This document shows positions 1 to 64,000 of a stretch of DNA of 64,000 nt, one piece after another (within the stretch, counting starts at the first letter, position 1; each line of letters begins with the position of its first letter). This DNA is from Erysipelotrichaceae bacterium. GTDB lineage: Bacteria; Bacillota_I; Bacilli_A; Erysipelotrichales; Erysipelotrichaceae. The notes below the pieces were generated by a model, which was not told where the DNA came from, did not search any database, and worked only from the letters and a program-made list of their open reading frames with translations. A program made the translations under genes and the position numbers. The DNA lies in contig JAFZQG010000040.1 in assembly GCA_017550145.1 (NCBI GenBank), positions 1 through 64,000 on the forward strand, written 5' to 3'.

Positions 1-44
1 AATAAATCTCAGTTTTCAGTCATAATCACTTGACTTTCTTATAG
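1..44. other. Window edge, no gene seen
   Basis: These bases lie downstream of the rimO stop codon. I see no open frame of useful length, hairpin or T-run. A neighbouring gene probably begins outside the window. Confidence 0.5.
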
Positions 45-1352
45 TTAAATCTCCTCTTTTTTCTTCATTATACCAAGCAAATCATAGTTTTTATAAGCTG
101 TTATTTCGATGTCGTAAAATTCACCGATTTTTAATTCCTCATCGCACTTTATGTATATGACTCCATCTATTCCATCAGGTGCCGACATATAGCTTCTGCC
201 GATATAACGGTCAAACAGCGATTCATACCTTTCGATCAGAGTCAGATATGTCTTACCGATTCTAGATTCATTCTTCTTATTGACGATGCCCTGCTGCAGT
301 TCCATCAGTTCATTGTATCTTTCCTGTTTGACTTCTTCTTCGACCTGTTCATCCATCTCAAATGCGCTTGTATCTTCTTCCGGAGAATAAGTAAAGGCAC
401 CTAATGAATCAAATTCGATCTCTTCAACCAGTTTCAGTGTATCTTCAAACGTTTCCTTCGTTTCATGCGGGAAACCGACGATCATGGTTGTACGGATTAT
501 CGTTTCAGGGAAATATGACCTGATCAAAGCGATCTTATCCTTTATCAGCTGTACAGATCCCCTTCTGTTCATGAGTTTCAGGATCTTGTCATTGCCATAC
601 TGGATCGGAATATCAAAATAAGGCAATACCCTCTTGCATTCCTTCATCGCGATAAGCAGATCTTCCTCGATCTCATCGGGATACATATACAGAATTCTGA
701 TCCAGGTAAAATCCAGTTTGTCCAGTTCTCTGATCAGATCCTTCAGTCTGAATTCACCATACAGATCATGACCGTAATAAGTCGTATCCTGAGCTACGAC
801 ATTAAGTTCCTTAACACCGCTTTCCAGAAGGTGTTTTGCCTCTTTCACATTTTCTTCGATCGAATAGGAATGACAGTTGCCTCTGATCAGAGGTATTGCA
901 CAATAGGCACAGCGGTTATCGCAGCCATCGGAGATTTTCAGATATGCGGTATAGGAATTATTAGCCAGTTTACGGTTCTTGCCGTAAGTATTGGTAAACT
1001 TATGATCAAACAGTTTTGAAAGCATTTCCGGTAACCGGTGATAATCTTCGATCTTTACAAAGAGATCTACTTCCGGAAACTCCTTGAGACAGTCTTCAAA
1101 ATATCTCTGTACAAAACAGCCGCTTACGATCAGTTTCTTCAGCTTGTTCTGTTTGTATTCGGCGATCTCCAGAATGGTATCAATAGCCTCTTGTTTGGCA
1201 CTCAAGATAAAGCCGCAGGTATTGATGACAATCGCTTCACATTCCTTCAGATCATATTCATATTCGAAAAACGGATCATCAAATAACGCAATGATATTCT
1301 CGCTGTCTACGAGATTTTTGGCACAGCCAAGTGATACGAATCCTACTTTCAT
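45..1352 (-). CDS. rimO: Ribosomal protein S12 methylthiotransferase RimO
   Basis: A radical-SAM methylthiotransferase that adds a methylthio group to a conserved aspartate of ribosomal protein S12. Seen directly: the N-terminal UPF0004 domain with cysteines 10, 46 and 79 for one [4Fe-4S] cluster, the radical-SAM triad C144, C148 and C151 in a CxxxCxxC motif, and a C-terminal TRAM-like region. The N-terminal motif SLGCAKNLVDSE is the RimO form rather than MiaB. Length of 435 residues is normal. The ATG overlaps the stop of the MATE gene as ATGA, so the two are co-transcribed and translationally coupled. Confidence 0.95.
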   Translation of the reverse strand: MKVGFVSLGCAKNLVDSENIIALFDDPFFEYEYDLKECEAIVINTCGFILSAKQEAIDTILEIAEYKQNKLKKLIVSGCFVQRYFEDCLKEFPEVDLFVKIEDYHRLPEMLSKLFDHKFTNTYGKNRKLANNSYTAYLKISDGCDNRCAYCAIPLIRGNCHSYSIEENVKEAKHLLESGVKELNVVAQDTTYYGHDLYGEFRLKDLIRELDKLDFTWIRILYMYPDEIEEDLLIAMKECKRVLPYFDIPIQYGNDKILKLMNRRGSVQLIKDKIALIRSYFPETIIRTTMIVGFPHETKETFEDTLKLVEEIEFDSLGAFTYSPEEDTSAFEMDEQVEEEVKQERYNELMELQQGIVNKKNESRIGKTYLTLIERYESLFDRYIGRSYMSAPDGIDGVIYIKCDEELKIGEFYDIEITAYKNYDLLGIMKKKEEI

Positions 1353-2701
1353 TTGTTTACCAGCTCCGTTAGATTATTTGCCCATTTATAACTGTTGTAC
1401 CGTTTCAATGTCAGAAAGAATCTTATGACCTGTTCGATCTGACATAACAGTACAAGCAATACGACATCTTTCATGCCCATATATACTCCTGCAAAAGCAA
1501 TCGGTATTCCCACGGTATACATGATGCCCGAATCCAGAACATTGTAGATCTTGGAATCGCCTCCAGCTTTTAATGTACAGAACATTACATAAGTGAAGAC
1601 TCTTAAGAAGGCCTTAAAGCCATAGACGGCCAATAGACGCTCACAGGACGTATATGTGGCAGGATCACTTATATTATATAGTTTCAGGAAAACCGGGCTG
1701 AAAAGCACCATAAATGCCCATAGAATCAAACCGATCACAAATGACAGAGCAAGGTGGAATTTTGATTCTTCCTTGGCCTGTTCGATCCTTCCTTTGCCAA
1801 GTAGTGTTCCTACCAGTATCGATACCGCTTCGCCATAGCCCCAGACCGCAAATAAAGCCAGAGTAAAGATCTCCGATCCGATATAGATGGCTTCCATCGA
1901 TTCACTTCCCAGCATGCCATAAGCCTTATTGAACAGTGACTGGCCGAAACCGAAGAGTATTTCATTGAACGCAATCGGCAAGACCTTCGCAAAGAAAGGG
2001 CTGATGAAAGAAGCTTCGAACCTGAACATCTCTCCTACTCCGAAATAGAATACCGGTTTCTTATATACGGTATAGGCGACCATTCCGATACAGCAGATTA
2101 TTTCGGTCAGCAGTGAAGCCATACCGGCCCCTTCAATACCCTTTTCAAAAACAAAAATGAATAAATAGTAATTAAAGATATTCAGAATGACATAAATAGC
2201 GGATTCGATAAAAGCCACTTTTGTCAGATGCATAGCCTGAAACATGCATTTGAAAGACAACGTAATGCAAAGAAAGACCAGTGACACCATAACATAGCGC
2301 ATATAGACAAGCGAATAGCGCATGATCGATTCGTCATTCAGATAGAACAAAAGGATCTTGTCGCCGTATAAAAATGAAACAGCGATCCAGATAAAGGTAT
2401 ACAGAAGCGAAGAAACAATAAACAGACCCTGGGTCCTGGCCATATTCTTGTACTGTTTGGCACCGAAAAACTGTGCACCGAAAAGTGAAGCTCCGGCTTC
2501 GATACCCCATAAAAGGAAATTATGCAGATTCAGTACATTTGAAGCATTACCGATGGCGGTAACCATACCGATCGAAGAGACCATGATTGAAGCGATGATC
2601 GAACGGCAGCTTAAAAGCAGATGCGTCAGTGCCAGCGGCAAAGCTACCCGCAGTACTCTGCGATAAAATATCTCATCACCTATATAATCTCTGATCCTCA
2701 T
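1349..2701 (-). CDS. MATE-family multidrug/polyspecific efflux transporter
   Basis: An integral membrane antiporter of about 450 residues with roughly twelve hydrophobic segments and the two-half organisation of MATE proteins. The substrate cannot be read from sequence; family members export cationic drugs or metabolites using Na+ or H+ gradients. A longer frame begins at 2710, but that ATG overlaps a perfect TATAAT (2709-2714). I therefore place the start at 2701 (M-R-I-R-D), 7 nt after the -10 hexamer and without a Shine-Dalgarno, which predicts a leaderless mRNA. The 3' end overlaps rimO by 4 nt. Confidence 0.88.
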   Translation of the reverse strand: MRIRDYIGDEIFYRRVLRVALPLALTHLLLSCRSIIASIMVSSIGMVTAIGNASNVLNLHNFLLWGIEAGASLFGAQFFGAKQYKNMARTQGLFIVSSLLYTFIWIAVSFLYGDKILLFYLNDESIMRYSLVYMRYVMVSLVFLCITLSFKCMFQAMHLTKVAFIESAIYVILNIFNYYLFIFVFEKGIEGAGMASLLTEIICCIGMVAYTVYKKPVFYFGVGEMFRFEASFISPFFAKVLPIAFNEILFGFGQSLFNKAYGMLGSESMEAIYIGSEIFTLALFAVWGYGEAVSILVGTLLGKGRIEQAKEESKFHLALSFVIGLILWAFMVLFSPVFLKLYNISDPATYTSCERLLAVYGFKAFLRVFTYVMFCTLKAGGDSKIYNVLDSGIMYTVGIPIAFAGVYMGMKDVVLLVLLCQIEQVIRFFLTLKRYNSYKWANNLTELVNK

Positions 2702-2708
2702 ATTCACC

Positions 2709-2714
2709 ATTATA
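2709..2714 (-). promoter_or_regulatory. -10 element of MATE-rimO, predicted leaderless
   Basis: A perfect TATAAT on the minus strand is separated by 7 nt from the ATG at 2701. No Shine-Dalgarno lies between them and no convincing -35 is seen. Transcription would start at or next to the start codon. Confidence 0.6.
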
Positions 2715-2752
2715 CAGAAAGAGACAGGACTAATTGCCCTTGTCTCTCTGTT
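2714..2752 (-). terminator. Imperfect stem-loop at the helicase stop codon
   Basis: Arms of about 13 bp (AGAGACA and GG blocks) with two single-base bulges enclose the TAG stop of the helicase gene. There is no U-run after the stem, so it is at best a weak terminator or an mRNA 3' end structure. Confidence 0.35.
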
Positions 2753-4067
2753 TCTGCTTATATCTTTCTTTTCTTTCTTCTCTGATCTTGGTCTGAATGA
2801 ATTCTCTTCTCTTCTTGCGCTTGATCTTCTCGACCTCGCGGTTCTTTTTCTTCTTGTAGTTAGGTTTTACCTTTTCCTTCTTGCGGTAAAGAGTTTTAAC
2901 GATTTCCTTTTCTTCAATATTGACTTTGATCTCTTTTTTCTTGGTCGGATTATTAGCTTCCTTCCACTGACCTTTCTTGTATTCTCGGGCTGTGAAATTA
3001 ATGCCTTTCTTATTCAGATCTCTTATCGCATCGAGATCTGTTTCTTTATACAGAAGGTAACAGGTTCCGTCTTTTTCATTACGTCCGGTACGGCCTGCTC
3101 TGTGCATATAGAAATGCAACTGCTTTGGAAGACCCATCGAAATAACATGGGAAATGCCATCGATATCAATACCGCGCGAAGCGACATCCGAAGCGATCAC
3201 ATACGTATACTTCTTGGCCTGCAGATCCTTTATGGCCTTCTGACGGGTTCTGGAATCAAGTCCTCCGTGTAACAGCAAAGCTTTGACACCTTTTTCGCAT
3301 AAATATTCATAAGTCTCATCGGCTTCATTTTTACTGTTGGCAAAAATCAGACAGACATACGGTTTGAAACCAGGAAGGATATCGTATACCACTTCCTTGT
3401 ATTCTTTATGCTTGCAGTTGATCAGGACATGATTGATCCTCGGATCTCTTTTCTTGTCTTCGACTCTGATGATCTTAGGATTGTTCAGATATTTTCTGAC
3501 AAAAGCCTGCAGTTCTTCCGGGAATGTAGCAGAGAAGCATAATACTTCCGGATTCTTGACCATGTGAGAGAAGACGATATCAATATCCTCAAGGAAACCG
3601 TATTCCAGCGTCATATCGGCTTCATCGATCACAAACATCTGGACAAAATCGACTCTTAAGGCATTGGAAACAAACAGATCCTTTATTCTTCCCGGTGTAC
3701 CGATTACGATATGCGGAGCCTTTTCCATCTTGGAAATGGTTTTCTTTTTATCTGTACCGCCTGAAAGCATCTGTATTCTCAGATCAGGAAATACTTCTTT
3801 CATCAGCTGGCAGTTCTGATTGACCTGATATGCCAGTTCTCTGGTCGGTAAAGAAATAACGACCTGGGTCTTGTCGGACTGCGGATTGATCATCTCCATG
3901 ATCGGGATCAGATAGGCATGAGTCTTGCCTGTACCGGTCTTGGATAAGGCGATCACATCCTTATGTGAAGAAGTGTATTTCAAAACTTCCTTCTGTACAG
4001 CCGTCAGTTCCGTAAAACCGTTAAGTTCGATAAATTGTGTCGTTGTGTCAAGCAGTTTTCTGTCCAT
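2730..4067 (-). CDS. DEAD-box ATP-dependent RNA helicase
   Basis: A superfamily 2 RNA helicase that remodels RNA or RNP. In the frame numbered from 4073, motif I is SKTGTGKT (44-51), the PTREL motif lies near 76, DEAD is at 150-153, SAT at 181-183, and HRAGRTGR in the second RecA domain. After about residue 375 the protein has a very basic Lys/Arg-rich tail, typical of CshA/CshB-like cold or ribosome-biogenesis helicases that bind RNA with the C-terminus. The frame opens at 4073, but a TAAAAT hexamer sits only 2 nt before it. The second ATG at 4067 lies 8 nt after it and is preferred. It is divergent from ispH. Confidence 0.92.
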   Translation of the reverse strand: MDRKLLDTTTQFIELNGFTELTAVQKEVLKYTSSHKDVIALSKTGTGKTHAYLIPIMEMINPQSDKTQVVISLPTRELAYQVNQNCQLMKEVFPDLRIQMLSGGTDKKKTISKMEKAPHIVIGTPGRIKDLFVSNALRVDFVQMFVIDEADMTLEYGFLEDIDIVFSHMVKNPEVLCFSATFPEELQAFVRKYLNNPKIIRVEDKKRDPRINHVLINCKHKEYKEVVYDILPGFKPYVCLIFANSKNEADETYEYLCEKGVKALLLHGGLDSRTRQKAIKDLQAKKYTYVIASDVASRGIDIDGISHVISMGLPKQLHFYMHRAGRTGRNEKDGTCYLLYKETDLDAIRDLNKKGINFTAREYKKGQWKEANNPTKKKEIKVNIEEKEIVKTLYRKKEKVKPNYKKKKNREVEKIKRKKRREFIQTKIREERKERYKQKQRDKGN

Positions 4068-4083
4068 ACGCATCTATTTTAGC

Positions 4084-4097
4084 ATATTGTACAATAT
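4084..4097. promoter_or_regulatory. Perfect 14-bp palindrome holding divergent -10 elements
   Basis: The sequence ATATTGTACAATAT reads the same on both strands. Its plus-strand half gives TACAAT (4090-4095), 6 nt before the ispH ATG; its minus-strand half gives TACAAT facing the helicase gene. The two divergent genes may share RNA polymerase or an operator here. Confidence 0.5.
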
Positions 4098-4101
4098 AGT
4101 T

Positions 4102-4974
4102 ATGGAGATTAAAAAAGTCGTACCGAGCGGTTATTGCAAGGGCGTAGTCAACGCCATCAAGCTTGCGAAAGACACCAAAGCAAACAATCCCGAAGAAAAT
4201 GTCTATGTACTGGGCATGCTGGTACATAACTCTTTCGTATCGGAAGAATTATCGTCTTTGGGCATCATAACGCTTGATGACAGTAAAAAGTCAAAATCCG
4301 AACTGCTGGATGAAATAAATGACGGCATCGTCATCTTTACCGCCCATGGTATTTCGGAATCAATTAAACAGAAAGCGATCGATAAAGGTTTGCGTTATGT
4401 AGATGCCAGCTGTGTCGATGTATTAAAAACGCAGAATGTCATAAAAGAGTATCTTAATGACGGATATGATGTCATCTATTTCGGCAAGAAAAATCATCCG
4501 GAAGCTGAAGCGGTCATTTCTATTTCGGATAAGATCCATCTGGTCACAAATGAAGATGATCTAAGAAAACTTGATATCACAAATCATAAAGTCTTTTTAA
4601 CCAATCAGACGACGATGTCTTATCTGGAATTAAAAGATCTTATTGAACTTTCAAAGAAACTTTATCCGGATATCATCATCGAAAAAGAGATCTGCAACGC
4701 CACGTCTTCAAGACAGGAAGCTATTGCGAACTTAACAGATTGCGATCTTTTATATGTTGTAGGCGACATCAAATCGAACAACACCAACAAACTCGTCGAT
4801 ATCGGAATCAAAAAAGGCATTAAAAAAGTTCTGCTGATCCAGAACTTTAAAGATATCAATACAGATGATCTTAAGGACGTACATAAAGTTTATGTCACAG
4901 CCGGAGCTTCAACACCGCCTAAGCTGATCGATGAAGTTATTTCTTTCCTTAAAGAGCACAGTTCAACGGATTAA
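4102..4974 (+). CDS. ispH: 4-hydroxy-3-methylbut-2-enyl diphosphate reductase IspH
   Basis: The last enzyme of the MEP pathway. It reduces HMBPP to IPP and DMAPP with a [4Fe-4S] cluster. All three cluster cysteines are present (C12, C104, C198), as are the substrate histidines H42, H82 and H132 and the HPE motif with E134. The open frame extends upstream to 3925, but that part is antisense to the helicase gene. The ATG at 4102 gives the usual 290-residue protein starting at the SGYCKGV motif. It has no Shine-Dalgarno, and TACAAT ends 6 nt upstream, so a leaderless message is likely. Confidence 0.96.
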   Translation: MEIKKVVPSGYCKGVVNAIKLAKDTKANNPEENVYVLGMLVHNSFVSEELSSLGIITLDDSKKSKSELLDEINDGIVIFTAHGISESIKQKAIDKGLRYVDASCVDVLKTQNVIKEYLNDGYDVIYFGKKNHPEAEAVISISDKIHLVTNEDDLRKLDITNHKVFLTNQTTMSYLELKDLIELSKKLYPDIIIEKEICNATSSRQEAIANLTDCDLLYVVGDIKSNNTNKLVDIGIKKGIKKVLLIQNFKDINTDDLKDVHKVYVTAGASTPPKLIDEVISFLKEHSSTD

Positions 4975-4990
4975 CGTTGAACTTTTTTAT
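4960..4990 (+). terminator. Intrinsic terminator of ispH
   Basis: A perfect 9-bp stem (AGTTCAACG, 4960-4968, with 4975-4983), a 6-nt loop and a T6 run. The stop codon of ispH lies within the loop region. There is no U-run on the other strand. Confidence 0.85.
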
Positions 4991-5484
4991 TCTGCTTCGT
5001 ATTTCACATCCAGTTTGAAATACTCGGAATGAGTGGTTGAATAATCGGCATTTTTAAACTGGACGAAGATATATAATGTCGTTTCACTCAGATCCGAAAC
5101 GCCCGAAGCAACGATTCCCTTGACATAGCCCTGAGCCGTATTGGTCTGGTTAGGAACCATATTGTATTCCTTTTCCTCGAAGATTCCGACATTGGCAGCC
5201 ATCTTATTGCGGTAATCCACATCTTTTTCGATCGCCAGCAGTTCGATATCGTACATCGCAATACGCGGATTATCAATGGTTATGTAGTATCTGTAACCGC
5301 CGTCGATCTTTGCCATATCGACCGCAATATCAAAATAATTGGACGTCGTCACAAAACTCTCGTGTTCGCCAATCATTTCAATGATATACAGATAACGATC
5401 ATCCGGATTGGCAGCCTTCTTGCCGGGATCCTGGCAGCCACACAGTCCGAAGACGATCAGTAAGATAATCAGTAGTTTTTTCAT
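4987..5484 (-). CDS. Putative lipoprotein of unknown function
   Basis: A 165-residue protein with a short basic N-terminus, a hydrophobic stretch and a lipobox L-C-G-C with the modifiable cysteine at about 17, so it should be anchored to the outer face of the membrane. The remainder looks like one beta-rich domain with no motif I recognise. Its ATG follows the tyrS TAA directly and has no Shine-Dalgarno, so translation is probably coupled to tyrS. It is the last gene of the ytxG-ytxH-ccpA-tyrS unit. Confidence 0.7.
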   Translation of the reverse strand: MKKLLIILLIVFGLCGCQDPGKKAANPDDRYLYIIEMIGEHESFVTTSNYFDIAVDMAKIDGGYRYYITIDNPRIAMYDIELLAIEKDVDYRNKMAANVGIFEEKEYNMVPNQTNTAQGYVKGIVASGVSDLSETTLYIFVQFKNADYSTTHSEYFKLDVKYEAE

Positions 5485-6708
5485 TTAGAATTCAACTGCG
5501 TAATAGAACTTCTTGCCCTTCTTGATGATAGTCAATTCGTTATTGAAGGCATTTTCTCTGCTTAAGATATAATTGATGTCCGTAACTTTTTCACCGTTTA
5601 CGGAAATCGAAGAACCATTGATCAGATCACGGGCTTCACGGTTGGACTTGCAGGCACCGATCTGAACCAGAGTCGGAATAAGCTGGGCATTGTCTTCGAT
5701 CTTGGTTCTTTCAAGATCGGCTGTGCCCTGTTTGAGTTCCTCGTAGGTAAGATCTCTGAGGTTGCCTTTGAAGAAAGTCTCGGCGATCTTGACTGCGGAT
5801 TCATAGGCTTTTTCACCATGCAAGAAGGTAATGACTTCTTTAGCCAGAGCTTTATGAGCTTCACGCAGTTCAGGATGTTCTCTGTTGGAAACTTCGAGTC
5901 TTTCGATTTCTTCACGTGAAAGGAAAGTCAGGAATTTGAGGTAATCGATAACCTTGCTGTCTTCGGAGTTCACAAAGAACTGGTACATTTCGTAAGCCGA
6001 GGTCTTGTTTATATCAAGCCAGATAGCCTTGCCATTGGTCTTGCCGAATTTCTGACCGTCGGATTTTGTCAATAAAGGCATCGTGAAACCGTAGGCTTCC
6101 TTGCCCAGTTTCTTTCTGATCAGTTCGATACCGGCTGTAATGTTGCCCCACTGATCCTGACCTGCTACCTGCATCGTTACGCCTCTAGTTTTATAAAGAT
6201 GCATGAAATCATAGGCCTGCATGGTCATGTAGGAGAATTCGGTATAAGTGATGCCTTCATCGAGTCTTCTTCTGACGATATCCTTGTTGAGCATATAGCC
6301 GACATTAAAGAACTTGCCGACATCTCTTAACCATTCGATGTAGGTTATATCTTTTAGCCAATCATAGTTGTTTACGACTTCGAAACCGAAGATCTGCTGA
6401 GCCTGTTTCTTCAGACACTCGAAATTGTGATTGACTTCTTCAACCGTGATCATCGGCCTTTCCGCATCCGGTTTCGGGTCACCGATAAGTCCGGTACCGC
6501 CGCCGACCAGAAGGATCGGATTGTGTCCGGCATCCTTTAGTCTTTTGGAAATCAGAAACGATGAAAAATGACCGATATGCATCGAATCACCGGTCGGATC
6601 GGTTCCGATATAGAAAGTCAGACCGCCTTTGTTAAGCAGGTCTTTTATTTCCGGCGAAGATTCATCCTTAATGAGTCCGCGCCATACTAAATCTTCATAA
6701 ATTCCCAT
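5485..6708 (-). CDS. tyrS: Tyrosyl-tRNA synthetase
   Basis: A class I aminoacyl-tRNA synthetase charging tRNA-Tyr. The HIGH motif is intact (residues 44-47), the KMSKS equivalent reads KFGKT, and an S4-like RNA-binding domain occupies about the last 70 residues. Length of 407 is normal. The start has the upstream sequence GAAGGAATAGATT. It lies 3 nt after the ccpA stop. No T-box precedes it here, so its expression follows the upstream operon. The same ccpA-tyrS neighbourhood is known from Bacillus. Confidence 0.96.
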   Translation of the reverse strand: MGIYEDLVWRGLIKDESSPEIKDLLNKGGLTFYIGTDPTGDSMHIGHFSSFLISKRLKDAGHNPILLVGGGTGLIGDPKPDAERPMITVEEVNHNFECLKKQAQQIFGFEVVNNYDWLKDITYIEWLRDVGKFFNVGYMLNKDIVRRRLDEGITYTEFSYMTMQAYDFMHLYKTRGVTMQVAGQDQWGNITAGIELIRKKLGKEAYGFTMPLLTKSDGQKFGKTNGKAIWLDINKTSAYEMYQFFVNSEDSKVIDYLKFLTFLSREEIERLEVSNREHPELREAHKALAKEVITFLHGEKAYESAVKIAETFFKGNLRDLTYEELKQGTADLERTKIEDNAQLIPTLVQIGACKSNREARDLINGSSISVNGEKVTDINYILSRENAFNNELTIIKKGKKFYYAVEF

Positions 6709-6711
6709 AAT

Positions 6712-7704
6712 CTATTCCTTCGTTGTGCTCTTAGGAGAATACAGAGCATTCAAACGTTTCTCCTTTTCTTCTACCTGTTCATCCTTCAGCATCTTGGTCA
6801 TCAGTCTCATGGAAATGGCACCCAGATCATATGAAGGCACGACAAATGAACTGATCTCCGGACGCACGGAAGAAGTATACTTGCTTTCATTCATGCAGAC
6901 GAGTTCCATATCATCAGGTACACTGATGCCATGTCCGGTTGCCGCATTGAGGGCAGCCAGAGCCTGGGAGTCACGGTTAGCCACAAATACCTGATGCTTA
7001 TGAGTCTTGAAGTAAGACTTCAGGAATTTATAGGTCGAACGGTTATCCTTTGATACTTCGATATAACCTTTATATTCCTTGCCATGAGCCTTGAAAGCTT
7101 CTTCGGCACCGCTTCTCATCTGAGCCGATACCACGTCGTTGCGATGATCCTGCAGGATCGCAATATCATCGATACCCTTGTTCAGATAGCTGTCGCAGAG
7201 TTCATAGACGGCCTTGCCGTAATCGACATAGACTGAACAGATATTGTCCGAAGAGATCTGGTTGCACATGACGACCATCGGAATGTTGTATTCTTCCAGA
7301 AGTTTTACAGAATCATCAAGATCCTTGTCGGCATATATAATTACGCCATCGACTCTGGATTTGATTACTTCGTCGATGATCTCCTTGATGTCGGTAACGC
7401 CTTCGGTAATCGTATGTAAGAAGACCGAATAATCATAGATCTTAGCGACATCACAGAGTCCGTTGATTACTCTGCCGGAGAAAGATACGGAAGTTGACGG
7501 AATGATCAGCCCGACTGTCGTCGTGCGTGACAAAGCCAGACCCTGAGCGATCGCATTAGGTCTGTAACCCAGTTTATTTATGGCTTCCTCAACTCTTCTT
7601 CTGGTATCTTCCTTGACGACTGTCGAGCCGTTGATTACCCGCGATACCGTTGCGAGCGACACATTTGATTCTTTCGCGACTTCATAGATAGTTACTTTTT
7701 TCAT
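6712..7704 (-). CDS. ccpA: LacI-family regulator, CcpA type
   Basis: A transcription factor of 330 residues. The N-terminal helix-turn-helix reads TIYEVAKESNVSLATVSRV and is followed by the hinge helix with YRPNAIAQGLA, both close to CcpA; then comes a periplasmic-binding-protein-like effector domain. CcpA, complexed with HPr-Ser-P, controls carbon catabolite repression through cre sites; a cre-like site is present at 33547-33562. The gene overlaps the ytxH-like gene by 4 nt. The order murC, ytxG, ytxH, ccpA, tyrS matches the Bacillus neighbourhood, which supports CcpA over a local sugar regulator. Confidence 0.85.
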   Translation of the reverse strand: MKKVTIYEVAKESNVSLATVSRVINGSTVVKEDTRRRVEEAINKLGYRPNAIAQGLALSRTTTVGLIIPSTSVSFSGRVINGLCDVAKIYDYSVFLHTITEGVTDIKEIIDEVIKSRVDGVIIYADKDLDDSVKLLEEYNIPMVVMCNQISSDNICSVYVDYGKAVYELCDSYLNKGIDDIAILQDHRNDVVSAQMRSGAEEAFKAHGKEYKGYIEVSKDNRSTYKFLKSYFKTHKHQVFVANRDSQALAALNAATGHGISVPDDMELVCMNESKYTSSVRPEISSFVVPSYDLGAISMRLMTKMLKDEQVEEKEKRLNALYSPKSTTKE

Positions 7705-8177
7705 TTCTCTTCACCATCTGGCATTAACCAGCCTTTCAATGTTTCCAGAGCTTTTTCGGCAATCTCGACCGTAGCCGATTTGGCATTATCGACAGTCTTT
7801 TTCACCTCTTCTCTGTTCATAAACTCGTCAATGTTGTTTTTAACACTTTCAGCTGTATCCTTTAAATCAACTGATGCAGCTGTACTTTTTAATTCATTGA
7901 TCTTCTCCAAAGCATTCTCATATAATTCTTTGGATTTGACTTTCATTTTAGCGATGGCTTTATTGAATTCCTCATCGTCTTTTACTTCCTCAGCCATCTG
8001 CGAAGCCTTTTGTGCTGCTTCACAGAAAACCTTTACAGCCTTGTCCCTGACCATATTAACCGACTCGGCGATCTTTTCATCACTGCCTTGCGTAGCAGCC
8101 GTCAGATCTTCGACTTTTTTCTTCAGATCTTCAACCAGTTCTTTAACTGAATCTTCAATATACTTATCTTCCATCAT
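7701..8177 (-). CDS. YtxH-like helical protein
   Basis: A 158-residue, charged, almost entirely helical protein with regular heptad-like spacing, resembling YtxH / apolipophorin-like stress proteins. There is no signal peptide or transmembrane segment. Its function is unknown. It overlaps the upstream ytxG-like gene by one base and ccpA by four. The family call rests on composition and on conserved position between a DUF948 protein and ccpA, not on a motif. Confidence 0.6.
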   Translation of the reverse strand: MMEDKYIEDSVKELVEDLKKKVEDLTAATQGSDEKIAESVNMVRDKAVKVFCEAAQKASQMAEEVKDDEEFNKAIAKMKVKSKELYENALEKINELKSTAASVDLKDTAESVKNNIDEFMNREEVKKTVDNAKSATVEIAEKALETLKGWLMPDGEEK

Positions 8178-8566
8178 CAGCCTCCGATAATATCCTCCGG
8201 ACTTGGTTCTTTGAATTCATCTTCTTCTTTGTCTTCTTTGATATAAGATACGACTCTGTCTTTGATTTCGCCGGCATTTTTGACGACGAAATCCTTGGCT
8301 TCCTTAACCGCTACAACCGTAGCATCATGAGCCTTATCAACGGTGTCAGATACCTTGACGACTGTATCGAGCGGTGCCTGTACTTTTTCGATCGATCTGT
8401 CGACCAGGTCGATTGTTCCGTGTGTTTTCAGTAATGTTGCATCAACACTTGATAATACTTTGATCAGTTTGATCAGCAGAATGATCACACATATCAGACA
8501 TACTGCACCCAGAATAGGTAATAATTCATTACATAAATCTCTAAAAGCCACGATAAAAGCATCCAT
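8177..8566 (-). CDS. DUF948 (YtxG-like) membrane protein
   Basis: A 129-residue protein with one N-terminal transmembrane helix (about residues 15-36) followed by a helical cytoplasmic region and an acidic tail ending in IIGG. This matches DUF948/YtxG, small general-stress membrane proteins of Gram-positives whose role is not known. The ATG has a good AGGAAGG ribosome site. It is first in the unit leading to ccpA and tyrS, behind its own TTGAAA/TAGAAT promoter and after the murC terminator. Confidence 0.7.
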   Translation of the reverse strand: MDAFIVAFRDLCNELLPILGAVCLICVIILLIKLIKVLSSVDATLLKTHGTIDLVDRSIEKVQAPLDTVVKVSDTVDKAHDATVVAVKEAKDFVVKNAGEIKDRVVSYIKEDKEEDEFKEPSPEDIIGG

Positions 8567-8587
8567 AATATCACCTTCCTCACATGT

Positions 8588-8616
8588 ATTCTAATTGAAA
8601 ATGAAAATTTTTTCAA
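8588..8616 (-). promoter_or_regulatory. Sigma-A type promoter of ytxG-ytxH-ccpA-tyrS
   Basis: TTGAAA (8611-8616), a 17-nt spacer and TAGAAT (8588-8593) on the minus strand, about 20 nt before the ytxG-like ATG. Confidence 0.7.
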
Positions 8617-8636
8617 TAATTTGTATGCCTTTTCAA

Positions 8637-8662
8637 GAAAAAAAGAGCTATATAAGCTCTTT
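8637..8662 (-). terminator. Intrinsic terminator of murC
   Basis: An 8-bp stem AAAGAGCT/AGCTCTTT with a 5-nt loop around the murC stop, then a run of seven U on the minus strand. Confidence 0.8.
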
Positions 8663-9943
8663 GACTCTCTCAGCAATGTTGTAGATATCCTTGCTGGACA
8701 TGAAGACCAGGCATTCTCCTTTGTGTTCAGCCAGGATTTGAGCACCTTCTTCATTCTCCGGCAGGATATGGCTCGACGGTATCATATCGGCCAGATAAGT
8801 AATGTCGATATCCGTACCGTCCTGTTTATCATCGATCGAGGTAAAATCCAGTAAATAGATCTCATCAGCCTTCTCTAATGCCTCTTTAAACTGCTGTGCA
8901 AAGTACTTTACTCTGGAAGCTCTGTGCGGTTTGAAGATCGCTACGATCTTCTTATCCGGATATCTCTTCTTTGAAGCCTCGATGGTAACCTTAACTTCGG
9001 TAGGATGATGCGCATAGTCGTCCACAAAGACCGTATCGTGATATTCTTCGATCACATAACGTCTCTTTGGTCCGACATAATTATGTAAAGCATTTTCTAC
9101 TCTCTCGTGGTCAAAACCCATGTATTCGCTTAAGGCCAGAACACCCAGGATATCGATCAGTAAATGATCGCCCACAAACGGCACATCATAGCGGTAGAGT
9201 TTCTTTCCCTTATACATCAGATCAAAGGAAGAACTCTTGGAATCTGCTTCGAGGTTCTCGATATAGTAGTCATTATTCTTGCTTAAGCCGAAGGAATAAG
9301 CCTCAGTATCGAACTTAAGCTTCTGACACCACTCATCATCTCCATAATAGAAAACAGCTTTAGAAACGTTTCTGACGAACTCCTGATAGGCATTGAAGTA
9401 ATCGACTTCATCCCTGAAGTAATCCACATGGTCGATTTCGATATTGGTGATGATCGCATATTCCGGATGATAAGCCAGGAAGTGGCGGCGGAATTCACAG
9501 GATTCCACAGCCAGATATTCACTTTCCTTATCAAGGAAACCTTCACCGTCGCCGATCAGATAACCGGTCTTCTTGAATTCGGAGAAAACCGTTTTGGTTA
9601 TGGTGGTTGTTGTGGTCTTGCCATGAGAACCGCAGATACTGATCGTTTTGTAGTTCTTCATGAGTTCACCGAGGAATTCATGGTATCTGTAGCACTTACA
9701 TAATTCTCTGGCTCTTATGACTTCCGGGAAGTCCTCTAAGAAGGCATTGCCGATAATGACCGTATATTCAGGTTTAATATTGTTTTCATCAAACGGAAAG
9801 ATTGGAATATTTCTTTTTACCAGTTCATCTTCCGTAAAAAAATGCTTCTGTTGATCAGAACCACATACTTCATAACCCAAGTCATGAAGCATGACTGCCA
9901 AAGAAGCCATGCCTGTACCTTTTATACCGATAAAGTAATACAT
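8648..9943 (-). CDS. murC: UDP-N-acetylmuramate--L-alanine ligase MurC
   Basis: An ATP-dependent ligase that adds L-alanine to UDP-MurNAc, the first amino-acid step of peptidoglycan synthesis in the cytoplasm. Seen: the N-terminal nucleotide-binding loop GIKGTGMASLA, the ATP loop GSHGKTTTT (GKT 108-110), the NIEIDHVDYF motif of the central domain and DDYAHHPTEV of the Mur ligase C-terminal domain. Length of 431 is normal. Its ATG shares a base with the preceding gene's stop and has a GAGGAT ribosome site. Confidence 0.95.
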   Translation of the reverse strand: MYYFIGIKGTGMASLAVMLHDLGYEVCGSDQQKHFFTEDELVKRNIPIFPFDENNIKPEYTVIIGNAFLEDFPEVIRARELCKCYRYHEFLGELMKNYKTISICGSHGKTTTTTITKTVFSEFKKTGYLIGDGEGFLDKESEYLAVESCEFRRHFLAYHPEYAIITNIEIDHVDYFRDEVDYFNAYQEFVRNVSKAVFYYGDDEWCQKLKFDTEAYSFGLSKNNDYYIENLEADSKSSSFDLMYKGKKLYRYDVPFVGDHLLIDILGVLALSEYMGFDHERVENALHNYVGPKRRYVIEEYHDTVFVDDYAHHPTEVKVTIEASKKRYPDKKIVAIFKPHRASRVKYFAQQFKEALEKADEIYLLDFTSIDDKQDGTDIDITYLADMIPSSHILPENEEGAQILAEHKGECLVFMSSKDIYNIAERVKELI

Positions 9944-10563
9944 CAGATATCCTCTCTGTAGGAATTGAAAAGATTCAGATCTTCGTCTTCATCTTCATCA
10001 AGCACATTCTGCTCGAAATCATCATAGGTATGATCGGAATAGTCATCATAGCCGTAGTCCCTTTCACTGTCATAAAGACGGTGAAGTTCTTCTTCGTCGC
10101 GGTTATTGTTCGGATATGGTTCTACCGGTGTTTCCGCTTTAACTTCGTCTTCTCCCCTGCCGTAACCGTAGATCGGCGAAGTGATGATCTCCAGATGGGA
10201 ACTGTCAGGTTTATTGATCATTTCTTCCTTGACCGGTGAAATGATCTTCTTGGAAGAAGTGCCGTCATTTTCTCTTAACACACCGAAAATCGGCGAGATC
10301 TGTGAAGAGAATTCATAATCGTTCTTTCTTTCTTCCTTTTCACTCTTTACTTCTTTTTTGATATCGAGGTCGATGAAGGCTGATTTTTCGGATTTACGAT
10401 AAAGGATGTCCTTTGCTTTGAGAGGATTTTCTTCCTTTACGGTCTGCTGAACAGGCGCTTTTCTTTCGACGACAGGTTCTTCAACTTCTATTTCTTCTTC
10501 TTCGTCGTAGTCTTCCGGTTCAAACAGAATATCGATAAATCTTTTCTTTATATTACTCTTCAT
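9943..10563 (-). CDS. Acidic low-complexity protein with two SPI(F/Y)G motifs
   Basis: A 206-residue, highly charged protein without signal or membrane segment, probably largely disordered. It has an acidic patch near residue 20, two aromatic motifs (ISPIFGV near 91 and TSPIYGYG near 128), and a tail rich in Asp, Glu and Tyr. It is translationally coupled to murC. From memory, similar S-P-[IV]-[FY]-G motifs occur in the linker of FtsK/SftA-type DNA translocases, and sftA lies before murC in Bacillus. This protein could be a motor-less relative, but that is unverified. The ribosome site GAGG lies 10 nt from the ATG. Confidence 0.6.
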   Translation of the reverse strand: MKSNIKKRFIDILFEPEDYDEEEEIEVEEPVVERKAPVQQTVKEENPLKAKDILYRKSEKSAFIDLDIKKEVKSEKEERKNDYEFSSQISPIFGVLRENDGTSSKKIISPVKEEMINKPDSSHLEIITSPIYGYGRGEDEVKAETPVEPYPNNNRDEEELHRLYDSERDYGYDDYSDHTYDDFEQNVLDEDEDEDLNLFNSYREDI

Positions 10564-10601
10564 ACAATAAACTACCTCTATTAATCATTCTACAACATTT
10601 T

Positions 10602-11273
10602 TTATTCACTGCTTTGAGAACTGCTTTGATCAACCATAAAATCATTGATGTGACCGTTTACCGGCATGATCGTTTCAAAGAGGTTGACCTGTTTCTTCTC
10701 ATAATCGATAACTTCCTTGGATGAGAAATTGGCGATGACATCGCCTTCTTTGACGCTGGCGCCTTTGGCCATCAGCAGGATTCTCGATGTTACGGCTTCG
10801 ATATCTTCTTCGTTGGTAAAGGCGTAGAAGATCAGATCTCTGCTTGTGAAATATGTCAGATACTGCTTTTCATATTCGTATACCTTATAGATAAAGGTAT
10901 TAAGTTCTCCTTCGGAATCCATAAAGTTGCCTTCATGAGAATACACGAGTTTATTTTCATCAAAGAAACCTTCATCAGTTAATGGCTGATCCTCGTAGTA
11001 TTTGCTGTTTATGATACCCGAAATATTCACATCCATGATCATTCTTGAATTGTTGAAGATGAAAGATGTGCTTAACGGAGAAACATTCAGTTCGCTGGTA
11101 TCGCTAGGTACGTAATAGTCGATATAACTGCTGTAGTTGTTGCGTCTGATCGTTTCTTTTTCTTCGGCTGAAGAAAAAACCTGATCCAGTCTGGTAGTAA
11201 TATCACCATAGACCGCACAGCTGCAGAGCTCTATACATACTAAAAAGATCATGACCTTTCTCATACAACTCAT
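10602..11273 (-). CDS. Exported or lipid-anchored protein of unknown function
   Basis: A 223-residue protein with an N-terminal hydrophobic signal ending in L-C-S-C (C19), a possible lipobox. The body is acidic; a segment near residues 170-190 (GASVKEGDVIANF) resembles a short biotinyl/lipoyl-like or peptidase-M23-like beta strand pair, but I see no catalytic motif. The C-terminus is Ser-rich. The start overlaps the radC stop as ATGA, so it belongs to the radC unit. Alternative start: the second Met at 11264. Confidence 0.55.
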   Translation of the reverse strand: MSCMRKVMIFLVCIELCSCAVYGDITTRLDQVFSSAEEKETIRRNNYSSYIDYYVPSDTSELNVSPLSTSFIFNNSRMIMDVNISGIINSKYYEDQPLTDEGFFDENKLVYSHEGNFMDSEGELNTFIYKVYEYEKQYLTYFTSRDLIFYAFTNEEDIEAVTSRILLMAKGASVKEGDVIANFSSKEVIDYEKKQVNLFETIMPVNGHINDFMVDQSSSQSSE

Positions 11274-11932
11274 TTTAACATATCGTAATTCTTAAAACTA
11301 AAATAGCTGCTCTTGGAAACGATTATATGATCAAGCAATGGAATACCCATCATCTTGCATGACTGGCACAGTTTTGAAGTCAGTTCGATATCCGCATCCG
11401 ACGGTGTGGGATTATCACTTGGGTGATTATGGGCTACCAGAATTGCCGCAGCTTTTAAAAGAATCGCTTTCCTCAGTATTTCATCAATACCGATGATCGC
11501 ACTGTTGCGGTTGCCCTTATACATGACTTCCGATTTGATGACCATGCTCCGGGCATTAAGATATACCACAAAGAATTCTTCCTTGTTGCTGTAACCGAGA
11601 TTGAACCTCAGCCATTCCACTACTTTTTCTGGCGAAGTCATCTCCGGTTCAGCTATTCTTTCAACTTTACTCAGTCTTTTGGATATTTCCAGAATGGCCA
11701 TTATCTCCAGAGCTTTGGCTTTCTTTATTCCTTTAATGGCTGTCAGTTCTTCATATGTCAGACTAAGCAGATTATTGAATCCGTTAGCCATATCGATCAC
11801 ATCATCCGCCAGTTGCATGACATTTCTTTCTCTATATGCCGATTTTATTATCAGAGCCAGCAGTTCATCGTTATCCAGGGCAGAAATACCGTATTCCAGA
11901 GCCTTTTCTCTGGGCATAAGTTTTTCACTCAC
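11270..11932 (-). CDS. radC: RadC-family JAB1/MPN domain protein
   Basis: A 220-residue RadC-family (UPF0758) protein. An N-terminal helix-hairpin-helix region (about 20-85, with GIKKAKA) precedes a JAMM metalloprotease-like domain with HNHPSDNPTPSDAD: H168, H170 and D181, plus E119. Historically named for DNA repair; the biochemical role is unsettled. Its start overlaps the small lipoprotein gene, and its end overlaps the next gene, so it sits inside a compact operon with cell-envelope genes. Confidence 0.9.
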   Translation of the reverse strand: MSEKLMPREKALEYGISALDNDELLALIIKSAYRERNVMQLADDVIDMANGFNNLLSLTYEELTAIKGIKKAKALEIMAILEISKRLSKVERIAEPEMTSPEKVVEWLRFNLGYSNKEEFFVVYLNARSMVIKSEVMYKGNRNSAIIGIDEILRKAILLKAAAILVAHNHPSDNPTPSDADIELTSKLCQSCKMMGIPLLDHIIVSKSSYFSFKNYDMLK

Positions 11933-12266
11933 AGAAATACTTTTCTCCTTTCAGATAGGCTGCTGTGGCGTTTAAAGAGAATCTGCCCTCAGGTATCAGC
12001 TTATATCTTCTGACCAGTTTGTTTTCTTCGATATGACAGGTCTCATCCAGCTGTTTCTCCAGATCTGCAAAGAACTTTTCATTCAATAAAGTCTCTTGAG
12101 GCAAAACAAAAACCTCGCAGATCTCAATCTCTTTAATATCGTCATTGACAGCTTTTAAATTTATGATTATTGAATCTTCTCTGTTATAGCGGCTGCAGGC
12201 TAAAGTTTTCTCTTTAGCGCAACCGCTTAATAAAAACATTAATATCAGGATTTTCTTTTGAAACAT
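11925..12266 (-). CDS. Small putative lipoprotein
   Basis: An open frame begins at 12287, but the Met at 12266 starts a proper lipoprotein signal: M-F-Q-K-K, a short hydrophobic stretch and the lipobox L-S-G-C. The mature part is about 100 residues with no recognised fold. It overlaps the VanZ-like gene upstream and radC downstream. Function unknown. Confidence 0.6.
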   Translation of the reverse strand: MFQKKILILMFLLSGCAKEKTLACSRYNREDSIIINLKAVNDDIKEIEICEVFVLPQETLLNEKFFADLEKQLDETCHIEENKLVRRYKLIPEGRFSLNATAAYLKGEKYFCE

Positions 12267-12700
12267 CTTGTCATCAGCAGATGACAAAGCAAAATTCCCG
12301 TTAAAGCTCCTGCCGTATCGATACCCATATCTTTGATATCACAATACCTTCCATCCACAAAGAGCTGATGGATCTCATCGCTTACTGCGTAAAGTACAGA
12401 AAAAAGAATCGAATAGAAGACATTGTTTTTCTTTGAATAATCCCTGCTGTTGAGATAGACAAGAATGCCCAGGATCATGAATTCCGTAAAATGGGCCAGT
12501 TTTCTGATCGGATGAATATAGCGTTCAAGAAAAACAGTCACATCAAGGTGATTATTAGGAAATATAAAAGCATATATTCCGTATATCAGTTCCGCCACAA
12601 GATTGGAAGTAGTCTCTGATTCCAGCTGCGGCTGCGCTGACATATAGAAAATAAGAATCATCCACAGAATCAACAGGATAAGTCTGGTATGCTTTTTCAT
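12245..12700 (-). CDS. VanZ-like family membrane protein
   Basis: A 151-residue membrane protein with about four hydrophobic segments and the VanZ family marks: an SAQ segment near residue 21, RKLAHFTEF near 89 and SDEIHQLFVDGR near 129 followed by D and TAG. Family members such as VanZ give low-level teicoplanin resistance, but most are of unknown role in the envelope. The ATG has no Shine-Dalgarno; TATCAT lies 7 nt upstream, so it may be made partly from a leaderless message. Confidence 0.82.
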   Translation of the reverse strand: MKKHTRLILLILWMILIFYMSAQPQLESETTSNLVAELIYGIYAFIFPNNHLDVTVFLERYIHPIRKLAHFTEFMILGILVYLNSRDYSKKNNVFYSILFSVLYAVSDEIHQLFVDGRYCDIKDMGIDTAGALTGILLCHLLMTRCFKRKS

Positions 12701-12716
12701 GCTTATTATGATAGCA

Positions 12717-13412
12717 CTATTGCAGGTATTGGAGTACAGCCGATTCCTCGTTTAGTCTGCAGCGATTATTTGGATCATAGCTTTCTGAGTTACTTAATAC
12801 GCTGATATTCCCGATCATCAGAGCCTTATTCAGCAGATTTACCGCATCTCTTTGTACAGCCAAAGATACGATCATTACTCTTGAATCCGTATCATAACTC
12901 ATGATCTGTCTTCCCTGGTTATCATATAAGCCTGTGATCCTGCAGCCTTCCAGTAAAAGATCACTTATAGTCACCTCGTTATTCTTGATCGTCAGATAGA
13001 TATCCACATACATATTTACGCCGAGACTTCCCGCATTGATCTTTACTTCACCGGTATAGATATCATAGTTCACTTCTCCCTCAAGTAATAAGGTCGTCGA
13101 AAGATCCTTTATCTCTTTCTCTAAAGATGCCTTATATATCAGAGAACCTTTAGGCAAGGAATAAGACAATTTAACAAATTTCCCAATGATATCCGCATTC
13201 TTGGTATAGACATCATCATTCAGATAAGCTTTCGGAACATTTACATAAGTCAGATCGTTTTCCTCAATCAGTGTTCTCTGCATCAGGTTATGTGAAGCGA
13301 CTGGAATACTCACATAGTTATCTCTGTAGTTAAGATAAGCACTGATCGAGAAAAACAGGGATAAAAGGATCAGCAAGGCAGGAATCGCAATAATCAGAAT
13401 TTTCTTTATCAT
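12717..13412 (-). CDS. SAF-domain (CpaB/FlgA-like) membrane-anchored protein
   Basis: A 231-residue protein with one N-terminal transmembrane helix, then a SAF-like segment (residues about 30-100: SIPVASHNLMQRTLIEENDL, ending in PKGSLIY) as in CpaB/RcpC pilus proteins and FlgA. I see no pilus or flagellar genes around it. The frame opens at 13451, but AGGAGG at 13419-13424 directs translation to the ATG at 13412 (spacing 6) or 13415. It is first gene of the chain to VanZ, lipoprotein and radC. Confidence 0.65.
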   Translation of the reverse strand: MIKKILIIAIPALLILLSLFFSISAYLNYRDNYVSIPVASHNLMQRTLIEENDLTYVNVPKAYLNDDVYTKNADIIGKFVKLSYSLPKGSLIYKASLEKEIKDLSTTLLLEGEVNYDIYTGEVKINAGSLGVNMYVDIYLTIKNNEVTISDLLLEGCRITGLYDNQGRQIMSYDTDSRVMIVSLAVQRDAVNLLNKALMIGNISVLSNSESYDPNNRCRLNEESAVLQYLQ

Positions 13413-13546
13413 CATTAACCTCCTGATCATTATTTGCGAAAAAACGTTCAATACCTAACCAAATACATAAAATTCTTCAATTATTTGTACTTTTCTCAAT
13501 TAAATGTGCTGATAATGTCTAATTAGGGCCTGAAAAGAATAGTGAT

Positions 13547-14005
13547 ATGATGAATATAGATATGAAAGCAGAACGCATTATCAGTAACGAACTCAAACTG
13601 GTTCCCTATTATCCTAGCGGTGTTGCCTTAAGCTGGTATCAGGATAAAGATGTAGTCAGACAGGTCGATGACATCGATGAGGTCTATACACAGGATAAAC
13701 TGGATGCCATGTATGACTATCTCAATAAGCATGGAGACTGTTTCTATATCTCTTATCAGGGCAAACTGATCGGTGATGTTTCTCTTTACGATAAAGACAA
13801 GATCGCCATTGTCATATGTAAGGATTATCAGAACCGTCATATCGGCAGACAATGTGTTAAGGAAATAATCAGACTGGCTAAGGAAAAACACTTGAAGAGC
13901 GTTCAGGCTCATATCTATTCTTTCAACCAGCAGAGCCAGAATATGTTTCTCTCATTAGGTTTCTTTGAAGACAACAGAGAACAGTTTGTCTATAAAATAC
14001 GTTAA
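13547..14005 (+). CDS. GNAT-family N-acetyltransferase
   Basis: A 152-residue protein of the GCN5-related acetyltransferase fold. The acetyl-CoA loop is recognisable as YQNRHIGRQCV near residue 105, and the C-terminal strand has FNQQSQNMFLSLGF, typical of RimJ/RimL-type enzymes. The acceptor is unknown. There is no Shine-Dalgarno before the ATG; an AAGAAT hexamer lies 6 nt upstream, a weak case of a leaderless start. It is a single-gene unit closed by a strong terminator. Confidence 0.85.
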   Translation: MMNIDMKAERIISNELKLVPYYPSGVALSWYQDKDVVRQVDDIDEVYTQDKLDAMYDYLNKHGDCFYISYQGKLIGDVSLYDKDKIAIVICKDYQNRHIGRQCVKEIIRLAKEKHLKSVQAHIYSFNQQSQNMFLSLGFFEDNREQFVYKIR

Positions 14006-14010
14006 ACACG

Positions 14011-14037
14011 AAAGTCTTTCTAAAGACTTTTTTATTT
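14011..14037 (+). terminator. Intrinsic terminator of the acetyltransferase gene
   Basis: Perfect 9-bp arms AAAGTCTTT/AAAGACTTT (14011-14019, 14022-14030) followed by TTTATTT, just after the stop codon. Confidence 0.85.
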
Positions 14038-14077
14038 GGCTGATATAATTATTGGTAGAAAACGAGAGGTAAATATC

Positions 14078-14683
14078 ATGAATAAAGCTTTACTGATAGA
14101 ACTGTTCGGATACCTCGGCTCATTTCTGGTTCTGGTATCTTTCTTAACTACATCGGTCGTAAAACTGAGAGTCATCAATACGATCGGATCACTGATCTTC
14201 ATGACTTATGCCCTGATCATCAAATCCTATCCGACCGCCATCATGAATTTCTGTCTGGTGCTGATCAATGTCCGCTTCTTATGGAAGATGACGAGGATCG
14301 ATAAGGCCTATGACATCATAGAGATTCCGGTTTCCGATTATTTCGATGATTATTTCATTTCCTACTATAAGGATGATATCGAGAACTGCTTCCCGGGCGT
14401 CTCTCTGGATTTCAAAGATGCCGATTTCATTACGATGATCTTCTGTGACTGCAAACCCGTCGGCATGACAGTCGGCGATCTGGAGGATGATACGCTGAAA
14501 CTCATGTTAGACTACACGATTCCGGAATACCGCGATTTCTCCATTGGTTCCCATATGTTCGAATTTCTCAAGAACAAAGGAATAAAAAAAGTTGTATTCA
14601 GCGGTCCGACTGTTCATCATATGGCTTATCTTAATAAATTCGGTTTTGAAAAAAACGGTGAAGAATACGTTAAAACATTATAG
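14078..14683 (+). CDS. YgjV-like membrane segment fused to a GNAT-like domain
   Basis: A 201-residue protein. The first 85 residues hold about three hydrophobic helices with the pattern of YgjV/Imp-type inner membrane proteins. The remaining 115 are soluble and resemble an acetyltransferase-like domain (YFISYYKDD near 95, and YLNKFGFEKNGEEYVK at the end as in GNAT C-termini). The open frame begins at 14036, but GAGAGGT before the ATG at 14078 fixes the start. It ends 12 nt before the M20 gene, which it may be co-transcribed with. Function unknown. Confidence 0.65.
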   Translation: MNKALLIELFGYLGSFLVLVSFLTTSVVKLRVINTIGSLIFMTYALIIKSYPTAIMNFCLVLINVRFLWKMTRIDKAYDIIEIPVSDYFDDYFISYYKDDIENCFPGVSLDFKDADFITMIFCDCKPVGMTVGDLEDDTLKLMLDYTIPEYRDFSIGSHMFEFLKNKGIKKVVFSGPTVHHMAYLNKFGFEKNGEEYVKTL

Positions 14684-14695
14684 AGAGGTGCTTAA

Positions 14696-15940
14696 ATGAA
14701 GAATACTCTTGATAGAGATGCCAAAGAATTATATGCACTTGGCGATGAACTGTTCAAACATCCTGAACTGGGATACAAAGAATTCACAAACAAAAAGATC
14801 CTGACTGATTATTTCACCAGTCATGGTATCAAAGTAACGGAACTTGGTTTCAGAACTGCTTTTAAGGCTACAATCGGTTCAGGCTCACCGAAAATCGGCT
14901 TAATTGCCGAATTAGATGCCATACCTACTTTAGGTCATCCTTTTGCGGATAAGAAAGATAATGCCGCCCACAGCTGCGGTCACTCCACACAGTGTGCCAT
15001 TATGGCGTATGCGCTGGTTAAACTGAAAGATGTCATCAAGAACGGTTCGGTAAGTGTTTATTTCACCCCTGCCGAAGAATTTACCGATGTCGCCTTCCGT
15101 AAACAGCTGATCAAGAAACACGAGATCAATTATATCGGTGGCAAGATAAACATGCTGACAGCGGGGCTGTTTGATGATGAAGACCTCTTTATCCATCTTC
15201 ATACGATGGGTTCATCCGGATATCATTTCTCTTTAAATACTTCCCTTTGCGGATTTGTCTATAAGGAAATGATCTTCCATGGCAAAGCAACTCATGCGGC
15301 TGTCGCTCCTGATAAAGGAATCAACGCATTAAATGCCTTCGTATTATTCGATAATGCGATCAATATGCTCAGAGAAACCTTCAAGGAAGAGGACTATATA
15401 AGAATCCACGACATCATCGATGAAGGCGGACAGACCGTCAACTCTATCCCGGAAAAAGTCATCTATGAATGTTATGTACGTTCACTTAACAGCAACGCCT
15501 TATTAAAGACGGCTGAAAAAGTCGACAATGCGGCAAAGAACTGTGCCAAAGCGATCGGTGCATCTGTCACGATAAAAACCACACCTGGATATCTACCGAT
15601 GCATCAGTGCCGCCTGATCAACGATGTCATTAAAAAGAATATGCTGAAATACTGCAAACTTGAAGAAATACATGATGATGAAATAAGTATGGCGGCTGGC
15701 GATATCGGCGACCTGTCAATCTTCAAACCGACAGTTCAGTTTGGTTATTCCGGATTCAGCGGCAACTGTCATGGCAAAGACTTATGTATTTCGGATAATG
15801 TCAGAGCCTATCTGGAACCATCCAAGGTTATCTATGACACCGTATTATATCTTCTGAATCATCCTGACTACGTTGATAGGATCAAGAAAGAATTCAAACC
15901 ATCCATGGATAAAAAAGAATACCTTGCTTATTTAGACTAA
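14696..15940 (+). CDS. M20-family amidohydrolase/peptidase
   Basis: A 414-residue di-metal hydrolase of the M20D (aminoacylase/amidohydrolase) group, cytoplasmic. The metal motifs are present: HSCGH (92-96), the PAEE motif at 126-129 with the catalytic glutamate pair, HLHT near 167 and GNCHGKD near the C-terminus; a dimerisation domain inserts in the middle. It probably removes an N-acyl or N-peptidyl group, but the substrate is not evident. GAGAGGTG precedes the ATG. The 3' end overlaps the convergent nucleoside hydrolase gene by four bases. Confidence 0.85.
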   Translation: MKNTLDRDAKELYALGDELFKHPELGYKEFTNKKILTDYFTSHGIKVTELGFRTAFKATIGSGSPKIGLIAELDAIPTLGHPFADKKDNAAHSCGHSTQCAIMAYALVKLKDVIKNGSVSVYFTPAEEFTDVAFRKQLIKKHEINYIGGKINMLTAGLFDDEDLFIHLHTMGSSGYHFSLNTSLCGFVYKEMIFHGKATHAAVAPDKGINALNAFVLFDNAINMLRETFKEEDYIRIHDIIDEGGQTVNSIPEKVIYECYVRSLNSNALLKTAEKVDNAAKNCAKAIGASVTIKTTPGYLPMHQCRLINDVIKKNMLKYCKLEEIHDDEISMAAGDIGDLSIFKPTVQFGYSGFSGNCHGKDLCISDNVRAYLEPSKVIYDTVLYLLNHPDYVDRIKKEFKPSMDKKEYLAYLD

Positions 15941-15955
15941 GCAAGGTATTTTTCA
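15918..15955. terminator. Bidirectional terminator inside two overlapping 3' ends
   Basis: A perfect 13-bp stem (15918-15930 with 15938-15950) and a 7-nt loop, with T-runs on the plus side and A-runs on the left. Both stop codons, of the M20 gene and of the nucleoside hydrolase, lie in it. Confidence 0.85.
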
Positions 15956-16860
15956 TCTAAAATCTTTAAGGCATCAAGGAATACTTCAATAAACTTCTCA
16001 CGATCCGTATCCAGCAAAACCAGATGCGGATTTTCTTTTTCCTTATCGCATACTGTCATGCCTCTGCAGTATTCACCATCAAGTTCGATATAGACTCTCA
16101 TCTCTTCAGCTTTGAAGATCTCCGGTTTCAGTAAGTAGATAACCGGCGTCAGATCAAAGATCGGCGTACGGTCAAATCCGCGTTTTACTGCATAAAGCTT
16201 ATAGAACTCCATCAGATCGAAACATAGTTTTGAAGCATAACCGCCGTTTTTGAATTCGGCAGCTTCAGAAAGTAATATGCTTCCGGCAGCACATACTTCT
16301 AGTCCTGCCATGATTACTCTGACACCAGAATCAAAGACGATTCGTGCCGCTTCAGGATCATGGTAGATATTGAATTCGGAACGTTTCTGAATATTGCCCG
16401 AATATACCGAACCACCCATTAAAGAAATACAATCGATTTTATTGACCAGTTCAGGATAATTCTTAATAAGTAAAGCAATATTGGTTAAAGGTGCCAAAGC
16501 GATTATCGTTACGCTGTCTTCTTTTTCTAATGTTTCCTTATAGAAAGTAAGCGCATCCTTATCTTCGACAGTTCTTTTTGGTTCAGGCAAAACCGGGCCA
16601 TCCATACCGCTTTCCCCATGAGCGGCCGGCTGAGGTTCAGGTGCTTTGACTAAAGGTGCAGCTTCACCCTTATAGACTGGAATATCTAATCCGAAGTAAT
16701 CCTCAACCTTCAGGATATTTTTAGTGACCTTCTCCATTGTCTGATTCCCGGCTACCGTGCAAATGCCGAGAATTTCAAACGCTTCGGGATGAGCCAGACA
16801 TGTGAGAATGGCCATGACATCGTCATGGCCAGGATCACAATCAATGATTATTTTACGCAT
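15937..16860 (-). CDS. Inosine/uridine-preferring nucleoside hydrolase
   Basis: Hydrolyses the N-glycosidic bond of ribonucleosides to base and ribose. The calcium-binding motif DCDPGHDD stands at residues 7-14; the substrate regions around the NIEF/EFNIYHDPEAA segment (near residue 170) are recognisable. Length of 307 is normal for IUNH. It is the last gene after the four-gene nucleoside ABC importer; its ATG overlaps the permease stop. Together they form an uptake-and-cleavage unit. Confidence 0.93.
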   Translation of the reverse strand: MRKIIIDCDPGHDDVMAILTCLAHPEAFEILGICTVAGNQTMEKVTKNILKVEDYFGLDIPVYKGEAAPLVKAPEPQPAAHGESGMDGPVLPEPKRTVEDKDALTFYKETLEKEDSVTIIALAPLTNIALLIKNYPELVNKIDCISLMGGSVYSGNIQKRSEFNIYHDPEAARIVFDSGVRVIMAGLEVCAAGSILLSEAAEFKNGGYASKLCFDLMEFYKLYAVKRGFDRTPIFDLTPVIYLLKPEIFKAEEMRVYIELDGEYCRGMTVCDKEKENPHLVLLDTDREKFIEVFLDALKILDEKYLA

Positions 16861-17798
16861 TAGTGCTCTTCAACCTTACCACGTTTTACACGGTAGTAGT
16901 TGACGATAGACACAACGGTAAGAATCACAAAGACAGCAAAATACGGAATCGCATTGACAAGGTCTGTCGGGAATGCAGAGTTGCTGGAGAAGCTGATAGA
17001 GACAGCTCTGAAGACCGCAAAGATCAACGCAGCCAGGATCAGTAACCAGTAATTACCTGCCGCAATACCATTGGCAGCAACACCCATCCAGCCCTGTCCG
17101 GAAACCATCCCTCTGGAGAAGATCTTCAGATAGTTTAGAGACAGATAAACACCGCCTAATGCAGCAAAGATTCCGGATAATATCAGCGACAATACCTGAA
17201 GTCTTTCAACATTGATACCAGCTGTTCTGGCCGCATCAGCGTTCAGACCGCAGGCTCTCATTCTCATTCCTGTCGGAGTCTTGTAGATAAAAATGAACAG
17301 AAGAATGACGATCAGCCAGCAGATATATGTCAGGACATACTGTCCTGAAACTATTTCACCCAAAATCGGGATATCTTTGATGATCGGGATATCTAATGTG
17401 CTGAGGATCGGAGTGGTCAGAGAAGCTGTGGTTCCCTTTTCACCTGTCATCAGGAACATGACGAAGATCGCAACAGAATCAGCAAATGTATTCAAAGCAA
17501 TCATGATCAGCATGGCATTGGCGCCCATCTTCATGGAGAAGAAGGCAATCAGCATAACCGTAACGATACCGATAGCAATGCCGGTCAGAACGCCTACCCA
17601 GGCACTTCCGGACAGATACGAACCAAGCACACCGGCTAAAGCAGCGAACGTCATTATTGATTCAATAGCGATATTACCGATACCCGAAGACGCCGCAATG
17701 AATGTTCCGATTGCTGCAAAAACGATCGGAGTCGCCAGACGGATAGCAGTGATCAGAAATCTCATAGAAAACAGTGTTGAAAAAATACTATTCTGCAT
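16860..17798 (-). CDS. nupQ: Nucleoside ABC importer, permease 2
   Basis: A 312-residue BPD_transp_2-type membrane permease with about eight to ten hydrophobic segments and the conserved cytoplasmic loop GLNADAARTAGINVERL near residue 180. It is equivalent to YufQ/NupQ of Bacillus. It overlaps permease 1 by 11 nt. It would pair with permease 1 to form the channel for purine or pyrimidine nucleosides delivered by the BMP lipoprotein; the specificity is inferred from the neighbouring nucleoside hydrolase. Confidence 0.88.
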   Translation of the reverse strand: MQNSIFSTLFSMRFLITAIRLATPIVFAAIGTFIAASSGIGNIAIESIMTFAALAGVLGSYLSGSAWVGVLTGIAIGIVTVMLIAFFSMKMGANAMLIMIALNTFADSVAIFVMFLMTGEKGTTASLTTPILSTLDIPIIKDIPILGEIVSGQYVLTYICWLIVILLFIFIYKTPTGMRMRACGLNADAARTAGINVERLQVLSLILSGIFAALGGVYLSLNYLKIFSRGMVSGQGWMGVAANGIAAGNYWLLILAALIFAVFRAVSISFSSNSAFPTDLVNAIPYFAVFVILTVVSIVNYYRVKRGKVEEH

Positions 17799-18900
17799 GT
17801 TCTTCCAATCCCTCCTTTAATAACTGACGTTCTCTTAATCTTCTTAAGAAGTATTGAGAAGATATCAGCATGATGACGATACCTTCAACGATCGAAACGA
17901 TCTCGGAAGGTACGGCACCATCAACAAAATACAATACAGCAGCGCCCTGTTCAAGATACTTGATAAAGAAGGCTGCGATAACGATACCGATCGGATTGTT
18001 CTTTCCTAACATTGAAAGCAGCATTCCGGAGAAACCGATACCGACCAGAGACTGAGCCGGAGTATAATAACTGGTCTGTGTCAGCAGCTGAGTTGTTGAA
18101 CCCATGCCACACAGTACACCGGCGATAACAGCTGTCGTGATTGACAGTCTGAACGCGCTGACACCTGAATATTCGGCAAATTTAGGATTGGTGCCGGCGA
18201 TTCTCATCTGGTAACCAAGTTTTGTTTTATTCATGACCAGATAGAGGACGATCGTAACAACAATCAGCAGAATGAAACATGCCGAAATTCTGAGCGGTTC
18301 ATAAAGATAACCGATTCTCGCAGTAGGAAGATAGTCCTTGGAAGAAACGCTTCCTCTTTGAGCGGTTGAAATCCAGTTTCTGACAATATAAGCAGTTATA
18401 GCTGCATATATTGAGTTGGACATCAAGGAAACGACCATTTCATTGGTACCGAATTTTGCCTTCAGGAATGAAGGAAGAATCATCAGGATACCACCGACAA
18501 GCATTGCACCAAGATAGCATAATACCGGATGCAGGATCGGGCTGGTCGTTATCGGAGAAGCAGCGATCCAGGCAACGACTGCACCGGTGATGATGAAGAT
18601 ACCTTCAGCACCGAGGTTGAAGCCGCCGGCTTTGAATAAAACACCTGCTGCCAGACCGGCAAACGCAAATGAAATAAAACTTTCAATAACAGCACCTATA
18701 TATCTTTTTTTAGACAGAGGTCCAAATAAGATCGTCTTGATGGCATTAACCGGATCCTTTGAAATCAGACAAAGGATAACGAACGTGATTGCCAGAGCAA
18801 TCAGAATCGCAATGGTCATTTTAATCGCATCAAACAGTTTTGGATTGGAAATGGATAATTTGTAATTCTTTGAATACTTGCTGTTCTTATTATCAGTCAT
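17788..18900 (-). CDS. nupP: Nucleoside ABC importer, permease 1
   Basis: A 370-residue BPD_transp_2 permease with about ten hydrophobic segments, a cytoplasmic N-terminal extension of some 25 residues, and the EAA-like loop IAGTNPKFAEYSGVS near residue 230. It matches YufP/NupP. It overlaps the ATPase gene upstream by 8 nt and permease 2 downstream by 11 nt, so stoichiometric translation is likely. Confidence 0.88.
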   Translation of the reverse strand: MTDNKNSKYSKNYKLSISNPKLFDAIKMTIAILIALAITFVILCLISKDPVNAIKTILFGPLSKKRYIGAVIESFISFAFAGLAAGVLFKAGGFNLGAEGIFIITGAVVAWIAASPITTSPILHPVLCYLGAMLVGGILMILPSFLKAKFGTNEMVVSLMSNSIYAAITAYIVRNWISTAQRGSVSSKDYLPTARIGYLYEPLRISACFILLIVVTIVLYLVMNKTKLGYQMRIAGTNPKFAEYSGVSAFRLSITTAVIAGVLCGMGSTTQLLTQTSYYTPAQSLVGIGFSGMLLSMLGKNNPIGIVIAAFFIKYLEQGAAVLYFVDGAVPSEIVSIVEGIVIMLISSQYFLRRLRERQLLKEGLEEHAE

Positions 18901-20455
18901 TCAAAGCACCTCCTATCTCTTGAGGCGTCTGATGTTTCGCGCCTAACATATACATACCAAGTTCAGATTCAGAGACATCTTTAGCATTAGGGAAATATCC
19001 GGCGATCTGTCCGTCAAACATGACGATGATCCTGTCTGATAAGGACATGACTTCGTTCAGGTTTGCGGATACCAGCAGAATACCGGCTCCGGCATTGCGC
19101 ATTTCAATCAGTTTGTGGTGAACGAACTCTTCAGAACCGATATCGATACCATGAGTTGGCTGTTCGGCAATCATGAATTTCGAATTCGTATTATATTCTC
19201 TGGCGACGACGACCTTCTGAATATTACCGCCGGAAAGACTGTTTACGGCAGCATCGATCGTCTTGGTCTTGACCGCGAAAGTCTTGACAAGATTCTCTGC
19301 AGTTTCTTTGATCGCCTTGGAATTCATGAATACCTTATTGTTGATATCATCTCTATCGTAGTAAGTAGAGATCAGGTTATCGGAAATCGGCAGTGAACCG
19401 GCGATACCATCGCCCATTCTGTCTTCCGGAATATAAGCCATGCCCAGATCTCTGCGTCCCTTGATATTGAGCTCGTTTACTCTGTTACCGCAGATTTCAA
19501 TATCACCTGTATAGGCTGTTTCTTCCAGACCTGTAATACATCTGACAAGTTCCTGCTGGCCATTGCCTTCAACACCGGCGATACCAAGGATTTCACCGTT
19601 CTTGACCGCAAATGACATGTGATCCAGAACAGGTTTACCATTTCTTTCCATATAAAGGTCCTTGATTACCAGAGCCTTTTCGTTATGGAAATCTTCATGG
19701 GTCTTGTAGGCATTCATATCGGAATCAAGGTCTCTGCCTATGATCAGATTGGTCAATTGCTGCATCGAAAGGTCTTCATTAAGATAAGTGCCTTTGGAAA
19801 CGCCGTTTCTGATTACAGAGATCTTGTCCGAGATCTTCTTAACCTCTTCAAGTTTATGGGAAATGAACAGGATCGTGTGTCCCTGTTCCTTAAAGGAACG
19901 GAGCTGATCAAACAGTTTATCTGTTTCCTGCGGTGTCAGAACTGAAGTAGGTTCATCAAGGATGATCAGTTCAGCATTACGATACAAAGTCTTAAGTATT
20001 TCAACCTTCTGTCTTTTCGCAACCGAAAGAGTTGAAACCTTGGCATTTACATCGAGTTCAAAATTATATTTGTCAGATAATTCCTGACACCTTCTGGCAG
20101 CTTCCTTCTTATCAATAAAAATACCGCTCGTAGGTTCATCACCCAGAATGATATTGTCAACGATCGAAAAAGACGGAATCAGCATAAAATGCTGGTGCAC
20201 CATACCGATACCTGCTTTGATCGCGTCCATGGAACTGGAGAAGTTCGTTTCTTCTCCTTTGTAAGTCACGGAACCGCTTGAAGGTCGCTCGATACCGAAG
20301 ATTACTTTCATCAGTGTCGATTTACCGGCACCGTTCTCTCCGACGATCGAGTGAATCTCTCCCTTTTCGAATTCCATGTTAATGTCACGGTTAGCTACAG
20401 TTCCGTTAGGATAGACTTTTGTAACATTATCAAGTTTCAATATCGTCTCACTCAT
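18893..20455 (-). CDS. nupO: Nucleoside ABC importer, double ATPase subunit
   Basis: About 520 residues with two ABC domains in one chain. The first has Walker A GENGAGKST near 42, the second has a degenerate GVEGNGQQ in place of Walker A and an intact signature LSGGN near 405. This asymmetry is usual in the CUT2/BMP class. A frame opens at TTG 20467, but that TTG is part of the GGAGG ribosome site (20461-20465), so ATG 20455 is the start. A terminator-like hairpin separates it from the binding-protein gene, which should lower its expression relative to that gene. Confidence 0.92.
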   Translation of the reverse strand: MSETILKLDNVTKVYPNGTVANRDINMEFEKGEIHSIVGENGAGKSTLMKVIFGIERPSSGSVTYKGEETNFSSSMDAIKAGIGMVHQHFMLIPSFSIVDNIILGDEPTSGIFIDKKEAARRCQELSDKYNFELDVNAKVSTLSVAKRQKVEILKTLYRNAELIILDEPTSVLTPQETDKLFDQLRSFKEQGHTILFISHKLEEVKKISDKISVIRNGVSKGTYLNEDLSMQQLTNLIIGRDLDSDMNAYKTHEDFHNEKALVIKDLYMERNGKPVLDHMSFAVKNGEILGIAGVEGNGQQELVRCITGLEETAYTGDIEICGNRVNELNIKGRRDLGMAYIPEDRMGDGIAGSLPISDNLISTYYDRDDINNKVFMNSKAIKETAENLVKTFAVKTKTIDAAVNSLSGGNIQKVVVAREYNTNSKFMIAEQPTHGIDIGSEEFVHHKLIEMRNAGAGILLVSANLNEVMSLSDRIIVMFDGQIAGYFPNAKDVSESELGMYMLGAKHQTPQEIGGALND

Positions 20456-20472
20456 AAGATCCTCCAAAATTT

Positions 20473-20508
20473 AGAAAAAGTCATGCGCCAAAAAGCAGCG
20501 CATGACTT
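20473..20508 (-). terminator. Attenuating terminator between bmpA-type gene and ABC genes
   Basis: A perfect 11-bp stem (20478-20488 with 20498-20508), 9-nt loop and U5 on the minus strand. It lies inside one operon and probably lets only part of transcription pass, giving more binding protein than transporter. Confidence 0.75.
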
Positions 20509-20532
20509 CATCAAACAAAATTCAATCAATAA

Positions 20533-21654
20533 TTACTCAACACGGTTAGCGTCTCTGAGAGCTGGCCAGTTAGCAGCGTATTCATCTGCATTCCAGTCAG
20601 TCAGACAGTCGATAACAGTTACCTGGCCGCTTACAACAGAGTTCAGAACTTCAGCAAGTTTAGCTCTTGTTGCTTCGTCAGTGTTAGCCATGTAGAAATC
20701 ATTTTCAGCAAGACCTACACCGTTAAGAGCAATACCCCACATCTCAGCCTTGCCGAGCTTGTCAGCGTAATTGCCGTTAGCAACCATTTCGATGAATGCC
20801 TTAAGAGGAACACCAGTATTCTTTAAAGCAGAAGTCAGGATTGTGTTAGCCCAGTCAGGGTTAGTGTCCTTGAACTGTAAGTACTGGTCCTGGTCAACAC
20901 CGATGCACCATACATCATCATGAGCAGAGCAAGCATCGATAACACCGTTACCTAAGCCACCGGCAACCTGCCAGATAACATCAGCACCCTTAGAGATCAT
21001 ATCATCAGTAACTTCTTTACCTAAAGCAGTATCTGAGAATGAACCAGGATAAGAAATAACATACTTAACATCGTTAGCAGTTAAAACCTGGCAGTAACCA
21101 GAAATGAACTGGTTCATAGCCTGAGCATCCATACCAACAACAACACCAACAGTACCAGTCTTGGTGATAGCAGCTGATAAAGAACCAACCAGGTAACCTA
21201 ATTCAGCAGTGTTGCACTTAGTGCTGTAGCAGTTAGCTGGAATACCTGTTTCAGGAACAAAGTCATAGTCATAGTTGAAGAACAGCTGATCAGGATACTT
21301 AGCGCATGCCTTGTATAAGAAGTCTTCATAGTCACCATTACCACAGACAACGAGATCATAAGCGTGGTCTTCGCAAACGTTATCAAACCAGTTCATCCAG
21401 TTTGCTTCAGCTTTTTCGCCTGAAGGGTCACATTCGAAGACGTCAACAGTAATGTTGTTGTCAGCAGCATTCATTTCATCAGCAGCACCTGCGATTGTGT
21501 CGAAATAAGACTGGTCGCCTCTGTGCGGGATGAGTACTGCAACCTTAGTTACACCATCATCTTCAGTAGGTTCAGGTGTCTCTTCTTTCTTACCGCAACC
21601 GACTAATGCGAATACCATTAAGGCTGCAAGTAATACAGTTAATAATTTCTTCAT
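20533..21654 (-). CDS. nupN: BMP-family nucleoside-binding lipoprotein
   Basis: A 373-residue substrate-binding protein. A lipoprotein signal with the lipobox A-L-V-G-C (C20) is followed by an acidic linker and the BMP/Med fold: VAVLIPHRGDQSYFD near residue 37, the WQVAGG motif near 230 and GVDQDQY near 250. It captures nucleosides outside the membrane and delivers them to the permeases. It is the first gene of the five-gene importer/hydrolase operon and is the likely high-expression member. Confidence 0.92.
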   Translation of the reverse strand: MKKLLTVLLAALMVFALVGCGKKEETPEPTEDDGVTKVAVLIPHRGDQSYFDTIAGAADEMNAADNNITVDVFECDPSGEKAEANWMNWFDNVCEDHAYDLVVCGNGDYEDFLYKACAKYPDQLFFNYDYDFVPETGIPANCYSTKCNTAELGYLVGSLSAAITKTGTVGVVVGMDAQAMNQFISGYCQVLTANDVKYVISYPGSFSDTALGKEVTDDMISKGADVIWQVAGGLGNGVIDACSAHDDVWCIGVDQDQYLQFKDTNPDWANTILTSALKNTGVPLKAFIEMVANGNYADKLGKAEMWGIALNGVGLAENDFYMANTDEATRAKLAEVLNSVVSGQVTVIDCLTDWNADEYAANWPALRDANRVE

Positions 21655-21678
21655 TCTTTCTCTCCTTCTTTTTTTATT

Positions 21679-21704
21679 GTTAAAATACCTGAGGTATTTT
21701 TAAC
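21679..21704. repeat. Inverted repeat in the nucleoside importer leader
   Basis: GTTAAAATACC and GGTATTTTTAAC flank TGA; the arms match over 11 positions with one bulged base. It lies between the predicted transcription start and the ribosome site, so it can be an operator or an RNA hairpin. Confidence 0.55.
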
Positions 21705-21723
21705 CAAATTGGATAAACTGCTT

Positions 21724-21753
21724 TATATATTTTGAACAAAATCTGTTCTTCAA
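21724..21753 (-). promoter_or_regulatory. Predicted promoter of the nucleoside importer operon
   Basis: TTGAAG (21748-21753), 18-nt spacer, TATATA (21724-21729) on the minus strand, about 70 nt before the ATG. Confidence 0.5.
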
Positions 21754-21887
21754 TAATACAGATATTTTATCACCTCTATCAGTCAGTTTCAACGAAGTTT
21801 TGTATTATTTCATAGAAAAAACTGACGCTTCCTAGAAAAACCTCAAAAACAGTGTTTTTCCCGATATTTCAAGCCCCTTTCATTTCC

Positions 21888-21916
21888 TTGACAAGCTATT
21901 ATTCGTGCCCTAAGAT
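21888..21916 (+). promoter_or_regulatory. Strong promoter of the MgsA-like gene
   Basis: A perfect TTGACA (21888-21893), 17-nt spacer and TAAGAT (21911-21916). The gene has an AAAAGGAG site, so this message has a normal leader. Confidence 0.8.
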
Positions 21917-21949
21917 GAAGGCGTAACACATTAAAAAAGGAGAAAAATA

Positions 21950-22531
21950 ATGTCAGAATACTACGATCCTTGGGCATATACAACGTCCAAACACGGTATC
22001 AGCGCCGATTTACTGATCTCGGCAGTCCAGAAATGTATCAGAAGAGGTCAGGCCGATCTGGCTATGCGCTTTGCTTATGAGCTCTATGCTACTTCTACTT
22101 TCCATGAGGAAAAACTGTGGAACAGATTACTGGTTATATCTGTTGAAGATATCGGTTTCGGTGATCCTAATGCCTTAGTTATTGTTAAAACATTAAACGA
22201 TTTAAGGAAAGAATTCCCATACGGTGACGGAGACAGACCGATCTTCTTCCTTTATGCGATCAGGTATTTATGCGGCTGCCAGAAAGAAAGATCTACCGAT
22301 CACGTCAAGAACATCATCATGAAAGAAAATGCCAAAGGAGAAGTTCCGGAGATCCCTGACTATGCCATGGATATGCATACCAACAAAGGAAGATTCGAAC
22401 TGGGCAGAGATGTCTTCTACTTCCTGAATGATGCTTCCAAGGTCGAACCGCTCTGGGATAAGTATGATGATACCTACTTCAAACAGCTCTACAAGATGTA
22501 CGAAGAAGAAGCCGAGGAAGAAAAGAAATAA
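21950..22531 (+). CDS. Stand-alone MgsA/RarA C-terminal-like domain protein
   Basis: A 193-residue protein. The stretch AVQKCIRRGQADLAMRFAY (about 26-44) and LLVISVEDIGFGDPNAL (about 62-78) match the C-terminal tetramerisation region of the RarA/MgsA AAA+ clamp-loader-like ATPases. There is no Walker A, so the ATPase part is absent; the stop codons upstream and the strong promoter with a good ribosome site show a complete gene and not a fragment. The C-terminus is acidic. Role unknown; it could modulate a full-length RarA elsewhere. The family link is from recalled motifs. Confidence 0.65.
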   Translation: MSEYYDPWAYTTSKHGISADLLISAVQKCIRRGQADLAMRFAYELYATSTFHEEKLWNRLLVISVEDIGFGDPNALVIVKTLNDLRKEFPYGDGDRPIFFLYAIRYLCGCQKERSTDHVKNIIMKENAKGEVPEIPDYAMDMHTNKGRFELGRDVFYFLNDASKVEPLWDKYDDTYFKQLYKMYEEEAEEEKK

Positions 22532-22541
22532 GCAATAAAAG

Positions 22542-22574
22542 AAAAACTTATGAGTCAGCGACTCATAAGTTTTT

Positions 22575-22576
<2 letters not shown>
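22542..22576. terminator. Bidirectional terminator
   Basis: A perfect 15-bp stem (22542-22556 with 22560-22574) with a 3-nt loop and A/T runs on both sides, between the MgsA-like gene and the convergent beta-glucosidase gene. Confidence 0.9.
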
Positions 22577-25558
<2,982 letters not shown>

Positions 25559-25587
25559 AATATCCCCTTTCTTTTTTTAATTGTATA

Positions 25588-25614
25588 AATTTACGCAATG
25601 GCATTTGCGTGAAT
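25588..25614 (-). repeat. Small hairpin in the PTS leader
   Basis: ACGCAA and TTGCGT enclose a 6-nt loop, between the terminator and the ribosome site. No U-run follows. Role unknown. Confidence 0.35.
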
Positions 25615-25638
25615 TTCCTTTTATTGATGATCTTAAAC

Positions 25639-25723
25639 AAAAAAACTCTTCTGACCATCCCAAAAACATTTATTCGTAATGTTTTCAAGGATAAGCCTCG
25701 AAGAGTTTCGAGTAACAAACCTT
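25639..25723 (-). promoter_or_regulatory. LicT RAT antiterminator overlapping an intrinsic terminator
   Basis: On the minus strand, AAGG (25720-25723), internal loop TTTGTTA, stem CTCGAA/TTCGAG (25707-25712 with 25697-25702), internal loop GCTTAT and CCTT (25687-25690) form the ribonucleic antiterminator bound by BglG/LicT proteins. AAACTCTTC (25700-25708) can instead pair with GAAGAGTTT (25643-25651), followed by U7, giving a terminator; an inner hairpin lies at 25663-25685. The two structures exclude each other. This is classic sugar-induced antitermination. Confidence 0.88.
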
Positions 25724-25761
25724 AACTTCTAACTAAATAGTAATAAAAAGCAGAGTGACTG

Positions 25762-26583
25762 TCAATCATCAATCCGCATAATCAGGCGGTTAATATGGAT
25801 CGACAGGTATAACAGTTCTTCATCATTGATCAGAACATTGAATTTTCTGTTAAGATACTCCTTTATCTTTTCTGCACATTCGACCGATTCAACATATTTC
25901 GTTTTTATTTCTTCATAGATCTTCATGTTCTGACTTTCGATCTGCTCAGAATTCATGATCCTTCTGATCAGATAATCAATATGAGATACAAAACGACTGT
26001 AGTTGAAACTGTCTCTTTGAATCTTTACATTAAACTGCTTTTCGATTATTTCCGTTATTTCTTCTATATATACGACGGTGTTGACGTCTTCTTTTTCCTC
26101 TTTGATACTGTCATTGATAAAATGAAGCGCAATCGTACCGGCCTCCTGACGCGGAAGTCTGGTTCCGGTCATCTTCCGGATAATTTCCAGAGAATCCAAT
26201 GCCACATTCATCTCATCGGGATAAAGCTGAACAATATCCTGAATCAACGGCTGAGGAAGATAGATGTTCTTGTCTTTTCTTTTAATGGCAAACTGTAAAT
26301 GGTCTGCCAAGGCAATTGCCGAAGAAGAAGGAAAAACCAGAGAAAGCTTATCGGAAGCATAATCAATAAGATAAATGGCTGTATTGATCACAACCGTCGG
26401 AATCTCTCTGATTATGCCGTAATCGGTATCTTTTATATTATAAAAAGTACGGTTGATCTTATCTAAAGGGATTTCTTCTCCCTCTTTATAAAAACCTACA
26501 CCTTTTCCGAAAACGATAACTTCTCTGCCCATGGAGTCAATACACTGAGCAACGTTGTTATTGATATTCTTTATGTTTTTCAT
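25762..26583 (-). CDS. licT: BglG/LicT-family transcriptional antiterminator
   Basis: An RNA-binding antiterminator of 273 residues. A CAT domain (about 1-57) binds the RAT hairpin; two PRD domains follow, with all four regulatory histidines present: H95 and H154 in PRD1, H201 and H263 in PRD2. EII and HPr phosphorylate these sites to couple activity to sugar uptake and catabolite control. Its target is seen immediately downstream at 25687-25723, in front of the PTS gene. It starts 18 nt after the stop of a deoxyribosyltransferase-like gene, with no terminator between. Confidence 0.93.
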   Translation of the reverse strand: MKNIKNINNNVAQCIDSMGREVIVFGKGVGFYKEGEEIPLDKINRTFYNIKDTDYGIIREIPTVVINTAIYLIDYASDKLSLVFPSSSAIALADHLQFAIKRKDKNIYLPQPLIQDIVQLYPDEMNVALDSLEIIRKMTGTRLPRQEAGTIALHFINDSIKEEKEDVNTVVYIEEITEIIEKQFNVKIQRDSFNYSRFVSHIDYLIRRIMNSEQIESQNMKIYEEIKTKYVESVECAEKIKEYLNRKFNVLINDEELLYLSIHINRLIMRIDD

Positions 26584-26601
26584 TCTTCTTAAGTATGTTT
26601 T

Positions 26602-27162
26602 TTATTCTTTAACTTTATATGGTTCGTATCCCGCTTCGATCAGCTGCTTATCGAAATCAGCTCTTGCAAGTTTGCAGGCATTCTCGAAACTGTCAGCAAC
26701 CTTAACAAGCGTAAGCATATTATCGAAACCGTATTCCTTATCTTCGATCGCATAACCCTCTGAATCATAAAAGACACCGTCTTCTTCGGTTCTTTCGATC
26801 TTGCGTTCCAGTAAGGTTTTAGGACCGCCATAGAAACCATATGAAGGATAACCCAAAGCTACATACCAGCCCAGTTCCCATAAGGTTCCGCTGTCAGGTT
26901 CATGACCTCTCCAGTCATCAAGCTGAGCAAAACAGACATCGCATTTTAACATGTGACCGTAGTCACTGTTGAAGACGCGCTGCCAGAAATTATCGCCCGG
27001 TTCAACAGGATCGCCATCTCCAGGAAACATGCCGATGAAACCGTATTTATCGCAGACTTCTTTCCAGTATTTAACTGTCTCTTCACAGGTCGGCAGAAAC
27101 ATTTCAAAATCGGCTAGATAGATAACCGGTTTTCTGACTTTTCCTTCTCTATCGATAAACAT
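26602..27162 (-). CDS. Nucleoside 2-deoxyribosyltransferase-like protein 1
   Basis: A 186-residue protein of the Nuc_deoxyrib_tr fold. Hallmarks are IYLADFE at the first strand, CDVCFAQLDDWRG with the conserved aspartates (about 110-118) and DSGTLWELGWYVALGYP (about 123-139), which holds the predicted nucleophilic glutamate. Family enzymes exchange the base of 2'-deoxynucleosides or hydrolyse N-glycosidic bonds. The paralogue upstream shares the fold but differs in detail. Two side by side suggest a hetero-complex or two substrates. The actual reaction is not proven. Confidence 0.75.
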   Translation of the reverse strand: MFIDREGKVRKPVIYLADFEMFLPTCEETVKYWKEVCDKYGFIGMFPGDGDPVEPGDNFWQRVFNSDYGHMLKCDVCFAQLDDWRGHEPDSGTLWELGWYVALGYPSYGFYGGPKTLLERKIERTEEDGVFYDSEGYAIEDKEYGFDNMLTLVKVADSFENACKLARADFDKQLIEAGYEPYKVKE

Positions 27163-27680
27163 CAGTTCAGGTCTCCTTTCTGCAGATCTTCAGCCGCTTT
27201 CTTTATGGCATCTTCGAAATCGCCTTTTACGATCGTTGATGAGAATTCCAGCATCAGATTGAGTGGACCCGGTTCAAAACCGACATCGTTTTCATCAACC
27301 ATCTGAGCCATGGCTTCATTATAATGCGTTTCTCCGCTGTATCTTTCGCAGCACACTCTGGTATCCGGCATATAGGAATAGATCTTCTTTTCCAAAGCAT
27401 ATGCCATACCCATTTCCAGAGCTACTTCGCTGTATGGTTCCAGATAACTTCTGAAATCTCTGGTATCGGCTATTACGATATCGCATTCTTTCATCAGTTC
27501 CATACGTTTTTCCGCAACAGCTCTGCTGTTTTCAAAAGTGTCCTTTATCTTATAGACTTCTTCCGGATATTCCAGTAATTCGAAACCGTACTTCTCGCAA
27601 AGAGCTCTCTTCTGTTCAAAAACCTCTTTCGCATTCTTCAGTAAACGGTCGGGACCGGACAGATAAATTTTCTTCTTCAT
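27162..27680 (-). CDS. Nucleoside 2-deoxyribosyltransferase-like protein 2
   Basis: A 172-residue protein with the fold's IYLSGPDR first strand, DIVIADTRDF (aspartate motif) and EVALEMGMAYALEKKIY with the likely catalytic glutamate. A frame opens at 27701, but AAGGGG before the ATG at 27680 sets the start. Its stop overlaps the start of paralogue 1 by one base. An extended -10 (TGTTATAAT) sits just before it, so the two paralogues and licT may form a separate transcript from deoD. Confidence 0.75.
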   Translation of the reverse strand: MKKKIYLSGPDRLLKNAKEVFEQKRALCEKYGFELLEYPEEVYKIKDTFENSRAVAEKRMELMKECDIVIADTRDFRSYLEPYSEVALEMGMAYALEKKIYSYMPDTRVCCERYSGETHYNEAMAQMVDENDVGFEPGPLNLMLEFSSTIVKGDFEDAIKKAAEDLQKGDLN

Positions 27681-27703
27681 ATAATTCCCCTTAAACCTCA
27701 ATA

Positions 27704-27712
27704 ATTATAACA
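27704..27712 (-). promoter_or_regulatory. Extended -10 promoter before the deoxyribosyltransferase pair
   Basis: TGTTATAAT on the minus strand, overlapping the intergenic space after deoD, about 24 nt before the ATG. No clear -35. Confidence 0.5.
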
Positions 27713-27721
27713 TTGCCGTCT

Positions 27722-28441
27722 CTAGCTGTTTTCGATTTTTACAGCCGTATCCAGAGCTATTTCGATCATTTCATCAAAAGCCGTCTGTCTTTCTTCAGTC
27801 GTTGCTGCCTGATTGACCAGATCGGAGACAGTCAGAAGACATGCAGCCTTCTTATGCAGATATCTAGCATTCGCAAACAGTCCGAAACTTTCCATTTCTC
27901 CGCCGATCAGTTTGTAAGGCGGGGTCTTCTGTAACGATCTGTCTCTGTAGAAACAGTCGCCGCAGCGCACGATTCCCTTATAGATATTCTTGCCTTTTTC
28001 TTTAGCTGTTTCTTCCAACAGCCTTGTAAGTTCTTCGTCCGGATACATCAGATCTTCTTCATATCCGAAACCCACTCTCGCAAAAGAAGATTCGCTGTAT
28101 GAGGCTTCCGTCAGGATGATATCGAACATTTTCATTTCCGGAAGAAGGCCTCCGCAGGAACCGATCCTGATAATATTCTCGACATCATAGAAATCATACA
28201 GTTCATAGGAATAGATAGCCATTGAAGGTATACCCATGCCATGACCCATGATCGAAAGCCTGACACCTATATAAGTTCCCGTATAACCTAACATATTCCT
28301 GACGTGATTGAATTCCTTCACATCTTCCAAGAAATTATCAGCAATATACTTGGCTCTTAACGGATCACCGGGCATGATGACGGTTCTGGCGATCTCGCCT
28401 TTTTTTGCCGTATTGTGCGGTGTGCCCATGAATTCTTCCAT
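27722..28441 (-). CDS. deoD: Purine-nucleoside phosphorylase DeoD
   Basis: Phosphorolyses purine (deoxy)nucleosides to base and (deoxy)ribose-1-phosphate, cytoplasmic. Family marks: KKGEIARTVIMPGDPLRAKYIA at the N-terminus, IRIGSCGG (near 91), and GGEMESFGLFANA (near 180) for substrate binding. Length of 239 is normal for the hexameric class. The ATG has AAGGAG at 7 nt. It lies in the nucleoside-handling run with the ADP-ribosylglycohydrolase upstream. Confidence 0.95.
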   Translation of the reverse strand: MEEFMGTPHNTAKKGEIARTVIMPGDPLRAKYIADNFLEDVKEFNHVRNMLGYTGTYIGVRLSIMGHGMGIPSMAIYSYELYDFYDVENIIRIGSCGGLLPEMKMFDIILTEASYSESSFARVGFGYEEDLMYPDEELTRLLEETAKEKGKNIYKGIVRCGDCFYRDRSLQKTPPYKLIGGEMESFGLFANARYLHKKAACLLTVSDLVNQAATTEERQTAFDEMIEIALDTAVKIENS

Positions 28442-28452
28442 CGTTTTTCTCC

Positions 28453-30426
28453 TTAATTCAGTTTCATTTCATATGTCTTAGAGATACAGTTTTTACCCAG
28501 ATATACACCAAACAGATCTCTTAATTCTGTTAACGGAAATTCATATTTCTTATCGTCAAAGTATACTTCCAAACAGTTTTCTTTTCTCTCTATCGATAAA
28601 TGGTATCTGTGATTCTTTTCCCATTCGATTGTTTCACTGTGGATTACCTTTTCCTGTTTATTCTTTTCGATCAGAACCAGTTCATTGCCCCTGATTCCCA
28701 AAGCAGAATAATATAGGTAACCTCTCATATTGAATACAACATAACATTCTTCGCCTTTTTCAACGGTGAAGTCCCATTCGATGCGTCTATAGATATTACC
28801 GTAACAGCCCGAAGAGATCAGTGCATGATCATTACTTTTCCCTATAAGTCCTTCATCGATATCCCATTCTCCGGAATGTTTGACGAAACCGCGGATATTA
28901 TTCATGGAATCTCCGCCGTAACGCGGCCCGTAGTGTTCGAGCGGATAATCTCGGAAATCAAATGAAAGATCTGGTTTTCTTTCAATTTTAATATCGGTAA
29001 TTCTGTATGAATTATCTGTTCTTATTCCTATTCTGTTTACGGTCAGATTTATTCCGCTTGGAACTTCAATATTAAGCGATCCGGAATTGTTTATTTCGTG
29101 TTCTTTGGTATATTCATTCCCTTCACAATCCAGGATATATGATTCATATTTATTCAATCCGTCACTTTCGATGTTCACTATGACGCTATCCCCTGCTTCA
29201 ACGATCGGTGAAAACTCCGGATCATAACGGGCATCATAGAGATCGGATGTGATGTAATATGCGAAAGTATAAATATCTTTACTGTCGACATAAAGTTTAC
29301 TGTCTTTTACTTCGATCGAACCATTGTTGCAGCGAATGCCTTTTGTTGCATAAGGCAAAGTAAACATCGGGATGTCTTCTATCTCCATGCCCTGCAGTTT
29401 ATAAGCTAATTTAGTAAACATTGCGGCCGAATCTGAAACGGTGTCAATATTCAGACAGCCGATAGCACTGGATGAATTAACGATATCATTGATCGGATGT
29501 ATCCATTTCTCATCGATTCCGTCCAGATCAAGTAAAGCACCTATGATACTTCCGACATTGCCGCAGTTGCAGTCGGTATCCCAGCCACTGCGGTTCAAGA
29601 TGATCAGAGTCTTATCAAAATCATTATCGCCATAGCACATCGCCATGATCATTAAAGCCATATTCGGAATGATATGACAGACACCCGGATACTTATCATA
29701 GCCGTAGTTTTCCTGAATGTAATGAAGACATCTAGTCCAGTCACTCTTGTCATTCTGATAGAAAGCAATAATATCTTTGGCGACCTTATAGTATTCCTTA
29801 TCGTGATCCAGATATTCCAGGGTTTCTTCCAGTACTTCATGAATATCATTTCTCTGCATCGCCAAAGTAATAGCGACCGCCACAAAAATACCGCCTTCGA
29901 TACCGTTACCGTCATGGGTAACGCTGGAAGCCATTGTAGACAGCTTCTTTGCCAGTAAAGGATCATAACCTGCCACATAAGCCCAGCAGTCGGAGAAGAT
30001 CTGACCGCCGATCTGTTCGGCCATGGTTAAGCCGTTAGTTTCGATACTTCCCGATAAAGGTGCTTTAATACCCTTTTTCAGATTCTCATAGGCAGTATGT
30101 TCAGTCGAAACACCGACACCTCCCCACCAGAAAAAACCGTGATACTCGCACAGATAATTCAAGAAAGCATCACCGATCTTTTCAGCCGTTATGTCTCCAT
30201 CTTCAAGAAGTGCTCTGATAAAAAATAACGGACCGTTGGTATCATCATCGGCAGCGTAGACATCATAATCGACCAGATATCCTTCATCATCGGGATATTT
30301 CTCCATGATCTTGTCATGTGTCCAGTTTTCTACCGGAGAACCAAGACGTACACCGATAACCTTGCCTAGCCAGGAAGCATAGACTTTACGCAGATATTCT
30401 TCTTTACCTTCGTATGTAAGTTTCAT
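28453..30426 (-). CDS. ADP-ribosylglycohydrolase-family protein with a C-terminal sandwich-like domain
   Basis: A 657-residue protein. The N-terminal 340 residues match the DraG/ARH fold: GKVIGVRLGSPVE, then D60-D61-D62-T63 and, near residue 285, GWDTDCN; these are the acidic metal ligands of ADP-ribosyl hydrolases. Some relatives are used on small N-glycosides. The C-terminal third is beta-rich and resembles a laminin-G or concanavalin-like fold, which is unusual for the family. It is cytoplasmic (no signal). It overlaps the hydrolase gene upstream as ATGA. The substrate is uncertain: ADP-ribosylated protein, ADP-ribose or a nucleoside. Confidence 0.78.
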   Translation of the reverse strand: MKLTYEGKEEYLRKVYASWLGKVIGVRLGSPVENWTHDKIMEKYPDDEGYLVDYDVYAADDDTNGPLFFIRALLEDGDITAEKIGDAFLNYLCEYHGFFWWGGVGVSTEHTAYENLKKGIKAPLSGSIETNGLTMAEQIGGQIFSDCWAYVAGYDPLLAKKLSTMASSVTHDGNGIEGGIFVAVAITLAMQRNDIHEVLEETLEYLDHDKEYYKVAKDIIAFYQNDKSDWTRCLHYIQENYGYDKYPGVCHIIPNMALMIMAMCYGDNDFDKTLIILNRSGWDTDCNCGNVGSIIGALLDLDGIDEKWIHPINDIVNSSSAIGCLNIDTVSDSAAMFTKLAYKLQGMEIEDIPMFTLPYATKGIRCNNGSIEVKDSKLYVDSKDIYTFAYYITSDLYDARYDPEFSPIVEAGDSVIVNIESDGLNKYESYILDCEGNEYTKEHEINNSGSLNIEVPSGINLTVNRIGIRTDNSYRITDIKIERKPDLSFDFRDYPLEHYGPRYGGDSMNNIRGFVKHSGEWDIDEGLIGKSNDHALISSGCYGNIYRRIEWDFTVEKGEECYVVFNMRGYLYYSALGIRGNELVLIEKNKQEKVIHSETIEWEKNHRYHLSIERKENCLEVYFDDKKYEFPLTELRDLFGVYLGKNCISKTYEMKLN

Positions 30427-31235
30427 GAAAGGAATTCCTTGAAGAAAGCGATCGTCGCATCCGTCAGCTGCTTGGAAAGATCCGGACGTTCATTCCAGGC
30501 TCCGAAACCATGATCGGCTCCCTTGACCGTAACCAGTTTTCTTTCTTTGGCACTAGCCAGATTCTCATATGTTTCCTGCGCAACCTTATATGGAACGGTA
30601 ATATCCTCATCGCCATGAACGACCAGTGCAGCACCTGTATATTCCTTCAGTCCTTTAACCGGAGAAAGATTTTCCATCTGATCGATAAGTCTTTTACTTA
30701 ATTTGATATATGTATCGTCAAAACCGTTATAGAAATCACAATAACCTTTTTCTTCACATTCTTTCTTAATCTGAACCAAAGGAACACCTAAGAAATCCTC
30801 TTCGCCATTGAAACCATCATAGGCAGCAGCCGCCCATAATCCGATACATTTTATTTCCGGATGTTTCTGTATATACAGAGATGTAAGTTTACCGCCCATA
30901 CTGTAACCGATCATACCGACATTGCTTAAATCCAGTTCATAATTCTCTTTAACACATTCATAGGCACTGTCGATATCATCAAGACAGTTTTCCAGAGTAT
31001 AGTTGATGAAATCATCTTTGGATTCATCGCAGCCCGGAAAACCCATCATGACTGACATAATGCCATTCTGAGCCAGTGTTTCAGCTACTGTCACAAAACG
31101 TCCGTCTTCGGTCCTGTTGGCTTTAAAACCATGGGCACAGATCAGAAGTTTTGCGGGATAGGAATCCGCTTCAATGATCGTTAAAGGAATTACGGTATTT
31201 CTTTTTGAAATTATTTCGGTATCGATTCTTTTCAT
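30423..31235 (-). CDS. Alpha/beta hydrolase (dienelactone hydrolase-like)
   Basis: A 270-residue alpha/beta hydrolase. The nucleophile elbow is GYSMGG (serine near 119), the oxyanion region is CAHGFKANRT near residue 32, and the acid/histidine pair is in HGDEDITVP and ADHGFG near the C-terminus. No signal. Substrate unknown. It is first in the unit with the ADP-ribosylglycohydrolase and deoD; an AAAGG site and TATAAC/TATAGA-like sequence lie upstream. Confidence 0.85.
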   Translation of the reverse strand: MKRIDTEIISKRNTVIPLTIIEADSYPAKLLICAHGFKANRTEDGRFVTVAETLAQNGIMSVMMGFPGCDESKDDFINYTLENCLDDIDSAYECVKENYELDLSNVGMIGYSMGGKLTSLYIQKHPEIKCIGLWAAAAYDGFNGEEDFLGVPLVQIKKECEEKGYCDFYNGFDDTYIKLSKRLIDQMENLSPVKGLKEYTGAALVVHGDEDITVPYKVAQETYENLASAKERKLVTVKGADHGFGAWNERPDLSKQLTDATIAFFKEFLS

Positions 31236-31276
31236 AGCTTAGCCTTTCTATACAGTTATATTGTTTTCTAAGTAAA

Positions 31277-31801
31277 TTATACGCTATCGATGTTTATCGT
31301 TTCGTTTTCATGAGTTCTTGATCCGATGATGATCTTATCGATCATGATCGGTTTATAAATGATCCTGTCTTTTATCCTTTCATACATCATATCCAGTTTA
31401 TCCTCATCGGGATTACGGAATAACGTAACATGCGGAGCATAGTTATGATCATATTCATCAAGCGGAATACCGTATTCGTTCAGTAATAATTCATCAAGTT
31501 CATTATGAATATCATTCAGTTTCTCTTCATCAGTAAATCTTAGCCATAAAAGGTCCTTATAACGTTCAAGATAATACGGACCACAGTTTACTGAACTATG
31601 ATTCTTCATATACCGGATCACTTCTTCCTTAATATCTGAAAAACAGTCTGTATAAAAACTTCTTTTGAAAGAAACATGTAAAGGAAAGTTCAGATATCTT
31701 TCCGAAAGAAAAAGATCTTTATTACATTCGCGGCATATTTCATTGATATTGTCGATTATCTCCTGGTTTATAACACCATAGATCCACATCAGTTCTTTCA
31801 T
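31277..31801 (-). CDS. 2H-superfamily phosphoesterase (2'-5' RNA ligase-like)
   Basis: A 174-residue protein with the two histidine motifs of the 2H fold: LHVSF near residue 42 and PHVTLF near 125. The family handles 2',3'-cyclic or 2'-5' linked nucleotides, including cyclic phosphates of ADP-ribose. The frame opens at 31810, but that ATG overlaps an extended -10 (TGTTATCAT, 31809-31817); the Met at 31801, 7 nt downstream, is the better start and implies a leaderless message. Not in a clear operon. Confidence 0.75.
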   Translation of the reverse strand: MKELMWIYGVINQEIIDNINEICRECNKDLFLSERYLNFPLHVSFKRSFYTDCFSDIKEEVIRYMKNHSSVNCGPYYLERYKDLLWLRFTDEEKLNDIHNELDELLLNEYGIPLDEYDHNYAPHVTLFRNPDEDKLDMMYERIKDRIIYKPIMIDKIIIGSRTHENETINIDSV

Positions 31802-31808
31802 CATTTCC

Positions 31809-31817
31809 ATGATAACA
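31809..31817 (-). promoter_or_regulatory. Extended -10 promoter, 2H gene, predicted leaderless
   Basis: TGTTATCAT on the minus strand, 7 nt before the ATG at 31801. Also overlaps the U-run of the preceding gene's terminator. Confidence 0.5.
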
Positions 31818-31839
31818 AAAAGAGAAGCAAATGCTTCTC
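31816..31839 (-). terminator. Intrinsic terminator of the GGDEF/EAL gene
   Basis: 8-bp stem GAGAAGCA/TGCTTCTC (31822-31829, 31832-31839) and U5 on the minus strand, directly after the stop. Confidence 0.8.
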
Positions 31840-33528
31840 CTAGGATACATCGTAATGATGTCTTTTCAGACGGTCTTCAAAGTCATCGACCGGCAAAGGT
31901 TTATCGAAATAGAAACCCTGAGCCAGATCGCAGTTATTCTCTTTGAGGACATGAACCTGCGAATCAGTTTCAACACCTTCCGCAATACATTCAAGACCAA
32001 GTTCCTTGGCCATGGCTACAACATACTTGAACATGATGCTTCTGGTACTCTTTTCGTCATCTTCCTCAACCGGTAGGAAGCTGCGGTCAACTTTCATGAC
32101 ATTCCACGGTACTTCCTTGATCAGATTGAGCGATGAATAGCCGATACCGAAATCATCGACAGAAGTATAAATACCGGCCATCTGTAAACCGCTGACGACA
32201 CGCTTCAGATCTCTGAATTCGACGTCGGTCGTGGTTTCGGTCAGTTCTATTTCCACATACTGATGCGGAACATTGTTGCGGTCAACGATCTCAATGATAT
32301 GATCGAGCAGTTCTTCATCGATCATGTGTTTACGTGATAAGTTAACAGATACTCTGACGACGTTCTTTCCTTCATCCAGCCAGCGGCGGATATCACGGCA
32401 GACATGATCCAGCATATAGAAGTCCAGCTTGCAGATATCATTCGTCGTTTCCATAAGCGGAATGAAATCATTAGGCTGAATGATCATACCGTCATGTTTC
32501 CAGCGGCATAAAGCTTCAGCACCAATCAGATTACCGTTCTGGATATCGATCTTCGGCTGATAATAAACCAGGAATTCCTCATTCTTCATCGCATCAGGCA
32601 ATAACTGCTGGATATGAGCCAGTCTTTCCTTATCGGCAGCCATCGTATCGTTATACATGACAATGGATGAATTTCCATCATTTCTCGCAGCACCTAAAGC
32701 GATATAGGTCTTGTTCATAACTTCCGGCGCAACTTCGTTATAATCTTCCGGAACCACATAAACACCGGCATTGGCAGATACTCTGACCTTTGCCCCTGTG
32801 TTCATATCGTACTTAACTTCATAGCCATCCAGGATCGGTATAACATCGGATAAATTATTTTTTTCTGTCAGCATGACAAAATTATCTCCGCCCATCCGGC
32901 ATACGGTTCCATCTTCACCACACGCTTTAGTAAGTGCATCGATATAGTTGCGCATAGCGATATCTCCTGCCGCCCTGCCCAGCTGCTGGTTTATGGTTGA
33001 AAAGTGTTTGAGATTAAACTGAATTGCAGCTCTGTTATACAGTTTGCCCTGGCTCTTAAACTGTTCGAGAGTCCGCATATAGTAACGGAAGTTCTTATAA
33101 CCAAAATCATCATAGAAAGTGAAACGTTCAAGAATTCTCGTCAGTCGGCTGCGGCTCATGAAACTTAAGATCGTTTTCATGACCAGGTCAACTTTAAAAT
33201 GTTCATCTTCATTTAACGGTTCAGCGTCATCGGTCATATAAATACTGCAGCAGGCAACCGTCATTGCCGGAGTAACAACTCTGATCTTCTCTACTTCTCT
33301 ACAATCCTCGCCTGAATCGTAACAGACGATCTCTTCGCACTTCCCTAACTCTTCATGCTGTAAAGAATCATAGAATCTGGTTACACCTTTGGATATTCTG
33401 AAAAGCTTGCACAGTTTGGTCAGTGCCTGATTGACCGCCGGCAGATCAAGATCCTTGAGATCAGTCATTGCTATGATCAGTTCCTGGAAGTATTCGTAGT
33501 ATTTCAGGTTGTATTCCTCTTGCGTCAT
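31840..33528 (-). CDS. Degenerate GGDEF plus EAL cyclic-di-GMP phosphodiesterase
   Basis: A 562-residue cytoplasmic protein: an N-terminal region (about 1-150) possibly sensory, a GGDEF-like domain with GGDNF at 213-217 (degenerate), and an EAL domain with EAL 338-340, N397, E431, D458-D459, K479 and E517 all present. It should hydrolyse c-di-GMP to pGpG, while the GGDEF half is likely inactive or a GTP sensor. The ATG has an AGAGG site and a TATAAT at 33567. A cre-like site overlaps the transcription start, so carbon repression is expected. Confidence 0.9.
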   Translation of the reverse strand: MTQEEYNLKYYEYFQELIIAMTDLKDLDLPAVNQALTKLCKLFRISKGVTRFYDSLQHEELGKCEEIVCYDSGEDCREVEKIRVVTPAMTVACCSIYMTDDAEPLNEDEHFKVDLVMKTILSFMSRSRLTRILERFTFYDDFGYKNFRYYMRTLEQFKSQGKLYNRAAIQFNLKHFSTINQQLGRAAGDIAMRNYIDALTKACGEDGTVCRMGGDNFVMLTEKNNLSDVIPILDGYEVKYDMNTGAKVRVSANAGVYVVPEDYNEVAPEVMNKTYIALGAARNDGNSSIVMYNDTMAADKERLAHIQQLLPDAMKNEEFLVYYQPKIDIQNGNLIGAEALCRWKHDGMIIQPNDFIPLMETTNDICKLDFYMLDHVCRDIRRWLDEGKNVVRVSVNLSRKHMIDEELLDHIIEIVDRNNVPHQYVEIELTETTTDVEFRDLKRVVSGLQMAGIYTSVDDFGIGYSSLNLIKEVPWNVMKVDRSFLPVEEDDEKSTRSIMFKYVVAMAKELGLECIAEGVETDSQVHVLKENNCDLAQGFYFDKPLPVDDFEDRLKRHHYDVS

Positions 33529-33546
33529 AAGTACCTCTTCTTGTAC

Positions 33547-33562
33547 TGTTTAAGCGCTTACA
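33547..33562. promoter_or_regulatory. cre-like CcpA site at the c-di-GMP gene promoter
   Basis: TGTTTAAGCGCTTACA on the plus strand. Its 14-bp core differs from the TGWNANCGNTNWCA consensus at one position. It covers the predicted transcription start of the GGDEF/EAL gene (-10 TATAAT at 33567-33572), a position at which CcpA would repress. Confidence 0.6.
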
Positions 33563-33566
33563 GTAA

Positions 33567-33572
33567 ATTATA
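33567..33572 (-). promoter_or_regulatory. -10 element of the GGDEF/EAL gene
   Basis: Perfect TATAAT on the minus strand with a normal 38-nt leader and an AGAGG ribosome site. Confidence 0.6.
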
Positions 33573-33623
33573 TTTTAACATGATATATTCCAAGAAAAAA
33601 GCATTATTCACTAACATTTTGAA

Positions 33624-33661
33624 CAAAAAAAATAGACATAGTTCAACTTTGAACTATGTCT
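33624..33661 (-). terminator. Intrinsic terminator of the TIR gene
   Basis: Perfect 13-bp stem AGACATAGTTCAA (33634-33646 with 33649-33661) and an eight-U run on the minus strand. It overlaps the TAA stop. Confidence 0.88.
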
Positions 33662-35700
33662 TATTCTTCATTGATCATGATGAATCCGTACTGCTTGATG
33701 ATGAATTCCTTAAGCTTGTTGAAGTAAGAAACACCATCGCTGGTATCGATCCTTCCGTCAAACAGCATGACCGGTAAGGATATCAGTTTTTCACGGTTTT
33801 CATTGGTCAGATCGCCGATCGAGAACTGGACCTTTAACGGGGTCATCTTGGTACTGCTGAAGGAGCCGCCGTATTCTTTGATCTTGCCGACTTTAAGAGT
33901 TTTAACGATATCAAGAACCTTGCTGCCGATGCAGACCCGGAAAGTGTAGGCAATATCGTTCTTATTCAGTGGTTCAGTCGGATTGAAACACTTATCGAAA
34001 CGCTGCAGTAATAATTCTAATTCATTGAAATCGACTTTCCAGGAATTGGAACGGTTATTGATCATTTCCAGCAGTTCCACATATTCAAACCATTCCTCTT
34101 TCTTACGCAGATTGACGATCCTGTCCAAATCCCAGTTCTTGAGATACAGATCAGCACCGAGTTTTTCGATTTCATCGAGGATCTCGCAGTTCTCAAAGAA
34201 TTCGGAGAATGCATACTGGAGTTCTTCGATACTGACTTCCTTCTCACCCTGGTTCAGATAGAGATAATTCAGATAGAAATTCTCCGGTCTGGCATCATCC
34301 GGTAAGAGCGCTTTGCACTGGAAGCAGTTTGTAAAGATTGAATTGTAGTAGATATCGATCAGACGTTTTAACTGATGGTGGAACGGTTTATTCGCGTCAA
34401 ACAGACAGTTGATGACCGGATCCTTGCCGTTCTCATCTTCCCTTCTGGTGATATAGTTGCGATAGAACAGCGTACGGCTGTATGTATCGACCTTGCCATG
34501 AGATTCGGTACCGTTCATATGGGTCTGGCAGAAAGCCTGCATCGAGATATTCTTTAAGGTAATAAGGAATTCGTCGATCTGGTTTTCATTAAGATGCATA
34601 TTCTTGGCCAGAAGTTCATTGTTCTCTCTGTCCATAGCCAGATTCGAACAGAAACGCAGGAATTCGACGCTGTGCTGATCAAACTGTTTTGTCCAGTTTT
34701 CTCTGATGCAGTAAAGTGAAGTTTCGGCACACAGTTCATTCCATTTTTCGATGATTTCATTTTCTTCTTCGTTTCTGGACTGTTTATGAATAAACGGAGT
34801 GAATTCACTGCTGCCATAAAGGAATACGACGATCGAGCCGTTAGCCAGCAGTCTGCGGAAGGCTTCCTTCTCTTCCCCCTCGTTTACTAACATGTTTCTG
34901 AACAGCTGATTATAGATGATCGAATTACGTTTGATGATCACCTGCTTGCAGTGAAAGAACGACAGATAGAAATTGCGTTTGCGGTAGTCATAGAGATAAT
35001 TATTGATCTTATCCGAACAGAAACCGTAATCTTCAAATTCCTTATAGAGTTCATTCTCCGGATCATACATGATTTCCGGGATCCATTGATTATCTAACGC
35101 AAAAGGATATACACAGGACGGCGAAAGATCAGCCGGGAAGACCTTGTAGTAGACATTGTTTCCAAGATTGTCAAAAGCTTTTTCCGGAACACTGTTGGAG
35201 TTGATGAAAGCATCATCTTCTTCATCGGAGATCACGATATTTCCTTCATCGATACCTTCATGTTTGATCGCCGAAAGGAGTTTTTTCATCGCATCGATCG
35301 TTACTTCGCCATAAGCACTTAATTCAATATACTGATATTGCGAAAGATAATCGATAATACCTTTGGCACTTTCGTTATCTTTGAACCAGGACTGATGAAT
35401 ATGACCGATTACCACGAAAAACAGACGGAATTTGGATAATCCTTCATTTTTCATCTTTTCCAGCGAATAATTGATTTCCTTTAAAACTTCTTTTCTTCTT
35501 AATGAGCTGGCCGAAAGAACGCCAACCACCACATCGGCCTGAGCCAGCGCTTCTTCGATATCATTTGACCAGCCGCTGCCTAAAGTCAGCTTCTCCGAAT
35601 CGATCCAGACATCACAACCGTGGCGTCTGAGATAGCGGGCAATACCGTGAGCGCAGATATTATCCTGATGCGAATAGCTTATGAATACTTTTTCATTCAT
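33661..35700 (-). CDS. TIR-domain protein with a large uncharacterised C-terminal region
   Basis: A 679-residue cytoplasmic protein. Residues 1-145 form a TIR domain: VFISYSHQD (5-13), the box-2-like LGSGW loop (39-44), and a candidate catalytic glutamate E75 in KEINYSLEK. Active bacterial TIRs cleave NAD+ or make ADP-ribose-derived signals. The remaining 530 residues are alpha-helical, Phe/Asn rich and match no family I know; no NTPase loop is seen. It is alone, with its own TATAAT, an AGAGG site and a strong terminator. A phage-defence role is possible but unsupported by a partner gene; a sensor or signalling role is as likely. Confidence 0.72.
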   Translation of the reverse strand: MNEKVFISYSHQDNICAHGIARYLRRHGCDVWIDSEKLTLGSGWSNDIEEALAQADVVVGVLSASSLRRKEVLKEINYSLEKMKNEGLSKFRLFFVVIGHIHQSWFKDNESAKGIIDYLSQYQYIELSAYGEVTIDAMKKLLSAIKHEGIDEGNIVISDEEDDAFINSNSVPEKAFDNLGNNVYYKVFPADLSPSCVYPFALDNQWIPEIMYDPENELYKEFEDYGFCSDKINNYLYDYRKRNFYLSFFHCKQVIIKRNSIIYNQLFRNMLVNEGEEKEAFRRLLANGSIVVFLYGSSEFTPFIHKQSRNEEENEIIEKWNELCAETSLYCIRENWTKQFDQHSVEFLRFCSNLAMDRENNELLAKNMHLNENQIDEFLITLKNISMQAFCQTHMNGTESHGKVDTYSRTLFYRNYITRREDENGKDPVINCLFDANKPFHHQLKRLIDIYYNSIFTNCFQCKALLPDDARPENFYLNYLYLNQGEKEVSIEELQYAFSEFFENCEILDEIEKLGADLYLKNWDLDRIVNLRKKEEWFEYVELLEMINNRSNSWKVDFNELELLLQRFDKCFNPTEPLNKNDIAYTFRVCIGSKVLDIVKTLKVGKIKEYGGSFSSTKMTPLKVQFSIGDLTNENREKLISLPVMLFDGRIDTSDGVSYFNKLKEFIIKQYGFIMINEE

Positions 35701-35727
35701 AGTGAACCTCTAAAAATACTTCTGATA

Positions 35728-35733
35728 ATTATA
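35728..35733 (-). promoter_or_regulatory. -10 element of the TIR gene
   Basis: TATAAT on the minus strand, 27 nt before the ATG, with an AGAGG site between. No clear -35. Confidence 0.5.
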
Positions 35734-35740
35734 TGATATT

Positions 35741-35768
35741 AAAAAACCCCGGATATTACTATCAGAGG
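35741..35768 (-). terminator. Intrinsic terminator of the S1-domain gene
   Basis: A 9-position stem (35760-35768 with 35747-35755) with one mismatch and one G-U pair, a GUAA tetraloop and U6. Confidence 0.7.
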
Positions 35769-36130
35769 CCTTCGTTTACTTCCTTGATCCATTCCGGCAT
35801 CTTATCCTTGATGGTACCGAAACCCTTCTCATGAGGCGGCATGCCCAGGAATTTGACCCGTTTGGTATAACGGCGGGTATTCTGGGAGAGAGCTTTAAAA
35901 GATAATCTTAACTGTTTATGTTCGCGATCGATGTCGATGACTTTGACCATGACATATTCATCGATCTGCACAAAATTATCGATATTTCTGACAAAGCCGT
36001 TTGAGATTTCCGATATGTGAATCAGACCTGTAACGTCATCATCAAATCTCACAAAAGCTCCGTAAGGTTTGATTCCCGTTACTCTGCCATATACCGTCAT
36101 ACCGACTTTGTAGTCATTGATTGAGCTCAT
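35762..36130 (-). CDS. S1-domain RNA-binding protein (YugI/CvfD-like)
   Basis: A 122-residue protein with one S1 domain in residues 7-77 (VGMTVYGRVTGIKPYGAFV), followed by a basic tail. CvfD/GSP13 proteins bind the ribosome or mRNA and act in post-transcriptional control and stress. The start lies 9 nt after an extended -10 (TGTTATAAT), with GAGGT directly adjacent to the ATG, so its leader is only a few bases. Divergent from the nifU-like gene. Confidence 0.85.
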   Translation of the reverse strand: MSSINDYKVGMTVYGRVTGIKPYGAFVRFDDDVTGLIHISEISNGFVRNIDNFVQIDEYVMVKVIDIDREHKQLRLSFKALSQNTRRYTKRVKFLGMPPHEKGFGTIKDKMPEWIKEVNEGL

Positions 36131-36139
36131 ACCTCAACT

Positions 36140-36148
36140 ATTATAACA
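36140..36148 (-). promoter_or_regulatory. Extended -10 of the S1-domain gene
   Basis: TGTTATAAT on the minus strand, 9 nt from the ATG at 36130. Predicts a leader of 1-3 nt. Confidence 0.55.
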
Positions 36149-36190
36149 CGCAGCCCATAATCATTTTTCTTGGATTTTAAAGTGTTCTGG

Positions 36191-36199
36191 TGTTATATT
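36191..36199 (+). promoter_or_regulatory. Extended -10 of the nifU-like gene
   Basis: TGTTATATT; TTGGAT 18 nt further upstream may serve as a -35. The predicted start at about 36206 precedes the GGAG site of the second ATG. Confidence 0.5.
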
Positions 36200-36218
36200 T
36201 TTTATGGAGAATATTTTT

Positions 36219-36455
36219 ATGGATAGAGAAGAAAAAATCAGACTTATTGAAAAGACGATCGAAAAAGTCAGACCATATATTCAGAACGACGGCGGTGATG
36301 TCCAGTTCGTAAGACTGGAAGATGACATTGTCTATGTCAGCGTACATGGTGCCTGTGTCGGATGTATGGCTCTGGACTATACGCTCAAGGAAGGTGTCGA
36401 GGCACTGATCCTTGATGAAGTCGAAGGCATTAAAGAAGTAAGACTTGCAGAATAA
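36219..36455 (+). CDS. NifU-like C-terminal domain protein
   Basis: A 78-residue Fe-S scaffold of the NifU C-terminal type with the C-V-G-C motif in a typical HGACVGCMALDYTLK segment; it carries [4Fe-4S] or [2Fe-2S] clusters for transfer to apoproteins. The frame opens at 36204, but no Shine-Dalgarno precedes that ATG; the ATG at 36219 has GGAG 9 nt upstream. No other isc/suf gene is nearby. Confidence 0.88.
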   Translation: MDREEKIRLIEKTIEKVRPYIQNDGGDVQFVRLEDDIVYVSVHGACVGCMALDYTLKEGVEALILDEVEGIKEVRLAE

Positions 36456-36482
36456 AACGGACAATTGTCCGCTTTATTTTTT
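36451..36482. terminator. Bidirectional terminator
   Basis: CGGAC-AATT-GTCCG stem (36458-36471) extended by AATAAAA/CTTTATT, with U-runs both ways, between nifU-like and the methyltransferase. Confidence 0.8.
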
Positions 36483-37668
36483 ATCTGTTGTTTACCTGAA
36501 CGATTATACACTTGAGATAATCGGAAACATTGCTTCCCATAATGATCGGATGATCGGGAGCCTGAGCCCTGCTTTCCACGAGTCTTAAGCGTTTGTGCGA
36601 ATCGTTGGCAGCCGAGAGGATAATCTTCATAAACAGATCCCTTGGCATATATTCACTGCATGAACATGTAACTAAGAAACCACCAGGATTCAGTAATTTC
36701 ATCGCTCTGTAGTTTATCTCTTTATAACCCTTGGAAGCATTTTTGACGGAATTCTTTGATTTGGTGAAAGCCGGAGGATCGAGAATTATGACGTCATATT
36801 TCGCTTTTTTTCTTTCCTCTTCGATCAGATAATCAAAGACATCCGCAACGATGAATTCCGTATTCGTAAAACCATTCAGTTCGCTGTTTTCTCTGGCCTG
36901 TTCAATAGCCAGTTCCGAAGCATCGATACCTGTTACCTTTTCCGCAACCAGAGCGGCACTTAACGCAAAGCCGCCCGTATGAGTACAGCAGTCCAGTACT
37001 TTCTTGCCTTCGCATAACTTGCGTATAGCCAGATGATTGTATTTCTGATCAAGGAAATAACCGGTCTTCTGCCCTTCCGCAATATTGACTTTAAGTTTGA
37101 CGCCGTTTTCTTCCACTTCGATCAGCGTTTCAAACGGTTCACTCAAAAATCCTTTTACTCTTTCTAAACCTTCCAGCGTTCTGACTCTGGCATCGCTTCT
37201 TTCGTAGATTCCTCTGATCTTTACACCGTCGTTCTCTAATACTTCCTTCAGGCATTCCGCCAGCATCTCTTTCCTGACATTCATACCTAAGGTATCGACT
37301 TCAAAAACCAGAATGTCATTGAACTTATCAACGATCAGGCCCGGTAAACGGTCGGAATCGGAAAACACGATCCTGCAGCAGTCAGTATCGACAACGCTCT
37401 TTCGATAATTCCAGGCATCAGAGAATCTTTTCATAAAGAAGTCTCTATCGATCTTATCATTGCGGTTACGGGTCAGGATTCTGATTCTGATCTTGGAATT
37501 GTCATTGATATAACCATAACCGATGAAATCATCCTTGAATGAAACAACTTCGACAATATCGCCGTTTTCATATGTTCCGTCGATCTTATCTATTTCATTG
37601 TCAAAAATCCACAGTCCGCCTGCACTGATGGTTCTGCCTTCATTTTTTTTTAAAGTGATTCTGATCAT
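36481..37668 (-). CDS. RlmI-like 23S rRNA cytosine methyltransferase
   Basis: A 395-residue protein: a PUA-type RNA-binding domain (1-75), a linker, and a SAM-dependent methyltransferase domain with motif I LDCCTHTGGFALSAA near 222 and motif IV ILDPPAF near 290. The motif CSCS near 340 holds the likely catalytic cysteine for m5C. Close relatives modify 23S rRNA (C1962 in E. coli). The ATG has no Shine-Dalgarno and follows TATAAT by 6 nt, so a leaderless mRNA is predicted. Confidence 0.88.
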   Translation of the reverse strand: MIRITLKKNEGRTISAGGLWIFDNEIDKIDGTYENGDIVEVVSFKDDFIGYGYINDNSKIRIRILTRNRNDKIDRDFFMKRFSDAWNYRKSVVDTDCCRIVFSDSDRLPGLIVDKFNDILVFEVDTLGMNVRKEMLAECLKEVLENDGVKIRGIYERSDARVRTLEGLERVKGFLSEPFETLIEVEENGVKLKVNIAEGQKTGYFLDQKYNHLAIRKLCEGKKVLDCCTHTGGFALSAALVAEKVTGIDASELAIEQARENSELNGFTNTEFIVADVFDYLIEEERKKAKYDVIILDPPAFTKSKNSVKNASKGYKEINYRAMKLLNPGGFLVTCSCSEYMPRDLFMKIILSAANDSHKRLRLVESRAQAPDHPIIMGSNVSDYLKCIIVQVNNR

Positions 37669-37674
37669 AAGAAC

Positions 37675-37680
37675 ATTATA
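37675..37680 (-). promoter_or_regulatory. -10 element of the rRNA methyltransferase gene, leaderless
   Basis: TATAAT on the minus strand, 6 nt before the ATG, no Shine-Dalgarno. Confidence 0.65.
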
Positions 37681-37696
37681 CTATTTCGCGCATTAG

Positions 37697-37719
37697 AAAA
37701 ACGGGAATTGATCCCGTTT
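37697..37719 (-). terminator. Intrinsic terminator of ileS
   Basis: AAACGGGA/TCCCGTTT stem (37699-37706 with 37712-37719), 5-nt loop, U5 on the minus strand. Confidence 0.85.
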
Positions 37720-37724
37720 GATTC

Positions 37725-40454
37725 TTATTTGAGAGCTTCGAAACATCTGTCGCACAGACCGTCTTCGTTTTCTTCTTCAACGATGTTCCAGCAGCGCGGG
37801 CAGACATGTCCTTTAGCCATTTCGATCTTAACTTCGATATTGTCATATTTGGTCAAGGTCTCATCGGTAAATGATACTTTAGCGATGATCAGCCACTGAT
37901 TGATCTTGTCACCAAAAGCATCTCTAAGCAGTTTCTGATCTTCAGCTGAGACGTGCAGTAACGCATGAGCCTGCATCGGCTTTTCGATGATCTTGGCATT
38001 GATAGCTTCTTCTCTGGCTTTGAAGATATCAGCTCTGATTTCATGGAGTCTGGCGAAGTTGTTTCTGATCGCATCCTCATCCGCAAATTTCTGAACATCC
38101 GGGAATCTGGTGTAATGAACGTTTGTTGCTTCATCTGAACCGAAGAATTGCCATACTTCATCAGTGGTATAAGCCAGAACCGGAGCCCACAGTTTGACGA
38201 AATAATCTACAGCGGTATAAAGAACGGTCTGGATCTTTCTTCTGCGCGGTGAATCCAGTCTGTCGCAATAGAGGATATCCTTCGCAAAGTCACAGTAGTA
38301 ACTTGACAGCTCGTTGGTCATAAAATTGGTCATGAGTGATGTAGCCATGACATAGTCATAGTTCTCATAGGCATCTTTGACCTTTTGAGCCATATCATTC
38401 AATGCTATAAGCATATACTTATCGACCGGTTCGAGTTCTTCGTAAGGAACTTTCATATCGACAGTGAAATCCTTCTTGTTCAGATTTCCTAACATGAATC
38501 TGAAGGTATTTCTGATCTTACGGTACTGATCGGAAACCTGTTTCAGGTTGGAATCTCCGATTCTCATATCGGCTTTGAAGTCTTCCGAAGCAGCCCACAA
38601 TCTTAAGATATCGGCACCGTACTGGCTGATGATATCGAGTGGATTGACAACATTACCGACGGATTTATGCATAGCCTCACCTTTGGAGTCACATACATAA
38701 CCGTGAGACAGTACTGATTTATATGGTGCCACACCGTTATTCGCAACCGAGACGATCAAAGAAGAGTTGAACCAGCCACGATACTGGTCGGAACCTTCAA
38801 AATACAGATCACACGGATAAGAATAGCCTCTGGCGATCAATTCGTTCCAGGAAGAACCGGAATCGAACCAGACATCCATGATATCGGTTTCCTTCGTAAA
38901 GTTACCGTTAGGTGAAGCAGGATTGGTATAACCTTCAGGTAAGAGATCCTTAGGTTCGGATTCAAACCAGATATTTGATCCGTGCTCATCGAACAGTTTG
39001 GCGATATGTTCAAAGACCTCCGCATCGATGATCGGTGTCTTGTCTTCATTGTAGATGATAGGAATCGGTACGCCCCACAGACGCTGACGGGAAATACACC
39101 AGTCTTTACGGTCTTTGACCATGTTGGTGAGACGAAGTTCACCAAAGGAGTTGATCCATTTAACGCCTCTAATAGCTTCCAAGAGCTGTGGTTTGATCTT
39201 TTCAATGGAAGCGAACCACTGGGTAGTAGCTCTGAAGATGACCGGTTTCTTCAATCTGTCATCATGCGGATATGAGTGGGTAACCCATTCCAGTTTCAGA
39301 AGATGTCCGGTTTCTTCAAGACGTACGGTAATCGTCTTGTTCGCATCAAAGACAAACTGACCTTCAAGCCAGTCGCCGGCTTCAGCCGTCATACAGCCCT
39401 TCTCATCAACAGGACATACAGTCGGCAATCCGTAACGCTGGGTCGTATAGAAGTCATCGAGACCGTGACCGCCGGCGGTATGGACACATCCGGTACCATC
39501 TTCATCAGTAACGTATTCTGCCAGACAGATAACGGATTCTCTTTCTTCAGGATATAAGACCTGCTTGCAGACGATACCTTCAAGTTCTCTGCCTTTGAAG
39601 GTCTTGAGAACTGAATGTTCGCCTAATTCAAATTTAGTCATCAGTGATTCGACCAGATTCTCCAACATGATCATCTTGCCCTTTTCCGTTTGAACAAGTG
39701 CATAAGTAAGATCCGGATGCAGAGTGATCGCCACGTTGGCCGGTAAGGTCCAAGGAGTTGTGGTCCAGATGACAAACTTCACATCATTATCCAGAATACC
39801 CTTGCCGTCCTTAACATCAAAAGTAACAAAGATCGTCGGGTCTTTACGGTCGAAATAGACGATCTCGGAATCGGCAATCGCTGTCTCCTGATAAGGTGAC
39901 CAGTAAATAGGTTTGAGACCCTGGAAGATCATACCATCAAGAGCCATCTTCGCAAAAGAACGGATCTGTCTTCCTTCGAATTCTTTATTTAACGTGATAT
40001 ATGGATTATCATAATCAGCTACTTCACCCAGACGTTTTTCAGTTGCCATCTGCTGAGCGATCTGCTGGTGAGCATATTCTTCACATTTTTCTCTGAATTC
40101 TCTGGCTGATACTTCCTTACGGTTTACACCGAGCTTCTGGATCGCATTTTCAATCGGTAATCCATGAGTATCCCAGCCCGGGAAAAACGGCGTATAGTAA
40201 CCAGCCATAGCCTTTGATCTGACGATGATATCCTTGATGATACGGTTCATCGCTGTTCCGGCATGGAGGTTGCCGTTGGCATAAGGCGGACCGTCATGCA
40301 GAACAAACGGAGTATTGCCTTCGTTCTTCTTTAAAATCTTGTGATAATGATCATCATCTTCCCATCTTTTAAGGATATCAGGCTCCTTTTTAGGAAGATT
40401 ACCGCGCATTTCAAACTCGGTATCCAGCATGTGCAATGTGTCTTTGTAATCCAT
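37725..40454 (-). CDS. ileS: Isoleucyl-tRNA synthetase
   Basis: Charges tRNA-Ile. A 909-residue class I enzyme: HIGH-like H-A-G-T at 64-67, the editing CP1 region with GWDTHG and WTTTPWTLP, KMSKS replaced by AMHKS near 590, and a C-terminal zinc finger of four cysteines (CPRC and CDRC). The variant HIGH and KMSKS motifs are unusual but keep the key Lys/His. The ATG has AAAAGGAG. An upstream T-box with an AUC specifier controls it in response to uncharged tRNA-Ile. A terminator follows. Confidence 0.96.
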   Translation of the reverse strand: MDYKDTLHMLDTEFEMRGNLPKKEPDILKRWEDDDHYHKILKKNEGNTPFVLHDGPPYANGNLHAGTAMNRIIKDIIVRSKAMAGYYTPFFPGWDTHGLPIENAIQKLGVNRKEVSAREFREKCEEYAHQQIAQQMATEKRLGEVADYDNPYITLNKEFEGRQIRSFAKMALDGMIFQGLKPIYWSPYQETAIADSEIVYFDRKDPTIFVTFDVKDGKGILDNDVKFVIWTTTPWTLPANVAITLHPDLTYALVQTEKGKMIMLENLVESLMTKFELGEHSVLKTFKGRELEGIVCKQVLYPEERESVICLAEYVTDEDGTGCVHTAGGHGLDDFYTTQRYGLPTVCPVDEKGCMTAEAGDWLEGQFVFDANKTITVRLEETGHLLKLEWVTHSYPHDDRLKKPVIFRATTQWFASIEKIKPQLLEAIRGVKWINSFGELRLTNMVKDRKDWCISRQRLWGVPIPIIYNEDKTPIIDAEVFEHIAKLFDEHGSNIWFESEPKDLLPEGYTNPASPNGNFTKETDIMDVWFDSGSSWNELIARGYSYPCDLYFEGSDQYRGWFNSSLIVSVANNGVAPYKSVLSHGYVCDSKGEAMHKSVGNVVNPLDIISQYGADILRLWAASEDFKADMRIGDSNLKQVSDQYRKIRNTFRFMLGNLNKKDFTVDMKVPYEELEPVDKYMLIALNDMAQKVKDAYENYDYVMATSLMTNFMTNELSSYYCDFAKDILYCDRLDSPRRRKIQTVLYTAVDYFVKLWAPVLAYTTDEVWQFFGSDEATNVHYTRFPDVQKFADEDAIRNNFARLHEIRADIFKAREEAINAKIIEKPMQAHALLHVSAEDQKLLRDAFGDKINQWLIIAKVSFTDETLTKYDNIEVKIEMAKGHVCPRCWNIVEEENEDGLCDRCFEALK

Positions 40455-40632
40455 ATAGTCTCCTTTTTAATTAAAAAGGTGCTACCAAAGGTCGCTTTAC
40501 AGCGAGGTACCACCTTAATTTGTTTCTCAAACTCTTAACGCGAGTAACGCCGGCAATTTTGTTGCCGGAGCTCCTAAGTGATTCCTGTACAACTGTGTAT
40601 CGGCTCTCACCATCCGCCGACTCTCTTGAACG
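40455..40632 (-). promoter_or_regulatory. T-box riboswitch of ileS
   Basis: The leader contains the conserved T-box core AAGGTGGTACCTCGCT (40501-40516 on the minus strand), an AG-bulge stem I (GGTGAGAGCC), a specifier loop with AUC (40580-40582; isoleucine codon) and a stem III CCGGCAA/TTGCCGG. The terminator stem AGGTG-x-TACC pairs with 40477-40486 and is followed by U5. Uncharged tRNA-Ile pairing with AUC and the T-box would favour read-through into ileS. A -10 TATAAT is at 40636-40641, inside the sepF 3' region. Confidence 0.93.
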
Positions 40633-40635
40633 CTC

Positions 40636-40641
40636 ATTATA
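40636..40641 (-). promoter_or_regulatory. -10 element of the ileS T-box transcript
   Basis: A perfect TATAAT on the minus strand about 15 nt upstream of the predicted T-box leader. No good -35 was found at 16-18 nt. It lies just beyond the sepF stop. Confidence 0.5.
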
Positions 40642-40662
40642 CAGACATGTCTTAATCCTAGC

Positions 40663-41064
40663 TTAATCTTCGTCTGAATTCAGATTGATATCTCCGCCAA
40701 CCTGAAGGTTTTTCGGTGAACACAGGATAACGTTCTCACCGATTTTTTTGATTGAACCGTCAACTCCGTATACCACACCGGAGAGGAAGTCAATGATTCG
40801 CTGGCGATATTCGGAAGGCATTCTGTGCAGGTTCACACAGCACGCTCTCTTACTCTTGATATGATGTCCGATCTCCTCGGCTTCATCAAAATTCCTTGGT
40901 TCAAATAAAACAATATTCGTATTTGCCGTAATATTTGAAGATCCCTGGAGAGTGCCTCTTTCGTATGGAGATACGGCTTCAGCTTCTTCTTCAGTCAGTT
41001 CGAGCTGTTCTTCATCATCTTCTTCCGGCGCAATGAATTCTTTTAATTTATCACCAAGTCCCAT
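40663..41064 (-). CDS. sepF: Cell division protein SepF
   Basis: A 133-residue division factor that bundles FtsZ and aligns the septal ring. The N-terminal amphipathic helix (MGLGDKLKEFIAPEED) could bind membrane, an acidic linker follows, then the SepF core (about 46-125) with VVYGVDG and the CSPKN strand. Its ATG has AAAGGAG at 7 nt. SepF is usual in Firmicutes and often sits near ylm genes; here it lies next to ileS. Confidence 0.92.
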   Translation of the reverse strand: MGLGDKLKEFIAPEEDDEEQLELTEEEAEAVSPYERGTLQGSSNITANTNIVLFEPRNFDEAEEIGHHIKSKRACCVNLHRMPSEYRQRIIDFLSGVVYGVDGSIKKIGENVILCSPKNLQVGGDINLNSDED

Positions 41065-41102
41065 ATCAATTCTCCTTTTATCACTACATTATTCTAACAA
41101 AG

Positions 41103-41897
41103 TCAAAGAGGTTTAATCAACTTATTTGCGGTCAGATAATTGTAGAATCCCTCATCCAGAACATCATCGGTTTCTTCAAAGCCGTAACGTCTCAGTTCAT
41201 CTACACAGTTATCGACAATTACCGGATGTCCCACACTCTGCAACATCTCCAGATCATTGATGCCATCCGCAAAACAATAGGTATCTTCCAAAGGAATATG
41301 CAGATATTCCATGACCTTTTTCACGCCTACGCCCTTATTGATTCCTCTGATATTCACATCATAGGAACTGTACTGTTTATGGGAAGCCAGATCGACGCAG
41401 CTTCTCAATTCGGCTTCAGCCTGTGGCAGGATATCATGGTTGGCAAAACCGACCATCGAAATCAGATATTTCTGGCTCGGATCTTCCCCTTCCACAAAAC
41501 CATCCAGCGCTTTACCCCAGCCTTTCATAAAGGCTTTGAATGATTCGGAAGTCAGAGAATTCACATACATTTTATCCAGTGTTTCAAATATATAGAAACC
41601 ATCATATTTACGTACTATCCTTCTGATCGTTTCCAGTTCTTCTTTTGAGAAATACTCTGCATAGATACTCTTGTCATTTATTTCCGCATAAGCTCCGTTA
41701 CAGAGAATATAACCGGTAGGATTAAGGCTTCTTATCTGATCATCCAGTAATCCTTTACAGCGACCGGAGGCAATAAAAACATAGTCTTCTTTCGTAAGCT
41801 GTTCTATCGCATATCGCGTTTTGGCAGATATTTCATTCATTTTGCGCGATCCGTCAAGGATCGTACCGTCGATGTCACAGAAAATAAGCTTGTTCAT
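41103..41897 (-). CDS. Cof-type HAD-superfamily phosphatase
   Basis: A 264-residue HAD hydrolase with an IIB cap. DxD motif: FCDIDGTILDGS (D8, D10); motif IV FADGINDLEML near 214; K-GVKKVMEYL near 197. Substrates are typically sugar phosphates or phosphorylated metabolites; not assignable. TATAAT ends 8 nt before the ATG and no Shine-Dalgarno is clear, so the leader is very short or absent. Confidence 0.88.
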   Translation of the reverse strand: MNKLIFCDIDGTILDGSRKMNEISAKTRYAIEQLTKEDYVFIASGRCKGLLDDQIRSLNPTGYILCNGAYAEINDKSIYAEYFSKEELETIRRIVRKYDGFYIFETLDKMYVNSLTSESFKAFMKGWGKALDGFVEGEDPSQKYLISMVGFANHDILPQAEAELRSCVDLASHKQYSSYDVNIRGINKGVGVKKVMEYLHIPLEDTYCFADGINDLEMLQSVGHPVIVDNCVDELRRYGFEETDDVLDEGFYNYLTANKLIKPL

Positions 41898-41905
41898 ACC
41901 TGTCT

Positions 41906-41911
41906 ATTATA
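41906..41911 (-). promoter_or_regulatory. -10 element of the HAD phosphatase gene
   Basis: TATAAT on the minus strand, 8 nt before the ATG. Confidence 0.5.
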
Positions 41912-41912
41912 C

Positions 41913-41938
41913 ATAAAAAGCAGGAATGATTCCTGCTT
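41913..41938 (-). terminator. Terminator at the end of the liv operon
   Basis: 9-bp stem AAGCAGGAA/TTCCTGCTT (41918-41926 with 41930-41938) and a T-rich tail on the minus strand; it closes the transcript after the CBS-ACT gene. Confidence 0.8.
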
Positions 41939-42587
41939 AATACTGTTCGTGAAGTCTGATGACGCTTGTGACGTTATATCCGGCTGACGTAAGTGTATCT
42001 TTAATGTTGTCATAACCGTGAACGATGACGACGATTTCGATACCTCTGCTGGTCCTATAGACCGCCAGATTGGAGATCGAGATTCCGCTTTCCTTGAAGA
42101 TCCTGGCCACATCCTCGAGAATACCAGGTTTGTCTTCGGAGATGTTGATAACATATCTGGTCGCATTCTGGTTGTAGCCAAACAGTTCGATGAAAGCCGA
42201 GAAGATATCGTTATGAGTGATGATACCGATCAGCTTTCCGTCTTCTTCGACGACCGGCAGACAGCCGATATTGTTTTTGCGCAAGATCGTTGCTGCTTCT
42301 TCCAGAAGTGCTTCCTGATCGATCGTTACGACTTCATTGATCATGATGTCTTTGATCGTCAGTTTATTGAGCAGATAGTTCAGCTCGAATACGGATAATG
42401 ATGAAGAATTATTAGGTGTATTGAAGGCAATGAGACTTTCCGTAATCAGACCGATCAGTTTGCCTTCTTCATCCACCACAGGAAGTCTGTGCAATTTGTT
42501 TTCCGACATGATGTCGATTGCTTCAGAAACGGATTGATTCGGCCCAATCGTTATCGGACTGGGAACCATATGATCTTTTACGTACAT
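41937..42587 (-). CDS. CBS-CBS-ACT domain protein (AcuB-like)
   Basis: A 216-residue protein with two CBS domains (about 1-125; LYVKDHMVPSPIT at the start, NEVVTIDQEALLEEA in the second) and a C-terminal ACT domain (about 137-210). CBS domains bind adenosine nucleotides and ACT domains bind amino acids, so it may sense both. It is the last gene of the liv operon with an AGGAGG site after livF; an amino-acid-linked regulatory role is inferred. Similar CBS-ACT (AcuB-like) genes occur in other Firmicutes. Confidence 0.85.
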   Translation of the reverse strand: MYVKDHMVPSPITIGPNQSVSEAIDIMSENKLHRLPVVDEEGKLIGLITESLIAFNTPNNSSSLSVFELNYLLNKLTIKDIMINEVVTIDQEALLEEAATILRKNNIGCLPVVEEDGKLIGIITHNDIFSAFIELFGYNQNATRYVINISEDKPGILEDVARIFKESGISISNLAVYRTSRGIEIVVIVHGYDNIKDTLTSAGYNVTSVIRLHEQY

Positions 42588-42589
42588 TT

Positions 42590-43300
42590 CTAACCTCCTA
42601 GGTAAGCCTTTTTGATATCTTCGCTGTTGAGAAGTTCTTGACCGCTTCCCGACATCACAATTTTACCTGTTTCGATTACGTAAGCACGGTTGGCAATACC
42701 TAATGCCATCTTTGCATTCTGTTCGACCAGCAGTATTGTCACACCCTGACTGTTTATATCTTTAATTATATCGAATATTTCTCTGACAAGTAATGGTGAA
42801 AGGCCCATACTAGGTTCATCCAGCAGCATGATTTTCGGTTTGGCCATCAGGGCTCTGCCCATCGCCAGCATCTGCTGCTCACCACCGGAGAGTGTTCCGG
42901 CGAGCTGTTCCTTTCTTTCTAGCAATCTAGGGAATAGTTCGTAGACATTATCAAGATCTTTCTTGATACCGTCATTGTCTTTTCTTGTATAGGCTCCTAA
43001 TAATAGATTATCTTCAACGGACTGTGAAGCAAAGACTCTTCTTCTTTCCGGACACTGGGCAACACCCATTTCCACGATCTTGTGCGGAGGAACCTTGGTG
43101 ATATCCTTGTCATCCAGAATAATGGAACCGGAATACGCCTTAAGCAAACCGGATATCGTATGCATAGTCGTTGTCTTGCCGGCGCCGTTGGCACCGATCA
43201 GAGTTACGATCTCACCGTCATCAACTTCAAAACTGATGCCTTTGATGGCCTCGATCACACCGTAACGGACAACCAGATCATTTACTTTCAGCATAATCAA
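42590..43300 (-). CDS. livF: Branched-chain amino-acid ABC importer ATPase LivF
   Basis: A 236-residue ABC ATPase. Walker A GANGAGKTT near 36, signature LSGGEQQ near 137, Walker B IMLLDEPS near 156, H-loop. It powers the LivHM channel with LivG. It overlaps livG by 4 nt as ATGA. Confidence 0.95.
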   Translation of the reverse strand: MIMLKVNDLVVRYGVIEAIKGISFEVDDGEIVTLIGANGAGKTTTMHTISGLLKAYSGSIILDDKDITKVPPHKIVEMGVAQCPERRRVFASQSVEDNLLLGAYTRKDNDGIKKDLDNVYELFPRLLERKEQLAGTLSGGEQQMLAMGRALMAKPKIMLLDEPSMGLSPLLVREIFDIIKDINSQGVTILLVEQNAKMALGIANRAYVIETGKIVMSGSGQELLNSEDIKKAYLGG

Positions 43301-44061
43301 TCACCCAGATAAGCCTTGATGACTTTTTCATCCTTCTTGATCTCATCAGGGCTTCCTTTCGCCAATAAAGTACCGTAGTTCAAAACGTAGATTCTTTCGC
43401 AGATATTCATGACCAAAGACATGTCATGTTCGATCAGCAGGATGCAGATACCGAATTTGTCTCTGACGAATCTGATCGTCTTCATCAGTTCTTCGGTTTC
43501 CTGCGGGTTCATACCGGCAGCCGGTTCATCCAGCAAGAGAACCTTAGGATTAGTAGCTAAGGCTCTGGCTATCTCAAGGCGTCTTTGTGCACCATAAGGT
43601 AAAGAGCTTGCCGGAATATCTTTTGAATCATAAAGATTGAAGATCTTAAGCAGCTCTTCAGCTTTTTCTTCAATCAGCTGTTCGTTTTTCTTACGCTTAG
43701 AAGTATGAAGAATCATATCTAAAATCGAATACTCATAAAGATTATTCATACCTGTCTTAACATTATCGATAACGCTCAGATTACCGAATAATCTGATGTT
43801 CTGGAAAGTACGGGCTACACCGGCCTTATTTACTTCGACTGTATTCATCTTGGCAATATCGTTACCATCAAGATAAATAACGCCTCTTGAAGGATTATAG
43901 ACCTTCGTAAGCATATTGAAAACCGTTGTCTTGCCGGCACCGTTAGGACCGATCAGACCTACTATTTCGTGTTCGTTTACTTCCAGATTGAGATTGTTGA
44001 CAGCCGTCAGACCGCCGAAATCGATACCCAGATTTTTTACTTCAAGAACAGGATTGCTCAT
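43297..44061 (-). CDS. livG: Branched-chain amino-acid ABC importer ATPase LivG
   Basis: A 254-residue ABC ATPase with Walker A GPNGAGKTT near 38 and signature YGAQRRLEIARAL (LivG-type, lacking the canonical LSGGQ), Walker B VLLLDEPAAG. The first ATG of livG overlaps the livM stop by 4 nt. Confidence 0.95.
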   Translation of the reverse strand: MSNPVLEVKNLGIDFGGLTAVNNLNLEVNEHEIVGLIGPNGAGKTTVFNMLTKVYNPSRGVIYLDGNDIAKMNTVEVNKAGVARTFQNIRLFGNLSVIDNVKTGMNNLYEYSILDMILHTSKRKKNEQLIEEKAEELLKIFNLYDSKDIPASSLPYGAQRRLEIARALATNPKVLLLDEPAAGMNPQETEELMKTIRFVRDKFGICILLIEHDMSLVMNICERIYVLNYGTLLAKGSPDEIKKDEKVIKAYLGD

Positions 44062-45116
44062 TGTGCCTCTCCTTTCTTAAAGAAACGTTTGGTGGTTTTC
44101 TCTAATGTCTGCTTCAATGTAGCACTGTTGGTGATCTGCATAACCACGATTAATACTATTGCATACATCAGCATTCTGTAGTCCTGTAATGATCTTAACA
44201 GTTCAGGCAGGATATAAAGAACAGTGGTTGCAATGATCGTACCGTTGATATTGCCTAAACCGCCGAATACGACATAAACCAGGATCAGAATCGAGGTATT
44301 GAAATCGAATTTTGCCGGTTGTAAAGTCGAATAGTTAAGCGCATATAAAGCACCGGCCATTCCGGCTAAAACAGACGAAATGACAAATGCCAAAGTTTTT
44401 GTTTTGGAGATATCGACGCCGATCGATTCGGCAGCGATACGGTTATCTCTGGCTGCCATAATGGCACGGCCATATTTAGAATTAATCAATGAATAAATAA
44501 CATACAGCGTAAACAGAATGAGCACAAAACCGCTGGTGAAATTGGAGATCTTGGCAGTATCCGTAGCACCCATCGGTCCTGACAGCAGCATCTTGCCGCC
44601 TTCAAGTTTTAACTCATTTGTAACAAAGGAGAACTGCATACCTCTTGAATCAAAGCCCAGATAAACATTATTGATCAAAGACTTGATGATCTGACCGAAA
44701 GCCAAAGTAACAATAGCCAGGTAGTCTCCGGAAAGTTTCAAAACCGGAACGGAAATGATGAATCCGAAAATGCCTGATACGATACTTCCGCATAAGACAG
44801 ACAGAGCCAGTCTTAAGATATCATTCGGAATACTCTGGGCACAGAAACCTGATACGCAGACCGCGGTAAAAGCACCGATAGCCATAAAACCGGCATGGCC
44901 AAGCGATAGTTCGCCGGAAATACCGACAACCAGGTTAAGAGACAGACCTAAAATGATATAGCAGCATACCGGAACCAACAGAGACTTGAAAAGTCTGCTC
45001 ATGCCAACGGTATTCATGATTACTTCGATAAGAATATAGGCAACGATCACCATCAGGAAGCTGATGGTACGACTGCGGTTTTTCTTTGAGAAAAGATTAT
45101 TGAAAATGTTTTTCAT
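44058..45116 (-). CDS. livM: Branched-chain amino-acid ABC importer permease LivM
   Basis: A 352-residue permease with about ten hydrophobic segments, a long basic N-terminus and the conserved loop AARDNRIAAESIGVDI near 245. It pairs with LivH. livH and livM are separated by one base. Confidence 0.93.
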   Translation of the reverse strand: MKNIFNNLFSKKNRSRTISFLMVIVAYILIEVIMNTVGMSRLFKSLLVPVCCYIILGLSLNLVVGISGELSLGHAGFMAIGAFTAVCVSGFCAQSIPNDILRLALSVLCGSIVSGIFGFIISVPVLKLSGDYLAIVTLAFGQIIKSLINNVYLGFDSRGMQFSFVTNELKLEGGKMLLSGPMGATDTAKISNFTSGFVLILFTLYVIYSLINSKYGRAIMAARDNRIAAESIGVDISKTKTLAFVISSVLAGMAGALYALNYSTLQPAKFDFNTSILILVYVVFGGLGNINGTIIATTVLYILPELLRSLQDYRMLMYAIVLIVVMQITNSATLKQTLEKTTKRFFKKGEAQ

Positions 45117-45117
45117 A

Positions 45118-45999
45118 CTACACCTTCACATTCTCTTTCTTGCCGAGCAAACCGGTCGGTTTGATCAATAAAACAACGATCAGAACGGTAAAGACGATCG
45201 CATCGGAAAGCTGGGTAGAGATATATGCCTTGGTCAGGTTCTCAATGATACCCAACAGCAAGCCGCCTAATAAAGCTCCAGGAATCGAACCGATACCGCC
45301 GAAAACGGCAGCGGTAAAGGCTTTGATACCAGGCATGGAACCTAAGGTCGGGGAAAGTGACGGATAGGTCGAACAAAGCAAAATCGCTGCAATTGCAGCC
45401 AATCCCGAACCTATCGCAAAAGTGATGGAAATAGTCGTATTGATGTTGATTCCCATCAGCTGAGCAGCACCTTTATCTTCAGCACATGCCCGCATCGCTT
45501 TACCGATCTTTGTTTTATTAATGAATGAAGTTAAACCGGCCATGATTACGATACAGGTTACGATCGTAATAATAGTTAAGTAAGAAATAGTTAACTGACC
45601 GTCAAATAACTTTAATGACCCGTCTGTAAGAATCGTCGGGAAGATCTTGGTATCGGAACCGAACATCAGCTGGGCGGCGTTCTCCAAGAAATAGCTGACA
45701 CCGATGGCTGTAATTAAAACAGACAGTGAACTCGCCTGTCTTAAAGGTTTGTATGCCAGTCTTTCGATGACAACGCCCAGGATCGTCGAGAACAGAATTG
45801 AGAGAATAATGCATAATCCGCCAGGCAATCCGAAACGCGAGAACGCATAAAAAGCAACATAGCCTCCGGCCATGATGATATCTCCGTGTGCGAAATTAAG
45901 CATCTTGGCAATGCCGTAAACCATCGTATATCCTAAAGCGATGATCGCATAGACACTGCCTAATGCCAGACCTGAAATAAGATAAGTCAGAAAAGTCAT
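45118..45999 (-). CDS. livH: Branched-chain amino-acid ABC importer permease LivH
   Basis: A 293-residue permease with the HYIISGLALGSVYAI-type first helix and the loop MRACAEDKGAAQLMGIN. A frame opens at 46059, but that part is not LivH-like. The Met at 45999 begins M-T-F-L-T-Y and the hydrophobic family N-terminus. Only a weak ACAGG site precedes it. A 12-bp hairpin between livJ and livH lies just upstream. Confidence 0.9.
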   Translation of the reverse strand: MTFLTYLISGLALGSVYAIIALGYTMVYGIAKMLNFAHGDIIMAGGYVAFYAFSRFGLPGGLCIILSILFSTILGVVIERLAYKPLRQASSLSVLITAIGVSYFLENAAQLMFGSDTKIFPTILTDGSLKLFDGQLTISYLTIITIVTCIVIMAGLTSFINKTKIGKAMRACAEDKGAAQLMGININTTISITFAIGSGLAAIAAILLCSTYPSLSPTLGSMPGIKAFTAAVFGGIGSIPGALLGGLLLGIIENLTKAYISTQLSDAIVFTVLIVVLLIKPTGLLGKKENVKV

Positions 46000-46029
46000 A
46001 TAGTACCTGTCAACATAAATATTATAGAT

Positions 46030-46057
46030 GAAGGTTGCTGAAAAATCAGCAACCTTC
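46030..46057 (-). repeat. Perfect hairpin between livJ and livH
   Basis: 12-bp stem GAAGGTTGCTGA / TCAGCAACCTTC with an AAAA loop, no U-run. It may protect or process the livJ 3' end rather than terminate. Confidence 0.75.
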
Positions 46058-46072
46058 AATTATCGGAATTTC

Positions 46073-47254
46073 TTAGTTTGCAGAAACATAGACACCGTTG
46101 GTAATAACAACAGCCTTCGGAGCCTTGGAAACTTCACCATTTTCAGCCCAAGTCATATTAAGACCTGTGACACCGTCAAATGACATAGAAGTGAATTCGG
46201 CAGTCAGAGCTTCGCATAAACCGTTTGTTGCATAACCCTCTTTATAACCGATATTCTCTAAAGCCTGCTTGATAGCGTATACTACGTCGTAAGCATCAGC
46301 TGCGAACTGGTTAGGAGTCTCACCGTATTTATCCTGGTATGCTTTAACGAAATGAACAGTAGCTTCATCAGTAGCATCAGCAGCGAACGGTGTAAGCAGA
46401 TAGACACCCTCTGCTAATGAAGTATCGAAACCTTCAAGAGTCAGGATACCATCCATACCATCGACACCGAAGAATACTGGAGCATAACCCATATCGTTAG
46501 CCTGCTTTAAGATTGTTGAAGCTGGCTGATAGTAAATCGGTAAGAAAACCAGATCAGCGCCTGCATCTTTAGCAGCAGTCAGCTGAGTAGAGAAGTCTGT
46601 TGAAGAATCATCTGTGAATGCGCCTTCGTAAACAACGTTTACACCCTTGGCAGCTGCTTCAGCTTTGAATTTCTCAAAGACGCCTGCAGAATATACGTCG
46701 TCTGACTTGTAGATAACGGCAACAACCTTGTCAGCAAAGTTGGTAGCCATGTAGTCAGCAGAAGCTACACCCTGGTTAGGATCTGTGAAGCACATCTGGA
46801 AGTTACCAGGATAGTTCTTCGCATCAGTGTAAACAAGAGCTGTAGAAGAGCCTGAAGGTGTGATCGCAAAGATCTTGTCTTCATCATAGTAAGAAGCTAC
46901 TGCAGCACCTGAGCCTGAAGTAACAGTAAACATTGAAACCTGCATACCCCAGTCAAACAGTGTTGAATAAGCAGAAACAGCTTTTTCACCATCAGCTTCA
47001 TCATCTTCCATTCTGAATTCGAATTTGATCTTGGAATCTGAAGCATTGATTTCATCTACAGCGATCTGAGCCGCATTTCTTACTGCCTCACCATAAACTT
47101 TGGCATCACCGCTCAACGGACCGGAACCGCCAAGTTTTACTGTAACGGTACCGTCACCGGTTTCACCGCCACCCTCGTTGCCGCCTTTACTGCCGCATCC
47201 TGCAAGAGTCAGAACACAGAGTACGCTCAGCAATACAACTAATAATTTTTTCAT
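46073..47254 (-). CDS. livJ: Branched-chain amino-acid-binding lipoprotein LivJ
   Basis: A 393-residue periplasmic-binding-type protein. Lipobox L-A-G-C (C20 in this frame), a Gly/Glu linker, then the Leu/Ile/Val-binding fold: KLGGSGPLSGDAKVYGE near 45 and FGVDGMDGI near 250. Binds Leu/Ile/Val outside the membrane. A frame opens at 47260, but AAGGAAGGA directs to the ATG at 47254 (spacing 6). Its expression is subject to the leader at 47315-47507. Confidence 0.93.
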   Translation of the reverse strand: MKKLLVVLLSVLCVLTLAGCGSKGGNEGGGETGDGTVTVKLGGSGPLSGDAKVYGEAVRNAAQIAVDEINASDSKIKFEFRMEDDEADGEKAVSAYSTLFDWGMQVSMFTVTSGSGAAVASYYDEDKIFAITPSGSSTALVYTDAKNYPGNFQMCFTDPNQGVASADYMATNFADKVVAVIYKSDDVYSAGVFEKFKAEAAAKGVNVVYEGAFTDDSSTDFSTQLTAAKDAGADLVFLPIYYQPASTILKQANDMGYAPVFFGVDGMDGILTLEGFDTSLAEGVYLLTPFAADATDEATVHFVKAYQDKYGETPNQFAADAYDVVYAIKQALENIGYKEGYATNGLCEALTAEFTSMSFDGVTGLNMTWAENGEVSKAPKAVVITNGVYVSAN

Positions 47255-47314
47255 AAACATTCCTTCCTTTCAGTAAGTAGTTTTTTTATAGATACAGTCT
47301 GAGCTGTTTCTAAC

Positions 47315-47353
47315 AAAATAAAAGATGAGCCCATCGATAACATCAAGCTCATC
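47315..47353 (-). terminator. Attenuator terminator of the liv leader
   Basis: 7-bp outer stem GATGAGC/GCTCATC (47347-47353 with 47324-47330), an inner stem TTGAT/ATCGA, and TTTTATTTT on the minus strand. It lies between the leader peptide and livJ. Confidence 0.85.
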
Positions 47354-47449
47354 ATTCATCCAAACACAATGGCCTTCAATTATCGAAATATCAGCACGCT
47401 TGCATAATAATAATGCCACGTAAACCGCGTAGTACCAGAATATCGATAA
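47334..47449 (-). promoter_or_regulatory. Alternative pairing segments of the liv attenuator
   Basis: Three complementary copies occur on the minus strand: TTATCGA at 47443-47449 (within the Ile codons of the leader peptide), TCGATAA at 47380-47386, and TTATCGA at 47334-47340 (within the terminator arm). Segment 2 can pair with 1 or 3; pairing 2:3 would prevent the terminator. The layout equals a 1:2 / 2:3 / 3:4 attenuator. Confidence 0.78.
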
Positions 47450-47507
47450 TAACGACCAGTCTGTCTAACAAAAAGGAGCACATTTCGCTGTAACAATATC
47501 GTTTCAT
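47391..47507 (-). CDS. Branched-chain-rich leader peptide of the liv operon
   Basis: A 38-codon open frame, not in ordinary gene calls. The start has the ribosome site AAGGAG at 7 nt. Residues 12-34 hold Leu, Val and Ile in runs: LL, LVVII, ILVL, L and III; 15 of 38 residues are Leu, Val or Ile. It stops 31 nt before the terminator arm. A ribosome stalled at these codons for lack of charged tRNA would cover segment 1 and free segment 2, so read-through into livJ would rise. Ribosome-mediated attenuation of a BCAA importer is inferred from structure; there is no T-box here. Confidence 0.85.
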   Translation of the reverse strand: MKRYCYSEMCSFLLDRLVVIIDILVLRGLRGIIIMQAC

Positions 47508-47537
47508 AATGGGTCTCCTTTCTGTTTATATGGTAAT

Positions 47538-47565
47538 AGTTTAACACATGAGAAAATCATGTCAA
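47538..47565 (-). promoter_or_regulatory. Promoter of the liv leader and operon
   Basis: Perfect TTGACA (47560-47565), 16-nt spacer and TAAACT (47538-47543) on the minus strand, with the leader AAGGAG about 25 nt downstream. Confidence 0.65.
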
Positions 47566-47582
47566 CACATTTTCGTGTAAAA

Positions 47583-47613
47583 ATTTCATAAAATGTTAAA
47601 TTTTCATAAAATT
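47583..47613. repeat. Tandem TTTTCATAAAAT-type motif upstream of liv
   Basis: Two near-copies: TTTCATAAAATG (47585 onward) and AATTTTCATAAAATT (47599-47613). The second differs by one base from the CodY box AATTTTCWGAAAATT. They lie 18-50 nt upstream of the liv -35, an activator or repressor position. A related TTTTCATGAAAT lies upstream of the opp operon at 60826-60837. Confidence 0.5.
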
Positions 47614-47637
47614 ATGTAAATATTTTCATTTCATTTG

Positions 47638-47646
47638 TGATAGAAT
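47638..47646 (+). promoter_or_regulatory. Extended -10 of asnA, predicted leaderless
   Basis: TGATAGAAT on the plus strand; it ends 6 nt before the asnA ATG and no Shine-Dalgarno follows. Confidence 0.65.
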
Positions 47647-47652
47647 AGACCC

Positions 47653-48657
47653 ATGAGTATAAAACTGCCTGAAGGATATAAGTCCTCGCTTGATCTGTAT
47701 GACACCCAGTCATCGATCAGATTCATTAAATCAACCTTTGAAGATAAGCTAATTAAAGCCCTGCATCTGAAAAGAGTCAGTGCTCCTTTGTTTGTCGAAA
47801 AAAGTACCGGACTCAATGATGATCTGGACGGAAAAGCTGAAGCCGTAAACTTTGTAGCACCTAACATAAACAAGGAATGTGTCATCGTTCATTCATTGGC
47901 CAAATGGAAAAGAATGGCTCTCTATAACTATTCTTTCTATGAAGGCAATGGTCTTTACACCGATATGAATGCCATCAGAAAGGATGAAAAACTCGATAAT
48001 CTTCATTCCATCTATGTTGACCAGTGGGACTGGGAAAAAGTGATCAGTAAAGATCAGCGCAATCTTGATTACTTGTACGATACCGTTACCAGGATCCATG
48101 AATGTATTCTGGAAACTCTTGAAGAATTAAAAATCAAGCACCCTTCCATCACTACAAAATTGCCTGAAAAATTGCATTTCTTCTCTTCCGAAGAACTGAT
48201 CAAGATGTATCCGGGCAAGGATGCCAAAGAAAGAGAAAGACTCTTATGCAAGGAATACGGTGCAGTCTTTATTACTGGAATCGGACATGTGTTATCTGAT
48301 GGTCAACCGCACGATGATAGAGCGGCAGACTATGATGACTGGAATTTAAACGGTGACTTGCTCTACTACAACGAACTTCTTGACTGTGCCTTTGAAGTAT
48401 CATCCATGGGTATCAGAGTCGATGAAAACTCCTTAAAGGAACAGCTTAAAATCAAGAACGAAGAATACAAAGAAAAATATCCGTACCACCAGATGATCCT
48501 AAACAAGGAACTACCTTATACGATCGGCGGCGGAATCGGTGAAAGCAGACTGTGTATGCTATTAATGAATAAAGCCCATATCGGTGAAGTTCAATCTTCG
48601 ATCTGGGATGATGAAACGCTTGAATACTGCAAGGAAAGAGGCGTAATCATACTATAG
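47653..48657 (+). CDS. asnA: Ammonia-dependent asparagine synthetase AsnA
   Basis: Makes asparagine from aspartate, ammonia and ATP. A 334-residue class II aminoacyl-tRNA-synthetase-like enzyme with VDQWDWEKV near 118, the WNLNGDLL/DCAFEVSSMGIRV active-site region near 240 and the GGGIGESR motif near 295. It is a single gene, divergent from the liv operon. The ATG has no ribosome site and is 6 nt after TAGAAT. Confidence 0.95.
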   Translation: MSIKLPEGYKSSLDLYDTQSSIRFIKSTFEDKLIKALHLKRVSAPLFVEKSTGLNDDLDGKAEAVNFVAPNINKECVIVHSLAKWKRMALYNYSFYEGNGLYTDMNAIRKDEKLDNLHSIYVDQWDWEKVISKDQRNLDYLYDTVTRIHECILETLEELKIKHPSITTKLPEKLHFFSSEELIKMYPGKDAKERERLLCKEYGAVFITGIGHVLSDGQPHDDRAADYDDWNLNGDLLYYNELLDCAFEVSSMGIRVDENSLKEQLKIKNEEYKEKYPYHQMILNKELPYTIGGGIGESRLCMLLMNKAHIGEVQSSIWDDETLEYCKERGVIIL

Positions 48658-48686
48658 AAAAACGGGATTCATTCAATCCCGTTTTC
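48658..48686. terminator. Bidirectional terminator of asnA and citrate synthase
   Basis: 11-bp stem AAAACGGGATT/AATCCCGTTTT (48659-48669 with 48675-48685), 5-nt loop, T-runs on both strands. Confidence 0.85.
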
Positions 48687-50028
48687 ATTTGACCATATCG
48701 ATATATTTGTATGCCGGTCTGATAATCCGCTTGGAGAATTCCATTTCTTCCATCCGGTGTGCACACCAGCCGCTTACACGGCTGATCGCAAAGATCGGTG
48801 TAAACAGATGCTCATCTATACCTAAGATCCTGTAGACAAGACCGGAAATCAGATCCACATTGGCGCAGACTTTCTTTTCACTAGATTTGTTTTCCGCAAA
48901 AACTTCCGGAGCCAGTTTTTCGATCTGACATAACATATCATATTCTCTGTCGAAGCCTTTCTGATAAGCCAGGTCTTTACAGTATTTCTTCAAGATCTGA
49001 GCTCGCGGATCGGACTTTGTATAGACTGCATGTCCGATACCATAAATCAGTCCACTGCCATCCCCTGCTTCTCTATTGAGAATCTTCTTAAGATAAGCTT
49101 TCACTTCTTCATCATCATGAATATCCTTTACGTTAGCCAGTATTTCATCAAGCTGTTCCATGACCTTCAGATTCGCGCCGCCGTGTTTCGGCCCTTTAAG
49201 TGCTCCTATAGCACCGGAAATGGCTGAATAGGTATCTGTACCTGTCGAAGAAATTACTCTATCGGTAAAGGTCGAGTTATTACCTCCGCCATGATCCGCA
49301 TGAACCATCAGACACAGATCCAGCAGTTTAGCTTCTTCATGAGTATAATTCTGATCCGGACGGTAGATGTCCAGAATATGTTCTGCTGTTCTTAAACCCT
49401 GACGGGGATAATGGAAATACAGTGACTGATGCATAAAAGTATGCCTGAGTGACTGATAGGCATAGATCATCATCGTCGGCATCTGTGCGATCAGGTTGAT
49501 CGACTGAATCATGACGTTCTCCAGAGATGTATCTTCAGCCTTATCATCATAGGAATACATAGCCAGTACGGAACGGGCCATCTTATTCATGATATTAGGC
49601 GATGGTGCATTCATGATCATCGTTTCCGCAAAACCGTCAGGCAGTTCTCTGTGTTCTTCCAGCATACGGCAGAATTTATCGATCTGTTCCTCTGTCGGCA
49701 TCTTGCCGAACAGTAAAAGCCAGGCTGTCTCTTCAAACATGAATTTGTCATTATTGACCGCTTCATTTACCAGATCCTGCAGATCGATCCCGCGGTAGAT
49801 CAGTTTGCCATCCATAGGAATGATCTCATCGCCGTTTTTTTCATAACCAATGACATCACAGATACTGGTTAAACCGGCCAGAACACCTGTGCCGTCGGGA
49901 TTTCTTAAGCCTCTTTTAACACCGTATTTTTCTGACAGTTCAGCATCGATATAGTTATTCTTTCTGTATTCGCTGCATAAAAGCGAGAGTTCCTCTTCGC
50001 TTAATTTCTGCACATCAGGATAAATCAT
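48685..50028 (-). CDS. gltA: Citrate synthase
   Basis: A 447-residue enzyme that condenses oxaloacetate and acetyl-CoA. The catalytic His region HADHGGGNNST is near 244 and GIGHAVYTKSDPRA near 325 holds the second histidine and the base. The N-terminal extension (about 1-40) is longer than in classical forms, as in other Firmicutes. Its ATG overlaps the aconitase stop by one base; it is the last gene of the icd-acn-gltA unit. Confidence 0.93.
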   Translation of the reverse strand: MIYPDVQKLSEEELSLLCSEYRKNNYIDAELSEKYGVKRGLRNPDGTGVLAGLTSICDVIGYEKNGDEIIPMDGKLIYRGIDLQDLVNEAVNNDKFMFEETAWLLLFGKMPTEEQIDKFCRMLEEHRELPDGFAETMIMNAPSPNIMNKMARSVLAMYSYDDKAEDTSLENVMIQSINLIAQMPTMMIYAYQSLRHTFMHQSLYFHYPRQGLRTAEHILDIYRPDQNYTHEEAKLLDLCLMVHADHGGGNNSTFTDRVISSTGTDTYSAISGAIGALKGPKHGGANLKVMEQLDEILANVKDIHDDEEVKAYLKKILNREAGDGSGLIYGIGHAVYTKSDPRAQILKKYCKDLAYQKGFDREYDMLCQIEKLAPEVFAENKSSEKKVCANVDLISGLVYRILGIDEHLFTPIFAISRVSGWCAHRMEEMEFSKRIIRPAYKYIDMVK

Positions 50029-52238
50029 TACCTATCCCCTTTCTCATCTTTGTAGTAATTGATCAGACAGCCGCTCAACAGAATGGCCTTTTCTTCCAAA
50101 CTGAGATAACCAAGCTCCATATCCAGAGGTTTAAAATCATCCTCTTCAAGCAGATAAGCTTCTACTTTGCTGTCATTTATGATCGCGTCTCTGATATTTC
50201 TTATCAGGATCCAGTTTCCTTCTTTATAATCTTCACTGTCTTTCACAACAAACGGCAGAATGCCCCAGTTGATGCAGTTAGAACGGTAACGTTTAGTGGC
50301 ATATTCTTTCGCAAAATTCGCTACTGCGCCTAATACTCTCTGGCAGGATGCCGCCTGTTCTCTGGCAGACCCGTCACCCGGTTTATTCGCATAGACAGCC
50401 GATCCGATCGTATAGTTATCACTTATCATTTTCTTATTCTTTAGAGCATTAATGAATTCGGGTTCATTTTCATTAAGCTTATATACTTCCCTGGCTTTCC
50501 TTACATAATCAGGATCACGACGGGAAAGCGTATATTCGGCCAGCCGCAAAGGATTGGATCTGTAACTTGATGTTTCACCCGAAGGAATAAGCTCATCGGT
50601 AGTTGTGACAGGATCGTCAATATGCGTTACTACCTTGATCAGAACGTCATCACTAAGTCTTCTGATAGATGGCCAGTCTTTAATATTCGGCCCGAATCTT
50701 AATTCGTAGTCCTTTTCGGCTTTACCGTAACCGTTATATACCCGGTTTTCATAAATCGTTGAATTGAAAGAAGCCGTATCAGTCTTTAATTCGATATCAA
50801 GATCACTGGCAGCCGTTAAGATACCGCCATTGGCAGCTGTTGCGGCAATCGATCTGGCATCCATAAGGGCCACCATGGCCAGCTGTCCCTCGTTCGGTTT
50901 GGAACCTTCACGGTTCGGGAAGTTTCTGGTCGTATGACGGATCGAAAGTTCGTTATTCGCCGGAACATCACCTGCTCCAAAACACGGACCGCAGAATGCT
51001 TCACGGTAAACTGCACCGCTTTCCAATAGATCATTCACAACACCCTTCTTTATCAGTTCCAGACTTACAGGTAAAGAATCCGGATATACAGATAATCTGA
51101 ATGATCCGTTTCCGATATTTCTGCCTTTTAATATCTGTGCAGCAGCGCAGATGTTTTCATAGATGCCGCCTGAGCATCCCGCAATAATCGCCTGATCGAC
51201 ATGGATATTGCCGCCCTTATCGATCTTGGATAGAAGATCCATTTTCTCAGAACCTTTCAGCTGTGAATTAGCTCTATCCTGTGCTTCTTTCAGATAACGG
51301 TAAGAATCTTTCTTTAATTCATTGATGCTTACGGCATAGCTTGGATGCATAGGTAAAGCGATCATACATTCGATCTCGCTTAAATCGATATCGATATAAC
51401 GGTCATAGTATGCGCCTTCTTCGATATTCAGTTTCTTATAATCGTTTTCCCGTTTATGGATCCTGTAATACTCCTCAGTTTTTTCATCTGTTTCCCAGAT
51501 ACTGCTGAAACAGGTAGTTTCTGTTGTCATGACATCGATTCCGTTACGGAAATCCTGTGAAAGATTGTTTATACCCGGACCCGCAAATTCAAGAACACGG
51601 TTTTTCACAAAACCTGATTCATAGACATTTCTGACCAGTTCCAGAGCTACGTCATGAGGTCCAACACCATTTTTAACTTCACCATGAAGATAGACCAGAA
51701 CAACTTCCGGATACTTCACGTCATAAGTCTTGCCGACGAGCTGCTTAGCCAGTTCGCCACCGCCTTCGCCGATGCCCATCGTTCCCAAAGCGCCGTAACG
51801 GGTATGGGAATCCGAACCGAGGATCATTCTGCCGCAACCTGTCATCATCTCACGGTTATAACTGTGAATTACCGCATAATTGGCCGGTACATAGATACCG
51901 CCGTATTTATGGGCAGCAGATAACGCAAAACGGTGATCATCTTCGTTTATCGTTCCTCCTACCGCACATAAAGAGTTATGACAGTTTGTCAGAACATATG
52001 GCATTCTGAATTCTTCGATACCGCTGGCTCTGGCTGTCTGAATGATACTGACGTAGGTTATGTCATGAGAAGTGAGCGAATCAAAAGTTATATGCATGAT
52101 CTCATCACTTTTATGATTGTCGTGGGAATCCATGATCTTAAAAGCCATGGTCTTACGATAACCGGACTCTTTATCTGATATTTCACAGAAACATGGTTTT
52201 CCGTCTCTGATTACTACGGGAGTATCAAACAGTTTCAT
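50028..52238 (-). CDS. Aconitate hydratase
   Basis: A 736-residue [4Fe-4S] aconitase that isomerises citrate to isocitrate. Cluster cysteines: C355 in AGCSGG and the C-G-P-C pair near 424. The VLTNCHNSLCAVGGTINEDDH segment near residue 95 is the typical N-terminal mark of the clostridial-type aconitases. It follows the icd gene (overlapping frames by 14 nt) and precedes citrate synthase. Confidence 0.9.
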   Translation of the reverse strand: MKLFDTPVVIRDGKPCFCEISDKESGYRKTMAFKIMDSHDNHKSDEIMHITFDSLTSHDITYVSIIQTARASGIEEFRMPYVLTNCHNSLCAVGGTINEDDHRFALSAAHKYGGIYVPANYAVIHSYNREMMTGCGRMILGSDSHTRYGALGTMGIGEGGGELAKQLVGKTYDVKYPEVVLVYLHGEVKNGVGPHDVALELVRNVYESGFVKNRVLEFAGPGINNLSQDFRNGIDVMTTETTCFSSIWETDEKTEEYYRIHKRENDYKKLNIEEGAYYDRYIDIDLSEIECMIALPMHPSYAVSINELKKDSYRYLKEAQDRANSQLKGSEKMDLLSKIDKGGNIHVDQAIIAGCSGGIYENICAAAQILKGRNIGNGSFRLSVYPDSLPVSLELIKKGVVNDLLESGAVYREAFCGPCFGAGDVPANNELSIRHTTRNFPNREGSKPNEGQLAMVALMDARSIAATAANGGILTAASDLDIELKTDTASFNSTIYENRVYNGYGKAEKDYELRFGPNIKDWPSIRRLSDDVLIKVVTHIDDPVTTTDELIPSGETSSYRSNPLRLAEYTLSRRDPDYVRKAREVYKLNENEPEFINALKNKKMISDNYTIGSAVYANKPGDGSAREQAASCQRVLGAVANFAKEYATKRYRSNCINWGILPFVVKDSEDYKEGNWILIRNIRDAIINDSKVEAYLLEEDDFKPLDMELGYLSLEEKAILLSGCLINYYKDEKGDR

Positions 52239-53232
52239 TGGATATCCTTTCCATCAGAACTCTGGTATATTCATCAGTTGAAGAAGAGCCGCCCATATCG
52301 GCAGTTGCGTACTTTCCTTCAGCTATAATATCGTTAATTGTTTTCTTAAGTATATCGGCTTTATCTTCCATACCGTTATCGTTCAGTAACATCGCAAAAG
52401 CCAGCAGTATGGCTGTCGGATTGGCTTTATTCTGACCGGCTATATCCGGTGCAGAACCATGTACGGCTTCATAGATCCTGACTTCATCACCGATATTGGC
52501 ACTAGGCGCAAAGCCCAAACCGCCTACTAAGCCGGCACAAAGATCGGAAATGATATCGCCATAAAGATTCGGCGCAACCAATACATCAAAAACCGTCGGA
52601 TCAGTTACCAGTTTCATACATAAAGCATCAATGATCACATCATTGCTTTCGATATCAGGATATTCTTCTTTGATCTTATTGAATTCATCCAGGAAAAGAC
52701 CATCGGTCATTTTCATGATGTTGGCTTTATGAACACAGGTAACTTTCTTACGATTATTTTTACAGGCATACTCAAAGGCATAGCGGATAATCCTGTCGCT
52801 GGCATCACGGCTGATTATTTTGACCCCATGAGCTGTATTCTCGTCGTACATATATTCGACACCTTTATAGAGATCTTCACTGTTTTCTCTGATCACGATC
52901 AGATCGACATTTTTGTATCTGCCTTTTAAACCTTTCATATTGGAAACAGGTCTGATATTGGCATAGGTATTGAAACGCTGTCTGAGATAGACGTTAATAC
53001 TTCTGAAGCCTTTTCCGATCGGCGTGGCAGTCGGTCCTTTTAATGCGACTTTTACTTCTTCGATCTTATCGAGCAGACCATCCTGCATAAGCTTACCGCT
53101 TTTCTCAAAGTATTCGGCTCCGGCTTCGTATTCCATCCATTCAATATCACACTTCAAAACTTCCGCAACTTTTTTAACGCTATCTGCGATCTCTTTTCCT
53201 ATTCCGTCTCCGGGTATCAGTACAACTCTCAT
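52225..53232 (-). CDS. icd: Isocitrate dehydrogenase (isocitrate/isopropylmalate family)
   Basis: A 335-residue decarboxylating dehydrogenase. The N-terminal GDGIGKEI, the NSEDLYKGVE substrate segment near 119 and the HGSAPDIAGQNKANPTA segment near 270 are seen. Context favours isocitrate over isopropylmalate, and the short form is usually NAD- or NADP-dependent; the cofactor is not fixed here. The frame opens at 53295, but AAAGGTG directs to ATG 53232. It is first in the icd-acn-gltA unit, which supplies 2-oxoglutarate for glutamate. Confidence 0.9.
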   Translation of the reverse strand: MRVVLIPGDGIGKEIADSVKKVAEVLKCDIEWMEYEAGAEYFEKSGKLMQDGLLDKIEEVKVALKGPTATPIGKGFRSINVYLRQRFNTYANIRPVSNMKGLKGRYKNVDLIVIRENSEDLYKGVEYMYDENTAHGVKIISRDASDRIIRYAFEYACKNNRKKVTCVHKANIMKMTDGLFLDEFNKIKEEYPDIESNDVIIDALCMKLVTDPTVFDVLVAPNLYGDIISDLCAGLVGGLGFAPSANIGDEVRIYEAVHGSAPDIAGQNKANPTAILLAFAMLLNDNGMEDKADILKKTINDIIAEGKYATADMGGSSSTDEYTRVLMERISNETV

Positions 53233-53251
53233 CTTTTTCACCTTTTCTACT

Positions 53252-53279
53252 ATTATAGTCATTATTGCAATAATGTCAT
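53252..53279 (-). promoter_or_regulatory. Promoter of icd-acn-gltA with a palindrome in the spacer
   Basis: ATGACA (53274-53279), 16-nt spacer, perfect TATAAT (53252-53257) on the minus strand. The 14-bp palindrome ATTATTGCAATAAT at 53261-53274 fills the spacer between the two hexamers, so a repressor bound there would exclude RNA polymerase. Confidence 0.65.
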
Positions 53280-53280
53280 A

Positions 53281-53304
53281 TAAAAACTGCCTCATAGAGG
53301 CAGT
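53281..53304 (-). terminator. Terminator of the VanZ-like gene 53335
   Basis: 8-bp stem ACTGCCTC/GAGGCAGT (53286-53293 with 53297-53304) and U5 on the minus strand. Confidence 0.8.
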
Positions 53305-53334
53305 CCTGTTATAAGCATTATCTACAAATAATAT

Positions 53335-53727
53335 TTATGCTGTGGTTTTGGATTTTAACGCATTCCAGATGATATAACCGATCAGATAGATACCAAAGAA
53401 CACAAAGAATCCCAGTAATCCTGATGCAATATCATAGAAATCCATATCGCCTGTTCCGGTATATGCCTGACCGATCTCGATCGCAAAACTGACGACGACA
53501 ACGATCGTAAAGACATAGAGGAACGTGATCAGCAGTTCCGCATGATGTTTAGCCAGCCATCTGAAGATCGGCTGAATAACTACCAGCATCGCAAATCCGA
53601 ACATACCGATGATCAGAAAGTGCAGCTGCTTGTCTGTAAGGTCTAAACCGTGGTTGTCGTTTATGGATAAAAACTTCGCATGAAGCTTGGTGATAATGCT
53701 GATAAACAGATAAATAAGTCTACTCAT
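53335..53727 (-). CDS. VanZ-like small membrane protein
   Basis: A 130-residue protein with about three hydrophobic segments. The KQLHFLIIGMFGF segment (near 33), EIGQAYTGTGDMDFYDIASG (near 84) are the VanZ-like marks in Firmicutes. No partner. It ends with its own terminator, so it is a single gene. Confidence 0.7.
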   Translation of the reverse strand: MSRLIYLFISIITKLHAKFLSINDNHGLDLTDKQLHFLIIGMFGFAMLVVIQPIFRWLAKHHAELLITFLYVFTIVVVVSFAIEIGQAYTGTGDMDFYDIASGLLGFFVFFGIYLIGYIIWNALKSKTTA

Positions 53728-53802
53728 ATCTTGAGCCCTCCTTTACCAATACTACCTATCATAAACCACGTTTCCGTAAATGTAAAACATTTTCATATGT
53801 TC

Positions 53803-53808
53803 TATAAT
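53803..53808 (+). promoter_or_regulatory. -10 element of the DUF3899 gene, leaderless
   Basis: Perfect TATAAT, then 6 nt, then ATG. No Shine-Dalgarno. Confidence 0.65.
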
Positions 53809-53814
53809 TAACGT

Positions 53815-54165
53815 ATGAACATTAAAAACTTCAATTTCCGGATCTTTATCACCAACCTGATCGTTGATCTTTTATATCCAATTCTGAAGGCTGTCAGCAG
53901 TAAAAACTCGCTTTTGGCTTTTTCCGATGCCTGCTTTATTATTGCGATGATCATGGCCTTGATCGGTATCGCTTATGCCCTTTATCTGCATGGTGATTTT
54001 GATATTACGGGTTATATCGCGAGCCGTTCTTTAAATAAAGAGAAAAAGGATTTTGATGTCTATATGAAAGATCAGAAAATAAAAAGAAAGGACAGTTTCA
54101 ACTATCCTTTGCTTTGTGCGATAATTCTTTTTCTTTTATCCTATCTTTCCGCTTTATTTGTTTAA
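53815..54165 (+). CDS. DUF3899-type membrane protein
   Basis: A 116-residue protein with two or three hydrophobic segments and the pattern [16 protein letters not shown] then a charged cytoplasmic loop [18 protein letters not shown], then a C-terminal helix, as in DUF3899 proteins. Function unknown. The start has no ribosome site and is 6 nt after TATAAT. Its 3' end overlaps the convergent oppF by 12 nt. Confidence 0.65.
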
Positions 54166-55122
54166 AGCTTCAGCTCTTTCCATTTCCTGGAGTTTAGCTT
54201 CGTACTCTTTCATTTCACGGTCATTGGCGAAAACCAGATGGTTTTCTCTGATCGGCTGCAGAATAGGCTTTTCACCTGAGTGATCTCTCTTAGACTCGTC
54301 GTATACGACGTGTTTTTTAGGTTTTTCGATCTGTGGGTCAGGCATCGGTACAGCACTTAACAGTGAAATAGTATACGGATGCAGAGGATGTTTGAACAGT
54401 TCTTCGGTTTCCGCAATCTCAACGATTCTTCCTAAATGGATAACCGCGATTCTATCTGATATGAATCTGACAACCGAAAGATCATGGGCAATAAACAGAT
54501 AGGTTAAGCCCTTTTCATCTTTCAGCTTGTTCATGAGGTTAAGAACCTGGGCACGGATGGAAACATCCAGTGCGGAAATCGGTTCATCCGCAACGATCAG
54601 TTCCGGTTCCATGATCATGGCTCTGGCGATACCGACACGCTGTCTTTGTCCACCGGAGAATTCATGAGGATAACGGGACTTATGTTCAGGAAGCAGACCG
54701 ACATCTTCAAGCGCTCTGTCAACCTTGGCAATACGGTCTTCCTCGTCTTTATAAAGATGGAAGTTGTATAAACCTTCGGATACACAGTATTCGATATTGG
54801 CTCTTTCGTTAAGCGAAGCAGCCGGATCCTGGAAGATCATCTGAATGGATCTGATGACTTCCTTATCATCTTCTTTGGAGATCTTGCCGGAAATCTTCTT
54901 TCCTTTAAAGTAAATCTCTCCTTTTGAAAGTTCATTGATTCTCATGATGGCACGGCCGATCGTGGTCTTGCCGGAACCTGATTCACCAACCAGGGCGAAA
55001 GTCTCTCCGCGGTAGATATCGAAATTCGCATTTTTAACCGCTCTGAAAGGCTTTTTGCCGCCCTTATCGAAAGATACATCTACGCCTCTTACGGAAAGCA
55101 GAACTTCTTTATTGTTCGACAT
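54154..55122 (-). CDS. oppF: Oligopeptide ABC importer ATPase OppF
   Basis: A 322-residue ABC ATPase with an OppF-type C-terminal oligopeptide-binding extension. Walker [10 protein letters not shown] near 47, signature SGGQRQR near 160, Walker [17 protein letters not shown] start at 55131 is possible but AGGGAGG 8 nt before the ATG at 55122 fixes the start. Confidence 0.93.
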
Positions 55123-56182
55123 AGTATGCACCTCCCTTACTGGTCATGGCTGAGATCTTTTCATGCAGATTCCTGATAGCCTCAGGTTTTTCGACCTTCG
55201 GAGCACGCGGATCCAGCAGCCAGGTCTTGGCATAATGAGTATCACTGATCTTGAAGAAAGGCGGTTCCTCTTCGAAATCGATCTTCAAGGCATATTTGTT
55301 TCTTGGTGCGAACGCATCACCCTTAATGACATTGTAGAGTGAAGGTGGCGTACCGGTAATATAGTTGAGTTCCTGTCCCTTGACACCTAACTGCGGTAAG
55401 GAAGACAGCAATGCCCAGGTATATGGATGAGCCGGTTCGTAGAAGATCTCTTCAACAGTACCGATCTCAATGATCTGACCGCCGTACATGACGCCTACTC
55501 TATCTGCAACATTGGCAACAACACCAAGGTCGTGAGTAATGTAAACAGTCGTGAACTTGAGTTCTTTCTGCAGGTCTTTGATCAGGTCGATGATCTGGGC
55601 CTGGATCGTAACATCCAGAGCAGTCGTAGGTTCATCACAGATCAAGATTTCCGGACGGCAGGATAAAGCGATCGCGATAACGATTCTCTGTCTCATACCA
55701 CCGGAATACTGGAATGGATATTCATCGAAACGCTTAGCCGCATCAATGATACCGACACGGTCCATAATATCGACAGCCTGTTTCTTGGCTTCTTCAGCCG
55801 AAACTTTCTGGTGTTTGATGATTACTTCGGTAATCTGGGAACCGATCGTTCTGATCGGGTTAAGTGAAGTCATCGGGTCCTGGAAGATCGTCGCGATCTT
55901 GGCACCTCTGATGCCTTCCCAGTCCTTGTCACTCTCTAATTTTGTCAGATCCTTGCCATCATACATGACGGAACCGTTGGTGACTTTACCGTTTGATTCC
56001 AGCATGCCGGTAAAGGTCTTGGTGAAGACTGATTTACCTGAACCTGATTCGCCGACGATAGCGAAAGTTTCACCATCATAAAGATCCAGTGAAACGCCTC
56101 TGATGGCATTGAGATAGTTATCTCTGACACGGAATTTAACTTCAATATCTTTAGCAGATAAAATTATTTTCTTTTCTTCCAT
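55109..56182 (-). CDS. oppD: Oligopeptide ABC importer ATPase OppD
   Basis: A 357-residue ABC ATPase with Walker [10 protein letters not shown] near 46, signature SGGMRQR near 164 and the [12 protein letters not shown] Walker B. The OppD C-terminal cysteine-bearing oligopeptide-binding region is reduced. It overlaps oppF; AGGAGG precedes the ATG. Confidence 0.93.
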
Positions 56183-56193
56183 AACTTTACCTC

Positions 56194-57117
56194 CTATCTG
56201 TGTGTTCTTGGATCAGATGCATCAGCTAATGCCTGACCGACAAGATACAGGGAAATACTTATAACAGCCAGTAATGATACCGGAATCCAGAACAGATGCG
56301 GATAGGCATTCATATATGATGTATAAGATGAGATCATACGTCCTAAAGAAGCATTCTGCTGGCCTAAACCTAAGCCGAGATATGAAAGGAAAACCTCATA
56401 TGAGATATTTACCGGGATCTCTCTTGAGACATAGGTCATAATAACGGAAATCAGATACGGCAGGATATTCTTCGTAATGATCGTCCAGGTCGGAGTACCT
56501 AAGCACTTGCTGGCAAGGTTATACTCACGGTCACGGATGATCATGACCTGCGTTCTGATGAAATATGCGACATAGATCCAGTTGGTAACACACATGATGA
56601 AGATCAGAGATTTGAATCCTGAACCCAGAACATATGAGAGGATCATCGCCAGCAGCAGGAACGGTACGTTGGAGACGACGTTATATACTTCGATCATCCA
56701 GACGTCGACTTTCTTGGAGAAGCCCCAGATCGCACCGACAATGATACCGAGGACCATATTGATGATCGTACAACCAAAACCAATGATCAGTGAGTTCTTA
56801 GCACCGGCCCAAACTGCATCAAACAGGTCGCGGCCGATATTATCCGTACCGAAGATATGTTCGGAAGAAGGACTCTGGAACTTGGAACTAGGATCGTTGA
56901 TGTTTGGCGCATACATCGGATCGTAGTGTGAGAAAAGCGGCTGAATCATCGCAAAAGCAACGACGACCAGCATCATTATGCATACAGCTACGATGAACTT
57001 GTTGCTGACGAAAGTACGCCAGACGGATTTCCAGTATGAATAACGGGGAGCGGCAATGTGTTCAGATTTGGTTTCATCGAATTCCGCAAAAGTAAATAGA
57101 TCGTTCTTTTCGCTCAT
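56194..57117 (-). CDS. oppC: Oligopeptide ABC importer permease OppC
   Basis: A 307-residue permease: a cytoplasmic N-terminus, about six hydrophobic helices, and the BPD_transp_1 loop ASKCLGTPTWTIITKNILP near 210. GGAGG overlaps its start region. Confidence 0.93.
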   Translation of the reverse strand: MSEKNDLFTFAEFDETKSEHIAAPRYSYWKSVWRTFVSNKFIVAVCIMMLVVVAFAMIQPLFSHYDPMYAPNINDPSSKFQSPSSEHIFGTDNIGRDLFDAVWAGAKNSLIIGFGCTIINMVLGIIVGAIWGFSKKVDVWMIEVYNVVSNVPFLLLAMILSYVLGSGFKSLIFIMCVTNWIYVAYFIRTQVMIIRDREYNLASKCLGTPTWTIITKNILPYLISVIMTYVSREIPVNISYEVFLSYLGLGLGQQNASLGRMISSYTSYMNAYPHLFWIPVSLLAVISISLYLVGQALADASDPRTHR

Positions 57118-57119
57118 CT

Positions 57120-58619
57120 TTATCTGCCCTCCTCCTTATTAGCCAATGAAATACGTGGGTCGATCCAGGTGATGATGATATCACCGAGGAAGACACCGAT
57201 AATCGAAATCGTTGTATACAGGAATGCCAGAGCAATGATCATGGCATTGTTATACGAGTTGATCGCATCCGGAAGCATCTTACCCATACCACCGACAGAA
57301 TATACAGATTCCGTGATGATCGCACCGGTGATACAGCCCGCCAGTGAAGACGGAATACCCTGGGCGATTGGAATGATGGCATTACGGAAGATGTGCTTCT
57401 TATAGATCTCCGACTGATTCAGGCCTTTGGCTTTTGCAAATTTAACATAGTCGGAATTCATCTGGTCGACCATATACCTTCTTGTCCAAAGCATCAAAGA
57501 AGCGATGGAAGGAAGTGCCAGTGAAACACACGGCAATACCCATGAACGGATATCGCTGACGCCATATGTCGGGAATGCGGTCGGCAGATGGAAGAATGTT
57601 GAGCCTAAGTATTTAAAGAAATAGATATAAGCCAATGATGGAACGGAAATGATAAAGATGATATAAAGCATACCAAGTTTATCAGCCAGTCCGCTCTTTG
57701 ATCTGGCCATCAGCAAGCCAACCGGAAGACCTATACCATATGCCAGAACCAAAGCAATGATACCCATGATAAAGGAAATACCCATCATGGAAGGATCTTT
57801 CTTGATCGTTGTACAGTTTGCGTAATTATCCTGGAATTTATTCTTATCCAGTTTATCCAGAGAATTCTTCCATTTGCAGGCTGTCATTTTATAAGAACTT
57901 GTCTCGACATGACCATCCTCAAAAACGGTATCAACTCTCTTTTCCTGACCCTGTGAGTCGGAAATGACGTTCAGAACCTGTAATGAATCAAAAGTCGGAT
58001 AAGACTGACCTAAATACAGAGATATCCAGTTCTGATGAATGAACGGGAATGATGTATCGGTATAGGCGAGATATTTATATTCGCATCCCGAACATTTGAT
58101 AGCTAAACCACCGGTCGGAGTCTTTCCGAAATAGATTTTCCTCTCGACATCCGGGAACATTTCCTCATCAACATAGTTTGGTGAGTCAATATGAATGAGC
58201 TGAATAAACCATTCAACGATTCTCTTAGCGATCGGTCTGTCTTTAGAAGCGATCGGCGATTTGGAAAGCGGGAGGTATGTTATGTCATAGCCTAAAGATT
58301 CGTATTTTTCAACGAAGTCCTTTTCTTCTTTTGCCCCACTCAGATTGCAGGCAGCAATCTCATCAGTTCCTGCTTCATATAAAGTAGAACAGTAAGAAGA
58401 CATATTCTCGTAATCAATATATCCTAACCTCTGCCAAGTGCGCATCTGATACTGCAGCTTTTCATCTGGTTTACCACCCAGTTTAACCAAAGTATCGTCA
58501 CTGTTGAAGATTCTTTCTCGTGGCACAAGTGAGTATACCAATACAAAAACGATTGAAATTACAAGCAATATAGAAATGACGGATCTTACTATTCGTTTCC
58601 AATAATATCCTCTTTCCAT
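57120..58619 (-). CDS. oppB: Oligopeptide ABC importer permease OppB with a large exterior insertion
   Basis: A 499-residue permease, much longer than the usual 310-330. After one N-terminal transmembrane helix there is about 250 residues of hydrophilic sequence with paired cysteines (C169-x-x-C172-like and C-K-W-K near 250), then the normal five-helix core with the loop FAKAKGLNQSEIYKKHIFRNA. The insertion is extracellular and may contact the binding protein. The ribosome site AAAGGAGG is strong. Confidence 0.9.
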   Translation of the reverse strand: MERGYYWKRIVRSVISILLVISIVFVLVYSLVPRERIFNSDDTLVKLGGKPDEKLQYQMRTWQRLGYIDYENMSSYCSTLYEAGTDEIAACNLSGAKEEKDFVEKYESLGYDITYLPLSKSPIASKDRPIAKRIVEWFIQLIHIDSPNYVDEEMFPDVERKIYFGKTPTGGLAIKCSGCEYKYLAYTDTSFPFIHQNWISLYLGQSYPTFDSLQVLNVISDSQGQEKRVDTVFEDGHVETSSYKMTACKWKNSLDKLDKNKFQDNYANCTTIKKDPSMMGISFIMGIIALVLAYGIGLPVGLLMARSKSGLADKLGMLYIIFIISVPSLAYIYFFKYLGSTFFHLPTAFPTYGVSDIRSWVLPCVSLALPSIASLMLWTRRYMVDQMNSDYVKFAKAKGLNQSEIYKKHIFRNAIIPIAQGIPSSLAGCITGAIITESVYSVGGMGKMLPDAINSYNNAMIIALAFLYTTISIIGVFLGDIIITWIDPRISLANKEEGR

Positions 58620-58635
58620 TTTCTACCTCCTTTCG

Positions 58636-58669
58636 AAAAAATAAGGAGAGTAGATAGGACTACTCTCCT
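58636..58669 (-). terminator. Attenuating terminator between oppA and oppB
   Basis: A 10-bp stem (58644-58653 with 58660-58669) and a U6 tract on the minus strand, just before the oppB ribosome site. It should give more OppA than transporter. Confidence 0.75.
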
Positions 58670-58698
58670 ATTGGTTTTTTTATATACTTTGTGAAGAA

Positions 58699-60696
58699 TT
58701 ATTCACCCTTCATCCAAGCAGCCTTAGCAGCTTCATGTTCTGCAGTAGTCTGGATCTTCTCGTTGTAAACCTTCATACCCTTGAAGATAGGAACGTTGTT
58801 GTAAGAAGCCCAACCGTAGTTACCATGACATGCGGTGTAAGGAACGATCTTGGAAATGTTGACGCCTGCACCTGAAGTGCTGACTGGTCTTACAAGAGCC
58901 TTAGTCAGGAAGTAAGCTTCTGCTTCTGCGTACTTAGTGAAACGCTCGTCATTGTTGTCAACGATAGCATCAGCTTCTTTACACATAGCATCAAATTCGC
59001 TTAAGCCGACTAATTCCTTGATTCTTTCGTTTTCTTCATCAGAAATAGCGATCTTATCGATACCTAAGTTCTGGAGCATATCACCGTTATCCGGTAAGAA
59101 GATGTTCAGATAGGTTCTAGGGTCTTCGTAGTCAGGGCCCCATCCGCCGTAGAACAGTAAGTCACAGTTTGTCTGATAACCTTCATCTGCATAGTACCAG
59201 CAGTCGTAGTATGTATCAACATCAACCAGGTTGATATCGATAACGACATTTTCAGCACCTAATGCTTCTTCGATGGCAGCTTTTTCAGCCAGGTTTCTGT
59301 TAACCCAAGTCTCGGAAGTTTCAACAGCTAATGTGTCGAGGTGAATCGGCCAAGTAACTGTATCGCCTAATTCTTCTTTAGCAGCAGCTAAGTAAGCAGC
59401 AGCCTTTTCAGGATTGTACCAAGCATCCTGACCATCAGCTAAGTTAACATCTTCGTAACCTTCATAAGTGTGTAACTTTTCAGTTAATACGTCGATGTAG
59501 TTAGCGCCATTGATCTTACAGAAAGTAGGAGCAACGATTGTGTTTCTGATCGGTCCATCAGCCAGTTCTTCACCTAATGTAACTGCTTCATAAGCATGAG
59601 AAGAGAATGCAGACATGACAGCCTTACGGAAGTTGAGGTTCAGTAAAGCAGTTCTGGTATCAGCCTTCTGTTCTTCAGTCTTGACTGAAACAGCCTTTGA
59701 AGGATCTGAGAATGAGCTGTACTGTCTTCTGTTAACGTTCAGAGCAGCCCAGTAGCAGGTAGTACCTGTATCGGAAATGAACATATTTTCGCCGTAGTTA
59801 GCTTCAGCATCAGCCTTGATTTCAGGGTTAGCAACTCTGACACCAGTAGCATCAACTTCACCGTTCTTGAACATCTTGTACAGATAGTCAGGGTCGTCGT
59901 TTTCAGCTGTATAAGTTAACTTAACGTTCTTGATGAATACATTTTCAGCATCCCAGTAATTGTCGTTCTTTGTGAATTCGATTACGGATTTAGAAGTGTA
60001 GTTGGAAATTACGTATGCAGAGTTGTAGAGAATACCATCAGCAGCAAGAGCACCGAAAGTACAAGCCTCAGCATTTGGAGCACCTAACTTACAACCATCA
60101 CCCTTAGACTCTAAGAATTCAGCGTTGACCGGGAATAAGATTGAATAAGTGGTCATAGATGGGAAGTAAGGAGTAGGACCTGTCATCTTGTAGACTACAG
60201 TGTAGTCATCAGGTGTAGAGATACCTACCTGATCCCAGGTAATTGTACCGGCAATGTAATCGTTTAAGCCTTCGATTACGTCACCGACTAACCATAATGT
60301 TAATGACTGGAATTCGGCCGCATGTCTTAAACCGGTTACGAAGTCTTCAGCCTTAACTTCATCATAGACTTCACCATTGTTGGTTACCCACTGAGCACCC
60401 TTGCGAAGGTGGAAAGTCCATTCAGTAGCGTCTTCGTTCTGATCCCAAGATTCAGCCATACCTGGAGCCAGGTTGCCGTATTTGTCCTGAGTTAACAGAC
60501 CTTCTACGCCATTGTTGTAGATGTCGCCATTAGTGGATCTGTTGTTGTAGATGTAGTCGAATGTTGATAAGTCAGCAGTATAAACATAGTTGAAAGTATC
60601 TTTATACTCGCTAGTTTCATTGTTACCACCATTACCGCCATTAGTACAACCAACCAGCACTAATAAAGCCATCAATAATGCTAATAATTTTTTCAT
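58699..60696 (-). CDS. oppA: Oligopeptide-binding lipoprotein OppA
   Basis: A 665-residue SBP_bac_5-type protein. Signal M-K-K-L-L-A with lipobox V-L-V-G-C (C17), a Gly/Asn-rich linker, and the peptide-binding fold of two lobes (DLSTFDYIYNN near 46, EWTFHLRKGAQWVTNNG near 90). The frame opens at 60780, but the start is 60696: AAGGAAG upstream. It binds peptides for the OppBCDF importer. Highest-expressed member by position. Confidence 0.92.
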   Translation of the reverse strand: MKKLLALLMALLVLVGCTNGGNGGNNETSEYKDTFNYVYTADLSTFDYIYNNRSTNGDIYNNGVEGLLTQDKYGNLAPGMAESWDQNEDATEWTFHLRKGAQWVTNNGEVYDEVKAEDFVTGLRHAAEFQSLTLWLVGDVIEGLNDYIAGTITWDQVGISTPDDYTVVYKMTGPTPYFPSMTTYSILFPVNAEFLESKGDGCKLGAPNAEACTFGALAADGILYNSAYVISNYTSKSVIEFTKNDNYWDAENVFIKNVKLTYTAENDDPDYLYKMFKNGEVDATGVRVANPEIKADAEANYGENMFISDTGTTCYWAALNVNRRQYSSFSDPSKAVSVKTEEQKADTRTALLNLNFRKAVMSAFSSHAYEAVTLGEELADGPIRNTIVAPTFCKINGANYIDVLTEKLHTYEGYEDVNLADGQDAWYNPEKAAAYLAAAKEELGDTVTWPIHLDTLAVETSETWVNRNLAEKAAIEEALGAENVVIDINLVDVDTYYDCWYYADEGYQTNCDLLFYGGWGPDYEDPRTYLNIFLPDNGDMLQNLGIDKIAISDEENERIKELVGLSEFDAMCKEADAIVDNNDERFTKYAEAEAYFLTKALVRPVSTSGAGVNISKIVPYTACHGNYGWASYNNVPIFKGMKVYNEKIQTTAEHEAAKAAWMKGE

Positions 60697-60739
60697 TTTT
60701 CTTCCTTTCTTATATATGTGTATAAAATGACACATTACA

Positions 60740-60768
60740 ATTTTACACGAGTATATAAAGCGTTTCAA
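60740..60768 (-). promoter_or_regulatory. Promoter of the opp operon
   Basis: TTGAAA (60763-60768), 17-nt spacer and TAAAAT (60740-60745) on the minus strand, giving a leader of about 40 nt. Confidence 0.7.
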
Positions 60769-60780
60769 TAAAAGATTCAC

Positions 60781-60857
60781 ATTAATTTCACAATTTATGC
60801 CCTTTCATTTCACATTTTGAAAACATTTTCATGAAATAAAACACACATTTTCACATT
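60781..60857. repeat. AT-rich direct repeats upstream of opp
   Basis: Several copies of ACATTTT and one TTTTCATGAAAT (60826-60837) within 80 nt, upstream of the -35. The motif resembles that upstream of liv. Confidence 0.45.
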
Positions 60858-60883
60858 TTAAAAGCTGTCTTTTTAGACAGCTT
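60858..60883 (-). terminator. Terminator of the URO-D/cysteine-desulfidase operon
   Basis: 9-bp stem AAGCTGTCT/AGACAGCTT (60862-60870 with 60875-60883), UUUU loop and a short U4 tail on the minus strand. Confidence 0.7.
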
Positions 60884-61865
60884 GGAGTTCATCTGCGGTT
60901 TCTTTAATGTATCTTAATGTTTCAGGATCGAGCGGATACCTGATTACACAACCCGGTGCCAGGATATGTTTTATGCCTCCAAAAGTCTTGAGACATTCGC
61001 TGATCTGGAAGCGGATCTTGTCATAATTGCGATCCGTTATATCTCTTCTGTCCAGGCCGCCCATGATACACTTACCAGTCTGCTTAGCCTCTTCCAGTGT
61101 CGGCAGAGATTCCCAGGCATGCCAGTTGAAGATATCAACCGGATAGTCTTTCAGGATATCAAACATGATGTTTGTTCCGTGGCAGTGGATCGTATCACAG
61201 AAACCTTCACTGGCTTCCAGGACCTGACGGTCATAGTATTCACCGAATTCTTTAAATGTTTTTTCATCCGTCACATCATAGCTGCTCATCTGTGAAGCGA
61301 AGAAGACGCCATCCGCACCCATAGATATTGCCGTTCTAACTAATTCAGCTGTCAGATCGGCAATGATCTGCAAGGCATTATGGATCTTCTTGGTATCCGT
61401 ATTGCGAATATCCTCTAATAAGCGGTTATTGGACAGTTTATTAGCTGTCGTAAACGGTGAGAATACTGTAAACAATACCGGTACATCTTCATCTTTGACC
61501 TTTTCCAGTAAAAGTTTCAGAGAATACAGTTCTCGCTGAATGGCTTTGCATTCTTCGAGTTTCAAAGGTTTGATCAGATCCCAGTCATCCGGAGTAGAAA
61601 TCGGAGTGCTGATCAGTTTGGCTACACCACCGGTCTTGATCTGCGAATAATCGACCTCGCAGCCGAAATCCTCGATCGCATACATACCGTTATTCATCGT
61701 CTTGATCAGATCGGTATCGTAAGTCTTATAAAAGTTGTATGTTTCTTCTGCCAGTCTTACCGGATCCATATCAATACCCGGAAGATGAGTCCAGATCGCA
61801 TATGGAAGCTTATCGGTCTTATCACCTCTTACTGCTGCGTAGATTCTTTCTTTTTTGCTTGTCAT
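60873..61865 (-). CDS. URO-D superfamily protein (MtaA-like), 2
   Basis: A 330-residue protein of the uroporphyrinogen decarboxylase/corrinoid methyltransferase superfamily. Against MtbA-type zinc sites (His-x-Cys...Cys) this protein has IHCHG near 230 (His-Cys-His) and APGC near 305, so one ligand differs. True UroD is unlikely because the N-terminal uroporphyrin motif is missing. It may transfer or remove methyl groups. It starts one base before the cysteine-desulfidase stop; the first paralogue is at the window edge. Confidence 0.75.
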   Translation of the reverse strand: MTSKKERIYAAVRGDKTDKLPYAIWTHLPGIDMDPVRLAEETYNFYKTYDTDLIKTMNNGMYAIEDFGCEVDYSQIKTGGVAKLISTPISTPDDWDLIKPLKLEECKAIQRELYSLKLLLEKVKDEDVPVLFTVFSPFTTANKLSNNRLLEDIRNTDTKKIHNALQIIADLTAELVRTAISMGADGVFFASQMSSYDVTDEKTFKEFGEYYDRQVLEASEGFCDTIHCHGTNIMFDILKDYPVDIFNWHAWESLPTLEEAKQTGKCIMGGLDRRDITDRNYDKIRFQISECLKTFGGIKHILAPGCVIRYPLDPETLRYIKETADELQAV

Positions 61866-63140
61866 TTAATCCTCCAGCATGATATTCAGTATTTCCACAT
61901 CGGTACTCTTCATACCTTCAGCAGCCATTCTGCCATAAGCCTTAATGGTTTTTTCGATGTCGTTCTTTACCATGCCTTCTCCATAACGGAAGACATTTTC
62001 ATTCTTGGCCATCTGAACGCTTAATAAAGCAGCTTCGACAGCTAAAGAGATCTTTCCGGCACAGCTGGACTTGGCACCATCGCAGACCATCCCGCCGATA
62101 GTGGCGATCGTATTGGTTATAACCATGCAGATCTGTTCATATGACATGCCCATAAGATATGCCACACCGCATCCTGCACCGGCCGCTGCACTGGCAGCTC
62201 CGCAATAGGCACTCAGATAACCGATATAACGTTTCTGGTGTAAAGCAACCAGATTTGCCAATACCAGGGCTCTGATCAGTTCCTCTCTGGAACTGCCCAG
62301 TTCTTTGGCATATTCGATTACCGGTAAGGAAACAGTCATACCCTGATTGCCACTTCCGGAATTGATCACGACCGCCATCGGACAGCCGTTCATTCTGGCA
62401 TCGGAACCGGCTGCCGCTGCAGCTCTGGCTCTTAAGCGGATATCGGATGAATTGGTATATTCCTTCATGTTTCTGCCGACCTGTTCGCCCCAGGCATTTT
62501 TTAAACCTTCAACTGAAATGGCAGTATTATCTCTGATCTGTCTTTCGATTACTGCTTCGACATCTTTTAAATCAACGTTAAGCGCATAATCATAGATATC
62601 TCTGACATTCATCAATGATTTATCCGGACCCGGATATTCATCATCATTGCACTTCTTCTCCAAGATAACTTCACCGTTTCTGATGATCCTCGTGAAATTG
62701 GAATGAGTCTGCTGTATCTCTACCAGTACATTGTTTTCAGCTTTGGATGCTTCGATCCTGATATAGAGCGTCGGAACATTCTGGGCCAGATGACAGACAA
62801 ACAGAACTCTTTCTTTTTCTTTCTTCAGCAGTTCACGGTCTTCATCATTTACTTTGCTGATGACCTGCAGGTTGGCATTTGGATCGCCGCCTACCATGCC
62901 TAATAAAACTGCCGTATCGATTCCTTTGACACCGCCGGAATTAGGCACAACTACGCCTTTGACATTCTTGATGATGTTACCAGAACAGTAGACATCAACA
63001 ACATCAGGCATTTCTCCGAGCACTTCTCTGGCCTTGGCACCAGCCAAAGCCAAAGCGATCGGCTCCGTACAGCCTGTCGCTTCAACAAGTTCGGTCTCCA
63101 GTATTTCCTTATAGGTGTTCATCACTTCAGAGTTCAGCAT
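61866..63140 (-). CDS. L-cysteine desulfidase-family protein
   Basis: A 424-residue UPF0597/CyuA-type protein. Family members use an Fe-S cluster to degrade cysteine to pyruvate, ammonia and sulfide. Seen: GCTEPIALALA near 23, the SGSGNQGMTVSLPV segment near 255, and CGAASAAAGAGCG and CDGAKSSC near 310 and 350 holding the cluster-type cysteines. It overlaps the upstream URO-D-like gene by 14 nt and has GAGGG at 8 nt. Confidence 0.88.
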   Translation of the reverse strand: MLNSEVMNTYKEILETELVEATGCTEPIALALAGAKAREVLGEMPDVVDVYCSGNIIKNVKGVVVPNSGGVKGIDTAVLLGMVGGDPNANLQVISKVNDEDRELLKKEKERVLFVCHLAQNVPTLYIRIEASKAENNVLVEIQQTHSNFTRIIRNGEVILEKKCNDDEYPGPDKSLMNVRDIYDYALNVDLKDVEAVIERQIRDNTAISVEGLKNAWGEQVGRNMKEYTNSSDIRLRARAAAAAGSDARMNGCPMAVVINSGSGNQGMTVSLPVIEYAKELGSSREELIRALVLANLVALHQKRYIGYLSAYCGAASAAAGAGCGVAYLMGMSYEQICMVITNTIATIGGMVCDGAKSSCAGKISLAVEAALLSVQMAKNENVFRYGEGMVKNDIEKTIKAYGRMAAEGMKSTDVEILNIMLED

Positions 63141-64000
63141 TGATTATTCCCTCCTCCATGACAACTTCGTTCATTAAGGTGAAGACGTAGCGGTCCACAT
63201 CCATCGGCAAGGCACAGCCCGGCGCAAAGACGACACGCTTATCCTGGCTCTCATTGATGACAGTCAAAAGTCTCTTGCGGAAGAACTCCTTGAGTTCATC
63301 ACGGTTATTGTTTTCGTTATAGTAGTCATAGTGTCTGGCTAAACCGGTGATCAGGATCTTATCGGTCATGGCACGTACTTCAGCTACGGAAGAGATCGTA
63401 TCGGATTCCAAGCCCGGTACACAGTTCTCCCAGCTGAAAGCCTGCACATCATAGTCCAGACATTTATCGAACATCAGATTATTCTCGCCATGGACATGCA
63501 AGACATTGAACCAGGTCTTGTCTTTGATATATGAGAGTATCTCTTTGTCGTACGGTGTACAGAATTCATCATACAGTTCATCGGTTATGACATTTCTCGA
63601 TGCATACTGATTCGCAAAGAAAATACCATCGATATGCGCTTCATCCATCAGCATATCCAGATAATTCTTGGTGCTTTCAACTATTTTACGTAAAGCCTCA
63701 TGAACTTCGGCTTTATGTTCCTTCATTAACGGCAGAGTCTTGTCGTTGGTCCCTCTGCTCATCAGTTCCTGTAAAGTCGTCATCGGTGTAAAGATCGTTG
63801 AAATAACCGGTTTTTCGTCCCTGTAGTGTTCGACCAAGTTTTTGGCTATAGCCGTTTCCCTGATGAAAACAGGATTGTCCTTACCTAATACTTCAAGATT
63901 ATTCAAAGTCTCCAGATCCCTTACAGGATATCTGTTGATCACGCCATACCACTTGGTGAGATCCTTGGACAGAGTGATATCTCCGCCCCAGGCCTCAGGA
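63127..64000 (-). CDS. URO-D superfamily protein (MtaA-like), 1, partial
   Basis: The first of two paralogues. The open frame continues upstream without a stop to the window end (P-E-A-W-G-G-D is in frame near 63985), so the start lies beyond 64000; a GTG at 63942 is internal. Within the visible part are LHVHG near 130 residues from the visible GTG and APGCALP near the C-terminus, the same H-x-H...C ligand set as the downstream copy. Substrate unknown. The start of the desulfidase overlaps its 3' end. Confidence 0.72.
   Translation of the reverse strand, partial: PEAWGGDITLSKDLTKWYGVINRYPVRDLETLNNLEVLGKDNPVFIRETAIAKNLVEHYRDEKPVISTIFTPMTTLQELMSRGTNDKTLPLMKEHKAEVHEALRKIVESTKNYLDMLMDEAHIDGIFFANQYASRNVITDELYDEFCTPYDKEILSYIKDKTWFNVLHVHGENNLMFDKCLDYDVQAFSWENCVPGLESDTISSVAEVRAMTDKILITGLARHYDYYNENNNRDELKEFFRKRLLTVINESQDKRVVFAPGCALPMDVDRYVFTLMNEVVMEEGIINAEL

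Follow-up and report, generated by a model that had tools for sequence, protein, structure and literature searches.

The window analysed here, a 64,000-nt stretch of DNA from an Erysipelotrichaceae bacterium, carries on its reverse strand the genes of a branched-chain amino acid (BCAA) ABC importer, livJHMGF. An AsnA gene lies upstream of the liv leader in divergent orientation. The principal genes, together with a T-box further along the same strand, are the following.

47260 to 46073 (annotated 46073..47260), (-): livJ, substrate-binding protein of the BCAA ABC importer; likely start ATG at 47254
45118..46035, (-): livH, permease (BPD_transp_2)
44058..45116, (-): livM, permease (BPD_transp_2)
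43297..44061, (-): livG, ATPase with BCA_ABC_TP_C
42590..43300, (-): livF, ATPase
41937..42587, (-): CBS-CBS-ACT protein, probably cotranscribed, its ORF beginning 2 nt past livF
40485-40668, (-): T-box before ileS

The leader upstream of livJ contains a short ORF with its own Shine-Dalgarno (SD) sequence and start codon, located between promoter and terminator as in ribosome-mediated attenuators. Its parts, in the direction of transcription, are listed below.

47565-47538, (-): TTGACA-16-TAAACT promoter, its -10 element preceded by TG
47515..47526, (-): AACAGAAAGGAG, leader SD region, also the 5' arm of a hairpin that sequesters the SD
47520-47515, (-): leader SD sequence AAGGAG
47507-47391, (-): leader ORF MKRYCYSEMCSFLLDRLVVIIDILVLRGLRGIIIMQAC, 38 codons, 15 of them for Leu, Val or Ile
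47467..47478, (-): anti-SD arm CUCCUUUUUGUU, within leader codons 10-14
47443..47458, (-): segment 1 (UGGUC..AUUAUCGA), within the Leu/Val/Ile codons; core TTATCGA at 47449-47443
47391-47393, (-): UGA stop codon of the leader ORF
47370..47386, (-): segment 2 (UCGAUAAUUGAAGGCCA), immediately past the stop codon; core TCGATAA at 47386-47380
47334..47349, (-): segment 3 (AGCUUGAUGUUAUCGA), pairs with segment 2 in the antiterminator and contributes to the loop and 5' arm of the terminator; core TTATCGA at 47340-47334
47315..47353, (-): intrinsic terminator, GATGAGC (47353-47347) and GCTCATC (47330-47324), then TTTTATTTT, with the U-rich tail UUUUAUUUU
47289..47312, (-): UAGAAACAG-N6-CUGUAUCUA, a second hairpin, also conserved, past the terminator and ahead of livJ

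The earlier note on this DNA had described a promoter, a ribosome-binding site, a 38-codon peptide with 15 Leu, Val or Ile residues, three complementary segments and a terminator with a U-rich tail, and all of these lie where it had placed them; the T-box that it reported before ileS is likewise real. The 7-bp cores that it assigned to the segments are present, but the antiterminator extends beyond these cores and sequesters the 5' terminator arm as well. The -35 and -10 elements are also visible in most of the aligned relatives. Folded as a whole, the 268-nt leader is markedly stable (z = -4.17, with none of 200 shuffles as stable), and the terminator region folded on its own is not unusually so (z = -0.56). 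In the window sequence, both the 2:3 duplex (P = 0.003) and the 1:2 duplex (P < 0.004) stand out from shuffled sequences.

To extend the comparison, orthologous loci were collected from 60 relatives with LivJ as the query, and 22 leaders were aligned. Across these, the 1:2, 2:3 and 3:4 helices form a mutually exclusive set. The 2:3 antiterminator is paired in 86% of cells, 7 of its 14 pairs have changed on both sides, and none of 500 shuffles reaches its covariation, although such shuffle counts overstate independence because the 22 leaders are related to each other. All slid registers score far lower. Four leaders (L014, L015, L018, and L019) have both antiterminator segments rewritten, for example as GATATCATTTCAGC with GCTGAATGTTATC. 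The 22 aligned leaders retain the 3:4 terminator. Conservation extends to the 1:2 helix, but its covariation is weak, with 4 pairs changed on both sides and, subject to the same relatedness, 57 of 500 shuffles reaching the same value.

The position of the stop codon fits ribosome control. The gap between the stop and segment 2 is 4 nt and the last Leu/Val/Ile codon lies 5 codons ahead of the stop, which is the spacing that the mechanism needs for a terminating ribosome, and not a stalled one, to mask segment 2. Folding under a ribosome constraint, a check proposed in the earlier note, bears this out: in an equilibrium model that ignores co-transcriptional kinetics, the terminator probability of the window leader is 0.99 for free RNA and 0.98 with a ribosome at the stop codon, and falls to a mean of 0.28 with ribosomes stalled at the Leu/Val/Ile codons. 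The medians over the 22 leaders are 0.99, 0.97, and 0.29, respectively, and the stalled value is below the stop value, the expected direction, in 21 of the 22. Misfits do occur, in that L002, L007, and L010 hardly respond to stalling (0.89 to 0.98), while L014 and L018 favour the antiterminator even when the ribosome sits at the stop.

The regulatory codons correspond to the substrates of the operon and are conserved as a class. Ten columns of the 22-peptide alignment contain Leu, Ile or Val in 100% of cases, with the three interchanging in most of these columns, which is the pattern expected if these residues matter as a codon class. Columns that are not exclusively BCAA are less constant, particularly among the first ten residues, and the peptides range from 32 to 41 amino acids in length. 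The rare Leu codon CTA accounts for 20 of 106 leader Leu codons versus 8 of 271 in seven window genes, an enrichment that is only suggestive because the leaders are related.

A conserved peptide that is rich in hydrophobic residues might also be a functional small, possibly membrane-embedded, protein of the transporter, with the hairpins an ordinary terminator or incidental, and the conservation of certain positions occupied by other residues (columns 24 D, 31 R, 39 M, and 42 C of the alignment) would be in keeping with this. However, the hydrophobic runs are broken by Arg and Asp, any of the three residues is tolerated in the BCAA columns, the coding sequence also serves as segment 1 and anti-SD arm, and the 2:3 helix covaries in competition with 3:4. 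Moreover, a terminator without a switch between promoter and livJ would silence the operon. We therefore consider a small protein most improbable. Marginally less so, yet still very unlikely, is a nascent-chain arrest peptide, in which the peptide sequence, perhaps together with free BCAA or another ligand, rather than an empty tRNA at Leu/Val/Ile codons would stop the ribosome. Conservation of the C-terminal R-x-L-R/G-G-I-I-I-M..C exceeds what codon sensing by itself requires, but Ile, Leu and Val swap within conserved columns, the length of the peptide varies as noted, and RNA pairing partly accounts for the conservation.

A further pairing involves the ribosome-binding site. In the window, the SD region is fully complementary to the anti-SD arm. 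The SD:anti-SD duplex is stronger than its own shuffled mean in all 22 leaders (mean, -15.4 versus -9.7 kcal/mol), the SD region pairing with roughly the same stretch of the ORF each time, and in 15 of the 22 it is individually significant at P < 0.05. The conserved I-S-F-V of the peptide may be explained by this pairing. In the E. coli trp leader, further ribosome initiation is restricted; by analogy, the SD pairing may restrict further initiation on the liv leader.

Since this genome generally relies on T-boxes, a T-box or other riboswitch that reads tRNA or BCAA directly has to be considered. An Rfam search of the leader at E <= 10 returned nothing but one chance-level snoRNA match; the T-box covariance model (RF00230), with its Stem I and antiterminator, had no match in the leader at this threshold, and Leu_leader, His_leader, Trp_leader and the other Rfam leader families gave no match at gathering score. 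Together with the conservation of a Leu/Val/Ile-rich ORF that has an SD sequence, this leaves a directly sensing riboswitch with a negligible probability. A trans-acting factor, such as an RNA-binding protein, a small RNA or a CodY-like regulator, might instead flip the same hairpins, with the peptide being secondary, and the second conserved hairpin between terminator and livJ could be thought to serve it. That hairpin, however, lies outside the switch and is missing from some leader-bearing loci, while the Leu/Val/Ile codons and the spacing from stop to segment 2 suit control by the ribosome, so that we attach very little weight to such a factor.

Taken as sequence evidence, these data make it very probable that the leader controls livJHMGF as a classical ribosome-mediated transcription attenuator, through the charging of tRNA-Leu, tRNA-Val, and tRNA-Ile. 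With all three tRNAs charged, the ribosome would reach the UGA codon and mask the beginning of segment 2, allowing the terminator to form. With any one of them short, the ribosome would stall within codons 17-34, covering or lying 5' of segment 1, the competitor for segment 2. Segment 2, left free, would then pair with segment 3 to form the antiterminator, and RNA polymerase would read into livJ. When the leader is not translated, 1:2 pairing should again permit the terminator to form. The pairing of the SD region with codons 10-14 probably limits the loading of more ribosomes behind a stalled one. In other words, the importer is probably switched on whenever one of Leu, Val, and Ile becomes scarce for the ribosomes.

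A covariance model (R2) built from the 22 aligned leaders gave one strong match in the window's own genome and, at E < 1e-9, matches in 27 of the 36 genomes of the genus, a group of uncultured gut bacteria that the named records of close relatives place among Erysipelotrichaceae, chiefly those of ruminants. By coordinates, all 27 lie directly 5' of livJ, and most of the genus shows the same layout with a peptide like LVVIIDILVLRGLRGIIIM. A comparison of homologous loci had been suggested in the earlier note, and in the homologues the runs of Leu/Val/Ile codons are indeed preserved together with the switching hairpins. One of them, L062 (G011; leader region 1501-1705), has an ORF that seems to begin near the promoter without an SD sequence; its anti-SD arm is not evident and its Leu/Val/Ile runs are kept. 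Six genomes of the genus carry a livJ orthologue without an R2 leader match (G009, G017, G019, G020, G021, and G026), with a divergent ORF in G021.

When R2 was run on a sample of 295 genomes from the order, every strong match fell within the genus; two weak matches, in G051 and G144, were rejected as start regions of unrelated genes. LivJ homologues at 54 to 65% identity from Lachnospiraceae, Oscillospiraceae, Solobacterium and others lack the leader. The sole good match among 37 scanned LivJ-homologue loci, L118, was discarded as a leader outside the genus, its coordinates and score being those of G008, which is within it. An ORF scan upstream of LivJ homologues outside the genus, about 60 in all, found three BCAA-rich ORFs, all 472 to 530 nt upstream and unlike the leader peptide, and 20 such loci contained neither T-boxes nor other Rfam elements. 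By this comparison, the leader is lineage specific, being confined to one genus and linked to livJ genus-wide.

Genes for BCAA synthesis are largely missing from the genus, which is therefore predicted to be auxotrophic for BCAA and dependent on uptake. Among its 36 genomes, several of which are incomplete, none has an AHAS (acetolactate synthase) match over the cutoff or a full-length KARI match; an IlvD/Edd-type protein is found in 4 and BrnQ in 3. The KARI_N matches are partial (about 20 to 28 bits) and were rejected as KARI, as they most likely represent other NAD(P)-binding proteins. The window's genome, which is 94% complete, has no match for AHAS, IlvD or BrnQ and only a 23-bit partial match for KARI_N.

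This genome contains 16 T-boxes, 15 besides that of ileS. The aminoacyl-tRNA synthetase genes located behind them are alaS, ileS, metG, thrS, serS, valS, lysS, leuS, trpS, hisS, and pheS, and five T-boxes precede transporter-type genes (a MetQ-like gene, two TrpX-like genes, an L-type amino acid transporter-like permease, and one unnamed lipoprotein). The liv operon is thus an exception to the T-box habit of the genome, perhaps because one peptide can read three tRNAs and a T-box only one. T-boxes, like the liv leader, sense aminoacylation and work by a terminator/antiterminator switch, but they bind one tRNA directly and without translation.

Among known attenuators, that of E. coli ilvGMEDA has a 32-amino-acid leader peptide with 15 BCAA residues; it and other enterobacterial attenuators share with the liv leader the presence of all three BCAA in the peptide and alternative hairpins controlled by the ribosome (PMC6123439), but they belong to Proteobacteria and control biosynthesis, whereas the liv leader precedes an importer operon in predicted auxotrophs. 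Nearer in phylogeny, the low-GC Gram-positives have experimentally supported BCAA-peptide attenuators of ilv-leu in Staphylococcus aureus ilvD (PMC5794164) and Listeria monocytogenes Rli60 (PMC5864092). These combine a BCAA-rich leader peptide with a terminator and antiterminator as the liv leader does, but they precede ilv-leu biosynthesis and act in combination with CodY, and the Rli60 peptide has only 13 amino acids. Leader peptides in place of T-boxes have been noted in Firmicutes (PMC2965389). In the literature searched, mostly open-access papers, no report of a BCAA-peptide attenuator preceding liv genes came up. The earlier view that such an attenuator is unusual in front of a transporter is a fair one, although there is precedent in the His-leader attenuators predicted for his operons and/or the hisZYX transporter in Erysipelotrichaceae (Erysipelotrichales), Peptostreptococcaceae, and the Bacillus cereus group (PMC9413887). 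These include the same order and may control a transporter; they differ from the liv leader in that they concern histidine and are predictions only.

Judged from sequence and comparison, then, the liv leader is a well-supported new, lineage-specific case within a known attenuator class, directed at an importer and found in a predicted auxotroph. Bacteria that place many other amino acid genes behind T-boxes appear to have kept a peptide attenuator for this importer, and several amino acids feeding one switch offer a testable rationale for this. Somewhat speculatively, and with more doubt than confidence, we suggest that a three-amino-acid OR-gate attenuator arose in one BCAA-auxotrophic genus of the Erysipelotrichaceae, where it replaced a T-box since one peptide reads the tRNAs for Leu, Val, and Ile, and that its built-in hairpin lets essentially one ribosome load per transcript. 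The family is missing from Rfam and can be used for annotating gut and rumen genomes.

Some further features of the operon deserve mention. The ACT domain of the CBS-CBS-ACT protein is weakly AHAS-regulatory-like and could bind a BCAA, though no AHAS gene was found. The second hairpin (47289-47312) follows the pattern UAGnnACAG, a short loop, CUG, 1 to 3 nt, and CUA, with compensating changes in the inner stem; it is present in 22 of 26 leader-bearing loci and in none of 4 leaderless loci, and would occur only in readthrough RNA. As a genome-wide operator it was rejected, no other copy being found in the genome at <=2 mismatches. Finally, the segment 2 sequence CGATAATTGAAGG is repeated right after livJ (46029-46065, -) and there runs into a hairpin that precedes livH.

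What the first reader, a model, noticed from the sequence alone, without database searches (positions are those of the whole stretch)
60873..64000. Operon of two URO-D-like proteins flanking a cysteine desulfidase
The tight overlap (14 nt and one base) shows co-transcription. Both URO-D-like proteins keep H-x-H and APGC instead of H-x-C...C as in MtaA/MtbA. A pathway that demethylates a sulfur compound and then removes sulfide is a possible reading, yet no corrinoid protein is in view.
Basis: inference. Interest (0 to 1): 0.55.

Follow-up and report, generated by a model that had tools for sequence, protein, structure and literature searches.

The report
Corrinoid-free URO-D enzymes releasing cysteine
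This gut-bacterial gene set appears to import a modified form of the amino acid cysteine, free the cysteine with an unstudied metal enzyme of the uroporphyrinogen-decarboxylase fold, and break it into hydrogen sulfide and pyruvate; no paper found here assigns the enzyme a function.

Summary
In detail: two URO-D-like proteins with H-x-H-G and APGC flank a CyuA-type cysteine desulfidase. Upstream, outside the window, lie an ATC_hydrolase-family gene, a binding protein and LivHMGF, behind a two-component system; relatives in Erysipelotrichaceae keep this order. The corrinoid reading is not supported: no B12-binding domain was found in this genome or in nine of 23 other genomes carrying the family. 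The family's metal triad is His-His-Cys, not MtaA's His-Cys-Cys.

Three contexts point to cysteine as product. Of 80 family loci, 26 of 38 in Firmicutes (without Lactobacillales) and Synergistota have CyuA nearby; 9 of 14 in Proteobacteria have an unrelated PLP cysteine desulfhydrase (Cds1-like) instead; none has both. In two of 11 Lactobacillales loci a transporter/URO-D operon sits behind a T-box reading the Cys codon UGC. The other 43 loci show no such link.

My reading: an S-substituted or cyclic cysteine is imported, the metal URO-D-like enzyme breaks its C–S bond without corrinoid, and CyuA turns the cysteine into H2S, pyruvate and ammonia. The cysteine link is well supported; substrate, metal and chemistry are inferred. 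New variant of a known kind.

The parts
60873..61865 (-). URO-D2: His-His-Cys URO-D-fold protein, 330 aa; proposed cysteine-releasing enzyme
   Evidence: PF01208 101.5 bits; H227, H229, C306 invariant in 58 of 58 rows; model pLDDT 96.4, best VIA match MtaA 4ay7 Z 34.7, rmsd 2.3, 317 aligned
61866..63140 (-). CyuA-type [4Fe-4S] L-cysteine desulfidase, 424 aa (C24, E26, C313, C353, C360)
   Evidence: PF03313 204.7 bits; aligns to solved CyuA 9he0 at 1.9e-14 with the catalytic Cys-x-Glu and the cluster cysteines matched (residue roles from passages of PMC12647591); no NCBIfam match
63127..64000 (-). URO-D1: second His-His-Cys URO-D-fold protein (continues to 64185, 352 aa in all); S-W-E where URO-D2 has N-W-H. 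The rest of the operon lies beyond the window; its coordinates are in the full report
   Evidence: PF01208 90.2 bits; model pLDDT 89.8; clade of its own with the Erysipelotrichaceae copies

Best explanation
The operon catabolises an imported cysteine derivative. The ABC transporter brings in an S-substituted or cyclic (thiazolidine/thiazoline-type) cysteine. The URO-D-like proteins, using a metal (probably zinc) held by His-x-His and the Cys of A-P-G-C, bind its sulfur and stabilise it as the thiolate leaving group while the S-C bond to the substituent is broken, by hydrolysis or elimination; L-cysteine is released and no corrinoid is needed. CyuA then splits cysteine to pyruvate, ammonia and H2S. 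URO-D1 and the ATC_hydrolase-family protein are taken to handle related or ring-closed forms of the substrate. Shown here: gene order and its conservation, metal-ligand pattern, no detectable corrinoid protein in ten genomes, swap of CyuA and Cds1-like lyases, Cys T-boxes. Inferred: co-transcription, the metal, the substrate, the bond broken, the order of steps, the role of URO-D1.
For: 1) Two non-homologous cysteine H2S-lyases replace one another beside the family (up to 10 kb each side; groups made by me from record titles): CyuA in 6 of 6 Erysipelotrichaceae and 20 of 32 other Firmicutes/Synergistota loci, Cds1-like in 9 of 14 Proteobacteria (one truncated, one partial), both in 0 of 80. 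Of 20 genomes chosen by me, 10 hold CyuA (1-4 copies); in 8 of those 10 a copy lies in the URO-D locus, 0.14 expected. Of 11 proteobacterial genomes, 10 hold Cds1-like genes at E <= 1e-100 (1-2 copies) and 7 of those 10 have a full copy in the URO-D locus; 0 of 14 control genomes have it. Cds1-like neighbours occur in two separate URO-D clades. 2) T-boxes before the ABC-transporter/URO-D operons of L051 and L071 carry UGC (Cys) in the specifier columns; in the same loci these columns read ACC before a ThrRS-like gene and AUG before a MetQ-like gene. 3) CyuA C24, E26, C313, C353 in 28 of 28 and C360 in 27 of 28 rows (L008 and L020 are one contig; one 82-bit fragment of L028 left out). 4) Metal ligands invariant in 58 of 58, lying where MtaA has H-x-C and C. 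5) No PF02310 in this genome or in 9 of 23 family-bearing genomes; no PF02607 in 10 of 10. 6) The transporter changes (Liv, Tct, AbgT, Dpp-type, SBP_bac_3) while URO-D stays (the Tct and Dpp names partly and from reading).
Against: 45 of 80 loci have no cysteine lyase in the DNA held: 12 of 32 Firmicutes/Synergistota outside Erysipelotrichaceae and Lactobacillales, 11 of 11 Lactobacillales, 5 of 14 Proteobacteria, 17 of 17 of the rest; some contigs simply end. Two proteobacterial genomes (L064, L093) hold Cds1-like genes away from URO-D. The Cds1-like proteins stay under the curated cut-off. T-boxes stand before URO-D operons in only 2 of 11 Lactobacillales loci; none was found in the window's own locus or in eight further non-Lactobacillales loci. 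His-His-Cys is a less thiophilic site than the His-Cys-Cys tied to sulfur substrates in PMC10418091. Fourteen of 23 family-bearing genomes do have B12-binding domains. No gene points to one substrate. The neighbour statistics treat related genomes as independent and the genomes were not drawn at random.
Confidence: 0.5

Rival explanations
1. Corrinoid-free alkyl or methyl transfer: like MetE or epoxyalkane:CoM transferase, the metal site activates a thiol and moves a methyl or alkyl group straight between cysteine and another acceptor, so that S-methylcysteine, for example, is demethylated onto a second thiol.
For: After MtaA and UROD the next structural relatives are MetE structures (Z 18-22); PMC10418091 lists MetE and epoxide CoM transferase in the superfamily (passages); two URO-D paralogues here could form a donor/acceptor pair.
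Against: No acceptor-handling gene was recognised among the recurrent neighbour clusters (not searched for as such); 72 of 80 loci show one URO-D gene in the DNA held.
Confidence: 0.18
2. Corrinoid-dependent demethylation as in MtaA/MtbA or type 1 mlp clusters.
For: MtaA is the best profile and fold match; mlp clusters are tied to sulfur metabolism (PMC10418091, abstract and passages); 14 of 23 family-bearing genomes have B12-binding domains somewhere.
Against: No PF02310 and no PF02607 in this genome, G110 and eight Lactobacillales genomes; His-His-Cys not His-Cys-Cys; scores far below the MtaA/CmuA cut-off (79.1 and 55.6 vs 235.4). The assembly is 94% complete, so a missed gene is possible.
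Confidence: 0.06
3. Thiazoline/thiazolidine route only: the substrates are ring-closed cysteine adducts (with cyanide, aldehydes or ketoacids); ATC_hydrolase, M24, C45 and octopine-dehydrogenase-like partners open or trim the ring, and the URO-D-like protein finishes it. A narrower form of the best explanation.
For: PF14196 heads the operon in this lineage; M24 (prolidase/ectoine-hydrolase-like), C45 and Octopine_DH proteins recur in other lineages.
Against: With a model built from the Erysipelotrichaceae proteins (not Pfam's), the ATC_hydrolase gene is seen in 5 of 80 loci, all Erysipelotrichaceae; some loci show only transporter, LysR, URO-D and CyuA among the families tracked (L033-L035); PF14196 members need not act on ATC.
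Confidence: 0.15
4. The URO-D-like protein does not make cysteine: it is a decarboxylase or a sulfide- or cysteine-consuming enzyme merely co-regulated with cysteine import and breakdown.
For: 45 of 80 loci have no cysteine lyase in the DNA held.
Against: Two loci without any lyase have transporter plus URO-D behind Cys T-boxes, which expects supply, not disposal.
Confidence: 0.11

Closest known systems
MtaA/MtbA methylcobamide:CoM methyltransferases (SCMT, 4ay7)
   Same: Fold over the whole length (Z 34.7), position of the metal ligands, APGC
   Different: His-x-His...Cys instead of His-x-Cys...Cys; 20% identity; no corrinoid protein found in this genome; family found also in Lactobacillales and Proteobacteria
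Type 1 mlp gene clusters (Kountz and Balskus, PMC10418091; abstract and passages seen)
   Same: Several MtaA-like proteins in one operon, sulfur-linked neighbours, common in Firmicutes
   Different: [quoted passage not shown] here no corrinoid protein was found and the site is His-His-Cys; neighbours are CyuA or Cds1-like lyases and amino-acid-type transporters
cyuPA of E. coli (PMC9040844; start of abstract in the listing)
   Same: Dedicated importer plus CyuA desulfidase for cysteine
   Different: Imports cysteine itself; no URO-D-like step named there
S-(2-succino)cysteine pathways, yxe/scm with YxeK or 2SL (PMC9706529, PMC12757645; passages)
   Same: Breakdown of an S-substituted cysteine with release of cysteine
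   Different: They act mainly on the N-acetylated substrate with a flavin monooxygenase or a lyase class I enzyme (cd01334); the word uroporphyrinogen occurs 0 times in either main text

Membership tests
URO-D superfamily (PF01208) | Pfam gathering score and URO-D fold | tested here: met
   101.5 and 90.2 bits vs 23.9; fold matches to MtaA and UROD for URO-D2; URO-D1 modelled but not fold-searched
MtaA/CmuA methyltransferases (TIGR01463) | Curated score cut-off | tested here: not met
   79.1 and 55.6 bits vs 235.4
MtaA/CmuA methyltransferases (TIGR01463) | His-x-Cys...Cys zinc ligands | tested here: not met
   His-x-His...Cys in 58 of 58 rows
MtaA/CmuA methyltransferases (TIGR01463) | Corrinoid partner protein in the genome | tested here: not met
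   no PF02310 or PF02607 match in the 94%-complete assembly; the missing 6% cannot be seen
Type 1 mlp gene cluster | Corrinoid protein in the cluster | tested here: not met
   none among the operon genes, none in the assembly
Type 1 mlp gene cluster | Ram/RACE activase | not tested
   no separate search; none among the operon genes scanned
HemE uroporphyrinogen decarboxylase (TIGR01464) | Curated score cut-off | tested here: not met
   26.4 and 23.3 bits vs 302.95
CyuA L-cysteine desulfidase | Cys-x-Glu active-site pair and three cluster cysteines | tested here: met
   C24, E26, C313, C353, C360 (roles from passages of PMC12647591)
CyuA L-cysteine desulfidase | Cysteine desulfidase activity | not testable with these tools
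   -
ATC hydrolase (PF14196) | Pfam gathering score | tested here: met
   67.5 vs 28.1 bits
ATC hydrolase (PF14196) | Hydrolysis of 2-aminothiazoline-4-carboxylate | not testable with these tools
   no solved relative by sequence: best PDB match E 0.19
Cds1 L-cysteine desulfhydrase (neighbours in Proteobacteria, NF052478) | Curated score cut-off of 600 bits | tested here: not met
   500.8-587.9 bits in 12 copies; best-scoring family for the two proteins scanned; hence called Cds1-like
S-(2-succino)cysteine lyase 2SL | Lyase class I family (cd01334) | not tested
   no cd01334 search; the URO-D-like proteins match PF01208, and the 2SL family is stated in a passage of PMC9706529

The most novel reading that the evidence does not exclude
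A widespread, corrinoid-free branch of the URO-D/MtaA fold with a His-His-Cys metal site is a class of C-S-cleaving enzymes that frees cysteine from S-substituted or thiazolidine-type cysteine, feeding H2S production in gut anaerobes and cysteine supply in Lactobacillales and Proteobacteria.
Probability: 0.38. Interest if true: 0.78.

Novelty: new variant of a known kind. Interest (0 to 1): 0.62.

Why it matters
The five plasmid records that hold the family call it 'uroporphyrinogen decarboxylase' or '... family protein'. If the reading is right these proteins are a hidden source of H2S and cysteine in gut and rumen bacteria, they add a reaction that needs neither methyl transfer nor corrinoid to the MtaA fold, and the two T-box-controlled operons offer a direct growth test.

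Tried and rejected
Corrinoid route: set aside. The downstream oligopeptide transporter (window 54154-60780) as part of the operon: set aside, because no DppB/DppC-type gene is found behind URO-D2 in L015 and L017-L020 (the L016 contig ends there) and because its DppB-type permease scores 107 bits against the model of linked copies, which score 321-482. Against this, its DppC-type permease scores 390, inside the range of linked copies (358-430), and its binding protein clusters with theirs; a promoter-like site lies before it, but such sites are fewer than in shuffles (22 vs 32.9). So its exclusion is likely, not proven. Known 2SC lyase: another family. One genome-contig scan with the CyuA protein found no relative; the second, with a URO-D alignment, gave the 80 loci used (best 80 of 235 kept). 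Genome samples searched by sequence at strict E-values: URO-D1 in 196 genomes of the order, found in this genome and G110; URO-D1 in 392 and URO-D2 in 344 of the phylum, found in this genome only. PDB search of the ATC_hydrolase protein gave only chance-level matches. Literature searches that held no paper: uroporphyrinogen decarboxylase-like, methyltransferase, thiol, zinc; uroporphyrinogen decarboxylase family, cysteine desulfidase; PF01208, methyltransferase, corrinoid; uroporphyrinogen decarboxylase, cysteine desulfhydrase, gene cluster. In the listings shown (3 of 3; 18 of 18; 10 of 58,865, useless; 15 of 40; 2 of 2; 12 of 33) I saw by title or start of abstract no paper on this family; the nearest is the mlp paper, on a different set. 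The library holds open-licence papers only. Metal-site distances were not measured; model coordinates were not at hand.
Full report
What is there. The window is bases 1-64,000 of an 83 kb contig; the operon runs on beyond it. Read in the direction of transcription: histidine kinase and AraC-type response regulator (8-nt overlap), 160 nt holding a terminator-like stem, ATC_hydrolase-family protein (PF14196), solute-binding protein (Peripla_BP_6), LivH, LivM, LivG, LivF, URO-D1, CyuA, URO-D2. In contig coordinates, which continue those of the window, all on the minus strand: LivF 64189-64893 (start at an internal Met chosen by me; the mechanical ORF starts at a GTG at 64983), LivG 64880-65662, LivM 65665-66654, LivH 66659-67540, binding protein 67616-68905, ATC_hydrolase protein 68920-69426, response regulator 69587-70621, histidine kinase 70614-72299 (the kinase named from reading its sequence, as its library hits are weak and partial). 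Gaps: 14 nt before the binding protein, 75 nt after it; from LivH to URO-D2 neighbours are at most 4 nt apart or overlap (the LivG/LivF overlap is 14 nt with the start I chose, not the 20 nt printed there). The terminator-like stem is weak evidence (13 found, 10.9 expected). A divergent MFS gene lies beyond the kinase. The genome has one CyuA match at E <= 1e-8 and two PF01208 matches, all in this operon. Rfam shows no match in L003.

Conservation. A genome-contig scan with a URO-D2 alignment gave 80 loci, the best of 235. Six are Erysipelotrichaceae records (L015-L020) and all six keep URO-D1, CyuA, URO-D2 and the binding protein; the ATC_hydrolase gene is in five, the sixth contig starting too late to show it. 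L020 and L008 (G110) are the same contig. URO-D1 was seen in no other locus of the 80 and forms one clade of 8 rows. The URO-D2 type spans Firmicutes, Synergistota (Pyramidobacter), Proteobacteria, Chloroflexi and others at 33-78% identity. In samples of 196, 392 and 344 genomes it is rare at strict E-values.

The metal site. Against MtaA (4ay7) the family profile aligns H-x-H-G with H-x-C-G and A-P-G-C with A-P-G-C. In 58 rows (the window's and 57 chosen of the 87) H227, H229 and C306 never vary, nor do W25, H27, D32, K55, T133, P137, T139, Q192 and H249. URO-D1 keeps the triad but has S-W-E in place of N-W-H, so its substrate probably differs. The URO-D2 model (pLDDT 96.4) matches MtaA best (Z 34.7, rmsd 2.3, 317 aligned), then UROD structures (Z 31.6-33.2), then MetE structures (Z 18-22). 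PMC10418091 (passages) states that His-Cys-Cys marks S-methyltransferases of the superfamily and that O-methyltransferases have a carboxylate or a non-ligand in place of one or both Cys; His-His-Cys is not among the sites named in those passages. That the metal is zinc is inferred.

No corrinoid. PF02310 has no match in this 94%-complete assembly, nor in G110, four Streptococcus, Desemzia, Ruoffia and two Aerococcus genomes, 9 of 23 family-bearing genomes tested; the other 14 have a match, 13 over the cut-off. PF02607 has none in 10 of 10, this genome included. Controls ring in 12 and 9 of 14 genomes. A reaction that needs a corrinoid protein can therefore hardly be general for the family.

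Cysteine link 1, desulfidases. Neighbours were found with models built from the clusters themselves; groups are mine, from the record titles. CyuA: 6 of 6 Erysipelotrichaceae, 20 of 32 other Firmicutes (without Lactobacillales) and Synergistota. Cds1-like PLP enzyme: 9 of 14 Proteobacteria (L069 truncated, L070 partial at a contig end). Both: 0 of 80. Neither: 45 of 80, namely 12 of those 32, 5 of 14 Proteobacteria, 11 of 11 Lactobacillales and 17 of 17 others. The Cds1-like proteins score 501-588 bits to NF052478, under its cut-off of 600; it is the best family for the two scanned. That M. tuberculosis Cds1 is a cysteine desulfhydrase rests on the NCBIfam name and on recall; of PMC8389258 I saw title and start of abstract. 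Expected number of CyuA genes in the URO-D loci of the ten CyuA-holding genomes tested is 0.14; observed 8 (genomes are related and chosen, so the formal probability printed there is too small). Of the ten genomes with Cds1-like genes at E <= 1e-100, 7 have a full copy in the URO-D locus, one a truncated copy there, and two (L064, L093) only elsewhere. The Cds1-linked URO-D proteins fall in two separate clades (midpoint-rooted FastTree, support not printed). Cypionkella (L073) and Gemmobacter fulvus carry a Rid protein beside the PLP enzyme (L073 by reading; Gemmobacter as annotated), as expected for a route through 2-aminoacrylate (RidA chemistry recalled).

Cysteine link 2, regulation. In Desemzia (L051) and an Atopococcus MAG (L071) the operon ATPase, binding protein, two permeases, URO-D lies behind a T-box. 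In the Rfam alignments the specifier columns (position in the model recalled) read UGC for both. The same columns read ACC for the T-box before a ThrRS-like gene in L051 and AUG for the one before a MetQ-like gene in L071; these two gene names come from reading the sequences, and they serve as the check on the columns. The other 9 of 11 Lactobacillales loci show no T-box at the gathering score, nor do the nine other loci scanned, L003 among them. The L051 binding protein's best NCBIfam match is the cystine SBP, far below its cut-off (74.2 vs 312).

Mechanism. CyuA's catalytic Cys-x-Glu and cluster cysteines are present, so cysteine to pyruvate, ammonia and H2S is the expected last step. Small sets seen are transporter, LysR, URO-D and CyuA (L033-L035) or transporter plus URO-D under a Cys T-box (L051, L071). 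Hence URO-D most likely makes cysteine from what the transporter brings. A metal-bound thiolate as leaving group is the chemistry that fits the fold; hydrolysis, elimination and transfer cannot be told apart here. M24, C45, Octopine_DH and PF14196 partners suggest peptide, acyl or ring-closed forms of the substrate; that is inference.

Limits. 43 of 80 loci show neither a cysteine lyase nor a Cys T-box (not all were scanned for one) and some may have another function. Some loci are cut by contig ends, so absences are upper bounds. Substrate and activity are untested.

Noticed in passing
window 54154-60780: Oligopeptide ABC transporter operon (OppA-like to ATPase) directly downstream of URO-D2, with a promoter-like site of its own (weak); not seen there in the relatives that can be read.
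   Followed up: partly
window 41937-47260: A second, separate Liv-type transporter set (binding protein, two permeases, two ATPases), followed by a CBS-domain-like gene (from reading the ORFs).
   Followed up: no
window 33661-35700: 679-aa protein beginning with a TIR-like domain, from reading the ORF list; possibly a defence or signalling gene.
   Followed up: no
L069 upstream of the URO-D gene, and PDB 9fou_B: Microvirga has annotated hydantoinase/oxoprolinase genes near its URO-D gene, and the epsilon subunit of acetophenone carboxylase matches the URO-D2 model (Z 20.6, 7% identity); a possible link between the two enzyme groups.
   Followed up: no
L054 11552-12574: Streptococcus orisratti has a second, divergent URO-D gene (243 bits) with its own binding protein behind the first set.
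   Followed up: no
L072, L090, L094: In these three loci the URO-D gene stands beside DUF1028-type genes (PF06267 confirmed for L072), two of the three with Dpp-type genes and two with M24 genes; a different function is possible.
   Followed up: no
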